From a virus, in the IMG/VR virus record IMGVR_UViG_3300037137_002161, positions 1 to 38,240 of that record: a stretch of 38,240 nt of DNA. One strand, given 5' to 3'. Position numbers and translations under genes: made by a program. Positions within the stretch are counted from its first letter, which is position 1; every line of letters starts with the position of its first letter. This document shows, piece by piece, positions 1-38,240 of this stretch. The notes under the pieces are model-generated. The model was not told where the DNA came from, made no database searches, and worked only from the letters and a program-made list of their open reading frames with translations.

Positions 1-530
1 ATCGCCGGGACCCTCGCCGGGCCCCCCAGGAGGGACCCGCGACCTCTCGTGTAGGTCCCATGCACCCCGGCCCGCCCCTGATGGCAGCCCGAGCATAGCC
101 ACACCACCTGCAGCGGCTGGCTGTAGTCGTGGTGGTGGGCGTGGATCCGGTGGCGTGGGACCACGGCGGCGCAGCGCGAGCAGCTGGCGGGCTTGACCAG
201 CCGCCCTTCGCGCACCGCCTTGTAGACCATGTACCTCGCCCGCTTGGCGAGCGTGATGCGGGTGCGGTCGACTGCGATGAAACGCTGGATCCGCCGCCGC
301 GGTCGGGCCGCGCGCTCGGCTCGACGCGCCACCGCCTCCGCGCTGATCTGGGCGCGAGGCTTGCACCCGAGGCGCGCACGCAGGCGCCGCTTAAACTCTC
401 GCCGCCTTGTCCGGGCCTTGGCCGCCGATGCGGGATCGGCCTTCTCGCGAGCCAGTTCGCAGCGGCCACAGCGGCGCCGGCCGAGCCTGGCGGGGCGCTC
501 CCCGCACTCGCGGCAGGGCCGCGGCGTCAC
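1..530 (-). CDS. Two-zinc-motif HNH-like protein, spans contig junction
   Basis: Starts at GTG 530 inside a GTGA overlap with the stop of the upstream gene, and stays open to base 1. If bases 1-12 are merged with the identical 38229-38240, the frame continues for a few codons to a TAG at 38215-38213, giving about 181 residues. The N-terminus has two CxxC pairs (CREC, then CGRC). The middle is very Arg/Ala-rich. The C-terminal part carries CSRC, a HAHHHDY stretch and WLCSGCH. This C-terminal layout (CxxC, HHxDY, PLxVxWLCxxCH) is typical of small phage zinc proteins related to HNH nucleases. Nuclease activity is inference, because the classical HNH Asn cannot be placed with certainty. The upstream gene is a short basic protein and the downstream one is the frame-broken gene near 38 kb. 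Confidence 0.6.
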   Translation of the reverse strand, partial: MTPRPCRECGERPARLGRRRCGRCELAREKADPASAAKARTRRREFKRRLRARLGCKPRAQISAEAVARRAERAARPRRRIQRFIAVDRTRITLAKRARYMVYKAVREGRLVKPASCSRCAAVVPRHRIHAHHHDYSQPLQVVWLCSGCHQGRAGVHGTYTRGRGSLLGGPARVPA

Positions 531-763
531 GATTGCCGCCGCTGGCCCAGCCGCAGCCGCCCGATCCGGTCGAACAGGCGGGTGAGCAATCCCGGGCGCG
601 CGGGCCGCTCGATGATCTGCCGCCGCATCTCCTGAACCGGCGGGACGTCGAGCTTCCGCTTCGCCTCGCGCTTCGCTCGCTGGCGACCCCGCCGGTGCCG
701 GGCCCACTCGAGGCCGTCCCGCCTCAGCCATGATCGCTGCCAGGTCCGCGCGGTCGAGCTCAT
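527..763 (-). CDS. Small basic hypothetical protein
   Basis: 78 residues, extremely rich in Arg and Lys, with no recognisable domain. ATG at 763 lies four bases after the stop of the lipoprotein gene, and the stop overlaps the GTG of the next gene, so it fits the chain of coupled genes. A nucleic-acid-binding role would suit the charge but is only a guess. Confidence 0.5.
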   Translation of the reverse strand: MSSTARTWQRSWLRRDGLEWARHRRGRQRAKREAKRKLDVPPVQEMRRQIIERPARPGLLTRLFDRIGRLRLGQRRQS

Positions 764-767
764 GGCG

Positions 768-1091
768 TCAGTGATTTGCGCACACCGTGACGACGCCGTA
801 GTCCGCGCTGGTCTCGACCCAGCGGTCGTTGCCGTTGTAACCCTTGACGCGGGCCCTGAGGTAGCCGGCCTGCTGGGCCTTCTGGAACACGTAGCACTCG
901 CCAGCCTTGGCGCTCCAGGTCTGAGCGCCGCAGCCCTGGACGCTGCCGCCGCTCACGCTCCCGGTCCAGCAGCCGCTCGACTCGACCTCGACCCTGGTGC
1001 TGCAGCCGGTCCCGGTGAGCAGCGCCAGCGCCAGGAAGGCGGCCCAGGATGCCGCCCTTCGGCCAGGGTGGGTTTCTGAAGGTCGTTCCAT
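768..1091 (-). CDS. Putative secreted lipoprotein
   Basis: 107 residues. The N-terminus is basic, followed by a hydrophobic stretch (AAFLALALLTGTG) and a lipobox-like TGTGC at about residue 30, so export and lipid attachment are expected. The mature part is about 78 residues with several further Cys (SSGCWTGSV, QGCGAQ, GECYVF, VTVCANH), which could form disulfides. A strong Shine-Dalgarno (GAGGAGGAT) precedes the ATG. It follows the replication initiator gene and so sits in the early block, far from the lysis genes. Early phage lipoproteins often block superinfection at the cell surface. That function is inference, and no family was recognised. Confidence 0.7.
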   Translation of the reverse strand: MERPSETHPGRRAASWAAFLALALLTGTGCSTRVEVESSGCWTGSVSGGSVQGCGAQTWSAKAGECYVFQKAQQAGYLRARVKGYNGNDRWVETSADYGVVTVCANH

Positions 1092-1101
1092 GCGATCCTC
1101 C

Positions 1102-1983
1102 TCAGGCGCGCTCGCGCGCCTCCAGTGAGATCCCCAGCTGCGCGGCCGTGCGCTTCGCCAGGTGGGTGAAGTAGGCGCCGGCGGACTTTCGCAGGCGCCC
1201 GGTGCGCCGGGCGTCCCGGACCTCGGAGAGCGCGGTCCAGATCGACTCGGCCGGCAGCCGCGCCGCCACCATCCGGTAGAAGCCCTGCGACCTCGGGTCG
1301 CCGAGTTCCTCGATTAGGGCGGCCACCAGGTGCTGCTGCTGGTCGTGCCCGTTCCGCGACGGCGTCGCAACGTTAACGGGTTTAAGTACTTCTTCAACGT
1401 ACCCCTTCCTGGCCGTTTTTCGGCCAGCAGATTCTGCTGGCCGTTTTTCGGCCTTAGGTGGATCGACCTGTGGCCGTTTTTCGGCCTTAGGTCCATCGAG
1501 GCCCGGGATGGGCACTTGCCGGGCCGTGCGGGCGATCCGCTCGGCCGCGCGCACGAAGGCCTCGCCCTCATCCTCCGGCACCAGCGGGTCGTCCATGAGC
1601 ACGTGGTAGAGGTCCGCGCCCCGCACGCGCTTGCCGATCGTCTCGTCGTAATGATAGGTGGGCTCGCGCTTCACGAACCCATACGCCTCGAGGTCTCGCA
1701 GGGCCGCGCTCACCGTATGGCGCTTGCGGATCCCGAGCTCGATCGCCAGCGTCTGCTGGGAGGGGAAGCACCAATCGCGGCGCTCGCCGGTCTCGCGGTT
1801 GAAGTAGCAATACTGCCGCAGCCGCAGCAGCAGGCAGGTCGCGAGCGGGGCCAGGCGCGGCACCCAGCGGGCCCAGAAGTAGCGGGTGGTGACCGTGACC
1901 TGGTCGGGCCGCACGACCTCGTTGCGGACCTCGAGGTAGGTCGGCTCGAGCTGGAGCATCCGGCGGTCCTCGGCTGAGCTCAT
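1102..1983 (-). CDS. Replication initiator, lambda O-like, winged-helix
   Basis: 293 residues. The N-terminal half contains a winged-helix region at about residues 73-107 (PSQQTLAIELGIRKR, then LRDLEAYGFVKRE), the pattern of phage replication proteins of the O/DnaT type. Residues about 155-205 are a Pro/Lys-rich linker with PKAEKRP twice, and the DNA encoding this linker holds three copies of a 15-bp palindromic repeat. The C-terminal part (about 210-293) is helical and basic and could contact host replication factors. ATG 1983 overlaps the RusA stop (ATGA). The only other DNA-metabolism genes nearby are RusA and the methyltransferase, so replication must rely on host polymerase and probably host helicase. 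The role comes from domain layout, context and the embedded repeats; no family search was possible. Confidence 0.72.
   Translation of the reverse strand: MSSAEDRRMLQLEPTYLEVRNEVVRPDQVTVTTRYFWARWVPRLAPLATCLLLRLRQYCYFNRETGERRDWCFPSQQTLAIELGIRKRHTVSAALRDLEAYGFVKREPTYHYDETIGKRVRGADLYHVLMDDPLVPEDEGEAFVRAAERIARTARQVPIPGLDGPKAEKRPQVDPPKAEKRPAESAGRKTARKGYVEEVLKPVNVATPSRNGHDQQQHLVAALIEELGDPRSQGFYRMVAARLPAESIWTALSEVRDARRTGRLRKSAGAYFTHLAKRTAAQLGISLEARERA
1366..1492. other. Candidate replication origin inside the initiator gene
   Basis: Three 15-bp palindromic repeats are followed, in gene direction, by a relatively A+T-rich patch at 1367-1403 that contains AACGTTAAC, TTTAAGTACTT and CAACGTACC. This patch stands out in a very G+C-rich genome. 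Initiator iterons inside the initiator gene followed by an A+T-rich unwinding region is the arrangement of ori-lambda within gene O. The match is structural, not sequence-based. Confidence 0.6.
1411..1486. repeat. Three iterons, GGCCGTTTTTCGGCC
   Basis: Exact copies lie at 1411-1425, 1439-1453 and 1472-1486. Each is itself an inverted repeat (GGCCG, five T, CGGCC). Copies two and three extend to a 21-bp direct repeat ending TTAGGT. Between copies one and two is an 11-bp-arm palindrome centred on 1432 (CGGCCAGCAGA / TCTGCTGGCCG). Start-to-start spacings are 28 and 33 bp. Copy one is translated in a different frame from the other two, so the DNA rather than the peptide is conserved. Confidence 0.85.
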
Positions 1984-2450
1984 GCGCCGACCCCGAGCCC
2001 GCCCAGCCACACCCGCAGCAAGCCACCGGTCCTGCTGGTGCAGGCCGCACCGCGCGCGATGGTGATGCGGTCGAAGTAGAGGTCGTCGGCGATCACCCGC
2101 GCGTGCGTGAGCCCATCGAGCACCGGCTTCAAGAGGTTGTCGAGGTCGCGTCGCCGGCGCGGGGCGGGCTCGTGTGCCAGCAGGAAGATCTCGAGGTGCC
2201 CGACCAGCTCGCGGCGCGGCACCCGCTGCACCAGGAGCGCGACCTCGACGCGCTGGCGGTAGGCGCGCCCCGCGGCGCTCAGCAGCGTGCGGCCGGCCAG
2301 CGGGCCGCTCGAGGGCGACCGCCAGTAGTGGTTGACGCTCGGCGGCCAAGGGAGCTCGAACTCGAGCGCCGGCGCCAGCTCGGGCTCGGGATCGGCGCGC
2401 GCGAACTCAGTCGGCGGGAGCGTCTCCCGCGGCGCGGGGCTGGGCGTCAT
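1980..2450 (-). CDS. rusA: RusA-family Holliday junction resolvase
   Basis: 156 residues. Diagnostic RusA segments are visible: PWPPSVNHYWR near residue 35, the acidic metal-binding DLDNLLKPVLDGL around residues 101-113, and VIADD soon after. RusA enzymes are Mg-dependent homodimers that cut four-way junctions. In phages they resolve recombination or replication intermediates before packaging. The start lies inside the end of the HTH gene (44-base overlap) and the stop overlaps the ATG of the initiator gene. The first ~30 residues are Pro/Glu-rich and probably disordered, so a later start is possible but no better candidate is evident. Confidence 0.87.
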   Translation of the reverse strand: MTPSPAPRETLPPTEFARADPEPELAPALEFELPWPPSVNHYWRSPSSGPLAGRTLLSAAGRAYRQRVEVALLVQRVPRRELVGHLEIFLLAHEPAPRRRRDLDNLLKPVLDGLTHARVIADDLYFDRITIARGAACTSRTGGLLRVWLGGLGVGA

Positions 2451-2787
2451 GCGACTCGGCTCCAGGCGATGCGCGATCGCGCTGCCGGTAGATGTCCTCG
2501 AGCGAGACCGAGCCCCGGCTGAGCTCGACGATCGCCAGCGCCTTCGCGCGCGGCTGCGGGATGGCGCGCCCTGCGACCCAGTGGTGGACCGCTGCGCGCG
2601 TGGCGGTGTGCCCGCCGGCGCGCAGCGCGCTCACCAGCCGCGCGACCGTGAAGCCGCGCACCCATGAGCCGAACGGGGTGACCCAGCGGGGAGACGACGC
2701 GGTCGCCGACGAGGGCGGCGAGTCGGCGAGGCGGTAAGACGAGGCATCGGTCGGGCTCCATGCGCGCCGGCGGAATTGCCGAGCCAT
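2407..2787 (-). CDS. Helix-turn-helix DNA-binding protein, likely early regulator
   Basis: 126 residues. Residues about 45-100 look like a Cro/CI-type helix-turn-helix: FTVARLVSALRAGGH, then AAVHHWVAGRAIPQPRAKA. The HHWVAGRAIP stretch is the usual position of the recognition helix and the following turn. The tail (SLEDIYRQR) also fits such regulators. ATG 2787 has a good Shine-Dalgarno (CAGGAG). It is the first gene after the ~300-bp non-coding gap and so heads the early operon, the natural place for a regulator of that operon. No partner repressor or integrase was found, so a lysogeny switch is not demonstrated. Confidence 0.62.
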   Translation of the reverse strand: MARQFRRRAWSPTDASSYRLADSPPSSATASSPRWVTPFGSWVRGFTVARLVSALRAGGHTATRAAVHHWVAGRAIPQPRAKALAIVELSRGSVSLEDIYRQRDRASPGAESHDAQPRAAGDAPAD

Positions 2788-3082
2788 CTATTGCTCCTGT
2801 GGCGGGTGGGGCCCGGTGCTTCGTCAGGGTACTGCGGTACAGCAAGGACGTGCCAGGTCCAGACGTGTCTGCTTCCCGGGCCCCACTGCCAGCTGCGTCA
2901 CCTTACGCGGTTCGTGTTGGCCGCGCAAGGCCCTCGATCGCCGCGGATCTCGCGGCGCGGCGCGTGGTGGGCGGATGCGCGCCCCCCGCTACGGCATCCC
3001 GCCGGCGGTGGGATCCGCGATGTGGACCATCGGGGTCAGCGGCATGGGCATCACCCCCTCTCGGCCAAGTGCAGGCGACGCG
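2788..3082 (-). promoter_or_regulatory. Intergenic region between late and early operons
   Basis: The longest stretch here without a confident gene. It separates the end of the late operon from the HTH gene. A weak promoter-like pair on the minus strand is TTGCGC, 17 bases, TAAGGT. GTACTGCGGTAC (2830-2841) is a small palindrome that could be an operator. There is no clear hairpin with a T-tract. A 20-codon reading frame within it is listed separately. Confidence 0.3.
2989..3051 (-). CDS. Possible 20-residue Met/Pro-rich peptide
   Basis: An ATG preceded by GAGAGGGGGTG opens a 20-codon frame with the sequence MPMPLTPMVHIADPTAGGMP, ending in TAG. It starts about 30 bases after the stop of the last late gene. 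It could be a small terminal gene or a leader peptide for the early operon. Too short to judge from sequence alone. Confidence 0.25.
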   Translation of the reverse strand: MPMPLTPMVHIADPTAGGMP

Positions 3083-3646
3083 CTAGGGCAGGTCGCGGAC
3101 CGCGCCGAGCGTCGGCACGATCTGGATCGGCTCGGTGACGCGCTCGAGGATGTCGATCTCCTGGGTGACCGGCGGCAGCACGGTGCCCTGCCGGTCGGTC
3201 GCGGTGATGGTCACCAGCGCAGTGCCGGTGAGCGCGCGGCTCTGCAGCTCGCGTGCGCCCTGCGGGTCGGTGCCGAGCGCCAGCAGGTCGGCGCGGTCGA
3301 TCACGATCACGACCGCGGCCGGGTCGACGTCGGCCGCCTCGTCGACCCCGGCGGCGTCCGGGAACGCCAGCGTGAGGACGACGCCCTGCTGGGTGCGCAG
3401 CTTGAACGGTGTGGTGGCCATGATCTCCCCCTGGGTGAGGTCCCGCACGGGACCGAGTAGGACGCGGATGTCGCGGGCTCCGCGCGGCCCGTGGATCCCT
3501 TGGCGCTCGATCCGCTCGAGCCAGTCGTCGCGAACCTCGGGCCAGAACTCCGAGACCACCGCCTCGCGCAGCTCCCGGTCGGCGGCGATCGCCGCGGCCA
3601 GCGCGTTCAGGATGTCGCGCACCGGGGCAACGGCGCGGCGGGTCAT
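3083..3646 (-). CDS. Two-part hypothetical protein after holin
   Basis: 187 residues from ATG 3646, which overlaps the holin stop (ATGA). Residues 1-75 are helical and acidic (ILNALAAAIAADRELREAVV, EFWPEVRDDW). Residues 76-187 look like a beta-rich, Ig-like domain (TPFKLRTQQGVVLTLAF, TGTALVTITATDRQG). An internal ATG at 3421 is preceded by GGGGGAGATC, a good ribosome site, so the second domain may also be made alone. No family was recognised. The last gene of the late block; a minor structural or surface role is possible. Confidence 0.6.
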   Translation of the reverse strand: MTRRAVAPVRDILNALAAAIAADRELREAVVSEFWPEVRDDWLERIERQGIHGPRGARDIRVLLGPVRDLTQGEIMATTPFKLRTQQGVVLTLAFPDAAGVDEAADVDPAAVVIVIDRADLLALGTDPQGARELQSRALTGTALVTITATDRQGTVLPPVTQEIDILERVTEPIQIVPTLGAVRDLP

Positions 3647-4161
3647 GAGGTCGCGAGCTTGCTGATGGTGTCGTCCTTGGCACGACTGCTCGAGCTCGAG
3701 CCGAAGAAGAAGGTCACGATCGTGACCCAGGCGGTGCCGAGCGAGCCCAGCAGGATGTTGAGCGTGTCGCGGTTGGCGGCCGGCACCGTCATGGTGCACA
3801 TCACCGCGATCAGGCCGAAGAAGCCGACCGTGACCGCGACCGCCAGCACGCCCGGGACCCAGGAGCGGGTCTGCACCTGCATGGCGCGCGCGCTGGCGCG
3901 GTCCTCCGCGGCGATCTTCTCGAAGTCGACGTCCAGCTTGGCCAGGAACTCGGCGAACTCCTGGTCGGCCTTCTTCAGGGCCAGCAGCTGGTCGGGCGTC
4001 GCGCTCGCCATCGCCGCGGCGAGCTCCGAGCTGCTGCCCCGGTCCTTGCCGAGCAGCGCGCTCGAGATCATCTTGGCCGCGATCGCGCCGGCCGGCCCGC
4101 CGATCGCGCCTCCCAGGCCGGGGGCGATCGCGCTGATCGCGCCCCGCCAGTCGAATCCCAT
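3643..4161 (-). CDS. Holin, 3-TM family
   Basis: 172 residues. A Gly/Ala-rich N-terminus (ISAIAPGLGGAIGGPAGA), a charged helix (LLALKKADQEFAEFLAKL) and DRASARAMQVQTRSWVPG are followed by two strong membrane segments (VLAVAVTVGFFGLIAV and LGTAWVTIVTFFFG). The ARxxQxxxxSWxP block and the terminal GSxGTAW...FFFGSS pattern are characteristic of the 3-TM holin family also found in gene transfer agents. Holins form inner-membrane lesions that release or activate the endolysin. It follows the spanin-like pair and endolysin, which supports the call. Charged KKADQ region precedes the pore segments as in relatives. Confidence 0.86.
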   Translation of the reverse strand: MGFDWRGAISAIAPGLGGAIGGPAGAIAAKMISSALLGKDRGSSSELAAAMASATPDQLLALKKADQEFAEFLAKLDVDFEKIAAEDRASARAMQVQTRSWVPGVLAVAVTVGFFGLIAVMCTMTVPAANRDTLNILLGSLGTAWVTIVTFFFGSSSSSRAKDDTISKLATS

Positions 4162-4171
4162 GGTGCCCTCC

Positions 4172-4333
4172 CTAGCGCCGGCAGTGCCGGTGGATGTAGA
4201 GCGTGTCGACCACGGTGGTGGTGTCGTGGACCGCGGGTCCGGTGAGGTACTGCCACTGAGCGCGGCGCGCGCAGCCGAAGGCGAGCAGTAGGAACAGCGT
4301 CGCCCACAGGGCGAGCCGGCGCGTCGCGTTCAT
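4172..4333 (-). CDS. Small lipoprotein, o-spanin (Rz1)-like
   Basis: 53 residues. Basic start (MNATRRLAL), hydrophobic stretch (WATLFLLLAFG), then Cys21 in an imperfect lipobox (AFGC), leaving a short mature peptide of about 33 residues. ATG 4333 overlaps the stop of the preceding membrane/coiled-coil gene. A short outer-membrane lipoprotein directly after an inner-membrane coiled-coil protein in a lysis cassette is the usual o-spanin setting. Unlike many Rz1 proteins it is not Pro-rich, so the call rests on context and topology. Confidence 0.55.
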   Translation of the reverse strand: MNATRRLALWATLFLLLAFGCARRAQWQYLTGPAVHDTTTVVDTLYIHRHCRR

Positions 4334-4737
4334 TCGGTCTTCCCACCTCCGCCCAGCAGTGCGTGCGCGATCGTACCCGGCAGCGACCATAACCCATGCA
4401 CCAGCCGCGCGACAGGGTTCTGATTGGTGGGCTCGGGCGGCCCGATCGGCGCCAGCTCGGCCGCACTGGCACGCTGCCCGGCGGCCGCGCGGCGCACGAG
4501 CCGCTCGAGGCGCGCGACTCGGCGCTCCTGCCAGCGCGCACGCACCTCGAGCGAGTCGACCCGCCGCGCGGTGGCCGAGTCGCGGGCCCGCGCGTCGTGG
4601 TGGACCTGCACGGTCTCCTGGTGGGCCGACATCCAGCTCGCGCAGCTGCCGATCAGGGCGAGCGCGGCCGCGGTGCCGACCTGCCTGGGCTCGAGCCAGG
4701 CTCTCCAGCCGACCGCGGCGCGGCGGTGCGGCGTCAT
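4330..4737 (-). CDS. Membrane-anchored coiled coil, i-spanin (Rz)-like
   Basis: 135 residues. One N-terminal membrane segment (VGTAAALALIGSCASW, about residues 20-35), then a long charged helix likely to form a coiled coil (ARARDSATARRVDSLEVRA and following), then a Pro-containing C-terminus (APIGPPEPTNQNP). This matches inner-membrane spanins, which bridge to the outer-membrane lipoprotein and fuse the membranes after peptidoglycan is cut. ATG 4737 overlaps the previous stop as ATGA. A spanin pair implies a Gram-negative-type (two-membrane) host. Confidence 0.55.
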   Translation of the reverse strand: MTPHRRAAVGWRAWLEPRQVGTAAALALIGSCASWMSAHQETVQVHHDARARDSATARRVDSLEVRARWQERRVARLERLVRRAAAGQRASAAELAPIGPPEPTNQNPVARLVHGLWSLPGTIAHALLGGGGKTE

Positions 4738-5102
4738 AGCTTGGGGATCTCCACCGGCGCTCGCCCGTGCAGCAGCGCAGCGGTCGAAAGTGCGATCGCG
4801 AGTAGGGCGATCAGCGCCGCCAGCAGCTGGATCCACTTGTCGCCCGACTTGGCCGAGTCCTTCACGAACCCCTTGACGGCCTCGACCGCGGCGGCCCGGC
4901 CCTCTTTCTGGTCCCTCTCCAGGCTGGTGAGCGCGTCGGTGACCCGGCCGAGCAGGACGGTCTGCGCCGTGATGTTGGTGTTGAGGCCGGTCAGCACCAT
5001 GACGTTCTGTTGCTGGATCTGGACCAGCGCACCGGTCGCCTCGGCCTGGGCCTCGGCGATCCGCATCAGGCGGTCGACCACCGGGTCAGGGACGTAGGTC
5101 AC
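4734..5102 (-). CDS. Single-span membrane protein in lysis cassette
   Basis: 122 residues. The N-terminal 80 residues are helical (MRIAEAQAEATGALVQIQQQ, then LLGRVTDALTSLERDQKEG), followed by one membrane segment near the C-terminus (IQLLAALIALLAIALSTAAL). ATG 5102 overlaps the endolysin stop. A second holin-type or antiholin protein is possible because a 3-TM holin lies downstream. Holin assignment is by position only. Confidence 0.6.
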   Translation of the reverse strand: MTYVPDPVVDRLMRIAEAQAEATGALVQIQQQNVMVLTGLNTNITAQTVLLGRVTDALTSLERDQKEGRAAAVEAVKGFVKDSAKSGDKWIQLLAALIALLAIALSTAALLHGRAPVEIPKL

Positions 5103-5614
5103 AGCGGCGCCTCCTCGAGGTAGTCGCCCAGCCGGTTCATCCAGCCGCCGGCGTTCTTGCTCTGCAGCGCGTCGTGGCTGATGAGGCTGCCGTAGAGCCG
5201 CGCGCGCGCCGCGGCGAAGTCGACGTAGACCCGCCGCGGGTCCTGGCTCTGGAGCGCCGCCAGGCTCCTCGGGCCGAACGCGCCGTCGACCACGACCCCC
5301 AGCACGTGCTGCAGCAGCTTGGTGGCGCCGTCGACCCCGTGGTTGACCGCGCCGTCGACCACGAAGGCGCGCAGCTGCGCCGGCTCGATCTGACCGAACC
5401 CGGCTCGCTCGAGGTAGACTACCGCGAGGATCTGCCGCGCCTCCGGCTCCTCGAGCGCCGCGACGTCGGCGGCGGTGACCGGCCGGTGGCGCCAGGCGGC
5501 GAGGGTGCGCAGCGTGATCCCGAAGCGGGTCGGCCCCCCGCGGTCGGCGGCGCGGTCCGAGAAAGCGCGCCCCTCGTGGTCGATGATGCGCGAGATGATC
5601 TCGTCGTCAGACAC
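5099..5614 (-). CDS. Endolysin, GH108-type muramidase with peptidoglycan-binding domain
   Basis: 171 residues, the usual length of the family. The N-terminal signature is clear: DHEGRAFSDRAADRGGPTRF at about residues 12-31, where Glu14 of the HEG motif is the expected catalytic acid and GGPTxFGIT is the family hallmark. The C-terminal half (VDGAVNHGVDGATKLLQHVL, VDGAFGPRSLAAL) resembles the peptidoglycan-binding domain normally paired with GH108. No signal peptide is visible, so release should depend on the holin. Starts at GTG 5614 overlapping the previous gene by eight bases. Confidence 0.9.
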   Translation of the reverse strand: MSDDEIISRIIDHEGRAFSDRAADRGGPTRFGITLRTLAAWRHRPVTAADVAALEEPEARQILAVVYLERAGFGQIEPAQLRAFVVDGAVNHGVDGATKLLQHVLGVVVDGAFGPRSLAALQSQDPRRVYVDFAAARARLYGSLISHDALQSKNAGGWMNRLGDYLEEAPL

Positions 5615-6311
5615 GGAGCCCCCGCTGGATCTGGTAGGCCAAGGTCGCGGCGACCTGGCGCCGCAGCTCGGCGGCGAAGAAGGTCCGCGCGACCTCGAGC
5701 CCGGTGCGCACGAACTGCAGGCGCCGGTCGAGACGCACCGTGGGCTTGAACAGGTACAGCAGCCGCCCGCGCTTCTGGCCCGGGACGTGCTGGAAGATCC
5801 CGACGTTCGGGATCTCGTAGGTGTCGAGCAACCCCTGGCGCACCCCTCCGCGCCCCGCGCGCCGCGCCCGGCGGTAGATCGCGCTCTCGGTCGGCCGGGT
5901 CAGGTTCAGCTGGCTGATGCGCAGCGGGCTCGGGATCATCGATTCCTGCGTGGGGCGCGCGCCGCCGACCACCGGGATCGCCACGTTGGCGCCCAGCCTG
6001 CCACCCCGCGTGCCGCCGGCCTCGAAGCGCGGCAGCAGCAGGCCGGGGCGCTGCCCGACCGAGATCACGGCGTAGAAGCGCCGCTCGGGCGCGCTCGCGA
6101 ACGGCTTGACGATCGCGGCCTGCCGCAGGATGAACGCGCGCTGAGCGCGCAGCGTGAACTGACCGGCCTCGCGCTGCTGGACCCGTCGCTGGACCTCGAG
6201 CGCGGTGTTGTTGATCGCGTTCACCACCGCGAAGCTCATGCGCGTGGCGGCGTTCTGCAGCATGGCGAGCGCGCGCACCGCGTCGACCTCGACCATGAAG
6301 GTGGCGGTCAC
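5607..6311 (-). CDS. Putative minor tail protein
   Basis: 234 residues. It begins with VDAVRALAMLQNAATRM and AINNTALEVQRRVQQREAG, and ends with YLFKPTVRLDRRLQFVRTG and an amphipathic basic helix. The pattern (N-terminal helices with NxTAxxVQ, central loop rich in Gly/Arg, C-terminal LxxRxxFVxTGxxVAR) recalls phage minor tail proteins of the lambda GpZ type. It sits at the end of the tail region just before the endolysin. Confidence is moderate because similarity is only by eye. Confidence 0.5.
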   Translation of the reverse strand: MTATFMVEVDAVRALAMLQNAATRMSFAVVNAINNTALEVQRRVQQREAGQFTLRAQRAFILRQAAIVKPFASAPERRFYAVISVGQRPGLLLPRFEAGGTRGGRLGANVAIPVVGGARPTQESMIPSPLRISQLNLTRPTESAIYRRARRAGRGGVRQGLLDTYEIPNVGIFQHVPGQKRGRLLYLFKPTVRLDRRLQFVRTGLEVARTFFAAELRRQVAATLAYQIQRGLRV

Positions 6312-6318
6312 CCGAACC

Positions 6319-6660
6319 TCAGAACGGTGGCATCACGAAGTTGAGCTGGAACGTGCTGCTCCAGTCGATCTTGGCGGCGGCGTCGGTGAACCGCCAGCGC
6401 AGGGTGAACAGCGCCTGCTTGAGCGCCCCCATGTCCCCGCTGGTGACGTAGCTGCCGACGCTCGACCAGGTGACCACCCCGTTGGCGGCGTCGGTGATGG
6501 TACCGGCCTGGCTGATCTGCTTGGATGGCAGGTCGAGGCTGGTCCCCTCGAGCAGGAACGCGCCGCCGGTGATGTTGATCGGCAGGCCCGTCACCTTGTC
6601 GAGCACCTGGTCCACGATCTGCTTGCGGGTCGACCCGACCACCACTTCTTCGACCGCCAT
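6319..6660 (-). CDS. Small beta-rich structural protein
   Basis: 113 residues with alternating polar and hydrophobic strands (LPINITGGAFLLEGTSLDLP, LFTLRWRFTDAAAKIDW). The opening TRKQIVDQVLDKVTGLPINI, ITDAANGVVTWSS and FRFTDAAAK elements recall baseplate or tail-fibre N-terminal domains that describe a changing load, such as BppU-like domains. Located between the fibre-like gene and the minor tail protein. No specific partner can be named. Confidence 0.5.
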   Translation of the reverse strand: MAVEEVVVGSTRKQIVDQVLDKVTGLPINITGGAFLLEGTSLDLPSKQISQAGTITDAANGVVTWSSVGSYVTSGDMGALKQALFTLRWRFTDAAAKIDWSSTFQLNFVMPPF

Positions 6661-6669
6661 GGCTCCCTC

Positions 6670-8196
6670 CTAGGGTGGATCGAACGCCCCGATGCGGGTC
6701 GTCCGGGTGATGTCTCCGATGCTGGTGGACCGCGTGGCGGCGCCGATCCTGGCGGGGGCGTTCCCGGACGGGGCCGCGCCGCCGCTCGGGACCGCCTCGG
6801 GGTCGCGGAAGTGGACCAGCGCCGGCGGCGAGCCAATCGGCCCGTAGACCTTGGCGTAGACTTCGGACACGTCGACCTCGAGCGGCGAGGTCTGCGGGAT
6901 GTTGTAGTCGTACTCGACCAGCAGGTTGGTCATCGCGTCGACGTCGTCCCAGGTCCACGGCTGCCCGTCGGGGCGCAGGGAGACCTGGGCGGTCTCGGCC
7001 ACCACGAAACCGGTGGGCTGGAGGTCCGAGGTGCGCGGGAACTTGGTGATGGTCGAGACCCCGCTCGCCCCGGCGGCGGTCCAGCGCATCCGCATCGCGG
7101 TCAGCCAGGCGGCGGTCCCGTCAGTCTGCCCGCCCAGGCAGCCGAAGACCAGGTAGCTGATCGAGCCCCCCAGGCGGATCGGCGGCTTGACGGTGGCGGC
7201 CACGATTTGCGCCGTGCCGCTCGAGATCCCGACCTTGATGCTGGCGACGTAGGTGTCCGGGTTGAGGTCTCCCAGGCTCGCCGGGCTGGCGCCGGCCGCG
7301 AGGGTGAACTGCAGCATGGTCACGACCGTGGGGTCGTAGGTCTGCTGCACCGTGGCGGGCACGTAGACCTGCCCGCTCCCGGAGACGGTCGCCGGGTTGA
7401 CCTTCTGCACCCCGGTCGGCGCGTAGACGTGCGTGGTGGTCGAGACGCTGGGCGGGGCGATCGGCTGCCCCTCGGCGAGCTTGTAGGTCACGAGCAGCGC
7501 GGCCCACCATCTCGAGGTGATATTGGTGAGCAGCGCGGTCGGGGTATCGAGGTTGAAGGCCTCAATGTAGCCGACGTTCACCGTCCCGTTCGAAGTCGCC
7601 ACGCCGCCGGTCGTGCCGACCCGCTGCCCGGAGAGGAACCCATTCTGCCAGTCCCCGGCCGCGTCCCCGCTCGGGCCGTTGGTCCCGGCTATGCCCCAGA
7701 ACACCTCGTCGCGCAGCGCCGTGAGCGCGGTCGCATTCGAAGACGGCGCGGTGCTGCTGCCCGTAGCCGCGCTGCTTTTGTCTGCCGGTGCGAGATTCGG
7801 ACCGCCGACCTCATCCACCGCGCCGGCGACATAGAGCACGCCGACCCCGGTGAACGTGACGGTCAGCGTCTTGGTGCCGGGCGCGAGGTTCCAGAGCGAC
7901 CAGACGCTGGTCTCGAAGCCGCTGACCGCGACCCGGTCCTCGGCCAGCTGGGCGCCGCCCCAATCGACGCTCACGATGCTCTGCACCGTGACGTCGTAGA
8001 CCAGCGAGGCGATGATCCCGTTGCCGGCTTTCCCCACCGTGACGCTCGCCGTGATGGTCGAGCCGACCAGCACCTTGCCGCTCAGCTGGGCGCGCGAGGT
8101 CCTCGTCAGCAGGATCGGTGGGCTGGGCAGCGCAGCCGCGCGCCGAAGCACGCGCGGCTGCCCCAGCGGGGCGACGGGCGAGAGCAGGCCGGGCAT
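6670..8196 (-). CDS. Fibre-like structural protein with duplicated domain
   Basis: 508 residues, beta-rich and Thr/Gly/Ala-rich. Residues about 45-240 form a domain clearly related to residues about 290-480 of the tail-tip protein: shared elements include VSVxWG near the start, TAPSSNATA versus TTPSSGATA, DAAGDWQNGFLSGQRVG versus DAAGTWDGGFTNGQRVG, and ITSRWW versus ITSRPW, both ending LVTYK/CVTYK. A later segment (DGQPWTWDDVDAM, then VDVSEVYAKVYG) has the look of a jelly-roll domain common in phage fibres. The C-terminus is a low-complexity tail with repeated IGxxTRxTxIG. Probably a surface-exposed adhesin or tail-tip decoration. Confidence 0.65.
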   Translation of the reverse strand: MPGLLSPVAPLGQPRVLRRAAALPSPPILLTRTSRAQLSGKVLVGSTITASVTVGKAGNGIIASLVYDVTVQSIVSVDWGGAQLAEDRVAVSGFETSVWSLWNLAPGTKTLTVTFTGVGVLYVAGAVDEVGGPNLAPADKSSAATGSSTAPSSNATALTALRDEVFWGIAGTNGPSGDAAGDWQNGFLSGQRVGTTGGVATSNGTVNVGYIEAFNLDTPTALLTNITSRWWAALLVTYKLAEGQPIAPPSVSTTTHVYAPTGVQKVNPATVSGSGQVYVPATVQQTYDPTVVTMLQFTLAAGASPASLGDLNPDTYVASIKVGISSGTAQIVAATVKPPIRLGGSISYLVFGCLGGQTDGTAAWLTAMRMRWTAAGASGVSTITKFPRTSDLQPTGFVVAETAQVSLRPDGQPWTWDDVDAMTNLLVEYDYNIPQTSPLEVDVSEVYAKVYGPIGSPPALVHFRDPEAVPSGGAAPSGNAPARIGAATRSTSIGDITRTTRIGAFDPP

Positions 8197-8202
8197 GGGG
8201 TT

Positions 8203-8763
8203 CTAGTTCAGCGCCTCGACCAGGTACTGGTGCAGCGTCATCGAGCCGGTCGCGACGGTCTGGGTGAAGAACAGGTCGAGCGTGTTGGCGATGGTGCTGT
8301 CGAAACCGGTCCCGACCGCGGGCGCCGAGTTCCACGGCAGGATCGCCGCCAGCACGCCCTTGGGGGCGGTGGCCGGGACCCCCAGCAGGTCCTCGCAGGT
8401 CCACAGACCTTGCCCCATCAGGTTCGCGCTGGTGCCGCCGCCGATGGCGCGGCAGGTCAGCAGCAGCTCGAGCATCCAGCCGACGTTGGTGTGCCCCGCC
8501 ACGGTATCGAGCAGCGCCGCCAGTCCATCGAAGGCGATGACGCCGCCGACCCGGACGTCGTAGCGCGCGGTGCCGGGCGTGGTGATCAGCGAGCTGATGC
8601 GGCCCGACGCCTTGATGCGGAGCGCCCGTCCGATGTAGAAGTAATTGGCCGGCAGCGTGATCTTCGCCGCCGCCGGGAGGCACGTCGCCGCCGCGGCCGC
8701 GGTCAGGGCCGGCCCGTCCACCTGCGCCGCTACCAGCGTCTCCTGCCAGGTCTGCAGACTCAT
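8203..8763 (-). CDS. Putative tail-associated structural protein
   Basis: 186 residues, no known motif. A helical Ala-rich N-terminus is followed by beta-rich sequence (IGRALRIKASGRISSLI, ARYDVRVGGVIAFDG) of the type seen in head or tail decoration domains. A strong Shine-Dalgarno (AAAGGAGAT) precedes ATG 8763, and the 62-base gap upstream of it is one of the few in the tail module, so it may be highly translated. Confidence 0.55.
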   Translation of the reverse strand: MSLQTWQETLVAAQVDGPALTAAAAATCLPAAAKITLPANYFYIGRALRIKASGRISSLITTPGTARYDVRVGGVIAFDGLAALLDTVAGHTNVGWMLELLLTCRAIGGGTSANLMGQGLWTCEDLLGVPATAPKGVLAAILPWNSAPAVGTGFDSTIANTLDLFFTQTVATGSMTLHQYLVEALN

Positions 8764-8825
8764 GGTCCGATCTCCTTTAGGTCGTTTCGCCCTGTGTTTC
8801 GGGATCCCTTTTCACGCGGCCCCGG

Positions 8826-9257
8826 TTATCCGAGGTCGAACACCCCGCTCGCCAGCCAGTTGATGTCCCACTCGGTCCCGTTGGTCACCACGTCCACGAT
8901 GTCCGCGATGCAGATGATTGGACTGCTCACGTCGTTGGTGATCTCCTTGACCAGCGCGATCGCGCCGATCGTGCCGACGCTCAGGCCCGCCAGCACGACG
9001 TTGGCACAGGTGAACTTGGGCGCCGCGCTGCCGTCCACGGTGTTGATCGACTTGCTGGTGACCGCGATGCGGTTCCCGAACCCGGCGGTGTAGCCGGTGC
9101 CGCTGAGCTCGCTCGCCACGAGATCGGAGACGAAGGCGTGGCTCTGGAGCGGGACGTAGGCCGAGCCGAGCAGGATGAGTTTGAGCGTGTCGGCAATCAC
9201 GTCGATGTTCTTCTGCAGCAGCAGCGCGTGGAACTTGTGGCTCTGCACGCTGGCCAT
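8826..9257 (-). CDS. Putative structural protein
   Basis: 143 residues from ATG 9257, chosen because GGAGGGAGG lies just upstream. It starts with HKFHALLLQKNIDVIADTLK and continues with beta-rich segments (LILLGSAYVPLQSH, KFTCANVVLAGLSVG). This type is common near tail-tip genes in phages of high-G+C hosts, where members are annotated simply as structural. No domain could be named. Confidence 0.55.
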   Translation of the reverse strand: MASVQSHKFHALLLQKNIDVIADTLKLILLGSAYVPLQSHAFVSDLVASELSGTGYTAGFGNRIAVTSKSINTVDGSAAPKFTCANVVLAGLSVGTIGAIALVKEITNDVSSPIICIADIVDVVTNGTEWDINWLASGVFDLG

Positions 9258-9273
9258 GCTCGCGACCTCCCTC

Positions 9274-9555
9274 CTAGCAGTCGACCGCGATCGAGCGGTC
9301 GATGTAGACGTGCCAGCCACAGGGCTGGTGCAGCACCGAGGGCCGCGCCGTGAAGCTGCCGTCCTCGTGGAACGTGACGTCGTGGTTCTTCAGTGATACG
9401 GGCTGCTCGCAGCGCGGGCAGCCGATCATCACCGTGGGTTGCTGCTCGCCCGCCTTGAGCTCGTAGAGCCCAGGCGAGACCCTGGCCCACTGACCCGATC
9501 GCGGCCACGGGTCACGCCCCGCCGCGACCTGCTCGAGCTCGATGGAACCCTGCAC
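9274..9555 (-). CDS. Small putative zinc-binding protein
   Basis: 93 residues. CPRC (about residue 46) and HQPCGWH near residue 78 could form one zinc site, with beta-strands between (HDVTFHEDGSFTARPSVLH). The PSV...CGWHVYID ending resembles small phage proteins of the DUF6527 type, which is a loose comparison. It sits among tail-tip genes. Confidence 0.5.
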   Translation of the reverse strand: MQGSIELEQVAAGRDPWPRSGQWARVSPGLYELKAGEQQPTVMIGCPRCEQPVSLKNHDVTFHEDGSFTARPSVLHQPCGWHVYIDRSIAVDC

Positions 9556-9576
9556 CTAACCCTCCCGCCCCGCACC

Positions 9577-9903
9577 CTAGAGCTTCGGGACCTGCTCGCC
9601 GCCCGCGTCGTCGGTCGCCGCGCCGGCGCCGGCGTCGGTCGCCAGATGCAGCGGTGGATCCATACTGCTGCCGAGGTTCACCGTGGTCGTCACGGATGGT
9701 TCGACGCTGGTGAGCGGCCCGGCAAAGGACTGCCCGCCCACTTCCATCTGCGCCGAGCCGTAGGTCATGCTGGCCACGGTCACGGAGTGGCCGGCCGCTT
9801 TGAGGTCGCCCACGAACCGGGCGAACATCCTGTCAGCGTCGCTCGGGTGGTCGGCGTTGTGGTGCGCGCCGACGCCCTGTACGGAGAGATGCCAGTTTCC
9901 CAT
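9577..9903 (-). CDS. Conserved-looking small phage protein
   Basis: 108 residues. The first 50 residues (HLSVQGVGAHHNADHPSDAD, then MFARFVGDLKAAGHSVTVA) have a compact His/Asp-rich ferredoxin-like pattern that I associate with short proteins encoded near tail genes in many phages. The C-terminal half is low-complexity. Function unknown. Confidence 0.5.
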   Translation of the reverse strand: MGNWHLSVQGVGAHHNADHPSDADRMFARFVGDLKAAGHSVTVASMTYGSAQMEVGGQSFAGPLTSVEPSVTTTVNLGSSMDPPLHLATDAGAGAATDDAGGEQVPKL

Positions 9904-9915
9904 TCCGCCCTCCTG

Positions 9916-12900
9916 CTAGTCGATGTGGTAGGCCACCACCTCGATCCGCGTCGATGCGGGTCCGAGGTGCTGGTGCGTCTCGGTCACGATAAACTTTTTC
10001 CCCACCCACGAGCCATCGGAATTAGGTCCCGGGAACTGCACGTGGGCGTCGAGGTCGGACCCGAAGTTGAAGACGTGCCCGAGGTCCAGATCGAGCATCG
10101 ACCAGGACGAGAACACCACCCGCACGCGGCCGTCGTAGCGCAGGTCGAAGATGCGCCGCAGGGTGCTGAGCGCGGCCGCGACGACGCGCACGGCGCCGGC
10201 CTGCAGGTCCCGGGCGCGAATCCCGTAGCGACTCACCCCGATCCCGGCCGAGGCCGCGGCGAGCGCCTCGCGCGCCGGGTCCCGGGCGTGCGCGTTCTCC
10301 GAGCCGGTGTCGCTCATGGTAGGGGTGATCCAGACCTCGCGGACCTCCTTCGCGACCGCCGCGTCGGTGAGGTAGTGGACGTGCGGGGCGTTCACGATCT
10401 CGGTCTCCGTCGTGCGCGCGGCTCCGAGGCTGTCGGCGATCAGGTCGTTCCAGTAGAGGGTGCGCGGGAAATCCACCGGCATGCCGGGACGCCACACGAT
10501 GAACTTCCAGCGGTTGTCGAAGCGGGAGAGGTAGGAGAGCGCCGCACAGTCGTCGGCGATGGAGGAGATGGTGCTCCCCACGTTGCTGCGCGTGGTGAGG
10601 TGTGCCACCGCCTTCATGTTTTGCGCGTCCTGCACCGCGCGCGCGTCGGTGAAGCTGCCGTGGACCGACGTCCCGGCCTCGATCCCGGCGGCCGGCACCA
10701 GTCCGTAGGTCTGGAGGATATGGCGGATGATGTCCCCGGGTCGCTCGATCAGGCTGTTGGCGACCCCGGTGTAGGTGCCGCTGCCGTCGTCGGCGTAACC
10801 CTGGATCGTGGCGAAAACCTCGGTGTCCAGCTCATAGGTCGGCGGTGTGACTTCTCCAGGAGCTGATGACCAGGAGGGGAATCGACTGCGTGGATGCTGG
10901 AGGTCGCGCGCCAGGGTCATCAGATTGGGAGACGAGAAGCCTTGAATCACCAGGCTCCGTTCCGGCCGGTATCGCACCACCAGCGCAGCGAAGTAGATCT
11001 TCGCATTGCCGGTCGCACCACCGGCAAAGTCGATCCGCAGATCGATCAGGTCATGCGTGGCATCGGGGAAGCCGCCGAATTGCCAGTCGCTGTTCCACCA
11101 GGCGGCGTCCCACGGGACGCGGATCGTTATCGGGTTGCTGCTGGGCGGCAGGAGCTGCTTCACCGCCGGGCTGGCACCGGAGGCCGGATTGTAGGGATAG
11201 GCACGCAGGTTCCCGCTCCCACTGAACGAGTAGCCGACCACCAGCTCCACGGCCGGGATGGTCTGGCCCCCGGCCTCAACGATCGCACCGAGCCGTGATG
11301 GTGATGGAAGAATGGCCTGAAGTCCGACGTGTACGGTCGCATCGAGGTCGGCCCAGGTCGTCTCATTTTCCACGTCCAGCGCATTACGCCCGTTGGTCGC
11401 GGTGTTGACTAGGAAACCTCCGGTCACACGCAGGTCGATCGGGATCACGTGGGCCTTGGCCACGATCGACTCATCGGCGAGGCTCAAGTACGAGCCAGCC
11501 GCCGCCGAGACCGCGGTCACCCCGGGCGCGGCAGCCTTGTAGGTCACACAGATGCAGTTCCATGGCCGCGACGTGATGCCTGACTTCGATGCCGTCTGCG
11601 TCCCGATCGCGTTCACGATCTTGTACCCATCGCTCACCGTCGATGGCACGCTGGAAGTGCCCAGCAAGTTGCCGACCCTCTGCCCGTTCGTGAATCCGCC
11701 ATCCCAGGTGCCCGCGGCGTCACTACTATCGCCCTGCGTTCCGACCATCCCCAGCACTAACTCCGCCGCCTGCGCCGTCGCCGCGGTGGCTCCGGAGGAT
11801 GGCGTAGTCGAAGTCCCGGCGGCTTTCGCACTCACGTCGAACGGAGCAGCGATCGCACCGGTGACCTCATAGGCGGTGAACGCCACGGAGTTGTTCCCGG
11901 TCCCGGTCATGCTCACGGTGAGGTTGTTGGTCCCGGCGGTCACGTTGGCGAGCTCGTAGACGTAGGAGCGCGCGTCCGCTGACGCCGCACGTTGCGTCAG
12001 CGCGGTCGTCCCCCATTTGACCGAGACCGGCGCACCGCTGCCAGTCTGGATCAAGGCGACCAGCATGTGACCCTGACCGAGCGCGACGGACGAGATCGCG
12101 ATGTTGGCGGTTCCCCACGCTGCATCCGACGCCTGCGCCGCGCCCTTGGCGATCAGGTCGATCCCGAGCGGTCCGAGCGGGTTCGGCAGGCCATTGCCGC
12201 GCAGGAAGGTCTGCACGTCTCCAGCATCGACGCCGATCGATTTCACCGCATGGTCGGCCACCAGCGCCTTCACGTTCGCGGCCCCGATGCCGTTGTCCAC
12301 GATCCTTGCCGCGATGGTGCCCTTGCCGCCGGCGGCGTCCTGATAGTCGCGCAGGTAGGTGCGCGCCGGCCACGGCGACCTCATGTCGGGCGCATAGAGG
12401 CTGCCGTAGGCCACCGGCCGCACCATTCCGATGGCGGGTTCGGGCGCGTTGGGGTCGGTGGCGACGCTGACGTCGTTGGGCGGCAGTAAACGCCCGGTCT
12501 GGGAGCGGTCCTGGGTGGCCCATACCGTGAGGTGTGAGGGCCAGACCTCTGCATTGGTGATCACGCCCTGAAACACCTGCGCCGCGTCGTCGAACGAGGC
12601 CAGCGAGATCGGGAACAGCCACACCGTCACCACCGCGGACGAGTCCCAACGGTAGTCGACCGTGGCGCGCGCGGCCAGCAGGCCGGCGGTCTGGTAGCCG
12701 AGCTTGCGGTTCACGATCCGGAAGGCGGTGCTGGCCGGCGCTGCGCTCGGGGCCAGCAGGTCGGCGACGCTGCTGATCGGCTCCGGCTCCTCAATCAGGT
12801 TCTCCCACAGCTGGACGTTGGCCGCCGCGCCGGCCGGGGTCTGGACCTCGCGGGTGCTGGCGTAGAGCGTGGCGGCGGCGCCGCCGGTCGCGCTCTGCAG

Positions 12901-12972
12901 CACGATCTTGTAGAGCACCGCGACGTCCCGGTTGGCGCGGGCGGCGACGAGGAATTTCTCGGACAGGCTCAC
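9916..12972 (-). CDS. Tail tip / central adhesion protein
   Basis: 1018 residues from GTG 12972, which overlaps the upstream stop as GTGA. It is the largest protein of the genome. Residues about 1-290 form a baseplate-hub-like region. Residues about 290-480 are the duplicated domain shared with the 6670-8196 gene. Residues about 620-760 look like a jelly-roll or galactose-binding module (PWDAAWWNSDWQFGGFPDA, then IYFAALVVRYRP). The C-terminal 300 residues carry hub-like sequence (LGHVFNFGSDLD, GKKFIVTETHQHLGPASTRI) typical of the tail-tip proteins that anchor fibres. Position after tape measure and distal tail genes supports a host-binding tail-tip role. The frame continues upstream of 12972 but that part is antisense-like and overlaps the previous gene. 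Confidence 0.7.
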   Translation of the reverse strand: MSLSEKFLVAARANRDVAVLYKIVLQSATGGAAATLYASTREVQTPAGAAANVQLWENLIEEPEPISSVADLLAPSAAPASTAFRIVNRKLGYQTAGLLAARATVDYRWDSSAVVTVWLFPISLASFDDAAQVFQGVITNAEVWPSHLTVWATQDRSQTGRLLPPNDVSVATDPNAPEPAIGMVRPVAYGSLYAPDMRSPWPARTYLRDYQDAAGGKGTIAARIVDNGIGAANVKALVADHAVKSIGVDAGDVQTFLRGNGLPNPLGPLGIDLIAKGAAQASDAAWGTANIAISSVALGQGHMLVALIQTGSGAPVSVKWGTTALTQRAASADARSYVYELANVTAGTNNLTVSMTGTGNNSVAFTAYEVTGAIAAPFDVSAKAAGTSTTPSSGATAATAQAAELVLGMVGTQGDSSDAAGTWDGGFTNGQRVGNLLGTSSVPSTVSDGYKIVNAIGTQTASKSGITSRPWNCICVTYKAAAPGVTAVSAAAGSYLSLADESIVAKAHVIPIDLRVTGGFLVNTATNGRNALDVENETTWADLDATVHVGLQAILPSPSRLGAIVEAGGQTIPAVELVVGYSFSGSGNLRAYPYNPASGASPAVKQLLPPSSNPITIRVPWDAAWWNSDWQFGGFPDATHDLIDLRIDFAGGATGNAKIYFAALVVRYRPERSLVIQGFSSPNLMTLARDLQHPRSRFPSWSSAPGEVTPPTYELDTEVFATIQGYADDGSGTYTGVANSLIERPGDIIRHILQTYGLVPAAGIEAGTSVHGSFTDARAVQDAQNMKAVAHLTTRSNVGSTISSIADDCAALSYLSRFDNRWKFIVWRPGMPVDFPRTLYWNDLIADSLGAARTTETEIVNAPHVHYLTDAAVAKEVREVWITPTMSDTGSENAHARDPAREALAAASAGIGVSRYGIRARDLQAGAVRVVAAALSTLRRIFDLRYDGRVRVVFSSWSMLDLDLGHVFNFGSDLDAHVQFPGPNSDGSWVGKKFIVTETHQHLGPASTRIEVVAYHID

Positions 12973-14021
12973 CCGAGCACCTCGGCCTCGAGCGTGACGT
13001 CGTAGCGGTCGACCGGCCCCCAGGTGTGGGCGATCTGCAGCCGGTCGGTGGTGAGGATGATCTGCTGGAACTGGTCGAAGGCGTCGACGTAGGTCACTGG
13101 GGCGCGCGACTTGGCGAGCAGGAGCAGGGCGTTGCGGATCCCCTGGTCGACGTTGTTGAAGAGCATCACCAGCTCCCGCCGGTCGTCCCCGAGCTGGGTC
13201 ACCACCGGCATGCCCCCCGCGGTGCGGTCGCGCGCCACCACCGGCAGGTAGGTGTCGGTCGATCCGGGCGAGTAGACGATCCCCAGGTCGTTGGTGATGG
13301 CCGCGAGCAGGGGGTTGGCGAGCGCGTAGGGGATGCCGAACGAGTCGAGCTCGAGCTGCCAGTAGCGGCCGGTCACGACCGGGAAGAGCACCTGACCGGT
13401 GTCCCGCGGCCCGCTGGTGAAGTTCTGGACCGGCAGCGCGGTGTAGGTGCTGGCGGCGTAGCCCTGGGCCGCGGTGCGGTAGCCGGCCAGCAGCTGGTTC
13501 GGCAGGATGCCGGCCCGCAGCCCGTGAAGTCCGAGCAGGGCGACCGCCTTGTCCCCCCCGAGGTCGAGCTGGATGCGCAGCGGGTCCGCCGGGGTCGGCC
13601 CGGTGCTCCAAACCGACGAGCGGTCGCTGTTGAGCAGGTTCTCCAGCGGGAAGGCCGGATCCTCCTGGGTGGCGGGGGCGCCCGGGTAGACCAGCTCATT
13701 GAGCCGCGCCACCGTGACCGTGATGCCCGAGCCGGGCGTCATCCCGCCGTTGGTGGTGAGCACGGTCGGGCTGGTGACGACCGTCACCGTGGTGACCGGC
13801 GCGCCGAAGCCGCCCGGGATCCCGGTGCCCGAGAGCCCGCAGCCCACCGCCACCCCGTCGGCGATCCACGAGCCCGAGAAGCGCGTGATGGTGGTCGCGG
13901 TCAGCGTGCAGCCGGCTGCGACCGAGCGCGCGTTGATGACCCGCGGGAAGTTGGCGGTGGCCGTGAGCTTGGTCGAGAACAGGCTGCTGCCGCGCGCGAA
14001 TCGGGTGGTCCCGGTGGTCAT
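12969..14021 (-). CDS. Distal tail protein
   Basis: 350 residues, directly after the tape measure gene, where distal tail proteins normally lie. Residues about 34-104 hold a Gly/Thr-rich beta module (GLSGTGIPGGFG) similar to the repeats of the 21208-22080 protein. Residues about 120-240 resemble a discoidin-like carbohydrate-binding fold (FPLENLLNSDRSSVWSTG, LRIQLDLGGDKAVALLGLHG, GRYWQLELD). The C-terminus has the pattern LQIAHTWGPVDRYDVTLEAE. Likely connects the tail tube to the tip and may bind sugars. Confidence 0.65.
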   Translation of the reverse strand: MTTGTTRFARGSSLFSTKLTATANFPRVINARSVAAGCTLTATTITRFSGSWIADGVAVGCGLSGTGIPGGFGAPVTTVTVVTSPTVLTTNGGMTPGSGITVTVARLNELVYPGAPATQEDPAFPLENLLNSDRSSVWSTGPTPADPLRIQLDLGGDKAVALLGLHGLRAGILPNQLLAGYRTAAQGYAASTYTALPVQNFTSGPRDTGQVLFPVVTGRYWQLELDSFGIPYALANPLLAAITNDLGIVYSPGSTDTYLPVVARDRTAGGMPVVTQLGDDRRELVMLFNNVDQGIRNALLLLAKSRAPVTYVDAFDQFQQIILTTDRLQIAHTWGPVDRYDVTLEAEVLG

Positions 14022-14024
14022 GGG

Positions 14025-15881
14025 CTAGCTCGACAGCACCAGGCGCTCGCCCGCGCGGCGCAGCCCGGCACTCGGTGAGCGCAGCGCCATGTAGGCCGAG
14101 CGCGAGTCGATCGCCTGGATGATGTAGGTGTCGCCGCCCCCCGCCCCCCGGGCCGCGAACCCGCCGCCGCCGGCCGGAGCGGCGCTCGGGACCGGCGGTC
14201 CGATCAAGCCGGGACCGCCCGCGGCGAGGCCCAGCCCGGCCGCCGCCGACAGGAACGGGCCGAACCCGGGGATCAACCCGATCACCAGCTTGAATATCGC
14301 CGTCGCGGCCAGGTGTGCGAGGATCGCCAGCACCTCCTGCTCGAGCGCCTTGAACACCGTCACCGCGGCGTCCTTGAAGGTCTTGATCTGACCGCCCAGG
14401 CTGGTCAGCACCTGCAGCATCCCGACCTCGAGCCCGCGGTCGAGCCCCTCGAAGGCGTCCGCCAGGATCCCGGCACCCGACAGCACCTGCTGGACCACCC
14501 CGCCCCACTTGATCCCCATCTCGATCATCGCGGCGCTGATCTTGGGGAACGAGTCGAGCAGGTCCTTGCGCTGCTTCTCCCAGCCCGGCGGCATCTTCGC
14601 GAAGGCGTCGAGTCCTGGCGTCCCGGCCCGCGGGTGTGGACGCAGCGCGATCGTCCCGGCGCCGACGTCACTGCCGAAGAACCCCTTCTGCGCGGCCAGG
14701 CTCATCGCACCGATCACGCCCTCGAGGCTCTTGCGGAGCTGCTCGAGCTTCCTCTCGTCCGCGAGGTGGTCGAGCGCGGCCGCCATCTCGGCCGCCACCC
14801 CGGCGCCGACGTGGAGCAGCCGCATGAGCTCCTTGATCTCGCGGTTCGGCTCGCCCGGGGGTCCGCGCTTGACGGGCGGTGGGGCGCCGAGCAGTCCGAA
14901 TCCGGGCGTGCCGTGCAGATCGACCCACGGCATCCCCTCCGGGCGCTTGAGCCCGTGGGTGTCGAACCACTTGGCCTCCTCGGTGGCATCGTGGATCTGC
15001 CCGGTGATCGAGAGCCAGGCCGCCAGGATCGCCAGGCTGGTCTGCTCCGACTCCCGCATCCACGCCGCCGGGTTGGCCGCCGCGGCCAGGATGCCGATCA
15101 GGTCGGACCCGACGTGGAACGGGGTCGCCGGGTTGGGGTCCTTCTGGGCCTGGCGGAACGCCGCCAGGATCTCGTCGATCGCGCCGACGATCCCGGTGGT
15201 GGCCGGCAGCGCCGCCTCCTCCATGTCGAGCCACAGGGCGCGCCAGCGCAGGCCGAGCTCGTCGAGCTTGGGCCGCAGCCGATCGGCCTTGGCGATCAGC
15301 GAGTCCTCGATGATGCCGCCGGTGTCCTTGATCTGGCTCTGGACCCGCTCGAACTCCTCGCGCAGCCGCCCGATCAGGCCGGCGGTCTCCTTGCCGGTCT
15401 TACCGGCCAGCGCGGTCATCACCGCCGAGAAGTAGGCGCTGTCGCCGTACTTCTTCGAGGCGTCGGAGAGCTGGAGCAGCGCCTGGATCGGGTTGCGCGT
15501 GGCGATCCCCAGCGCGCGGAGCTCGGCGCTCTGCTTGCCGATCGAGCTCGCCATGAACTCCATGGTCTTGTCGGCGCGCTCGCCCGAGAGCCCCAGGTTG
15601 TCGAACGCCCTGCGCAGCAGCTGGACGTCGGTGGCGGAGGACCCGGTGGCGTTCGAGACCAGCTCGATCGACTTGACCTCGTCGATGAGCTTGGCGGCCA
15701 GCTGCGAGGCGGCGGTGGCGGCGCCGGCGGCGCCGGCGGCGATCAGGCTCAGCCCGCCGCCCGCGCTCGCCAGCGACATCAGCGCGCCGCGGACGTCGAA
15801 CACCTTGTGCTGCAGGTTGGCGAGGACGGCCGAGGCCTCGTCGCGCGCCTTCAGGATCAGTCCGACCTGTTCTTCGGCCAT
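14025..15881 (-). CDS. Tail tape measure protein
   Basis: 618 residues, Ala/Gly-rich and largely helical. The N-terminus (GLILKARDEASAVLANLQHK, then LIAAGAAGAATAASQLAAKL) and the membrane-like hydrophobic stretch near residues 510-560 (LAHLAATAIFKLVIGLIPGF) are typical of tape measure proteins. At about 1.5 angstrom per residue it predicts a tail of roughly 90 nm. It starts immediately after the stop of the frameshifted chaperone, the canonical position. Absence of sheath genes supports a non-contractile tail. Confidence 0.9.
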   Translation of the reverse strand: MAEEQVGLILKARDEASAVLANLQHKVFDVRGALMSLASAGGGLSLIAAGAAGAATAASQLAAKLIDEVKSIELVSNATGSSATDVQLLRRAFDNLGLSGERADKTMEFMASSIGKQSAELRALGIATRNPIQALLQLSDASKKYGDSAYFSAVMTALAGKTGKETAGLIGRLREEFERVQSQIKDTGGIIEDSLIAKADRLRPKLDELGLRWRALWLDMEEAALPATTGIVGAIDEILAAFRQAQKDPNPATPFHVGSDLIGILAAAANPAAWMRESEQTSLAILAAWLSITGQIHDATEEAKWFDTHGLKRPEGMPWVDLHGTPGFGLLGAPPPVKRGPPGEPNREIKELMRLLHVGAGVAAEMAAALDHLADERKLEQLRKSLEGVIGAMSLAAQKGFFGSDVGAGTIALRPHPRAGTPGLDAFAKMPPGWEKQRKDLLDSFPKISAAMIEMGIKWGGVVQQVLSGAGILADAFEGLDRGLEVGMLQVLTSLGGQIKTFKDAAVTVFKALEQEVLAILAHLAATAIFKLVIGLIPGFGPFLSAAAGLGLAAGGPGLIGPPVPSAAPAGGGGFAARGAGGGDTYIIQAIDSRSAYMALRSPSAGLRRAGERLVLSS

Positions 15882-16121
15882 CTAGAGCCTCAGGTAGATG
15901 AGCTCGAGCGCGACCAGAATCTTCGCCTCGAGGCTCGATACCTGACCCACGGCGAGCCCCCAGCGCATGCTGGCGATGCGGTCGCTCGCGCGCAGCGCGG
16001 TCAGGTCGTAGGCCAGCTGCTCCGGGTCGCCCTCCAGGACGTCACGCGGGCTCGCCGCCCTCAGCCGCGCCAGCCGGCACAGCTCCGAGGCGATCAGCCC
16101 CCCCCACTCCTCCCTCGCCAT
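15882..16121 (-). CDS. Tail assembly chaperone, second (frameshifted) part
   Basis: The frame from ATG 16121 is 79 residues, but no ribosome site precedes that ATG and the same frame stays open further upstream. It is therefore more likely the C-terminal extension of the 16042-16590 protein after a +1 (equivalently -2) frameshift near 16138-16149. Sequence begins AREEWGGLIASELCRLARLR and looks like real protein, unlike the zero-frame end of the first part. Ends in TAG, and the tape measure ATG follows at once, the usual location of GT-type chaperone extensions. Confidence 0.7.
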   Translation of the reverse strand: MAREEWGGLIASELCRLARLRAASPRDVLEGDPEQLAYDLTALRASDRIASMRWGLAVGQVSSLEAKILVALELIYLRL

Positions 16122-16590
16122 GAAACGAGGCGGGTGCGCCCCCTCCCCCGTAGGCGCACAGTTCGTAGATGGCCGTGACCATGAGCATCATGTCCTCCTC
16201 GACCAGCAATCGCCCCGGGAGCGCGCCGGGGCGGGGCTCGCCGAAGTAGAACGCCGGGCGGATCTCGCGGCCGCCCTCGTCCTGCAGCACCGTGGCGGCC
16301 TCGATCAGGGCGGGGGCGAATTCGAAGAACTGCGCCCACGCCTGGTCGAGTTCCTCCGCCGACCGCTCGCGCTCCGGGTCGTCGGCCGCGCTCGCCACCG
16401 CGCGCGGGTACTCGCCCGGCAGGTGCCGCACGATCCGGCTGATGGTCGATCTCGGGATGCGCTCGCACTGGACCACGACCGCCTGGCCGTCCCGGGTCTT
16501 CAACTGCGTCAGGGTCACGAGCCGCACCGGCAGCTGGACCTGGCTGCCGACGCTCGGCCCATCCGCGGGCACTACCGTGAGGTCCGTCAT
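16042..16590 (-). CDS. Tail assembly chaperone, first part
   Basis: 182 residues if read without a shift. Residues 1-150 look genuine (LPVRLVTLTQLKTRDG, LDQAWAQFFEFAPALIEAAT, MLMVTAIYELCAYGGGG). Beyond about residue 150 the sequence turns into Gly/Ala-rich filler typical of an out-of-frame tail. Position between the tail tube gene and the tape measure gene is that of lambda G. These chaperones bind the tape measure protein and recruit tube subunits. The shifted product would be about 238 residues. Confidence 0.75.
   Translation of the reverse strand: MTDLTVVPADGPSVGSQVQLPVRLVTLTQLKTRDGQAVVVQCERIPRSTISRIVRHLPGEYPRAVASAADDPERERSAEELDQAWAQFFEFAPALIEAATVLQDEGGREIRPAFYFGEPRPGALPGRLLVEEDMMLMVTAIYELCAYGGGGAPASFHGEGGVGGADRLGAVPAGAAEGGEPA
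16138..16149 (-). promoter_or_regulatory. Candidate programmed frameshift site
   Basis: On the minus strand the site reads GGGGGAGGGGGC. In the zero frame it is GGG GGA GGG GGC. A +1 slip of the second GGG within GGGGG keeps perfect pairing and next reads GCG, entering the frame of the second chaperone part. There is no stop between this site and the start of the 15882-16121 frame. Confidence 0.55.
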
Positions 16591-16618
16591 TCCATGCTCC
16601 TCTCGAGGGGTCGCGGGC

Positions 16619-17608
16619 CTACGGCAGCCCGGCGTCCCCGCTGCGGACCCGGATCACCATGGCGCTGGCGTCGGTCGGGTCCTGGAAACCCTCGATCTCG
16701 CAGGTCGAGATCAGGACGCCATAGCCGGTGACCGGGACCGAGAAGCTCGTCACCTGCGCGCTGTTCATCCGCACCTCGAACTCGCGCTTGCTCGCCACGC
16801 CGATGGTGGTGGGGTGCTGGAAGACCACCTGGGGCGAGACCGCGGTGAAGGCGCGCGCCGCGTCGAACTGCCCGGCGGTCTGAAACTCCTGGGTGAACTT
16901 CATGGTCGGCTTGATGAAGTCGTTGCGGACCGGCTGGTCGATGTTGACCGCGCCCAGGTAGAAGCGCGCCTCGTCGTGCGGGTTCGAGAGCATGACCTCG
17001 AAGCTGCGGAGCCGGTTGGTGGCGTCGATGGTGATGCCGTCGTCGGTGGTGATGGCCTGGTGGAACAGCACCGGGAAGATCGCCGGGAAGTTGAGCGCCG
17101 CGGTCGGCGTGACGCCGCTGACCTTGTCCTTGGCGACCACGGTGAAGGTCGCCACCCCCATCGCGTCGACCCCGACCCCGGCGGTCCACGCCAGCTGCAG
17201 GTCGGTCAGCGTGGCGCCCACCAGGCGCTGGCACTTGCCGGTCGCGACGTCACCCTCGATCAGCTCGATGGTGTAGGTCTTGAGGGTCGCCCCCTCCTTG
17301 AAGGTGTGGTCGCGGATCACGGTCTCGCCGCCGACGGTCGGGAAGGTGTAGGTCCCGGTCACGCCGCGCAGCAGCTCGAGCATGCCCTCGAAGTTCAGCC
17401 GCACCTTGATCGTGCCCTTGAACAGCAGCCCGCCCAGGTAGAGCGCGCGCCGGCTCTGCTTGTTGTAGAGCGAGGGGTCCAGGATCACGCCGATCACCGG
17501 CGAGATGGTGGCCTCGATGAGTTCGAGCTTGGACGTCGCGGCGACCGCCGTCCCATAGGTCGTCTCCGGTGCCAGCTGGATGTAGCTCTTAAAGCCGAGT
17601 CCCGGCAT
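16619..17608 (-). CDS. Major tail tube protein
   Basis: 329 residues. The N-terminal segment (SYIQLAPETTYGTAVAATSK, then IEATISPVIGVI) and repeated beta-strand pattern (LFKGTIKVRLNFEGMLELL; DLQLAWTAGVGVDAMGVATF) match long tail-tube proteins in which residues near the start read as xxxxExTYGT. Position between terminator and chaperone genes is canonical. ATG 17608 follows the upstream gene by 15 bases. Confidence 0.85.
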   Translation of the reverse strand: MPGLGFKSYIQLAPETTYGTAVAATSKLELIEATISPVIGVILDPSLYNKQSRRALYLGGLLFKGTIKVRLNFEGMLELLRGVTGTYTFPTVGGETVIRDHTFKEGATLKTYTIELIEGDVATGKCQRLVGATLTDLQLAWTAGVGVDAMGVATFTVVAKDKVSGVTPTAALNFPAIFPVLFHQAITTDDGITIDATNRLRSFEVMLSNPHDEARFYLGAVNIDQPVRNDFIKPTMKFTQEFQTAGQFDAARAFTAVSPQVVFQHPTTIGVASKREFEVRMNSAQVTSFSVPVTGYGVLISTCEIEGFQDPTDASAMVIRVRSGDAGLP

Positions 17609-17623
17609 GGTGGTCGCCCTCCG

Positions 17624-18085
17624 CTATGGGTTGGTATGGTCGAGCAGGAAGTCCGTGTAGATCAGCTGGACGCCGATCGCCACGGCGATGCTGCTCAGGT
17701 CGTCGCGCACCAGGAAGCCGTCCGGCCACAGGCCGTACCCGGTGAGCGCGATCAGGGTCGGCTCGGCGGCGAACAGCGCGCGCAGCACGTCGGCCTTGAG
17801 GTCCTTGATCAGTCGCAGGCCGTTCACGGCCGAGCTGGCGCACCAGATCCCCCAGTGGGCGCGCGCCCAGTGCTGCGAGGTCCCGGCGGCGGGCGGCAAC
17901 GGCTCGGTGCGGATCCACTGCAGGTAGAGCTTGGCCGCCGTCTTGGCCGGCACCGGGTCGCCGGGCGGTCCGAGGGTCACGCCGCCGGGCACGGTGAGCC
18001 AGGCGGTCGGCGGCACGCCGATCTTGTTGAGCTCCAGGACGATCGCGTCCTCGATTCGGTTCTCCATCGCGCTGAGTGGCGGCAT
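17624..18085 (-). CDS. Putative tail terminator / completion protein
   Basis: 153 residues. Begins MENRIEDAIVLELNKIGVP, a helix characteristic of small neck proteins that cap the tail, then beta-alpha sequence (HWGIWCASSAVNGLRLIKDL, LRALFAAEPTLIALTGYGL). Between connector and tail tube genes, where terminators of the GpU type sit. Assignment from position and the N-terminal pattern. Confidence 0.6.
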   Translation of the reverse strand: MPPLSAMENRIEDAIVLELNKIGVPPTAWLTVPGGVTLGPPGDPVPAKTAAKLYLQWIRTEPLPPAAGTSQHWARAHWGIWCASSAVNGLRLIKDLKADVLRALFAAEPTLIALTGYGLWPDGFLVRDDLSSIAVAIGVQLIYTDFLLDHTNP

Positions 18086-18098
18086 GACCCTCTCGTCC

Positions 18099-18407
18099 CT
18101 AGAGCGGCAGGCAGGTGACCTGGGTGAGCGCGCCGTCCTCGACCTGGTAGGCGCTCACCACCTGCATCGAGACCCAGGCCTCGTTGATGAACACCTTGAG
18201 CGGCTGGCCAGCCGCCAGGCCCGGGAACGCCCCGGTTCGCGCGGTCAGCCGGATCTGCTTGCCGGCGAACGACATGGCCTCGCCGTGCAGCAGAGTGAGG
18301 TCGTCCTGATCCAGCAGGCAGTTCGCGGTGACGCTGCCGAGCTTCACGGGAACGCCGAACGGGTCCAGCATGGATTGGATGTCCGACGCCCCGTAGAAGC
18401 TCGACAC
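18099..18407 (-). CDS. Putative head-tail connector (FII-like)
   Basis: 102 residues. Compact beta-rich sequence (LLHGEAMSFAGKQIRLTARTG, LKVFINEAWVSMQVVSAYQV) with an N-terminal helix (SDIQSMLDPFGVPVKLGSVT). Small beta-barrel head-completion proteins of this size lie at this place in lambda-type genomes. No direct motif match; position carries most weight. Confidence 0.55.
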   Translation of the reverse strand: MSSFYGASDIQSMLDPFGVPVKLGSVTANCLLDQDDLTLLHGEAMSFAGKQIRLTARTGAFPGLAAGQPLKVFINEAWVSMQVVSAYQVEDGALTQVTCLPL

Positions 18408-18419
18408 CGGTCCCCCCCG

Positions 18420-18788
18420 CTAGCGCATCTTCTTGAAGCCGTTCGCCACCACCGAGATCAGCACCGGGCCGGTCACGATCGTGCCGACGTAGCGGATGTA
18501 GCGCCGCACCGAGCGGGCGTCGACCGGGACGGCCTGGATCTTGTTCGCCGCCGTTACCTGCGTGAAGGTGATCGGCGTGGCGAGGTCGGCGAAGGCCGTG
18601 TTGTCCGCCGAGTCCTGGATCTTGCCGTCCAGGGTGCCGGTGATCGCGCCGGTCTGGACCACGATCGACAGCACGCCCTCGTAGTTCTGCAGGTCGATGC
18701 CGGCGCTGTTGAAGGTCGCCGCCTGCGACACCGCGTTGACCACGATCTGCGGCACGTTCTGTGCCAGTACCACCGCCTGTGCGGACAT
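18420..18788 (-). CDS. Putative head decoration or capsid-associated protein
   Basis: 122 residues with a beta-rich pattern and the segment GTLDGKIQDSADNTAFADL followed by VDARSVRRYIRYVGTIVTGP. The QDSxDxxxFAD and RRYIRYV elements are familiar from small structural proteins near capsid genes in tailed phages. The next gene upstream is the Ala-rich 109-residue protein after the capsid gene. Confidence 0.55.
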   Translation of the reverse strand: MSAQAVVLAQNVPQIVVNAVSQAATFNSAGIDLQNYEGVLSIVVQTGAITGTLDGKIQDSADNTAFADLATPITFTQVTAANKIQAVPVDARSVRRYIRYVGTIVTGPVLISVVANGFKKMR

Positions 18789-18791
18789 CGT

Positions 18792-19121
18792 CTACTCCTC
18801 CTGGCCGAAGCCGGTCGTGACCGTGTGAGTGGCGCCCGCGGCCGCGGCGGCGGCCGCCGCCGCCACCGCGCCGGCGCCGGCGAGTGCCGCCAGCTCGTCG
18901 GCCCGCGCCTGGTCGGCGGCCCGCTGGCGCTTGAGCACCTCATCGGCGGCCCGCTTGTCGGCCGCCGAGCTGTAGGGCGCCAGGCGCCCGGTGTCGACGT
19001 AGAGCTTGATCAGCGCCGCCTCGGCGGCCCCCTCCCCGAGGTCGCCCGCCTCGAGCGTGTCGCCGGGGTAGAGGTCCCGCCCGCCACCCAGGGAGAATCC
19101 CGACATCACCTTGTGCGCCAT
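18792..19121 (-). CDS. Small Ala-rich head-region protein
   Basis: 109 residues from ATG 19121, chosen for its GAGGAG ribosome site. Residues 1-50 are beta-like (MSGFSLGGGRDLYPGDTLEA), then a helical part (ADEVLKRQRAADQARADELA) and a poly-Ala run. The first half resembles short proteins downstream of capsid genes that may lie on the capsid surface. Function unknown. Confidence 0.55.
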   Translation of the reverse strand: MAHKVMSGFSLGGGRDLYPGDTLEAGDLGEGAAEAALIKLYVDTGRLAPYSSAADKRAADEVLKRQRAADQARADELAALAGAGAVAAAAAAAAAGATHTVTTGFGQEE

Positions 19122-19137
19122 GCTGGTCTCCTCGAGC

Positions 19138-19160
19138 GGGCGCGGCACCAGGCCGCGCCC
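19138..19160 (-). terminator. 9-bp perfect hairpin after the capsid gene
   Basis: GGGCGCGGC and GCCGCGCCC pair perfectly around a five-base loop. It lies about 49 bases after the capsid stop and before the next gene on the transcribed strand. No T-tract follows, so it may act as an mRNA stabiliser or partial attenuator that keeps capsid message abundant rather than as a full terminator. Confidence 0.45.
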
Positions 19161-19208
19161 GCGGTTCGTGCTTCGCAGTTCGCTATCCAGCTCTCAGCTC
19201 AGGCCGGT

Positions 19209-21197
19209 CTACGTGGCGCCGGTCGACTTGGCGAACGACTCGCCGTGGCGCGGCACCACGTCCGCCAGCTGGAAGCTGGTGATCTCGATCAACCCGCTCT
19301 TCTTCTGGCTGTAGGGATCGACCACCAGCTCCATCATCGAGAACAGCGCCAGGATCAGGTCGCCCCAGTTGCCGAAGATGATCCCCGACTCCGCGCCGCC
19401 GGTGGTCGCCGAGCCGCTCATGACGTTCGACACCTGGTTGGTGCCGCGCGCCTGGTAGCCCTGGACCGTGCCGCTCTGGTGGGTGCCGTCCCACACGAAC
19501 GGCGAGGCCACGCCCGGCGCCTTGAGCGTGGTCATCAGCTCGGTGGCGATCTGGGGGTTGGTGAGGAAGCCCAGCGCGCCCTGGTCGGCGTTCTGCTGCG
19601 CCACCAGCTTCATCAGGTTGGCCATGTTGGCGAAGGTCGGCGCCCCGCCGAACGCCTGGGCCCCGACGCCCGCGGCGGCGTAGATCCCCATCGGCTCGCC
19701 GGCCGCTCCGAGGCCGTGGATCGACGCGCGGTCGATCGCGATGCTGTGGATCAGCGCCAGCTCCTCGCGCACCATGGTCTCGACGTCGATGGTCGCCTGC
19801 GCCAGCAGCTGGCGGCTGTAGGCCATGGTGGCCTGCAGCGTCTTGGGCGCCACCTGGACCAGCCCCAGCGCGACGTCCGAAGCCGTGACGGCCGCGGCGT
19901 TCTCGCCCACCCAGTAGGCGGTGGCGGCGCCGGTCTGCTTCGGGAACGCGATCGGGCCCGACAGGCCGGTCAGCAGCCGCGCGCCCATCTGCAGCACGTA
20001 GGTGCGGTTGCGCAGCAGCTCGATCAACTCGCCGGGCTGCTCGAACACCAGCTCGGTACCCTTGGCGAGCGTCTTGGAGTCGAGCACGCGCTTCTCGACC
20101 GCCAGCTCGCCCAGCTGGTCCTCGTCGCTGAGCCGCATCGGGATCAAGAGGCCGCCGCGGCGCTCCAGACCCGAGGGCCACTGCTTCGCGAGCGCGCGGT
20201 GCACCTCGCCCTCGATCCCGTCCGGCTTGGCCTGGTCGAGTACGTTGTCGATCGCCATCTGGATCGCCCGGCGGTAGCTGTACCGCTTGCGGTCCTTCTT
20301 CGCCAGGCCATCGAGCGCCTCGGCGCCGGCCCCGCCGCGCTCGCTCAGCTTCTTCACCTTGTCGCTCAGCAGCTCGCGCATCACCTGCTCGACCGCGCTG
20401 CCGTCCTTCACGTACTTGGCGATCCGGTCGGCGGCGTTGTGGCCGTGGCACAGGTCGGTGATCTCGGCGATCCGGTTCGTCTGCTCCTCGACCGCCGCCT
20501 TGACGGCCAGCGCGGTGCGCTCCTTCTCCTGCGCCGGGTCGGCCGCGACGCCGGGCTCAATCGGACTCCGGTGAAGCATGGTTCTTTCCTCCCTGACGGC
20601 GGTGCCGTCGCGGACTTCCATCGGGCGGTCGAGCTCCTCGCCGCCTGCACTGCGACCGACGCCCACGCTGGGGTCGGCCGGCACTCCCACCAGCGACATC
20701 TCGACCGGCTCCCAGTCGTCGATGCGCCAGAGGTCGCCCTCCTGCTCGTTCTTCTCGACCAGCGTGGCCACGTGCACCAGGTAGCCGATGCTGATGTTGG
20801 TGCGGACCCGGGCCTCGACGTCGCGCTGCGCCTCCTGGCCGCGCGGGTTCGGCGAGAAGCGGGTGTCGGCGACGATCCGCTTCTGGTCGATGATCGCCGA
20901 GTCCACCACGCCAATCGGCACGCCGCGGTGCTCCTCGAGCATCGCCGCCGAGCCGGAGGCGAACCGCTCCATCCGCACCGCGCCGGCCGCGTGCGAGAGC
21001 TGCTCGCGCCAGTCGCTGAAGAAGCCGCGCCGCGTCACGATCCGCTCGCTCGAGGCCGACATGCGGAAGCGCACCGGGTCGCCCTCGGCGCGCGCCGCGA
21101 GCGGCTTGATCTCCTCGACCGGCAGCAGCTGCATCCCGCGGCCGCCCGGGTAGACCAGGCGCCGGTTGTGCGACTTCGAGGGTGCGGCAACCGTCAT
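19209..21197 (-). CDS. Fused prohead protease and major capsid protein
   Basis: 662 residues. Residues about 40-185 match a prohead protease of the HK97 (S78) kind: His90 in MLEEHRGVPIGVV and Ser136 in NISIGYLV are the expected catalytic pair, and WEPVEMSLVGVPADPS closes the domain. Residues about 207-345 are a charged helical scaffold-like region (ERTALAVKAAVEEQTNRIAE). From about 345 the sequence is an HK97-fold capsid protein (GELVFEQ-like arm, GAATAYWVGENAAA, KTLQATMAYSRQLLAQATID, IHGLGAAGEPMGIYAAAG, SGLIEITSFQLADVVPRHGE). An internal ATG at 20579 (residue 207) has a strong ribosome site, so capsid protein can probably also be made without the protease. Follows the portal and a 290-residue structural gene. 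Confidence 0.85.
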   Translation of the reverse strand: MTVAAPSKSHNRRLVYPGGRGMQLLPVEEIKPLAARAEGDPVRFRMSASSERIVTRRGFFSDWREQLSHAAGAVRMERFASGSAAMLEEHRGVPIGVVDSAIIDQKRIVADTRFSPNPRGQEAQRDVEARVRTNISIGYLVHVATLVEKNEQEGDLWRIDDWEPVEMSLVGVPADPSVGVGRSAGGEELDRPMEVRDGTAVREERTMLHRSPIEPGVAADPAQEKERTALAVKAAVEEQTNRIAEITDLCHGHNAADRIAKYVKDGSAVEQVMRELLSDKVKKLSERGGAGAEALDGLAKKDRKRYSYRRAIQMAIDNVLDQAKPDGIEGEVHRALAKQWPSGLERRGGLLIPMRLSDEDQLGELAVEKRVLDSKTLAKGTELVFEQPGELIELLRNRTYVLQMGARLLTGLSGPIAFPKQTGAATAYWVGENAAAVTASDVALGLVQVAPKTLQATMAYSRQLLAQATIDVETMVREELALIHSIAIDRASIHGLGAAGEPMGIYAAAGVGAQAFGGAPTFANMANLMKLVAQQNADQGALGFLTNPQIATELMTTLKAPGVASPFVWDGTHQSGTVQGYQARGTNQVSNVMSGSATTGGAESGIIFGNWGDLILALFSMMELVVDPYSQKKSGLIEITSFQLADVVPRHGESFAKSTGAT
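20577..20592 (-). promoter_or_regulatory. Internal ribosome site for separate capsid protein
   Basis: On the minus strand GGAGG (20592-20588), preceded by AG, lies eight bases before an in-frame ATG (20579). Translation from here gives 456 residues: scaffold-like region plus capsid domain, without protease. Such strength of Shine-Dalgarno inside a gene is unlikely to be needed unless used. Confidence 0.6.
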
Positions 21198-21207
21198 GGT
21201 GTCCCCC

Positions 21208-22080
21208 TTAGGGTGCGAGGTAGGCCTCGTCCAGGTTCGGGTCGGAGTCGAACACCGTGATCGCGTCGACGGTGACCGCCAGAGTGGCCGCGGTCGCGAC
21301 CACGATGCGGTTCCCGTAGTACTGCTGGGTGAAGACCGGAACGGAGACCGGAAACAGGCCGCGGTACTTCCAGAATCCGGTGACCATCGTGATCGGGGAG
21401 GCCGTGCCGAAGGGCGTGAAGATCCCGTCCGCGCCCTGCTCGACCAGGAAGGAGACGTCGGGCCCGATCGACAGATAGACCGCCGCGGCGGTGGCGGTGG
21501 CCGGCTGGCTGAGCGTGAGGCTGCTGGTGCTGACCCAGGCGGCGATGGTGGTGCCCGGCAGGATCCCCGGTCCCTTGACGTACTGCCCGGCCACCACCGA
21601 GGCGGCCGGGAACAGGGCCGCGCTGGTTACGTTGGTCGAGCCCGCGGTGGTGGCGCACGAGATCGGGGCCAGCGGCACGTCCTCGCCGACCTTCTCGTTC
21701 GCCGTCCAGGTGCCGCCGTTGAGGTTCCCCTTGATGGCGAGCACGACAGCTCGGGCGCCGCGGACGCGCAGCGGCGGGATCTGGATCGTGCCGACCGCGA
21801 TGCTCACGCCGCTCTGCGACAGCGCGCTGAGCCTGGAGAGGTCGAAGGCGAAGCTCAGGCTCGGCGTCCCGGTCGCGGTGGCCGGGATGCTGACCGTGAT
21901 GCTGCTGCTGCTGCCGAACGCGCTGACGATCGTGCCGGGCGCGATCCCGGCCCCGCTCACTTGCATGCCGATCGAGACCAAGCCGAACAACGCGGCACTC
22001 GTGACCGTCTGTGAGTTGATGGTCGTCACCGACGAGAGGCCCACCAGCGGGTCGTAGATCCGGGTGCGGTAGATCTTCAT
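21208..22080 (-). CDS. Structural protein with two beta modules
   Basis: 290 residues between portal and capsid genes. Residues about 22-76 and 147-204 are repeats of one module: VTSAALF, then GxxVxGxGIxPGTxI, then SSSxT(V/L)SxPATATxxxxxLS. The region between (RVRGARAVVLAIKGNLNGGT) and the end (VFTQQYYGNRIVVATAATLA) are also beta-rich. A capsid decoration or portal-associated role is suggested by position. ATG 22080 overlaps the portal stop (ATGA). Confidence 0.6.
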   Translation of the reverse strand: MKIYRTRIYDPLVGLSSVTTINSQTVTSAALFGLVSIGMQVSGAGIAPGTIVSAFGSSSSITVSIPATATGTPSLSFAFDLSRLSALSQSGVSIAVGTIQIPPLRVRGARAVVLAIKGNLNGGTWTANEKVGEDVPLAPISCATTAGSTNVTSAALFPAASVVAGQYVKGPGILPGTTIAAWVSTSSLTLSQPATATAAAVYLSIGPDVSFLVEQGADGIFTPFGTASPITMVTGFWKYRGLFPVSVPVFTQQYYGNRIVVATAATLAVTVDAITVFDSDPNLDEAYLAP

Positions 22081-23747
22081 CTCAGCCTCCCCTGCCCGTT
22101 GAGTGCCGCCCGCTCGGCGATCGCCGCGGGGATGTCCAGCGCGTTGGCGCTCGCATCGGCGACCGTCGTGCCGGTGTCGGCGGCCTCGGCCGCGGCCGCG
22201 CCCGCCCCGCCGGCCGCGCCCTTGGGCGCCACGCGCGGCGGCGTGATGTCGATCCCGAGCCGGATCGCCTCGTCCTGCTCGGCCTTGAGCTGCTCGGCGA
22301 TCTCGAAGAAGTCGCGCCCCTTCTTCGCCAGCACCTGCTGGCGCGAGATCAGCCCCGCGTTGATGTCGACCGAGTCGGCCTCGCTGTCCTTCAGGGGGTC
22401 GGGCGAGTCGAAGCTCCTCGCCGCGTATTTCACCTCGAGGAACTTCCGGAAGTCGCGCGAGTCGAGCACCAGGCGCCCCGACAGCAGCGCGCAGTCGAGC
22501 CACTCGGCGTAGATGCGCCGGTAGAACACGTCGCGGAACCGGTTCTGCAGCGTCTCCCAGGTGTCGCGCTCGATCGTCAGGCCCATGCGCGCGCTCGAGT
22601 AGTTGACGCTCTCGAGGTCGTTGCCGAGCGAGTTATAGCTGCAGTCGAGCCCGGTCGAGACGGTGCGCAGCGCGCCCTTGACGAACGCGCCGTAGGCGAC
22701 GTTCGGGTGATGCGGGTCGAAGGTCGCGAGCTCGTAGCCGGGTGGCAGGGTCTCGAAGCTGCCGGGGTTCGCCTCCATCGAGATCTCGTTGTTCACGTCG
22801 GGGGTGAACTCGCCAGATTCGCCGACCTTGAGCTGGAAAAATCCCATTTTGGAGGCGGCAAGGCGTGCGCCGACGAGTTCGCCCTCGATGTAGCCATCGA
22901 GCATCTTGAGCGGCAGCATGATGCAGGCGAACCAGGACGTGCCGCGCGTCTGGTTGCACCGTTCCGGGTCGTAGAGGTGGATCACCTGCTCGGCCGGGAC
23001 GCGGATATGGTTGCGCGGGCCTCCCATCGCGGTGTAGCTCGCCGGGTGGTCCCACATCCAGAACGCCACCGGGCGGCCATACTGGTTGATCTCGACCCCC
23101 ATGCGGATCTCGTTCTCGCCGCCCGAGGGTGAGAGCCGGTTCATGCGCTCATCGATCTGGTCCGGGTCGATGGCATCCAGCGCGAAGCGGTAGGGGTTGT
23201 CGGGGAAGCCCGGCCACAGGCGCACGAACGCCTCGCCGTCGCAGGCCCAGGCCTTGATGGTCTGGTGCTCAAACGCCACGCGCGAGAGCCGCCCGTCGAT
23301 CGTGACGCAGCTGCTCCAGTCCTCCCAGGCGTCGTCGATCTTCTGGTTCAGCATCTTGTTCAGCTTCCCGCTGTTGTCGCGCACCTGCGGGTCGACGTCG
23401 ATGCCGTTCGGGCCCACCACGTTGATCGCCAGCATGGTGAGGAAGTGGCGGGCATAGGCGTTGTTGCGGCGCAGGTCGCGGGCCCGCGCCCGGATCCGCC
23501 GGTTGGTCCAGCGCAGCTCGTCGTCCGGGGTCAACAGCGAGATCGCCCAGTCGGCGGTCAGCCGGTTGATCTCGCTCCCGCGGTAGGCGTCGCGCTTCAT
23601 CAGCAGCGCCTTCACGCGCTTGGCGTCGAGCGCGCGCTGCTCGATCCCGCGCCGGGTCGAGTCGGCGCACGAGAGCGCCGCGCTCTCGTAGGCGCTCAGA
23701 CGTCGCACCATTGGGGTCTCGACCGCCACCGACTCGAGCGCGGTCAT
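22077..23747 (-). CDS. Portal protein, lambda family
   Basis: 556 residues from ATG 23747, which overlaps the upstream stop as TGATG. Typical lambda-family portal features: RARARDLRRNNAYARHFLTM at about residues 85-105, INVVGPNGIDVDPQV, HLYDPERCNQTRGTSWFACI and the CSYNSLGNDLESVNYSSARM block. The portal is the dodecameric ring through which the terminase pumps DNA. A Gly/Ala-rich disordered tail ends the protein. Earlier in-frame codons exist upstream but overlap the previous gene and look antisense. Confidence 0.92.
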   Translation of the reverse strand: MTALESVAVETPMVRRLSAYESAALSCADSTRRGIEQRALDAKRVKALLMKRDAYRGSEINRLTADWAISLLTPDDELRWTNRRIRARARDLRRNNAYARHFLTMLAINVVGPNGIDVDPQVRDNSGKLNKMLNQKIDDAWEDWSSCVTIDGRLSRVAFEHQTIKAWACDGEAFVRLWPGFPDNPYRFALDAIDPDQIDERMNRLSPSGGENEIRMGVEINQYGRPVAFWMWDHPASYTAMGGPRNHIRVPAEQVIHLYDPERCNQTRGTSWFACIMLPLKMLDGYIEGELVGARLAASKMGFFQLKVGESGEFTPDVNNEISMEANPGSFETLPPGYELATFDPHHPNVAYGAFVKGALRTVSTGLDCSYNSLGNDLESVNYSSARMGLTIERDTWETLQNRFRDVFYRRIYAEWLDCALLSGRLVLDSRDFRKFLEVKYAARSFDSPDPLKDSEADSVDINAGLISRQQVLAKKGRDFFEIAEQLKAEQDEAIRLGIDITPPRVAPKGAAGGAGAAAAEAADTGTTVADASANALDIPAAIAERAALNGQGRLR

Positions 23748-24349
23748 CACAGCGCCGGCCCCGCCGCCGGCGGCACGTCGCGCGAGCCGGTCTCGCTCTG
23801 GACCCCGGTGAAGGTGGCGAGCACCTTCGGCCCCATCTGGCCGGGGAACTTGTTGCGCTGGATCTTGTCGATCATCCGCGACCGCTCGGCCCACAGCTCC
23901 TTGCGCGGCACCCTCGTCAGCGAGCGGTTGCCGATCTGGTAGTGCTCGACGTCGGCGGTGATGCGCCCGGTCAGCACCCCCTCGATCGCCAGCAGCATCT
24001 TCTCCTCGAACGCCTGGAAATCGCCGGCCTGGGCGCTGCCGACGTTGGGGAGGATCGTGACCGTGCCGCTGGCCGCGACGTAGTCCTTGTTATTCGCGAC
24101 GTCGTGGACGATCTCCTTCCAGGTGTGGATCCCGGCCAGCAGCGCGGCGGTGGCGGCGGAGGAGAGCGCGAAGGCGAAGGCGCCGCTGACCACGGTGGCC
24201 GCGACGTCGAGCGAGCTGCGGCCGCGGACGTACAGCTTGGCGGTCCAGGCGCCACCGACCGCCGGGTAGGAGGCGAAGGTGCGCGAGTACTCGACGGTGG
24301 TGCCGGAGGCGAACGAGTCCGGCATGGCGGTCAGGACGGGTGCCGACAT
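23747..24349 (-). CDS. Head-associated protein before the portal
   Basis: 200 residues. N-terminal two-thirds is beta-rich (GGAWTAKLYVRGRSSLDVAA, AGIHTWKEIVHDVANN). The C-terminal third (FQAFEEKMLLAIEGVLTGRI, VEHYQIGNRSLTRVPRKELW) looks like the small GpW-type head-tail joining unit that commonly precedes the portal. It could therefore be a GpW-like domain carried at the end of a larger protein. Its ATG at 24349 has only a weak ribosome site. Confidence 0.55.
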   Translation of the reverse strand: MSAPVLTAMPDSFASGTTVEYSRTFASYPAVGGAWTAKLYVRGRSSLDVAATVVSGAFAFALSSAATAALLAGIHTWKEIVHDVANNKDYVAASGTVTILPNVGSAQAGDFQAFEEKMLLAIEGVLTGRITADVEHYQIGNRSLTRVPRKELWAERSRMIDKIQRNKFPGQMGPKVLATFTGVQSETGSRDVPPAAGPAL

Positions 24350-24405
24350 GCGCGCGAGGGTGGGGGCGCGCCGCGCCGGCGTCGAGTATAAGCTCCTGAT
24401 ACAGC
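24350..24405 (-). promoter_or_regulatory. Possible late promoter upstream of head operon
   Basis: Just past the 13-bp hairpin, in the direction of transcription, TATACT (minus strand, 24385-24390) is a good -10 match in a very G+C-rich genome. The -35 side lies in the hairpin and is weak. It sits about 36 bases before the first head gene. Confidence 0.35.
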
Positions 24406-24436
24406 GGCGCCGGTCGGATTCCCTCCGACCGGCGCC
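24406..24436 (-). terminator. Perfect 13-bp hairpin ending the accessory block
   Basis: GGCGCCGGTCGGA and TCCGACCGGCGCC pair perfectly around a five-base loop. It lies between the last accessory gene (stop 24495) and the head operon (start 24349). No T-tract follows, so termination efficiency is uncertain; a protein-binding or RNA-processing site is an alternative. Confidence 0.6.
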
Positions 24437-24494
24437 CCGCAGCGGCTCCCTTCGCTCCTACGACGTCCGAGTCGAGGTCACCTCCCTGTGGAAG

Positions 24495-24722
24495 TCATGA
24501 GATCCACCCCGGGCGCCCGAGCGACCGCTCGCGCCGGATCCGCAGGCAGTTCGAGCAGCGGTCCATACCGGGTGCTCCGGCGCCGAACCGCTCCGAGACC
24601 ATCGCGCCGCATAGCGCGCGCGGCCACTCGGGCTTGAGCACCAGGTGGGCGAGCGGTGGCTTGAGGTCGTGGTCCCTCGTGACCGTGGACGTGGCCTCAG
24701 CATCCCGAACGTGGGCGCTCAT
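24495..24722 (-). CDS. Small Cys-containing protein
   Basis: 75 residues. HLVLKPEWPRALCGAMVSER and DRCSNCLRIRRE give a Leu-Cys-Gly then CxxC pattern that recurs in tiny phage and bacterial proteins (a histidine followed by ALCG and a CxxC). Likely one zinc site. Starts as ATGA overlap. Last gene of the accessory block. Function unknown. Confidence 0.55.
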   Translation of the reverse strand: MSAHVRDAEATSTVTRDHDLKPPLAHLVLKPEWPRALCGAMVSERFGAGAPGMDRCSNCLRIRRERSLGRPGWIS

Positions 24723-24958
24723 GATAGGAAGTCCCGGACCAGCCAGCGCCCATCGGCCAGGGTGGTCGTGGCGACCGCGCGCGGCGTCCGGGTGGATCCA
24801 CCGCGGGATCTGCGGCCGGTCCAGGCCTCCATGGCCTGGCCGATCTCGCGGTGCAAGTGCGGCGATGGGCGACGGCGATATTGCTCGAGCAGATGCCGCA
24901 GACACTCCTGCGGATCTCCGAGGTGGCGTTCGAGCGCGCGCAGCGAGGCGAGGTTCAT
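24719..24958 (-). CDS. Small helical hypothetical protein
   Basis: 79 residues from ATG 24958, chosen because it overlaps the upstream stop as ATGA; another ATG lies 12 bases earlier. A helical N-terminus (LASLRALERHLGDPQECLRH) and basic middle. No family recognised. Confidence 0.5.
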   Translation of the reverse strand: MNLASLRALERHLGDPQECLRHLLEQYRRRPSPHLHREIGQAMEAWTGRRSRGGSTRTPRAVATTTLADGRWLVRDFLS

Positions 24959-25185
24959 GCCGGCCGCCATTCCTTACCATCCAGCGAGGTCTCGATGAAC
25001 CCGACGATCAGGGCCGGATCGGTTTCGGTGGAGCCGCCGCAGGCTAGGCAGTGCATCTCGAGGTCGATGAAGCGCGGATCCTCGCGTTCGATCCTCCAGG
25101 AGAACACAGTCGCGCAGACCAGGCACTTCGACAATCCGCTCAGGGCCCGAACGCGGACGTGCATCACGAGGTCGGAGCGCGCCAT
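24955..25185 (-). CDS. Small zinc-ribbon-like protein
   Basis: 76 residues. CLVC (about residue 21) and CLAC (about residue 46) lie on beta-hairpins (LSKCLVCATVFSWRI; IDLEMHCLACGGS), a zinc-ribbon arrangement. Starts in a TGATG overlap with the preceding secreted protein gene. Function unknown. Confidence 0.58.
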   Translation of the reverse strand: MARSDLVMHVRVRALSGLSKCLVCATVFSWRIEREDPRFIDLEMHCLACGGSTETDPALIVGFIETSLDGKEWRPA

Positions 25186-25676
25186 CAGCGGATCACCACG
25201 ATGCGCTGCACGCCGGAGGCGTGGCGCTCGAAGTAGACCCCGGGCGCGAGCGGAGGCTGGACCCGGCGCCCGGAGAGGTCGTAGAGCCGCGACGGTCCGG
25301 ACTCGAGCGGCGGCGGTCCACGCGGGGCCTCAAGCGCCCCCCCATGGAGCAGCACCACGTTCGAGCCGCAGGACCGGTTGCCGGCCCGGTCGCTCGTGAC
25401 CACCTGGACCTGTCCACCGGTGGTATCGGCGTCCGGAATCGCGACGCTGCAGGGTTCTCCCTCCAGGCCGCGCACCCCCAGCGCCCGCGCCACGTAGGAC
25501 TGCGGGTGCGCGTAGCTCTGGACCCACACGAAGGCCGAGTCGAGGTCCGAGAGCAGGAAGGAGCCGCGATCGCAGACGAAGGGCCAGGTCACGGAGCGCC
25601 CGACGCTGTCCACGGCGGCGTTCGAGTCCGGTAGGGTGAAGCTGACGACGATGGCCAGCGCGATCGCGGCGATCAA
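25185..25676 (-). CDS. Secreted protein with type-IX-secretion-like C-terminal tail
   Basis: 163 residues. The best start is TTG 25676; the frame is closed just upstream by the stop of the preceding gene, in the same frame. The N-terminus is a hydrophobic export-like stretch (IAAIALAIVVSFTLP) with a possible cleavage after SNA. The middle is beta-rich with Cys pairs (FVCDRG, EPCSVAIPDADTT, NRSCGSNVVLLHG) and reads like an Ig/fibronectin-like domain (VQVVTSDRAGN). The last ~35 residues (SRLYDLSGRRVQPPLAPGVY, then FERHASGVQRIVVIR) match the consensus of type A sorting domains of type IX secretion: YDxxGRxV, a loop, GxYFxR, xxGxxRxVVxR. This predicts secretion and surface attachment in a host with that system. 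A cargo protein carried by a phage with this tail is unusual. Confidence 0.7.
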   Translation of the reverse strand: MIAAIALAIVVSFTLPDSNAAVDSVGRSVTWPFVCDRGSFLLSDLDSAFVWVQSYAHPQSYVARALGVRGLEGEPCSVAIPDADTTGGQVQVVTSDRAGNRSCGSNVVLLHGGALEAPRGPPPLESGPSRLYDLSGRRVQPPLAPGVYFERHASGVQRIVVIR

Positions 25677-25688
25677 GCCTGGTCCCGG

Positions 25689-25979
25689 TCATGCGGCGGT
25701 CTCCGCATCTTCGACCCTCGGGTCCTTGAAGATCGGGATGAGCGGCGGGAGCAGCTCGAGCGCCTCGCGCAGGCAGTGCTCGCAGCCGCACCTCAGCTCA
25801 CCGCCCTCGAACGCCTGGCTCCGCACCAGGCACTCGATCCTCCCACGCAGGACGTTGAGCCGAACATACAGCACCTCGAGGTCGCGCGGGACGTTGACCG
25901 GCGCCAGCGGGCCGGCGGTGCCGCACGAGATCAGCGACTCGATCAGGCCGGTGCTGGCGAGCAACACGCGCAGCCCCAT
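25689..25979 (-). CDS. Small hypothetical protein with Cys motif
   Basis: 96 residues. Hydrophobic N-terminus (LRVLLASTGLIESLISCG), helix rich in Leu/Arg (VLYVRLNVLRGRIECLV) and the Cys cluster RCGCEHCLREALELLPP. ATG overlaps the upstream stop (TGATG). Function unknown. Confidence 0.5.
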   Translation of the reverse strand: MGLRVLLASTGLIESLISCGTAGPLAPVNVPRDLEVLYVRLNVLRGRIECLVRSQAFEGGELRCGCEHCLREALELLPPLIPIFKDPRVEDAETAA

Positions 25980-26251
25980 CAGGATCCGCCCGCGCCGGCG
26001 GCCATCGCCAGCGACTGCTGCTCGAGCCGAGCCGCGATCGCGAGCCCGTGCCGGTAGCCCTTGACGAAGTCAGCGAGCAGCACCGGCGAGTGCTCGTAGT
26101 CCATCTCGGCGATCCGCACGCGCTCCCAGGCGCGGCGATCCGCCCCGAGCTCGTAGCCGCGCTCCCAGGCGCGGACCCGCGCGCCGATCGCCGCGGGGTT
26201 GCGGTAGTGCCGCGGCCAGCCCTGGCCGGGGTGCGTCGGGGTGCGGCTCAC
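25979..26251 (-). CDS. Small hypothetical protein
   Basis: 90 residues from GTG 26251 in a GTGA overlap. Contains GARVRAWERGYELGADRRAW and VKGYRHGLAIAARLEQQSLA. A compact, mostly helical protein without recognised domain. Similar WERGYxxG patterns occur in phage accessory proteins. Confidence 0.5.
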   Translation of the reverse strand: MSRTPTHPGQGWPRHYRNPAAIGARVRAWERGYELGADRRAWERVRIAEMDYEHSPVLLADFVKGYRHGLAIAARLEQQSLAMAAGAGGS

Positions 26252-26415
26252 GCGAACTTCCCGCGCCGGCGCCGTGCCGTCCGGGCGCGCGCGCGGCCGC
26301 CGCGGCGCGCGATCTCGACCCGCTGCGCCAGGGTCAGGCTCCGGGCGCGCGCCCGCCCGCCCCGCGGGCCCCCGCGCTTGCCCATCAGCGAGGCCGCCTG
26401 GTTGATCTTCCTCAC
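26248..26415 (-). CDS. Tiny Arg-rich protein
   Basis: 55 residues from GTG 26415 (GTGA overlap). Contains RGGRARAR twice flanking LTLAQRVEIAR. Short proteins with ARAxxLxxxxRxEIAxxxxxAR patterns are common in phages and plasmids and may bind DNA or RNA. Function unknown. Confidence 0.5.
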   Translation of the reverse strand: MRKINQAASLMGKRGGPRGGRARARSLTLAQRVEIARRGGRARARTARRRRGKFA

Positions 26416-26879
26416 GTCGCTCCTCCCAGCTCGAGCTCGAGGTTCCGCTTCTTCGCCCTGCGGGTCGCGGCCGCGTTGCGCTGGTGGTGCGGGGCATCAT
26501 AGCGCAGGTGGCAGCGCGGGCAGGCGGCGTACAGGTTCTCGGCACCGCAGTTGCCCGGGTCGTGGTCGCGGTGCGCCACGGTCAGGACGACGCGCCGCCC
26601 GCGGGCCCAGCGCGGCGCCTCGCCCTGGCGCTCCTCGCAGCGGCGCTGGACCGTGATCGCGCCCGCGCCGCCGCAGCTCTCGCAGCCCTCGCGCCGCCCC
26701 TCGGCCAGGCAGTTCGGGCAGGGCGCCGGCAGCGGCGGGTGCAGGCCGCACTCGCCGACGCACTCGCAGCGGCCGCCCGAGCGGAGGCGGATCCGGTGCG
26801 AGACCTCCGGCCAGTTGGCCGGGTAGCGCGCCATGCGCGCGCGCAGGCGCTGGCGGGACTCCTCCGAGCGGCGGCTCAC
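26412..26879 (-). CDS. HNH endonuclease with Cys-rich insertion
   Basis: 155 residues from GTG 26879 (GTGA overlap). C-terminal HNH core: LTVAHRDHDPGNCGAENLYA, then CPRCHLRYDAPHH and NAAATRRAKK, with the expected His-Asp-His and CxxC zinc-binding pairs. Before it, residues about 45-80 carry CPNC and CESCGGAGA plus RRCEER. The CxxCxGxG element resembles the zinc repeat of DnaJ. This extra Cys-rich stretch appears inserted between the usual GRCEC...ECGLH start and the nuclease core. HNH enzymes near terminase can assist packaging; here it lies mid-accessory-block. Confidence 0.75.
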   Translation of the reverse strand: MSRRSEESRQRLRARMARYPANWPEVSHRIRLRSGGRCECVGECGLHPPLPAPCPNCLAEGRREGCESCGGAGAITVQRRCEERQGEAPRWARGRRVVLTVAHRDHDPGNCGAENLYAACPRCHLRYDAPHHQRNAAATRRAKKRNLELELGGAT

Positions 26880-27115
26880 GTCTCGGGGAGCGCGGCGATC
26901 TGGGCCCGCGTCAGGTCGATCCGCGTGAAGCGCAGCTCGACCGAGCCGCCGTCCTCGAGCTCGTCGAGGTAGGCCTGCACCCGCTCCCCGACGACCAGGA
27001 AGCGATGCGCCCGCTGGTCGGCGCCGGCCGACTCCACCCAGATCACGCCCTCGACCTCGCCGTCCGGGCAGTCCAGGCTGATCGTGACGTACCTGCGCGC
27101 CGGGTCGTCGTTCAT
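26876..27115 (-). CDS. Small acidic hypothetical protein
   Basis: 79 residues, beta-rich start (RYVTISLDCPDGEVEGVIWV) and helical end. Begins as ATGA overlap with the preceding gene and overlaps the following HNH gene. No domain recognised. Confidence 0.5.
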   Translation of the reverse strand: MNDDPARRYVTISLDCPDGEVEGVIWVESAGADQRAHRFLVVGERVQAYLDELEDGGSVELRFTRIDLTRAQIAALPET

Positions 27116-27504
27116 GGGGTCCAGTGCAGCTCGTAGGTGCAGATCGGGGCGAGGTTTCGGGGCGCGTGGTGCTGCAGCGCCCGGACCGTCTCCTGGCCGA
27201 GGATGCCGTCAATCTCGACGCCAATGGTCCGCTGCAGCAGCTGGATCGCGCCGGCAACGCCCAGATGGGGCGCAACGTCGCCGGTCGGCTGGCCCGCGCC
27301 CTCGTCCTCCTGCGGGGTGTTCATCCAGAGCGCCAGGCCGGCCAGGAACGCCGGCATCCGGTGGTTGAGCGCCATGATCTCCAGCTTGACCCGGTGCGAG
27401 ATCGAACCCGCGCCGCGGTCGTTCGGCCTCGGCTCCATCTCGATCGCGCTGATGCGCCGCAGCGCGTTGCGGAACACCGCCAGCGCCTGCTCGTCCCTGG
27501 TCAT
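27112..27504 (-). CDS. Hypothetical protein with peptidoglycan-binding-like helix
   Basis: 130 residues from ATG 27504 (ATGA overlap). The first two-thirds are helical with ALNHRMPAFLAGLALWMN. The C-terminal part, VAGAIQLLQRTIGVEIDGIL and GQETVRALQHHAP, has the LQxxxG(V)xxDGxxGxxTxxAL pattern of peptidoglycan-binding domains. Without a catalytic domain or signal peptide, a cell-wall role is unproven. Confidence 0.5.
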   Translation of the reverse strand: MTRDEQALAVFRNALRRISAIEMEPRPNDRGAGSISHRVKLEIMALNHRMPAFLAGLALWMNTPQEDEGAGQPTGDVAPHLGVAGAIQLLQRTIGVEIDGILGQETVRALQHHAPRNLAPICTYELHWTP

Positions 27505-27818
27505 GCGACCCTCCGGGTCTGGTTCTTGAGCTGCTCGATAATCTTTCGCGCCTCGAGCCCACGTCCGGCGAGGTCCGCCCAAGCCTGCCACTCGGAGTAG
27601 ATCGCGTCCTCCGCCTCCTGGAGCTCGCGCCGGTGCTGCAGCACGATCGAGGCCAGCAGGCGCCGCGCGAACGCTTCCGTCCGCTCGGCCAGCAGGCGCC
27701 GCGCGAACGCTTCCGTCCGCTCGTGGCCCGGATATCGCGCCGCGGGCGGCGCCGGCGGCGGGTCCGGCTTGCGTCCACTCGCGGGGAGCGCGGTCGGTTG
27801 CTTGCGGTTGCCGCTCAC
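27501..27818 (-). CDS. Hypothetical protein with 12-residue tandem duplication
   Basis: 105 residues from GTG 27818, chosen because it overlaps the micropeptide stop as GTGA; ATG 27830 is an alternative. A Pro-rich N-terminus (SGRKPDPPPAPPAARYPG) precedes RTEAFARRLLAE present twice in a row, encoded by an exact 36-bp duplication. Then a helical C-terminus (IVLQHRRELQEAEDAIYSEW). Function unknown. Confidence 0.5.
   Translation of the reverse strand: MSGNRKQPTALPASGRKPDPPPAPPAARYPGHERTEAFARRLLAERTEAFARRLLASIVLQHRRELQEAEDAIYSEWQAWADLAGRGLEARKIIEQLKNQTRRVA
27652..27723. repeat. Exact 36-bp tandem duplication, 2 copies
   Basis: Copies at 27652-27687 and 27688-27723 are identical. 36 is a multiple of three, so the reading frame is kept. 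Recent origin is implied by the perfect identity. Confidence 0.9.
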
Positions 27819-27928
27819 CGCGCCCACCATAGCAGGTCAAGCGCGCCCTTCCACTGGATGAGCCACCACAGCGGGATGATCTCCCCGCAGATCACCATCG
27901 GGTTCCACTGGTCTCCTCCGTCGTCCAT
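27815..27928 (-). CDS. Trp-rich 37-residue micropeptide
   Basis: 37 residues from ATG 27928 with a strong Shine-Dalgarno (AGGAGGAG). Sequence contains IPLWWLIQWK and LLWWAR: six Trp in 37 residues, with charged residues at both ends. The middle could lie in or on a membrane. The stop overlaps the GTG of the next gene. It is preceded by a strongly structured ~70-base stretch. Function unknown. Confidence 0.5.
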   Translation of the reverse strand: MDDGGDQWNPMVICGEIIPLWWLIQWKGALDLLWWAR

Positions 27929-27950
27929 CGTCTCCTCCTGTTTGAAGCGA

Positions 27951-28017
27951 GCGCCGGCGTGCGGGGCAGGACGGACGTCGTCCCGCACCTTGCCCGCCCG
28001 TCCGACGTGGCCGGCGC
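27951..28017 (-). other. Structured non-coding stretch before the micropeptide
   Basis: Outer arms GCGCCGGC (27951-27958) and GCCGGCGC (28010-28017) pair perfectly. Inside, GTGCGGG/CCCGCAC and GGACG/CGTCC arms can form further helices. It fills most of the gap between two small genes and sits ~30 bases before the micropeptide start. A regulatory RNA element or read-through attenuator is possible. Confidence 0.4.
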
Positions 28018-28025
28018 CCGCTAGG

Positions 28026-28277
28026 TCAGTGCTTCGGGGCCGGGTTTGAGACCGGGCCGCCGGCGGTCGCGGTGCTCTGCTGCGCCTGGAACGCCCCCGC
28101 CCGGATCAACTTGACCCGCGGCTCGTCGAACCACTCGGACTTCGGCTCGCCCTTGTCGCCGAGCGACTGCGAGTTGATCAGGATGTGCACGCACCCGTTC
28201 AGGTAGACCGCGCGTCCCGTCACGATGCCCGAGAAGCCGGAGATCACGTCCTTCGCCCTGTCGCCGAGCTTCACCAT
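28026..28277 (-). CDS. Small conserved-looking phage protein
   Basis: 83 residues. Begins KLGDRAKDVISGFSGIVTGR followed by AVYLNGCVHILI and EWFDEPRVKLI. The GDxxxDxxSGFxGIVTGRxxYLNGC pattern is a widespread phage accessory family of unknown function, probably an SH3-like barrel. Follows the helical 28288-28623 gene. Confidence 0.65.
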   Translation of the reverse strand: MVKLGDRAKDVISGFSGIVTGRAVYLNGCVHILINSQSLGDKGEPKSEWFDEPRVKLIRAGAFQAQQSTATAGGPVSNPAPKH

Positions 28278-28287
28278 CTGCTGCCCC

Positions 28288-28623
28288 CTATCGGATGACC
28301 CGGGCCGCGCCCGAATCGAACGCGGAGCGCAGCCGGCGCGTCTCGAAGTAGCCCGCGAGGTCCGGCTCCTGCTCCATGATGAGCCGCGCGTAGCGGCTGC
28401 GCCAGTTGTTATTGAGCCTGAAGAAGTCGCCGCGCGTCTCCACCCACCGCTGCCAGCGCATCACCTCCCACAGGTGGCCGATCCCGACGTGCCGGCCGGC
28501 CGTGAAGTACCCGCGCGCGAGCCGCACCAGCGTCGCGTAGACCTGGGGGTTCGCGGCGTGGAAGGCCTCGAAGGCGCGCTGCAGGCGGTCGATGAGCCAC
28601 AGCTGCGGCAGGTGGCCGGTCAT
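28288..28623 (-). CDS. Conserved phage helical protein
   Basis: 111 residues from ATG 28623 (ATGA overlap). Contains FHAANPQVYATLVRLARGYF, HLWEVMRWQRWVETRG and FRLNNNWRSRYARLIMEQEP. The FKLNNNxxSRYARLIMEQEP element and preceding NPxVYxxLVxLA segment form a recognisable family shared by many phages. Function unknown; position here is within the accessory block. Confidence 0.65.
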   Translation of the reverse strand: MTGHLPQLWLIDRLQRAFEAFHAANPQVYATLVRLARGYFTAGRHVGIGHLWEVMRWQRWVETRGDFFRLNNNWRSRYARLIMEQEPDLAGYFETRRLRSAFDSGAARVIR

Positions 28624-28898
28624 TCGAACCGCTCCCACGTCTCGGTAGCCCGCCGGACCTCTATCCACTGCTCGACCACCTTGTCGGCCACGATCCGCGC
28701 GCTCACTCGCATGAAGCGCACCGTCGGGTCGAGCACCGCGCGCCCGCACAGGTGGGCGAACTCCGGCAGCGCCGGCTGACTGAGCTCGACGGCCGGGATC
28801 GGCGCCGGCGACTCCGCGGTGCGGGTCGCGACCTCGTGCTCGAGCTGCTCGAGGTAGGCGCGCATCTGGCGGTCGCTGAAGTCGAGGCGCCGACTCAC
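28620..28898 (-). CDS. Small hypothetical protein
   Basis: 92 residues from GTG 28898 (GTGA overlap). Starts SRRLDFSDRQMRAYLEQLEH and ends with a helix (FMRVSARIVADKVVEQWIEV). No recognised domain. Confidence 0.5.
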   Translation of the reverse strand: MSRRLDFSDRQMRAYLEQLEHEVATRTAESPAPIPAVELSQPALPEFAHLCGRAVLDPTVRFMRVSARIVADKVVEQWIEVRRATETWERFE

Positions 28899-29149
28899 GC
28901 GTCCCCCGCCGGCGCCGGGGCGTCGGTGAGCTCGATCGTGAAGCACTTGCCGATCGGGAACTGCGCCAGGTCCTCGGGCCGGACCTGCCAGACCATCGGG
29001 CCGCCGTGGAGGCGGTCGCCGAGGCTCCCCACCACCTGGAAGTGCACGCGCGGGTGGGGCGCGACCATCTGGCCGGCGTGCTCCTGAAGCGCGACTGGGC
29101 CGGCGTCGAGGTGCGAGACCCAGACCCGCTGCGTGAGCAGGATCCTCAC
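28895..29149 (-). CDS. Small protein, paralogue of the 29358 gene
   Basis: 84 residues from GTG 29149 (GTGA overlap). Beta-rich: ILLTQRVWVSHLDAG, then HFQVVGSLGDRLHGG and LAQFPIGKCFTIELTDA. The ending QFPIGKCFTIEL mirrors EFPLGRAFDLEL in the 29358-29591 protein, so the two are probably duplicated copies of one fold. Function unknown. Confidence 0.55.
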   Translation of the reverse strand: MRILLTQRVWVSHLDAGPVALQEHAGQMVAPHPRVHFQVVGSLGDRLHGGPMVWQVRPEDLAQFPIGKCFTIELTDAPAPAGDA

Positions 29150-29361
29150 CGATGCCTCGCACACGGGGGCGCGGGTGTCCCCATGAAGTCGACGAGCTTC
29201 ATCCACCGCGGACCCAGCACCAGCGCCGCCAGGCCGGCCCGGCACTGCGGGCACTCGATGAGTGAGATCGCGAGCGCGGCATCGCGGACAGTGGCGAACC
29301 CCAGCGTGAGCAGGAGCCGCTGGACCCAGCCGAGTGCGCGGCCGCGGAGGAAGACGATCAC
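29146..29361 (-). CDS. Small hypothetical protein with CxxC
   Basis: 71 residues from GTG 29361 (GTGA overlap). Hydrophobic helices (VQRLLLTLGFATVRDA) then ECPQCRAGLAALVLGPRW and a terminal Cys-His region (PPCARHR). One possible zinc site. It separates two paralogous genes. Function unknown. Confidence 0.5.
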   Translation of the reverse strand: MIVFLRGRALGWVQRLLLTLGFATVRDAALAISLIECPQCRAGLAALVLGPRWMKLVDFMGTPAPPCARHR

Positions 29362-29591
29362 GGTCCGACCTCCGTGGCGTGCAGCTCGAGGTCGAACGCG
29401 CGGCCCAGCGGGAACTCGGCCACGCCCGGCAGGGTCAGGTCGAAGCGCACCGGGCGGCTCGAGAGTCCGGCGACCGACAGGGTGCTCTCGAAGCTGACCT
29501 CGACCTCAGTGGGATCGAGCTTGACCGTGCCGAGCGCCCAGCTGCGTATTGAGTGGCCGGTCACCATCACGTTGAACCGGAGCGGCTCCAT
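29358..29591 (-). CDS. Small beta-rich protein, paralogue of the 28895 gene
   Basis: 77 residues. Beta-rich (FNVMVTGHSIRSWALG, VEVSFESTLSVAG) ending in PGVAEFPLGRAFDLELHATE. Starts in the stop of the ParB-domain gene. The C-terminal PxxxxFPxGxxFxxEL pattern is shared with the 28895-29149 protein. Function unknown. Confidence 0.55.
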   Translation of the reverse strand: MEPLRFNVMVTGHSIRSWALGTVKLDPTEVEVSFESTLSVAGLSSRPVRFDLTLPGVAEFPLGRAFDLELHATEVGP

Positions 29592-31039
29592 CAGCGCCGC
29601 CCTTTCTTCCGGCGCGCCGCCTTCTTCACCGGACGTTTTGCAGACGTCTGCGCCGCCGGGTCTCGCAGCAGCCCGGCCAGGTTGATCCCCAGCGCGCGCG
29701 CGTGCGACCGGAAGTCCACGTAGGCGTGCTCCGATCGGATCTCGTGCTGGATCCGCCCGTAGGCCAGGTGGCGCACCAGGTCCTCGGCGGTCCGCCCGCG
29801 CGGGACCTCGTCAGACCGGTAGGCGCCGCGCAGCAGGACCCCCGCCAGCGGCCCCTGGGCGCCCGCGGGAGCCTTGAGGACCGCCGCCCGGGTCGCCTTG
29901 AGGATCCTGGGCGTGGCGGCCTTCCAGCGCGCCCAGGCGACCGCCAGGGCCTTGCGCCGCAGCTCCCACGGCAACTGGTCCGGCCCCGCCGGCTTCGCCA
30001 CTGCCCCGCCGGCCTTCTTCCTCGCCGTCTTCGCGGCCCGCGGGAAGTGGATCTCGCAGGTCCGGTCCACGCACACCTGGAAGGCGTCGCCGCGGCCCGG
30101 GCCGACCGCGATCACGCCGAGCTCCGACTTCTCGCAGGTCCTGGACTTGACGCGCTTGCCGGACCGCGAGTGCTCGGCCAGCTCGCCGTCCGCCCGGCGC
30201 CACGACATCGGCCCGTGGGTCCGCTCCTTGCCCCGCGCGCCCTCCGGCACGTGGTAGTCGTGGGTGATGAGCACCACCTTGCGCTTCTCGGTGCTCGCGT
30301 CCTGGAGCGCCACCGCGGTCTCCGGGAACAGCAGCGGGTCGGCCGCCGTCGGCTCGAACCTCACATTGTCGTCGATCCACGACTCGAGCTCCCGCACGCT
30401 GCGCGGTTTGACCGACCTCTTCGCCTCGTCCTCCTCGAACGGATCCTGGTGCAGGTGCTCGACCGCGAAGATCCCGCCCTCCCGGCCGTTACCGATCCGG
30501 TCGGTGGCGAGCGCGCGCGCCTGGTCGGCGGGCTTCAAGCGCGCCAGCAGGATCGCGTGCCCGGCGGTGAACTTGCCGGCCCAGAACAGCGCCTTCGCCT
30601 CCTTGGTCAGCGCCAGCAGCTTGACCCGGTCGTAGACGTACTTGACCGAGCGGCCCACCCGCGCCGCGATCTTGGCGACGTCGTAGCCGGGCTGGCGCGA
30701 GAGGTCGTGGTAGCCCTGGGCCTCCTCGAGCGGGTGGAGGTCGGCGCGCTGCAGATTCTCGACCAGCTGGAGCTCGAGCGCCTCCTGGTCGGTGAGCTTC
30801 GAGATCGTGGCCGGGATGGTCTCGAGCCCAGCGGCCTTCGCGGCGCTCCAGCGCCGGTGGCCGCACACGATGACGTAGCGGTCCTCCTTCTTGGGGTGCG
30901 GGCGCACCAGGATCGGCTGCAGGATCCCGTGGGCGCGGACGCTCGCCGCGAGCTCCTCGATCCCGCAGTCGCTGACGTCCAGGCGGCGCGGGTTGGTCGC
31001 GGACGGTTCAAGCGCCGCCAGCGGCAGGTGCTCTCTCAT
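29591..31039 (-). CDS. ParB/RepB-type domain protein
   Basis: 482 residues. N-terminal ParB domain: ATNPRRLDVSDCGIEELAAS (about residues 14-33), ILVRPHPKKEDRYVIVCGHR (about 42-61) and QLVENLQRADLHPLEEAQGY, then a helix-turn-helix (VAKIAARVGRSVKYVYDRVK). The C-terminal 250 residues include CVDRTCEIHFP and a long basic tail (RPVKKAARRKKGRR). ParB domains bind CTP and DNA and act in partition or regulation. No ParA ATPase is seen in the window, so a solitary regulator or nuclease-type function is as likely as partition. The ATG lies inside the end of the upstream gene. Confidence 0.82.
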   Translation of the reverse strand: MREHLPLAALEPSATNPRRLDVSDCGIEELAASVRAHGILQPILVRPHPKKEDRYVIVCGHRRWSAAKAAGLETIPATISKLTDQEALELQLVENLQRADLHPLEEAQGYHDLSRQPGYDVAKIAARVGRSVKYVYDRVKLLALTKEAKALFWAGKFTAGHAILLARLKPADQARALATDRIGNGREGGIFAVEHLHQDPFEEDEAKRSVKPRSVRELESWIDDNVRFEPTAADPLLFPETAVALQDASTEKRKVVLITHDYHVPEGARGKERTHGPMSWRRADGELAEHSRSGKRVKSRTCEKSELGVIAVGPGRGDAFQVCVDRTCEIHFPRAAKTARKKAGGAVAKPAGPDQLPWELRRKALAVAWARWKAATPRILKATRAAVLKAPAGAQGPLAGVLLRGAYRSDEVPRGRTAEDLVRHLAYGRIQHEIRSEHAYVDFRSHARALGINLAGLLRDPAAQTSAKRPVKKAARRKKGRR

Positions 31040-31229
31040 GTCGGTCCTCTCCTCTCAGCGCGAGCCCACAGGCTCGGCATCGTGTGACGTGGTCCGGGTT
31101 GACGAAGATCAACCGGCAATGCATGACGCGGAACCGCCCGCAGGCTGACTGCTCGAGCCCCTCGACCTTGCGAAACGCGTGGGCCGCCGCCGCCGCCCGC
31201 CCCTCCAGCTTGGCCCACCGGACGCTCAC
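31008..31229 (-). CDS. Small CxxC protein
   Basis: 73 residues from GTG 31229 (GTGA overlap). Sequence VRWAKLEGRAAAAAHAFRKV, then GRFRVMHCRLIFVNPDHVTR and CRACGLALRGEDRH. The C and CxxC could bind one zinc. Overlaps the start of the ParB-domain gene by 32 bases. Confidence 0.5.
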   Translation of the reverse strand: MSVRWAKLEGRAAAAAHAFRKVEGLEQSACGRFRVMHCRLIFVNPDHVTRCRACGLALRGEDRHERAPAAGGA

Positions 31230-31480
31230 CGGCCGGCCACGAGCTCCGCGCGGATCTCGCGCCAGGTCTCGCGCAGCTCGGCCAGCGCCTTGAGGCGCGC
31301 GAACTCCGGGTGGTGCAGTCTCTCCCACCGCTCCATGAGGTCGACCAGCCGCACCAGGCGCTTCTGCGCGTGCGATCGCTGCAGCCGCGCGATCGTCCGC
31401 TTGAGCTCGCGGATGGTCGCGCGTCGCGCCACCCGCCGCGCGGCTGCGGTGATGCGGAGCCGCTTCTTCTTTGGAGCCAT
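31226..31480 (-). CDS. Small basic coiled-coil protein
   Basis: 84 residues with a strong Shine-Dalgarno (GGAGGAGAG). Basic N-terminus (MAPKKKRLRITAAARRVARR) and a continuous helix (LVRLVDLMERWERLHHPEFA). Likely nucleic-acid-binding or dimeric, function unknown. Confidence 0.5.
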   Translation of the reverse strand: MAPKKKRLRITAAARRVARRATIRELKRTIARLQRSHAQKRLVRLVDLMERWERLHHPEFARLKALAELRETWREIRAELVAGR

Positions 31481-31521
31481 GCTCTCCTCCGATCTGTGAG
31501 CTGCGAGCGCGGCGGGGCGGC

Positions 31522-31538
31522 GTCCGCCCCTGCGATGG
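31522..31538 (-). other. Short GC hairpin
   Basis: GGGGCGG and CCGCCCC pair around three bases, in the 90-base gap before the 31226-31480 gene. No T-tract. Possibly an mRNA stabilising element. Confidence 0.3.
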
Positions 31539-31569
31539 TTTGGCGCCAACTCCGGACTCGGGCCTCCGG

Positions 31570-31752
31570 TTAGCCCCGCCGCCAGCACTGTGATCCGACA
31601 GGACGATGGTCACGCCGGAGGCCGGCGCGGCTGCGGTTGCCCGTGGAGCCGTCCTGCCGGGAAACGTCTTCGAGAACTCGGCCCCCTCCAGCGAACACGC
31701 CGGCGCTGGTAGTCCGGACGATCACGTACCGCTTCGTCTTCTTCGTTGCCAT
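31570..31752 (-). CDS. Short protein with family-like N-terminus, possibly truncated
   Basis: 60 residues from ATG 31752 with GAGGAG upstream. RYVIVRTTSAGVFAG at residues 8-22 matches the start of a small phage and bacterial family (RYVIVRTxSAGVFAG...). The remaining 35 residues do not look like that family, and the Arg/Gly-rich sequence suggests degeneration or a frameshift. No better alternative frame was found. Confidence 0.4.
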   Translation of the reverse strand: MATKKTKRYVIVRTTSAGVFAGGGRVLEDVSRQDGSTGNRSRAGLRRDHRPVGSQCWRRG

Positions 31753-31771
31753 TTCGATCTCCTCGTCGGGG

Positions 31772-31873
31772 TTAGTTCGCTTCCGCTCGCTGAGCCGTCC
31801 TGCAATCGGCACCTGCTCGGCCCATATACTGGATCGCCCCATCTCGCTTGTGAACCATGAGCAGGATGCGCAT
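31772..31873 (-). CDS. Possible 33-residue protein
   Basis: A 33-codon frame begins in a TGATG overlap with the upstream membrane protein and ends in TAA. Sequence starts MRILLMVHKRDGAIQYMGRA. The coupled start supports translation; nothing else is known. Confidence 0.4.
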   Translation of the reverse strand: MRILLMVHKRDGAIQYMGRAGADCRTAQRAEAN

Positions 31874-32079
31874 CAGGACCAGCGATCCAGCCGGCGCTCA
31901 TGGCGCGGCGGCTCGGCGAAGACGCCCTCGAGCGCCTTCGCGAACGACAGGAACGCGGCGCCGGCGAACAGCCAGAAGGTCAGCTGGCCGAGCCGCCCCC
32001 CGACCTGCACGCTCGCCACGGCGAGGAAGGCGCATAGCCCCGCGACCACCATAAAACCGATCCGGTAGATCCCCCTCAC
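31873..32079 (-). CDS. Small two-span membrane protein
   Basis: 68 residues from GTG 32079 (GTGA overlap). Two hydrophobic segments (IGFMVVAGLCAFLAVASV and LGQLTFWLFAGAAFLSFA) separated by a short turn, then a charged tail. Topology is holin-like but it is far from the lysis genes; a membrane-directed accessory role is possible. Confidence 0.55.
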   Translation of the reverse strand: MRGIYRIGFMVVAGLCAFLAVASVQVGGRLGQLTFWLFAGAAFLSFAKALEGVFAEPPRHERRLDRWS

Positions 32080-32354
32080 GACTTGGTCCCTTTCCTCTGG
32101 CAGATGCGCCGCTCCAGCTCGGAGACGGCGAAGTGGCGCAGCTCGGCGGTCGCCCAGCGGCGCGCCGCGGTCTTCGACAGATCGTGGATCGCGGCGTTCA
32201 GCTGGTCGAAGTGGGGCTCCGATTCGGGGTCGCGCTCGACCCGCAGCGACTCGCTCTCGGCCAGGTGCGACAGCAGCATCAGGCCGCGCGCCAGCGACTT
32301 CGACTTCGACTTCCGGTCGTGCTCCTCCTTGGCCCACTGTTCGACGTCAAGCAT
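32076..32354 (-). CDS. Small charged helical protein
   Basis: 92 residues with a helical, highly charged sequence (VEQWAKEEHDRKSKSKSLAR, then AARRWATAELRHFAVSELER). Starts eight bases inside the preceding gene's end. Function unknown. Confidence 0.5.
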   Translation of the reverse strand: MLDVEQWAKEEHDRKSKSKSLARGLMLLSHLAESESLRVERDPESEPHFDQLNAAIHDLSKTAARRWATAELRHFAVSELERRICQRKGTKS

Positions 32355-32559
32355 GGGCGGTCCTTTCGACGCGGATCCGCCGCCAAGCCGGGTGCTGCTC
32401 GATCGCCTCGAGCCAGAAGCCCCGAGGCGAGATCCTGCGCAGGAACATGTGTGGCCGGACGCCCTGGAAGCGTCCGCCAGCGAGGACGGTCGTAGGATGA
32501 TCGTTCGCCGACTGCTTTATCACCAGGAATCGCTCGACCTGACCGGATTCGATCGTCAT
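32347..32559 (-). CDS. Small hypothetical protein
   Basis: 70 residues from ATG 32559 (ATGA overlap). Contains ERFLVIKQSANDHPTTVLAG and LRRISPRGFWLEAIEQHPAW, a beta-rich pattern. No domain recognised. Confidence 0.5.
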   Translation of the reverse strand: MTIESGQVERFLVIKQSANDHPTTVLAGGRFQGVRPHMFLRRISPRGFWLEAIEQHPAWRRIRVERTAHA

Positions 32560-32765
32560 GAGCGACTCCCGCGCCGGCGCAGCTTGCGCTCCGCGGCCAC
32601 CTGGGCGGCCACGGCTCGCGCGAAGATCAGGTTCAGGTCGACCGGGAACCGCCGGCGTCGGCCCTTCTCGCGGAACCACAGCATGCCGGCCGGGTCCATG
32701 GTGATGGCGACCTCGCCGCGCAGCAGCTGGGCCGAGCGCGTGATCGGTTTCGTGAGCTTGGTCAC
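32556..32765 (-). CDS. Small hypothetical protein
   Basis: 69 residues from GTG 32765 (GTGA overlap). LTKPITRSAQLLRGEVAITM and WFREKGRRRRFPVDLNLIFA. The middle, xxxITMDxxGMLWFREKGRRR, resembles short phage proteins that carry a beta-hairpin plus basic patch. Function unknown. Confidence 0.5.
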   Translation of the reverse strand: MTKLTKPITRSAQLLRGEVAITMDPAGMLWFREKGRRRRFPVDLNLIFARAVAAQVAAERKLRRRGSRS

Positions 32766-32980
32766 GAGGCCGCCCGACGCGGGCGGTTCGCGTCGTGCTC
32801 CGCCTCGATCATCAGTAGCGCCTCGCGGCAGGCCTCGAGGTGCGAGGGCGGGCCGGGCAGCGGCCACTCGGCCACCAGCTCGGCGCGGGCGGCGCCGAGC
32901 GCGCCGCGCTTAAAAGTGAGCCGCGCCGCGCGCCTCGTGCGGCGGTAGCTGGTCAGGTCCTCGAGTTCCTCGGGCTTCAT
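32762..32980 (-). CDS. First accessory gene, small helical protein
   Basis: 72 residues. Begins MKPEELEDLTSYRRTRRAAR with a strong Shine-Dalgarno (GGAGGCGAG). The C-terminus is helical and Ala-rich. It is the first gene downstream of the promoter candidate, so it heads the accessory operon. Function unknown. Confidence 0.5.
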   Translation of the reverse strand: MKPEELEDLTSYRRTRRAARLTFKRGALGAARAELVAEWPLPGPPSHLEACREALLMIEAEHDANRPRRAAS

Positions 32981-33034
32981 CGTCTCGCCTCCTGCGGGCT
33001 TCGGCCGGGGACCATTCCCCTGACCGACAACTGG

Positions 33035-33063
33035 AGTATCGACCCACCAGCTAGAACGATCAA
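33035..33063 (-). promoter_or_regulatory. Sigma-70-type promoter candidate for accessory block
   Basis: Minus strand: TTGATC (33063-33058), exactly 17 bases, GATACT (33040-33035). Both hexamers match the consensus at four positions. It lies in the 122-base gap after the large terminase gene and before the first accessory gene, and no gene is displaced. A small GGGGA/TCCCC hairpin follows in the leader (33007-33020). Confidence 0.5.
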
Positions 33064-33102
33064 GCTGTTTTTTCGCCTAGGGAATCGCGGTCGTGACGCC
33101 CC

Positions 33103-35025
33103 TCACCAGTTGGTGGCCCAGCCGCGCCGCTTGCGCTTGGCGGGCAGCGGCGCGGGTGCGGCGGGTGGTGGACCGCCCTCGCCGGGCGCCGGAGCGAGCA
33201 CCATCTGCGCGAACTTGTCGGCGCGGCTCTGCAGCACGCGCATCAGCGGCGGCCCCAGGATATGCAGCGCCGCCAGGCAGTAGACCTCGAGGTCGAGCGC
33301 CTCGTTCCGGCGGTGGATCTTGATCCACTGCCGCACCGTGCCCTTGCCCTTGACATATTTCCAGACCGCGCGCTCGGCGGTCAGCTGGTCGACGTACTCC
33401 TCGTCGATCCACTCGGGAAAGTGCATGTAGCCGGGGCCGGGCGTGGCGATCCGCAGCCGCGAGTAGATCACGTCCTTGGCGGTGTCGGTGCAGAGCGTCC
33501 ACAGCTTCACCCGGTAGCGGTTGCGGGTGCTGGCGCGCGAGACGATCTCGCGCCCGCGCTCGCTGCCGCCCTTGACCGGGAACACCTTGTGCTCGCGCCG
33601 CACGCTGCAGAACCGGTAGACCACCTCGGTGTGGTGCCCGCTGTCGATCGTGACGCACTCGATGCGGAGCTTCTGGCCGCTCTCGTGCAGGAACTCGCCC
33701 TTCAAGAACTGGTCGAGGTCCGGCCACGGCGACTTGGGGCCGCTCTCCTGCCCCGGGTCGCCGTGGAACTGGGCGAGCGCGATCAGCCACGACTGCTCGC
33801 CGGCGCCGTAGCCCTTGACGGCGCACTCGAGCCGATCGGCCTGGACGTCGACCGAGGCGACCAGCGCGCCGACCCCGACCGGTACCTCGCCGGCGTAGCG
33901 CCGCGCGCGCGCCAGGACGCTGCCGGCGCCGACCCCCTCGCCGAGGTCCTCCCAGGTCTCCCCCAGCACGGTGTTGACCCAGGTCTTCAGCATCACCGCG
34001 TCGCTCTTGACCTTCAGGAACTCGTCGACGCACTCGGCCCACGACCGCCAGCCGATCGGCGAGTAGAGGCTCGAGAGGTGGTAGCCGCGGGTCTTGCCGT
34101 CGCCCACCGCGGTCGGGCGCCACGCGCCGCGCGCCAGCATCTGGGTCTTGTGGTGCTCGTCGATCAGCCCGTCGCAGCTGGCGCAGCGCAGCCGGGCGGT
34201 CTCGGGCCGGTGCTCGTCGAAGTGGATGTGGTGGTGCCGCCCCTCCTCGCCGCTCCAGCCGCCGATCCGCCACTGGATCCAGTCCATCATTCCGCACAGC
34301 GGGCAGGGGACAAAGTAGCGCCGCTGGTCGCTGGCCAGGTACTCGCGCTCGATCCGCGACAGGTTCTTGAGGGTGGGGCTCGAAACCAGGAGGATCTTAC
34401 GGCGTGGGAAGTTGCTGGTGCGCTTCTCGGCCAGCGCCACCGGGTCGCCCTGGCCGTCGACGTCGCCGGGGTAATCGTCGACCTCGTCGCACAACAGGAA
34501 GCGCGCCGGCATCGACCGCAGGCCGGCGCCGGAGTTGGCGCCGGTCAGGATGAACAGGCCGCCCTGGAACTCCTTGACGAAGGTGGTGTTGCCGGCGTCC
34601 CGCGAGCGCGCCGCGCGCACTCGCTCGCGCAGCACCGGCGTCAACTCGATCATCGGTGCGATCCGCTGCTTCGAGACCTTGCTCGCCGCGTCGATGGTCG
34701 GATAGACGATCAGCACCGGCGCCGGCGCGCGGTGGATGATGTAGCCGAGAAAGTTATTGATGATCTCGGTGCCCCCCAGCTGCGCGCCCTTCATGAACAC
34801 GATGCGCCGCACCGGGTCGTGGGGCGAGAGGCTGTCCATGATCTCGCGCGCGTAGGGGATGCGGTCGGTCCGCCACGGGCCCACCGCGGCGCTGGTCTTG
34901 GAGTCCAGCACCCGGAACTCGTCGGCCCACTCGCTGATGGTCAGCAGCGGCTCGAGCTCGAGCCCGTCCGAGGCCGCGGCGCCGACCAGGTCCTCAGCGA
35001 CCGCCAGGTTTGCCGGGCTTGCCAT
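33103..35025 (-). CDS. Terminase large subunit, GpA family
   Basis: 640 residues. ATPase motifs: Walker-A-like VFMKGAQLGGTE (about 76-87), Walker B FLLCDEVDDY (Asp180, Glu181) and the coupling motif SSPT (about 215-218). Two CxxC pairs (CPLCG and CASCDG) may bind zinc as in GpA proteins. The C-terminal nuclease domain follows (SVDVQADRLECAVKGYGAGE, then VTIDSGHHTEVVYRFC). The protein powers DNA packaging and cuts concatemers with the small subunit. ATG 35025 lies 32 bases inside the small-subunit gene. The family usually packages from cos sites, which would give fixed ends, but none was recognised here. Confidence 0.92.
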   Translation of the reverse strand: MASPANLAVAEDLVGAAASDGLELEPLLTISEWADEFRVLDSKTSAAVGPWRTDRIPYAREIMDSLSPHDPVRRIVFMKGAQLGGTEIINNFLGYIIHRAPAPVLIVYPTIDAASKVSKQRIAPMIELTPVLRERVRAARSRDAGNTTFVKEFQGGLFILTGANSGAGLRSMPARFLLCDEVDDYPGDVDGQGDPVALAEKRTSNFPRRKILLVSSPTLKNLSRIEREYLASDQRRYFVPCPLCGMMDWIQWRIGGWSGEEGRHHHIHFDEHRPETARLRCASCDGLIDEHHKTQMLARGAWRPTAVGDGKTRGYHLSSLYSPIGWRSWAECVDEFLKVKSDAVMLKTWVNTVLGETWEDLGEGVGAGSVLARARRYAGEVPVGVGALVASVDVQADRLECAVKGYGAGEQSWLIALAQFHGDPGQESGPKSPWPDLDQFLKGEFLHESGQKLRIECVTIDSGHHTEVVYRFCSVRREHKVFPVKGGSERGREIVSRASTRNRYRVKLWTLCTDTAKDVIYSRLRIATPGPGYMHFPEWIDEEYVDQLTAERAVWKYVKGKGTVRQWIKIHRRNEALDLEVYCLAALHILGPPLMRVLQSRADKFAQMVLAPAPGEGGPPPAAPAPLPAKRKRRGWATNW

Positions 35026-35527
35026 TCTTGAGCTCCTGACCGAGCCCGGCGACCACGCGCCGCAGCTCCTCGGTGAGTAACCGCTCGCCCTCGCCGGCGT
35101 CCTTGCAGCCCAGCAGCACCGGCATGATGCGCGGCGGGATCGCCAGCAGCGCGTCCCGGATGCCGCGGTTCACCTTGAACACCGCCGCGCGCACCTCGTC
35201 GGCCGAGACCAGCTTGCCGACCTTCTCCTCGTACTCCAGCCGGCGGAGCTTGAGCTCGTAGACCTCGCGCGCGGTCCGCACCTCCGCGAACTTGGGGTTC
35301 CCGGGCTCCTCGGCGGCGCCGCGCTGGGCCGCGACGTCGGTGTTGGCCTCCAGGTCGCGGTCGGCCTCGGCGAAGTTGATGCGGCCACCGCGCAGCCGGA
35401 TGCGTCCGCTGGCCACCATCTTCCCCACCGCCTGGGGCGAGACCCGGCGGTGGACCGCGAACTCCTTCTGGTTGCCCCAGCGTTCGCGGGCCGGCAATGC
35501 CGGGCGGCCTGGCCGACGGCGGACCAT
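34994..35527 (-). CDS. Terminase small subunit, Nu1-like
   Basis: 177 residues. A winged-helix-type DNA-binding N-terminus (KEFAVHRRVSPQAVGKMVAS, then GRIRLRGGRINFAEADRDLE) and an alpha-helical middle (LKLRRLEYEEKVGKLVSADE) that probably mediates oligomerisation. It recognises the packaging site. ATG 35527 overlaps the preceding stop (ATGA). Long C-terminal region ends KNGKPGKPGGR. Confidence 0.8.
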   Translation of the reverse strand: MVRRRPGRPALPARERWGNQKEFAVHRRVSPQAVGKMVASGRIRLRGGRINFAEADRDLEANTDVAAQRGAAEEPGNPKFAEVRTAREVYELKLRRLEYEEKVGKLVSADEVRAAVFKVNRGIRDALLAIPPRIMPVLLGCKDAGEGERLLTEELRRVVAGLGQELKNGKPGKPGGR

Positions 35528-35751
35528 CAGCTGCCCCGAGGCGCTTCAGCGGCCGTTCGCGGCCTCATGTAAACCGCCACGTATACCGCGTCGCCGTCGG
35601 GATCCTGCGTCTCGACCGAGCTGACCGTCGCGTGCCCCACTACCCGGAGCACGCGCAAGACCCACTTCACGACCCACGTCCGCCAGGGCGAGAGGTCCTC
35701 CTCGAAGCGGATCCGCATCACCACGGCGTATCCGACCCGCCCCACCGTCAT
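35527..35751 (-). CDS. Small hypothetical protein before terminase
   Basis: 74 residues from ATG 35751 (ATGA overlap with the methyltransferase stop). Contains RFEEDLSPWRTWVVKWVLRV and a beta-hairpin (ATVSSVETQDPDGDAVYVAV). Function unknown. Confidence 0.5.
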   Translation of the reverse strand: MTVGRVGYAVVMRIRFEEDLSPWRTWVVKWVLRVLRVVGHATVSSVETQDPDGDAVYVAVYMRPRTAAEAPRGS

Positions 35752-37208
35752 GCCGCCGCACCCTTGGCCCGCGGCGACTTCCGCGCTCGCGCCCGGCGCA
35801 CCGCTTCGAAGTCGCGGCCGCCTGGGCCGGCCAGGCGTGCGGCCTTGCCGGTGAGGTTCTGCCACCGTCGGATGATGACGTCGACGTACCGCTCCTCGAG
35901 CTCCATCAGGTAGGCGTGGAGCCCGAGCGCGCTGCAGGCGACCAGCGTCGATCCGGAACCGGCGAACGGATCGAGAACGCGGGCGCCGGCGCGCGCGGAG
36001 TTGGCGAGCTGGCGCTGGATCAGCGCCACCGGCTTCATGGTCGGGTGCTCGGCGCTGACCCGGGGCTTCTCCTCGAGGAAGACGGACCCATGGGCGGCCT
36101 CCACCGTGACACCCTTGCCGCGGACGATCAGGGTGGTCTCGCCGACCGAGATCTGCCACTCGTCCTCGCCCACCTGCTCGAAGGGCGGCGCGTCGAACTC
36201 TGCGATCGTGGTCCGACCACGGCCGCCGTACCAGCGGTGCGCGCCCCCGGGCTTCCACCCGTAGAGAATCGGCTCGTGCTGCCAGTGGTAGTCGCCCTGC
36301 GAGAGCACCAGGGCGCTCTTGCGCCAGATCAGGCACGAGCTCAGCTTGAAGCCCGCGCGCTCGAACAGCTGGCGGAATATCAATCCCCCCTTCTCGGGGT
36401 GGGCGAGATAGACCGGCGCTCCGGGCCGCAGCGCGGCGGCGAGCAGCCGCAGCGCGGCGGCGAGCAGCCGCAGCGCGGCGGCGAGCAGCTTCGAGAACTC
36501 CTCGGCGGACAGCGCATCGTTCCTCATCTTCCCGGCCGAGTTCTCGACGTCAATGTTGTAGGGCGGGTCGGTCCAGGCGGCGTCGGCGAGCTGGCCGCCC
36601 ATCAGGCGGCTGAAGTCCCGCGGATCAGTGGCGTCGCCGCACAGCAGGCGGTGCGAGCCCAGCACCCAGAGGTCACCGCGGCGCGAGGTCGGGCGCGTCG
36701 GCACCCGCGGTAGCGGCGGTTCGCTCGAGCCCTCCGCTTCGACCGGCGAGAGGATCTCCGCCAGCGCCTCGGCGTCGAAGCCGGTGAGCCCGAGGTCGAA
36801 GCCCGCCACCTCGAGCGCGCGCATCTCCGATCTCAGCAGCTCCGGGTCCCAGTCGGCGGCCGCGGCGATCTGGTTGTCGGCGATCACCAGGGCCCGCTTC
36901 TCGGTCTCGTCCAGGTGGGTGATGCGGATCACCGGGACCTGCTTGAGCCCGAGCTGACGCGCCGCGGCGAGCCGGGCGTGTCCCGCCAGCACGCCCTGCT
37001 TCTCGTCCACCAGGACCGGGCTGGTGAAGCCGAACCGCACGATCAAGCCGGCCAGCGTCGCGACCTGGGTATCGGAGTGAGTGCGGGGATTCCGCTCGTA
37101 TGGCACGAGCTTCTCGATCGGCCACTGCTCGATCTTCTGGGCCTGCCACAGGCGGATCCCGTGGCGCACCAGGTCCTCCGCGGCCGCGGACTTCCTGCGA
37201 GCCGTCAT
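35748..37208 (-). CDS. ParB-domain / DNA methyltransferase fusion
   Basis: 486 residues from ATG 37208, which overlaps the previous stop. Residues about 30-110 are a ParB-type domain (IEKLVPYERNPRTHSDTQVA, VLVDEKQGVLAGHARLAAAR). Residues about 180-486 are a beta-class amino-methyltransferase, motif IV DPPYNID (214-220) before motif I DPFAGSGST (413-421), plus HPTMKPV (388-394). The DPPY motif methylates adenine N6 or cytosine N4. A triplicated LLAAALR lies after motif IV. No cognate restriction enzyme is seen, so protection against host restriction or gene regulation is likely. Such ParB-methylase fusions are known from phages. Confidence 0.87.
   Translation of the reverse strand: MTARRKSAAAEDLVRHGIRLWQAQKIEQWPIEKLVPYERNPRTHSDTQVATLAGLIVRFGFTSPVLVDEKQGVLAGHARLAAARQLGLKQVPVIRITHLDETEKRALVIADNQIAAAADWDPELLRSEMRALEVAGFDLGLTGFDAEALAEILSPVEAEGSSEPPLPRVPTRPTSRRGDLWVLGSHRLLCGDATDPRDFSRLMGGQLADAAWTDPPYNIDVENSAGKMRNDALSAEEFSKLLAAALRLLAAALRLLAAALRPGAPVYLAHPEKGGLIFRQLFERAGFKLSSCLIWRKSALVLSQGDYHWQHEPILYGWKPGGAHRWYGGRGRTTIAEFDAPPFEQVGEDEWQISVGETTLIVRGKGVTVEAAHGSVFLEEKPRVSAEHPTMKPVALIQRQLANSARAGARVLDPFAGSGSTLVACSALGLHAYLMELEERYVDVIIRRWQNLTGKAARLAGPGGRDFEAVRRARARKSPRAKGAAA
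36426..36488. repeat. Three exact 21-bp tandem repeats in methyltransferase
   Basis: Copies at 36426-36446, 36447-36467 and 36468-36488 encode LLAAALR three times. 21 is a multiple of three so frame is preserved. It lies between motif IV and the next conserved strand. Confidence 0.9.
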
Positions 37209-37441
37209 GGCGCGGGCGACACGCGCTCCGGCGCCGCTTCGCCGGGCAGCGTCGAGACCACGTGGACCTCGAGCTTCGTGCCCGAGACCCAGCGCACCAC
37301 GCCGATCAGCCAGGAGGCGACCCCCCAGCGCCATTTCATGGCCTCGAGCCCGACCACGTGGACCTCGAGCTTGAGCTTCTTCGCGACCGCAGCGGCCTCG
37401 ATCTCGACTTCCTTCTCCAGCGTCCTCAGGTCAGGCGCCAT
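37205..37441 (-). CDS. Small protein with internal direct repeat
   Basis: 78 residues. KLEVHVV occurs twice, encoded by two exact 21-base copies, 96 bases apart. Between them is a hydrophobic stretch (GVASWLIGVVRWVSG) that may be membrane-associated. Overlaps both neighbours. Function unknown. Confidence 0.5.
   Translation of the reverse strand: MAPDLRTLEKEVEIEAAAVAKKLKLEVHVVGLEAMKWRWGVASWLIGVVRWVSGTKLEVHVVSTLPGEAAPERVSPAP
37256..37372. repeat. Direct repeat, 21 bp, 96 bp apart
   Basis: GACCACGTGGACCTCGAGCT plus T occurs at 37256-37276 and 37352-37372. Spacing of 96 bp is a multiple of three, so both copies code for the same peptide. Confidence 0.85.
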
Positions 37442-37829
37442 TCGTCCCTCCGGTGGTCTTCTCCAGCATGGCCTTGCGCAGATCCTTGACGGCGATCTTC
37501 GCCTCGCGGCAGACCGCGGCGACGATTTCGATCAGCCGCTCGCGGGTGACGTGCTCCGCTTTCACCGAGTAGACCTCGCGCCGCGTGAGGTTCCAGTCGA
37601 CTCCGATGGCGGAGTCGATCGGACCCGACATCGCCGGCGTCTCGCCCAGCGCCCGGCGCGTCCCGGTTCCGGCGCCCTCGGCCTTCGTGCCCTTCCGCGC
37701 GTTGTGCCCAAACTCCTTGCAGATCCCGCATCGCCTCTTCGCCACGTTCCGCTCCTCCATGCGCTCCAGGGCCCGCTTCAGCCGGAGGTCGAGCAGCCGG
37801 TCGTCCGCCGGCGTTCGTGCTGCGGTCAC
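37431..37829 (-). CDS. Hypothetical protein with degenerate zinc knuckle
   Basis: 132 residues from GTG 37829. RRCGICKEFGHNARKGTK resembles a CCHC knuckle (CxxCxxxxHxxxxC), but Gly stands where the last Cys is expected, so zinc binding may be lost. The rest is helical (RERLIEIVAAVCREAKIAVK). Function unknown. Confidence 0.5.
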   Translation of the reverse strand: MTAARTPADDRLLDLRLKRALERMEERNVAKRRCGICKEFGHNARKGTKAEGAGTGTRRALGETPAMSGPIDSAIGVDWNLTRREVYSVKAEHVTRERLIEIVAAVCREAKIAVKDLRKAMLEKTTGGTNGA

Positions 37830-38143
37830 TTACTGCGCCGGCGTCATCGCCATCGATTCTCCCGCGGGCCGATCAAACAGGTCGGGCTGCTGCGCGAGTT
37901 GCGACCAGCGTTCAAAGGTCGCGCCCTCGTCGTCGATCGCCTGGAGCAGCGCCTCGCGGATCGAGCCCACCGCACGCATCGCCTCGAGCCGCGCTCGCTT
38001 CGACGTCGAGGGCAGCGCAGGCACTTCGCCAGCACCGTAACTTGCTCGATCGCCCTCTCCTCGATCTTCCAGCAGTCCTCAATCGAGATCCGGTCCTCGT
38101 GCGGTCCCAAGTTCCCTGCGGCCGCCCTGCGCTTCCGTCCCAT
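37830..38143 (-). pseudogene. Frame-broken small gene
   Basis: The N-terminal part reads from ATG 38143 with a GGGAGG ribosome site: RISIEDCWKIEERAIEQVTV. After about residue 42 this frame becomes Arg/Ser-rich. The natural continuation (PALPSTSKRARLEAMRAVGS, IREALLQAIDDEGATFERW) is in the -1 frame and runs to the TAA at 37830, directly before the next gene. It could also be two overlapping genes, with the second starting at GTG 38024. A one-base deletion or sequencing error is the simplest reading. Confidence 0.45.
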
Positions 38144-38175
38144 GCCGTCAGCCCTCCCGTCTACGCCCACTGCGC

Positions 38176-38200
38176 CGATCAACCGCGATCAACCCCGATT
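38176..38200. repeat. 10-bp-period repeat in leader
   Basis: CGATCAACCG, CGATCAACCC and a partial CGATT start at 38176, 38186 and 38196, exactly ten bases apart. Sited in the 70-base gap upstream of the frame-broken gene (TTGATCG on the transcribed strand). Helical phasing suits an operator or protein-binding site. Confidence 0.45.
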
Positions 38201-38228
38201 TGACATCTCACACTAGGCGAGGGCGGCC

Positions 38229-38240
38229 ATCGCCGGGACC
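38229..38240. repeat. 12-base repeat of the contig start
   Basis: ATCGCCGGGACC is identical to bases 1-12. Joining the ends extends the gene at 1-530 to a stop at 38213. Most likely an assembly overlap of a circular or circularly permuted genome. Confidence 0.75.

Follow-up and report, generated by a model that had tools for sequence, protein, structure and literature searches.

Replication origins located inside the gene of their own initiator are a known kind of system, represented by phages lambda and SPP1. In lambda, gene O occupies positions 38686-39585 of NC_001416 and contains the iterons at 39034-39118. These iterons are inverted repeats bound by dimers of O, and the A+T-rich region of 40 bp beside them is opened by O (PMC5043065; PMC7466680). 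As read from the record, they consist of ATCCCTCAAAACGAGGGA and variants, built as CCCTC-AAAAC-GAGGG and set in phases 0, 2, 2 and 1, and an A-rich tract follows them. The oriL of SPP1 lies inside gene 38, which encodes the replisome organizer gp38, and combines direct repeats with an A+T-rich unwinding element (PMC6316719).

The locus described here belongs to the phage record IMGVR_UViG_3300037137_002161, analysed over its whole length of 38,240 bp (the window). The record is classed as linear, has an overall A+T content of ~30% and carries nearly all its predicted genes on the minus strand. A 12-bp terminal direct repeat, ATCGCCGGGACC, is present at 1-12 and 38229-38240, and an endonuclease ORF at the left end is correctly completed when read across the 38229-38240/1-12 junction, so that the molecule is probably circular and the genome near complete; alternatively, the repeat could be a sequence of the cohesive-end type. 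The major head protein (19209-21197) also matches head-maturation protease families, which suggests a protease-capsid fusion. The features of the initiator region are the following:

1102-1983, minus strand: replication initiator gene, 293 aa, with profile matches to PHROG phrog_270 and phrog_678.
1980-2450, minus strand: RusA-like Holliday junction resolvase gene (phrog_34, E=1e-30; PF05866, E=1e-8).
2407-2787, minus strand: possible regulator of repressor type, leading the initiator's operon (phrog_35 transcriptional repressor, a weak match, E=0.002).
1472-1486, minus strand: first iteron in the direction of the gene (iteron 1), coding strand GGCCGAAAAACGGCC, phase 2, encoding KAEKRP.
1439-1453, minus strand: iteron 2, phase 2, encoding KAEKRP.
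1411-1425, minus strand: iteron 3, phase 0, encoding GRKTA, with inverted-repeat arms extended to 7 bp.
1421-1443, no strand assigned: palindrome read from the sequence, CGGCCAGCAGA-T-TCTGCTGGCCG, its arms 11 bp and its centre 1 nt long.
1368-1407, no strand assigned: putative DNA unwinding element; no other 40-bp stretch of the record is as rich in A+T.

The initiator ATG (1983-1981) overlaps the stop of the upstream RusA-like gene by 4 nt, and the gene has RusA and a small lipoprotein-like ORF as neighbours; no helicase or helicase loader was recognised among the genes scanned, which cover the small genes in part. The protein matches phrog_270, 'replication initiation protein', with E=5e-10 and the O-like phrog_678 with E=4e-6, the profile match covering the winged-helix region, and it matches HTH_36 weakly, under the Pfam cut-off. 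Pfam PF04492 (Phage_rep_O) gave no match at E<=1, a comparison with lambda O by hhalign, made with a shallow two-sequence profile, detected no similarity, and a PDB fold search returned generic winged-helix matches only, none of them at E<=0.001. Protein searches found no relatives in viral_contigs, genome_contigs or phages, and one weak match among plasmids. An AlphaFold2 model, built from a two-sequence alignment, places a winged helix at residues ~44-128, a disordered linker at ~149-211 and a C-terminal helical bundle at 211-288. With a mean pLDDT of only 59, it is confident for the two folded domains only and can be read for domain layout alone. The residues encoded by the iterons (~166-192) fall within the predicted unstructured stretch.

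A preliminary description of this DNA had claimed three exact repeats in the linker-coding part of the gene, one of them in a different frame, and this is what is found: GGCCGTTTTTCGGCC occurs exactly at 1411-1425, 1439-1453 and 1472-1486, in phases 2, 2 and 0 in gene order, with no further copy in the record even when one mismatch is allowed. On the coding strand the 15-mer reads GGCCG-AAAAA-CGGCC, a perfect inverted repeat around a 5-nt A-tract, a property on which that description was silent. The copies at 1439-1453 and 1472-1486 do share an extension as described, although it comes to 22 bp (TGGCCGTTTTTCGGCCTTAGGT) and not to 21, and they match at 93% over 29 bp. The reported palindrome with 11-bp arms is also present; it links iterons 2 and 3 through the half-sites that face each other, re-using one from each, and the predicted single-strand fold makes use of it. 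The A+T-rich patch said to follow the repeats in gene direction starts 3 bp past the last iteron, and its 57.5% A+T is the record-wide maximum for 40 bp, modest in absolute terms. No host DnaA boxes were detected near the iterons, and the whole record contains a single match with one mismatch.

Repeats within a coding sequence may arise as a by-product of a repeated peptide, here by tandem duplication of an 11-residue linker unit, and iterons 1 and 2 would agree with this, as they are in phase, 33 bp apart and 93% identical over 29 bp. The third copy, however, is in another phase, and the iteron codons are ones that this GC-rich genome seldom uses. Given the codon usage of the record, these linker peptides would be spelled with exactly these bases with a chance of ~1e-10. 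Related copies in other records, described below, occupy three phases in one gene and two in another and encode differing peptides. Duplication of a peptide is largely refuted by these phase data and retains scarcely any probability.

Pattern scans covering 2.9 million viral contigs and ~85,000 genomes recovered two further records with the exact 15-mer in clusters. The scan of viral_contigs, made on DNA only for two 15-mer copies within 35 bp, matched a single record, L004 (IMGVR_UViG_3300020123_000513), whose initiator is 38% identical to that of the window (BLASTP 4e-41). It contains three exact 15-mers in phases 2, 1 and 0, encoding EAEKRP, GPKNGL and GRKTA, and the linker peptide is not shared between the two proteins. 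The scan of genome_contigs, made for the 13-bp core with one genome per species, found L007, a prophage-like locus in a Planctomycetota MAG (JABTUM010000001.1). Its three copies, two full 15-mers and one matching at 14/15 with a different last base, are in phases 0, 2 and 0 inside a winged-helix initiator of ~160 aa that is flanked by DnaB-like helicase and RuvC-like genes. Both loci resemble the window in the shared iteron, the three clustered copies, their location in the linker of a winged-helix initiator and the adjoining A+T-rich tract, and differ from it in linker peptide, phases and spacing, the L007 protein also being short. Measured from the last iteron, the 40 bp richest in A+T within the window, L004 and L007 genes start at +3, +3 and -10 bp. 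Single exact 15-mers in 58 viral contigs were attributed to chance, none of the 58 having a comparable cluster, and among 392 Planctomycetota genomes the pattern matched solely the genome of L007 itself. Paired 13-mers in an Acidobacteria record (L005) and in a Clostridiales MAG (L006) lie outside initiators; at 3525-3723 of L006 there are at least four repeats containing GCCGAAAAACGGC, apparently in no initiator gene.

The preliminary description had argued for selection on DNA and had proposed that the repeats of relatives be compared with their linker peptide; in this comparison the repeats proved to be kept exactly and the peptide to be lost. Since the repeats remain exact across relatives while peptide and frame differ, selection acts on the DNA, and the iteron sites travel with the initiator gene. 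This association also bears on the proposal that the repeats are a plasmid-style centromere or another protein-binding array, serving partition, packaging or DNA modification. Two ParB-domain proteins are indeed encoded by the phage (29591-31039 and 35748-37334), but their genes are predicted to be ParB-like/methyltransferase genes more than 3 kb distant on the circle, no ParA was found among the genes scanned, and the repeat accompanies the initiator gene in unrelated records, so that such an array is very improbable. Both ParB-domain proteins are large, and one is fused to a DNA methyltransferase (phrog_498, E=3e-147). The ParB-domain/DNA methyltransferase gene contains three 21-bp head-to-tail repeats of its own (GCCGCAGCGCGGCGGCGAGCAGC units, 36425-36489), whose period, unlike that of the iterons, is a multiple of three.

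The architecture of ori-lambda had also been invoked for this region, and the gene does present a winged helix, linker-codon iterons, an A+T-rich tract and a C-terminal helical domain in that order. As in lambda, the iterons lie in the stretch of the initiator gene that separates the DNA-binding part from the C-terminal part, are formed by 5-bp inverted arms around a 5-nt A-rich centre, are read in multiple phases, and are directly followed in gene direction by the A+T-rich tract. Of the characteristics of a lambda-type origin, in-gene iterons between domains, their inverted-repeat structure and an adjoining A+T-rich region are present. The iteron had been called unrelated to that of lambda; this is correct for the arm sequences (GGCCG against CCCTC) but not for the build, which is the same 5+5+5 inverted repeat placed in several frames. 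There are three iterons against four in lambda, with spacings of 28-33 bp against 20-24 bp. Iteron spacing over the full range of 28-47 bp is not helically phased. The protein cannot be aligned with O, and no P-type loader gene adjoins it, nor any helicase gene among those scanned; given the missing alignment and the lack of a Phage_rep_O match, the locus is lambda-like by layout and stands outside the O family. The SPP1 oriL shares with the window the location of repeats and A+T-rich element within the initiator gene, whereas its protein belongs to another family; SPP1 also encodes a loader and a helicase and has a further origin at another site.

When the record was treated as a circle, a two-arc GC-skew fit placed an origin-type switch within 1.0-1.75 kb, with the opposite point at ~25.7 kb. 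The detrended cumulative minimum is located at 1714, and the amplitude has a block-shuffle p=0.001. With almost every gene on a single strand, the skew is not explained by gene orientation; as it is weak and the circularity inferred, it is taken as supporting evidence only.

Iterons can also serve autoregulation. The sites could accordingly be operators at which the initiator or other winged-helix protein represses or times its own operon, the origin being elsewhere. Palindromic sites do fit a dimeric winged-helix regulator, and the PDB fold matches are repressors of the MarR/PadR type, every one of them weak. Against this, the sites are ~500 nt within the gene and not at its promoter, they coincide with the skew minimum, and the most A+T-rich stretch of the gene adjoins them in three lineages. 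Since origin binding and autoregulation are compatible with each other, an operator role would not displace an origin; operators with the origin elsewhere are unlikely.

The segment 1368-1486 is very probably the replication origin of this phage, placed inside the initiator gene as in lambda. The proposed model is that the winged-helix domain would bind each inverted-repeat iteron, probably as a dimer, and that assembly of the initiator on the three iterons would melt the adjoining A+T-rich 40 bp, after which a helicase would be recruited. As no helicase or loader was recognised among the genes scanned, we infer that the C-terminal domain recruits the host helicase. It is further proposed that an origin that must be spelled within a gene is placed in the codons of a disordered linker. 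In every confirmed initiator the A-tract is on the coding strand, where it gives a hydrophilic peptide in every frame (AEKR, PKN, RKT).

The same strand bias, together with a strong predicted fold (z=-6 as RNA, and likewise as DNA), could also be expected if the three GGCCG-AAAAA-CGGCC units were mRNA hairpins governing translation or transcript stability. The need for a hydrophilic linker explains the A-rich sense strand equally, however, and no Rfam match was obtained over 1-3000. In the phage collection, initiators found by protein search have linker repeats in Skulduggery (CCCCTTCGGAAAACACG), Cruim01, HU1 and a Lysinibacillus phage, and weaker ones in Yersinia and Klebsiella phages, while those of LE1 and a Bacteroides phage have none. 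These repeats are mostly non-palindromic, including those of Skulduggery, Cruim01 and HU1, so that the common feature is direct repetition and not hairpins, and a role as RNA is highly unlikely. Judged from these genes, iterons within the gene are common, and only part of them are palindromic.

Of 100 stretches that a scan for two CGAAAAACG cores returned, 81 were analysed. In ~11 distinct loci the two copies each had arms of at least 4 bp, against ~0.3 expected by chance in 70 loci; eight of the distinct loci combined palindromic arms with an ORF, and six of these proved to be initiators, of several PHROG types:

L004: initiator that matched no PHROG and is included because it resembles the window protein.
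L012: initiator matching Pfam Phage_rep_O (E=5e-7).
L014/L015: initiator with palindromic arms.
L206/L239/L246: DnaD-like initiator.
L209/L247: initiator of primosomal type, phases 1, 0, 2 and 1.
L245: initiator with palindromic arms.

The arms of the initiator loci differ and yet remain complementary (GGCCG/CGGCC, TCCG/CGGA, CCCG/CGGG, GGGTTCG/CGAACCC, GCGCG/CGCGC and AATTCG/CGAATT). Among ~41 CGAAAAACG loci without such arms there are at least two initiators (L258 and L275), and the 25 families listed for 38 other arm-less loci include no initiation family. Paired cores in L009 and L011, and paired TATCCGAAAAACGGATA palindromes in L010/L013, occur without a recognised initiator. The ORF at L263:359-1546 has no PHROG match, and its linker contains four CGAAAAACG cores in three phases (DEKRPSHARKTTIPRAKND); it possibly represents an unrecognised initiator family. 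Four GGCTACGAAAAACGTATTG-like sites in L244 and three TATGGCGAAAAACGCACAC sites in L257 lie in no ORF of useful length and could be origins outside a gene. A second scan, with the centre left free, found the phrog_6643 winged-helix initiators (L086, L102, L157, L160, L163 and L178), each with three to five GGCCG-N5-CGGCC palindromes in linker codons as in the window; they belong to a different PHROG, and their centre is of the GAATC/AGATT type instead of A5. A literature search with the core sequence retrieved no replication paper, its matches being on unrelated subjects and probably primer or oligonucleotide sequences.

What was unexpected is that several unrelated families of initiator have palindromic CG-A5-CG iterons whose arms covary. 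The A5 core that they share makes a pattern to be tested and does not amount to a rule. A single grammar of palindromic iterons, shared by winged-helix initiators among phages of several bacterial phyla, with an A-tract or A+T-rich 5-nt centre, a constant CG-flanked core, covarying arms and the A-rich strand coding, is a tentative reading with somewhat less than an even chance of being right. Under such a grammar, specificity would be determined by the arms and a common contact provided by the core, while all three frames of the A-rich coding strand would give hydrophilic linker peptides.

The locus provides a candidate origin for a phage lineage without relatives in the annotated phage collection searched, and one that may be recognised from DNA alone, as its repeats stay exact while the encoded peptide and frame change. 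If the shared core holds, the origins of many uncultured phages, and the specificities of their initiators, could become readable from sequence.

What the first reader, a model, noticed from the sequence alone, without database searches (positions are those of the whole stretch)
24495..32980. 28-gene accessory block between terminase and portal
Lambda-type genomes place portal genes soon after the large terminase gene. Here about 8.5 kb of tiny coupled genes is inserted, preceded by a promoter candidate at 33035-33063 and closed by a perfect 13-bp hairpin at 24406-24436. It holds a ParB-domain protein, HNH nuclease, secreted protein, many CxxC proteins and several unknown families. It looks like a self-contained cargo or anti-defence island.
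Basis: partly seen in the sequence, partly recalled or inferred. Interest (0 to 1): 0.7.

Follow-up and report, generated by a model that had tools for sequence, protein, structure and literature searches.

The report
Swappable gene block beside phage packaging gene
Between its DNA-packaging gene and its portal gene this virus of bacteria carries about 25 small, fast-changing extra genes that appear to form their own transcription unit, a plug-in site for accessory genes; nothing shows yet that they act against host defences.

Summary
The block is real. On the minus strand, 8.5 kb of small genes (24 supported by codon usage, up to 28 plausible) lie between TerL and a gpW-like/portal pair. Portal lies within 1.5 kb of TerL in 134 of 142 relatives where both were found. 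Only the window's own TerL clade shows ~8 kb (window, G002, G003), with a broken-up contig (G061) also carrying a block. Other clade members have the portal inverted, displaced or adjacent. Contents turn over almost completely, down to single-gene gains between phages 97% identical in the TerL region. In G002, L003, L022, G061 and L253 the same promoter module recurs inside the block, often with hairpins; an exact motif scan of 2.9 million viral contigs hit only five records, all of this group. Best reading: a hypervariable accessory-gene locus run as a separate unit, with genes exchanged at repeated promoter/hairpin modules, resembling T4 'PeSL' cassettes. Anti-defence is not supported by any hit. 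New variant of a known kind.

The parts
33103..35025 (-). large terminase TerL (lambda gpA type), left anchor of the locus
   Evidence: 54-65% identity to clade relatives; tree
33035..33064 (-). promoter-like module CTTGATC-N17-GATACT, with upstream CGAAAA; start of the block's transcription unit
   Evidence: best site in the whole window with a model made from relatives only; same place in G002, L003, L022 and G061/L253
32762..32980 (-). first block gene, 72 aa, unknown
   Evidence: no family match
32556..32765 (-). 69 aa, unknown
32347..32559 (-). 70 aa, unknown; weak coding score
32076..32354 (-). 92 aa, unknown; short similarity to a gene in the block of G002 (weak)
31873..32079 (-). 68 aa, apparent membrane protein
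   Evidence: hydrophobicity by eye
31570..31755 (-). 61 aa; N-terminus like DUF6948, below cut-off; probable remnant
   Evidence: E 0.0034
31226..31480 (-). 84 aa basic protein, unknown
31011..31229 (-). 73 aa small CxxC protein, not called by codon usage
   Evidence: sequence; no PHROG
29591..31039 (-). ParB/Spo0J-like protein, 482 aa: ParB_N plus ParB HTH; GHRR and ENLQR motifs align with CTP-binding ParBs
29358..29591 (-). 77 aa, unknown
29146..29361 (-). 71 aa, CPQC motif, unknown
28895..29149 (-). 84 aa, unknown
28620..28898 (-). 92 aa, unknown
28288..28623 (-). 111 aa, phrog_13625, helical, widespread in unrelated phages, function unknown
28026..28277 (-). 83 aa, phrog_16275, function unknown
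27815..27928 (-). 37 aa, unknown
27501..27830 (-). 109 aa with a perfect 36-bp tandem duplication (27651-27722)
27112..27504 (-). 130 aa; C-terminal peptidoglycan-binding piece, 44% identical over 43 aa to this phage's own endolysin (5099-5614)
26876..27115 (-). 79 aa; C-terminus similar to G003 at 38.66 kb, outside G003's block
26412..26879 (-). HNH endonuclease, phrog_1571; 50% identical to G003 39.3 kb, outside G003's block
26248..26415 (-). 55 aa basic GGRARA protein
25979..26251 (-). 90 aa, unknown
25689..25979 (-). 96 aa; homologue at the matching place in G003's block (12013-12321)
25185..25676 (-). 163 aa, predicted secreted protein; C-terminus looks like a short sorting-tail motif (by eye only)
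   Evidence: sequence; Por_Secre_tail model gave no hit in the window
24955..25185 (-). 76 aa, two CxxC pairs
24495..24722 (-). 75 aa last block gene, weak coding score (a longer frame starts at 24980)
24406..24436 (-). perfect 13-bp hairpin closing the block; no T run
   Evidence: equivalent hairpins before gpW in G002, G003, G061
23747..24325 (-). gpW-like head-joining protein, start of the head genes
   Evidence: similarity to gpW-position genes of G002, G003, G008, G014, G016b
22077..23747 (-). portal protein, right anchor
   Evidence: 49% identity to G002/G003/G061 portals

Best explanation
The block is a hypervariable accessory-gene locus fixed between the packaging and head modules of this phage clade, and it is run as a separate transcription unit. 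Host-type RNA polymerase would start at the promoter module just after the TerL stop and stop at the hairpin before gpW, so the small genes are made apart from the head genes, most likely early in infection. New genes enter by recombination. In several relatives the same promoter module (with leader) and similar hairpins are repeated between genes, so an incoming gene lands behind a ready promoter, as with the promoter/stem-loop cassettes of T4-like phages. The window holds the compact form: one promoter, one closing hairpin, about 25 genes between them, including a ParB-like clamp and an HNH nuclease. Shown: position, turnover, recurrence of both borders, repetition of the promoter module in relatives. 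Inferred: promoter and terminator activity, early timing, recombination as the mechanism, and the role in adjusting infection to the host.
For: TerL-portal gap is 1.5 kb or less in 134 of 142 relatives; ~8 kb only in the window and its clade mates G002 and G003, in a TerL clade with SH-aLRT 100. Contents: among the block phages first examined only 3-4 window genes had any similarity, and HNH plus its neighbour sit elsewhere in G003. L003 and G002 (97% identical over TerL) lose homology right after the -10 of the promoter module; a G002 gene flanked by two copies of one hairpin is missing in L003, which has one copy. Promoter module: same spot in window, G002, L003, L022; leave-one-phage-out models find these as the best sites; 2-5 copies per block in L022, L003, G002, G061, L253, all on the block strand and none found elsewhere in those contigs. 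The exact motif hit 5 records in 2.9 million viral contigs, all this group, and none of 47 Eisenbacteria-phylum genomes. Hairpin before gpW in window, G002, G003, G061. Block genes shared by L003 and G002 are under purifying selection, dN/dS about 0.35 against 0.02 for TerL.
Against: No expression data. The window itself has a single, divergent copy of the module and no internal copies; G003 has a plain TTGACA-16-TAGTAT there, not this module. The window hairpin lacks a T run. Only four phages show the closing hairpin. Metagenome contigs may be misassembled near repeats. If the hairpin really terminates, late transcripts from TerL cannot reach the head genes without their own promoter or antitermination, and neither was found.
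Confidence: 0.68

Rival explanations
1. Ordinary early/middle gene region that happens to lie between terminase and head genes after module rearrangement; no special gene-capture role.
For: The TerL-portal junction is rearranged in the clade: portal and gpW inverted beside TerL in G008 and G016b, early genes convergent after TerL in G005, G006, G007 and G024a. HNH and its neighbour lie by replication genes in G003. DNA-metabolism genes occur in blocks: ParB, HNH, a topoisomerase-like gene in G003.
Against: Does not explain repeated promoter/hairpin modules and single-gene swaps confined to the block; window replication-type genes (RusA, initiator-like) lie elsewhere at 1102-2450.
Confidence: 0.4
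2. Lysogenic-conversion or anti-phage/anti-defence cargo (moron or antiviral hotspot of the P2/P4 type).
For: Extra DNA between conserved genes with apparent own promoter and hairpin; a distantly related Eisenbacteria prophage carries 9.7 kb of glycosyltransferase/methyltransferase-like genes at the same junction.
Against: PADLOC: only weak HNH/ZorE similarity and a domain hit for ParB among nine block proteins; no serine or tyrosine integrase in window, G002 or G003, though the records may be incomplete.
Confidence: 0.15
3. Assembly artefact joining two unrelated stretches.
For: Metagenome contig; perfect 36-bp and 21-bp tandem repeats.
Against: Same order with similar block length in independently assembled G002 and G003; same strand, same GC, overlapping genes.
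Confidence: 0.03

Closest known systems
Promoter early stem-loop (PeSL) cassettes of hyperplastic regions in T4-like phages (Arbiol 2010, Comeau 2014; read here only through PMC4503421 and PMC3950731)
   Same: Promoter plus stem-loop repeated between small genes in a region of intense gene shuffling; same strand; genes behind modules differ between relatives
   Different: Here in small high-GC lambda-type phages, at one spot between TerL and portal; different promoter sequence; the window has only one module
Conserved TATA-like plus inverted-repeat motif of haloarchaeal virus HGTV-1 (PMC3950731)
   Same: A motif with promoter-like part and inverted repeat precedes many ORFs of one genome region
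   Different: Archaeal virus, larger genome, other location
Start-associated sequences of Cluster K mycobacteriophages (PMC3203893)
   Same: Short repeat upstream of many genes, about half with an inverted repeat, tied to genes of different families
   Different: Thought to act in translation initiation; no terminase-portal locus. phrog_13625 relatives do occur in TM4
[quoted passage not shown]
   Same: Small locus of high turnover between two conserved genes
   Different: Those carry recognisable defence systems, 1-5 kb; none recognised here
Morons, e.g. SfIV (PMC3851460) and CSP3 (PMC10269572, gene between terminase subunits)
   Same: Extra genes between conserved genes with own transcription signals
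   Different: About 25 genes instead of 1-3; GC not deviant; no lysogeny genes found

Membership tests
PeSL-type regulatory cassette array | composite promoter and stem-loop repeated several times between genes | tested here: not met
   Window: one promoter module and one closing hairpin, no internal copies. Met in relatives G002, G061, L253 and partly L003, L022
PeSL-type regulatory cassette array | modules lie at boundaries of gene gain and loss | tested here: inconclusive
   Seen in relatives, L003 vs G002: homology ends right after the module; gene flanked by two hairpin copies absent in L003. The window has no near relative in which to test it
PeSL-type regulatory cassette array | promoter active early with host polymerase | not testable with these tools
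   sigma-70-like spacing only
moron | extra DNA between genes adjacent in relatives | tested here: met
moron | own promoter and terminator | tested here: inconclusive
   comparative support for both signals; hairpin lacks T run
moron | composition unlike the rest of the phage | tested here: not met
   GC 0.70-0.77 in the block, 0.65-0.74 elsewhere
moron | expressed in the lysogen | not testable with these tools
   no integrase found in the window
antiviral / anti-defence hotspot | high gene turnover between two conserved genes | tested here: met
antiviral / anti-defence hotspot | contains recognisable defence or counter-defence genes | tested here: inconclusive
   PADLOC on nine block proteins: weak HNH and ParB-domain similarity only; no counter-defence library at hand

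The most novel reading that the evidence does not exclude
A clade of lambda-type phages, probably of Candidatus Eisenbacteria, has turned the TerL-portal junction into a dedicated gene-capture platform. A phage-specific promoter/leader module and hairpins act as recombination handles and as ready-made expression signals, so that single genes are swapped in and out of a separately transcribed unit lying inside the packaging/head gene cluster.
Probability: 0.45. Interest if true: 0.62.

Novelty: new variant of a known kind. Interest (0 to 1): 0.5.

Why it matters
It gives a place where accessory genes of phages from a barely studied bacterial phylum can be collected simply by position and promoter motif, and a tractable case of modular gene exchange at regulatory repeats outside the T4-like phages. 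It also warns that TerL-portal adjacency is not a safe assumption when judging phage completeness or order.

Tried and rejected
Anti-defence: PADLOC gave nothing convincing. tRNA-Leu called on the plus strand inside a minus-strand gene: no Rfam match, rejected. Sigma-70 scan alone: no support. Structure of the 111-aa phrog_13625 protein: helical model, pLDDT 77.5, no usable fold match (Foldseek best E 2.1; VIA-align best Z 3.9, rmsd 6.7, 85 residues). ParB and portal used alone as IMG/VR queries found no confirmed relatives. Nucleotide search of phages: none. Sorting-tail reading of the secreted protein: the model found nothing in the window and the match in a host-like genome was weak. PeSL primary papers are not held.

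Full report
What is there. The window is a 38,240-base IMG/VR virus record, 70% GC. Late genes run on the minus strand: methyltransferase, TerS, TerL (33103-35025), then small genes, then a gpW-like gene, portal, a protease-capsid fusion and tail genes. Codon usage supports 24 genes between 32980 and 24495, and four more short frames are plausible. Many neighbours overlap by 1-4 bases. GC does not differ from the rest, though codon fit is somewhat lower than elsewhere (0.257 against 0.341 per codon).

Is the block extra? Using the window TerL and a TerL profile I fetched relatives from viral contigs and from bacterial genomes and measured the distance from TerL to portal. Of 142 relatives where a portal was found, 134 have it within 1.5 kb (median 0.7 kb). 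A TerL tree puts the window in a 20-member clade (SH-aLRT 100). Within it the junction is fluid. G002 and G003 have ~8 kb between TerL and portal, as the window does. L025 has the plain order. G008 and G016b have portal and gpW inverted next to TerL. G005, G006, G007 and G024a have a few small genes and then convergent early genes. Some clade members are in Candidatus Eisenbacteria assemblies, so that phylum is a likely but unproven host; others are in differently labelled bins.

Contents. Family searches name ParB, HNH, two PHROGs of unknown function, and a peptidoglycan-binding piece that looks like a copy of part of the phage's own endolysin. The ParB keeps GHRR and ENLQR motifs that align with CTP-binding ParBs; no ParA was recognised by eye. 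Among relatives' blocks only the 96-aa gene at 25689-25979 (G003, matching place) and, weakly, the 92-aa gene at 32076-32354 (G002) recur; HNH and its neighbour occur in G003 outside its block. Other blocks carry an amidoligase, a gamma-glutamylcyclotransferase, DUF932, DUF2786 and a topoisomerase-like gene. L003 and G002, 97% identical around TerL, differ by insertion or loss of single genes inside the block. The genes they share are under purifying selection, though weaker than TerL. PADLOC gives no convincing defence gene among the nine block proteins tried.

Borders. Compared across phages it becomes strong. In window, G002, L003 and L022 a site CTTGnnC-N17-GATRMT starts 30-45 nt behind the TerL stop. 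A model made without the window ranks 33035-33064 first in the whole window; likewise L022's two sites and two of G002's three sites are ranked first and second when each phage is left out. An extended model gives the same answer for the window, score 10.1 against at most 9.1 in 20 shuffled genomes, one strand each. G003 has TTGACA-16-TAGTAT at the same place. The closing hairpin is a perfect 13-bp stem. Equivalent hairpins lie directly before gpW in G002 (11 bp), G003 (interrupted stem, followed by TTCTTTTT) and G061 (12 bp).

Repeated modules. An exact scan of viral contigs for a stricter form of the motif returned five records: L022, L003, G002 and two new ones, L252 (G061) and L253, both with a TerL 81% identical to L003's. 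The window's own diverged site does not fit that stricter form. None of 47 genomes of the G016 phylum has it. G061 and L253 carry four and five copies, G002 three, L022 two, all on the block strand, 43-62 nt before a start codon, and none found elsewhere in the contigs read. The ~90-base promoter-leader unit is alike between phages although the genes behind it differ, and L003/G002 homology stops right behind it; one G002 gene sits between two copies of one hairpin sequence, of which L003 has only one.

Reading. The simplest account is a separately transcribed, hypervariable accessory locus in which repeated promoter/hairpin modules give both expression signals and homology for exchange. That is how PeSL cassettes are described for T4-like phages (PMC4503421, PMC3950731 as secondary sources). 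The window does not itself show repeated modules, so I do not file it as a PeSL array; it works like one by position and by family. Transcription, timing and recombination are inferred.

Doubts. No expression data exist here; the window has a single diverged module; the hairpin lacks a T run; and if it terminates, the head genes need their own late promoter or antitermination, which I did not find. A plainer rival, an early-gene region moved by module rearrangement, is not excluded and could be true at the same time. Anti-defence cargo has no positive evidence.

Noticed in passing
L206 (G016:C795): Eisenbacteria element with serine recombinase, AlpA-like gene, primase-like gene, TerS and TerL followed by restriction-modification-like genes: looks like a PICI-type phage satellite carrying TerS-TerL.
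   Followed up: partly
L233 (G016:C296), 7101-16391: Eisenbacteria prophage with 9.7 kb of glycosyltransferase/methyltransferase-like genes between TerL and portal, flanked by two gpW-like genes.
   Followed up: partly
L192/L193 (G008) and L208 (G016b): Portal and gpW inverted relative to TerL and capsid, directly after TerL, with a secreted fibronectin-like protein beside the portal.
   Followed up: partly
25185-25676: Predicted secreted protein whose C-terminus (LYDLSGRRV...GVYFER...RIVVIR) resembles a short sorting tail; Eisenbacteria genomes G016 and G024 each hold at least 150 Por_Secre_tail matches, but the model does not ring in the window.
   Followed up: partly
27651-27722: Perfect 36-bp tandem duplication inside a block gene, adding 12 residues: recent change or assembly artefact.
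   Followed up: no
36425-36489: 21-bp unit repeated three times perfectly inside the ParB-methyltransferase gene (LLAAALR repeats).
   Followed up: no
19136-19162: Perfect 11-bp hairpin directly after the capsid gene, similar in style to the block-closing hairpin.
   Followed up: no
31570-31755: N-terminal piece like DUF6948 that then loses similarity: likely truncated gene.
   Followed up: partly

Follow-up and report, generated by a model that had tools for sequence, protein, structure and literature searches.

A compact type A sorting-like tail on a small exported-type protein encoded by a GC-rich phage

The DNA stretch analysed here (the window) is a 38,240-base IMG/VR virus contig of 70.5% GC, in which one small gene specifies a protein whose C-terminus is reminiscent of the type A sorting domains of type IX secretion system (T9SS) substrates. 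The question raised by this locus is whether a phage supplies cargo that is handled by the T9SS of its host. All recognised genes of the contig are encoded by the minus strand and constitute a lambda-type set, the main members of which are listed in Table 1. The terminase is less than 60% identical to its counterpart in each of the 802 matched phage records, with 46.8% identity to the best-ranked one, and scans of genome contigs indicated no host for the phage. Elsewhere in the window, a small lipoprotein-like gene at 768-1091 (minus strand; product beginning MERPSETHPGRRAASWAAFLALALLTGTGCSTRVEV; no PHROG match) is a candidate for a surface or superinfection-exclusion protein. A gene at 35748-37334 (minus strand) encodes a DNA methylase (N6_N4_Mtase) that is preceded by a ParB_N domain, and a second ParB-like gene is located at 29591-31039.

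Table 1. Features of the phage contig that are relevant to the sorting-like tail. Positions refer to the 38,240-base window.
Feature	Position	Strand	Remark
Gene for the 163-aa exported-type protein with sorting-like tail	25185..25676	-	TTG start
Hydrophobic N-terminus, probable Sec signal peptide, residues 1-20	25617..25676	-	Hydropathy
Beta-rich middle, Ig/FN3-like by inspection, residues 28-110	25347..25595	-	Strands in low-confidence AlphaFold2 model
LYDLSGRRV, type A motif B (beta3-beta4 loop)	25260..25286	-	Anchored score
LAPGVYF, motif D	25230..25250	-	Anchored score
QRIVVIR, very C-terminus, motif E	25188..25208	-	Anchored score
Gene directly upstream, conserved beside the same slot in two related phages	25689..25979	-	
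Head-tail joining gene, downstream bound of the variable slot	23747..24349	-	PHROG 5774
Terminase gpA	33103-35025	-	
Lambda-type portal	22077-23894	-	
Capsid	19209-21197	-	
Tail tube	16619-17608	-	
GH108 endolysin	5099-5614	-	

The open reading frame and its tail are present where the initial annotation had placed them, and the frame has a coding signature. The GC contents at the three codon positions are 0.72/0.54/0.90, and in a codon-usage scan this frame outscored the other five along most of the gene, though less clearly in the last 150 bases. We therefore regard it as a real coding gene. Its TTG start follows the stop codon of the upstream gene in the same frame, and the ATG that overlaps this stop codon (ATGA) opens a different frame with a strongly negative coding score. 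Either the TTG is used, or the sequence contains a small assembly error. An antisense tRNA-Leu called by ARAGORN inside the gene (25297-25378, plus strand) was without Rfam support at E 1 and was taken as false. A search of 50,697 phage records gave no homologue of the whole 163-residue protein at E 1, and the protein had no close relatives in the viral contigs or genome contigs searched. Its middle part matched nothing below E 2 in 72,556 plasmids.

The description of the product as an exported protein could be upheld in part. The N-terminal stretch is hydrophobic (12-residue mean of 2.91) and plausibly represents a Sec signal peptide, but the absence of any lysine or arginine ahead of this stretch, together with the TTG start, leaves the signal peptide short of proven. 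The Ig/FN3 models of Pfam did not reach their cut-offs on the protein, the only match being to Big_6 (E 0.13; 12.9 bits versus a cut-off of 27.6). A single-sequence AlphaFold2 model of the protein was of low confidence, with a mean pLDDT of 43.5. The tail was the only part of this model to fold with some confidence (block pLDDT up to 73), with strands at residues 129-132, 146-152 and 157-162.

The tail comprises the last 33 residues, LYDLSGRRV...LAPGVYF...QRIVVIR, in which motifs B, D and E appear in order and end at the C-terminus of the protein. Motif A (PNP) is absent from the protein sequence, and the AlphaFold2 tail shows only a few strands rather than a seven-strand Ig-like sandwich. Since motif A and the middle strands are missing, the tail alone cannot form the sandwich of known signals. 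Neither TIGR04183, which has a curated cut-off of 23 bits, nor any other sorting model of Pfam and NCBIfam matched the protein even at E 10, so the profile check that had been set beforehand was negative. The best PDB sequence match to the tail was the end of an endo-arabinanase (4kca, ERIYDLSGRLVTTPLQKGIYIRN), with 15.7 bits and an E-value of 0.16. TIGR04183 does find the long-form L137 tail (39.1 bits), and it also misses the short tails from Prevotella and Segatella as well as that of viral contig L167 described below. Because the Prevotella and Segatella tails are missed too, the negative TIGR04183 result is weak counter-evidence that mainly shows the tail to be short. The same model matched none of 28 viral records at E 1, neither of 2 viral records at E 10, and neither of two Gemmatirosa plasmids at E 0.001.

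The tail was then compared with sorting domains on plasmids of Hymenobacter, Haliscomenobacter, Salinibacter and Rhodothermus, where TIGR04183 matched 30 places in all 9 plasmids, 27 of them above the cut-off. These 30 loci yielded 27 ends, 26 of which were distinct, and two ends were dropped (one frame running past the domain, one truncated) to leave 24 plasmid-borne reference domains. From these, a position-specific score was built with blocks for motif B and for motifs D-E, anchored at the C-terminus; this anchored score was devised after the target had been seen and was applied equally to all background tails. The phage tail scored 29.5 bits. Among 8,299 distinct viral ORF tails the runner-up had 6.7 bits, and the highest-scoring of 3,000 shuffles had 8.0 bits, so that no shuffle reached the score of the phage tail. 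In leave-one-out scoring the reference domains ranged from 21.1 to 83.8 bits, a range that includes the phage tail. The Prevotella and Segatella short tails gave negative anchored scores (-8.6 and -24.1, respectively), which shows that the score is tuned to the collected long forms. With a full-length HMM of the 24 domains, the phage tail outranked all others among 8,818 viral ORF tails, yet its score was only 7.8 bits, a value reached by 8 of 20,000 shuffles. This low score reflects the cost of the missing middle.

Similar tails recur in two other phages. A whole-record search of 9 phages with the protein gave one match, in the related phage G002 (the record of L027), which covers residues 130-156 with 52% identity over 27 residues (E 1.8e-4); 14 of 23 residues are identical between the two tails. 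The G002 tail (GLFDLLGRRVRPPLPSGRYFGRDTVALR) closes a frame that follows a beta-type segment, and the codon-position GC content shows that coding switches frame between about 1850 and 1760 of L171, which means that the counterpart in G002 is a broken gene or a mis-assembled one. The first of its frames opens with a GTG that overlaps (GTGA) the stop codon of a membrane protein gene adjoining an Amidase_2 endolysin gene, and the start is followed by NDLLHLVLLAQITVSGTVPDSLAN, which is faintly like FTLPDSNAA of the 163-residue protein. Within L172 of G002, positions 2048-4391 hold the tail-bearing gene and a 177-aa gene beside the Amidase_2 endolysin and membrane-protein-like genes. The other tail, IYDLLGRRVDQMEHSGIYFVVGRDGSRTKVVHLR, was found in the unrelated 159,536-base contig G029 (L167; 57% GC), where it terminates a protein of 259 residues that has a clear signal peptide and is encoded between DUF932 and DNA-ligase genes. 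BLASTP comparison of the 163-residue protein with the G002 and G029 proteins revealed likeness in the tails only. In GC-rich pattern scans of the viral contigs, YDxxGRRV gave one match, which is antisense (L024), a long-gap pattern gave none, and a short-gap pattern selected five contigs, among which only the L167 tail was convincing (12.0 bits). L163, L164 and L166 were dismissed as unrelated. In L165, an ORF at the contig edge (2-259) that ends in WYDVRGRRLRGEPAGSGVFFWRSVAGGEVVGRGRAAFVEGRRVR beside phage tail genes may be a further tail, though a doubtful one at 2.1 bits. The proposed likeness to type A domains thus stands for a compact B-D-E form that far exceeds chance expectation and recurs in phages, but not at the level of a curated model.

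For a search in the reverse direction, we built a profile (A4) from the three phage tails, namely those of the 163-residue protein, G002 and G029. At E 1, this profile matched 14 places in 5 of 13 plasmids, and 12 of these 14 are sorting-type C-termini (8 inside TIGR04183 intervals and 4 Prevotella C-termini). A Gemmatirosa match (W02) with an unconvincing ORF and a Prevotella match (L184) that is not at a sorting-type end were rejected. The Prevotella short tail was reached with 22.6 bits, the Segatella record was not matched, and nothing new was found in 47 viral records, the 2 matches there being the profile's own rows. As a control, A4 was run on genomes from the phylum of L023 (Fretibacterium), which we take to be Synergistota; 8 of 100 genomes matched at E 0.05 or less, the best at 19.9 bits. 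This phylum is not among the T9SS-bearing phyla listed in the accessible text of PMC11285876. By bits, the best Prevotella match is the only plasmid match above the control maximum, and the argument from A4 therefore rests on the location of the matches.

The gene is situated in a region that varies between related phages. Homologues of the upstream gene occur in L003 (38% identity over 60 residues; E 5e-9 in a single comparison) and in L027, and from the HNH gene to the head genes the relatives differ in gene content. In L003 the slot (12318-12800) holds a gene whose product has a clear signal peptide, looks FN3-like, lacks a sorting tail and has no Pfam match at E 1. A lipoprotein gene and a 446-aa ORF occupy the slot in L040, and other ORFs are present in L027 and L028. 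An exported-type beta protein is found in the slot of 2 of the 5 phages compared (the present phage and L003, as opposed to L027, L028 and L040). Judged from its gene content, the stretch preceding the head-tail joining gene has the appearance of a cargo slot.

We consider it best to read the protein as Sec-exported cargo that carries a compact sorting signal and uses the type IX system of the host, and we give this reading a probability of about one half. The small protein would be produced in the infected cell, pass the inner membrane by the Sec pathway via its N-terminal hydrophobic segment, and then fold in the periplasm. A T9SS in the host would recognise motifs B, D and E of the C-terminal signal, whereupon the small beta-domain may end up on or outside the cell surface. 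There, it would most likely alter the surface for the benefit of the phage, for example by excluding other phages. The roles put forward in the initial annotation, which were a change of the cell surface, a block of superinfection and dispersal from the host, are guesses. Although the T9SS reading is the best one available, we do not assign the tail to TIGR04183, because no curated model matches it.

A competing explanation, which we rate as clearly less probable but still worth serious attention, holds that the gene is the C-terminal fragment of a host surface protein carried along as passenger DNA and without a role in infection. The variable nature of the slot, the lack of homologues for both the whole protein and its middle part in the records searched, and the frame change midway through the G002 counterpart are all in line with this idea. 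However, the codon-position signature of the gene is intact, the gene is tightly packed between its neighbours, and tail-bearing genes occur in three phages. The position of the G002 counterpart within a lysis cassette, at the stop codon of the membrane protein that follows the endolysin, would fit a periplasmic or lysis accessory protein whose tail beta-hairpin docks at the outer membrane or a translocon and aids lysis without any secretion. We regard this as unlikely, as the lysis genes of the present phage (the GH108 endolysin gene and a membrane protein gene) are 20 kb away.

Slightly less likely still is that a beta-rich C-terminus, which is no sorting signal, resembles one by chance. The absence of a curated match and the modest full-length HMM score speak for such a coincidence, whereas the anchored score, the presence of such tails in G002 and G029, and the outcome of the reverse search argue against it. 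Returning to the type IX reading, it can be extended to a speculation that we hold to be improbable: phages of T9SS-bearing, GC-rich bacteria might share a compact B-D-E tag that has moved between small beta-domain proteins, escapes the current models and, in at least one phage, lies within the lysis cassette. The type IX machine would then carry phage proteins to the outer membrane or across it, which might constitute an outer-membrane lysis step.

In the literature searched, we recognised no description of a compact sorting tail in phages. In the literature found, as far as its accessible text extends, phage type IX cargo is described from annotation only. A tail with just the secretion-relevant motifs would be a natural test of a minimal signal, and a model of the compact tail could reveal further phage and host proteins that are missed by the present profiles.

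Compared with the type A sorting domain (TIGR04183 Por_Secre_tail / PF18962), the phage tail shares the C-terminal position and the order of motifs B (YDLSGRRV), D (GVYF) and E (RIVVIR), but it has about 33 residues instead of about 72 and lacks the PNP motif A and the middle strands. Moreover, the conserved lysines of motif E in type A signals are replaced by arginine, which counts against the type IX reading. The available text of PMC10202324 describes type A signals as carrying motifs A-E, models motifs B, D and E as contacting PorV, and reports that the last 22 residues of HBP35 (motifs D and E) suffice for the secretion of GFP. Secretion of RgpB was hindered when its motif B FDMNGRR was replaced, or when the glycine therein was changed to arginine, as stated in the accessible part of PMC11285876. 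The phage tail thus keeps those motifs, B, D and E, that are reported to matter for secretion. The closest bacterial parallel is the tail of the leucine-rich-repeat protein WP_004367499.1 of Prevotella nigrescens (YDLNGRRVAKPTQKGIYIHGGKKVVIR), a candidate T9SS tail that is likewise C-terminal, has the same layout and length and is also missed by TIGR04183; its anchored score is the negative Prevotella value given above. Phage-encoded T9SS cargo as such has already been published (PMC7468147 and PMC6949934, in their accessible text). The cryophage cargo of PMC7468147 is likewise encoded by variable genes, but there an endoglucanase, a GH39 protein and a PA14 protein are annotated with type A sorting domains, whereas here a small beta-domain carries a compact sorting-like tail. 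The BACON proteins of crAss-like phages (PMC6949934) are, like the present protein, encoded by phage genes near head genes; they are gut phage proteins with BACON tandem repeats and an annotated sorting domain. Against this background, the compact tail of the present group of phages is a variation on a known theme.
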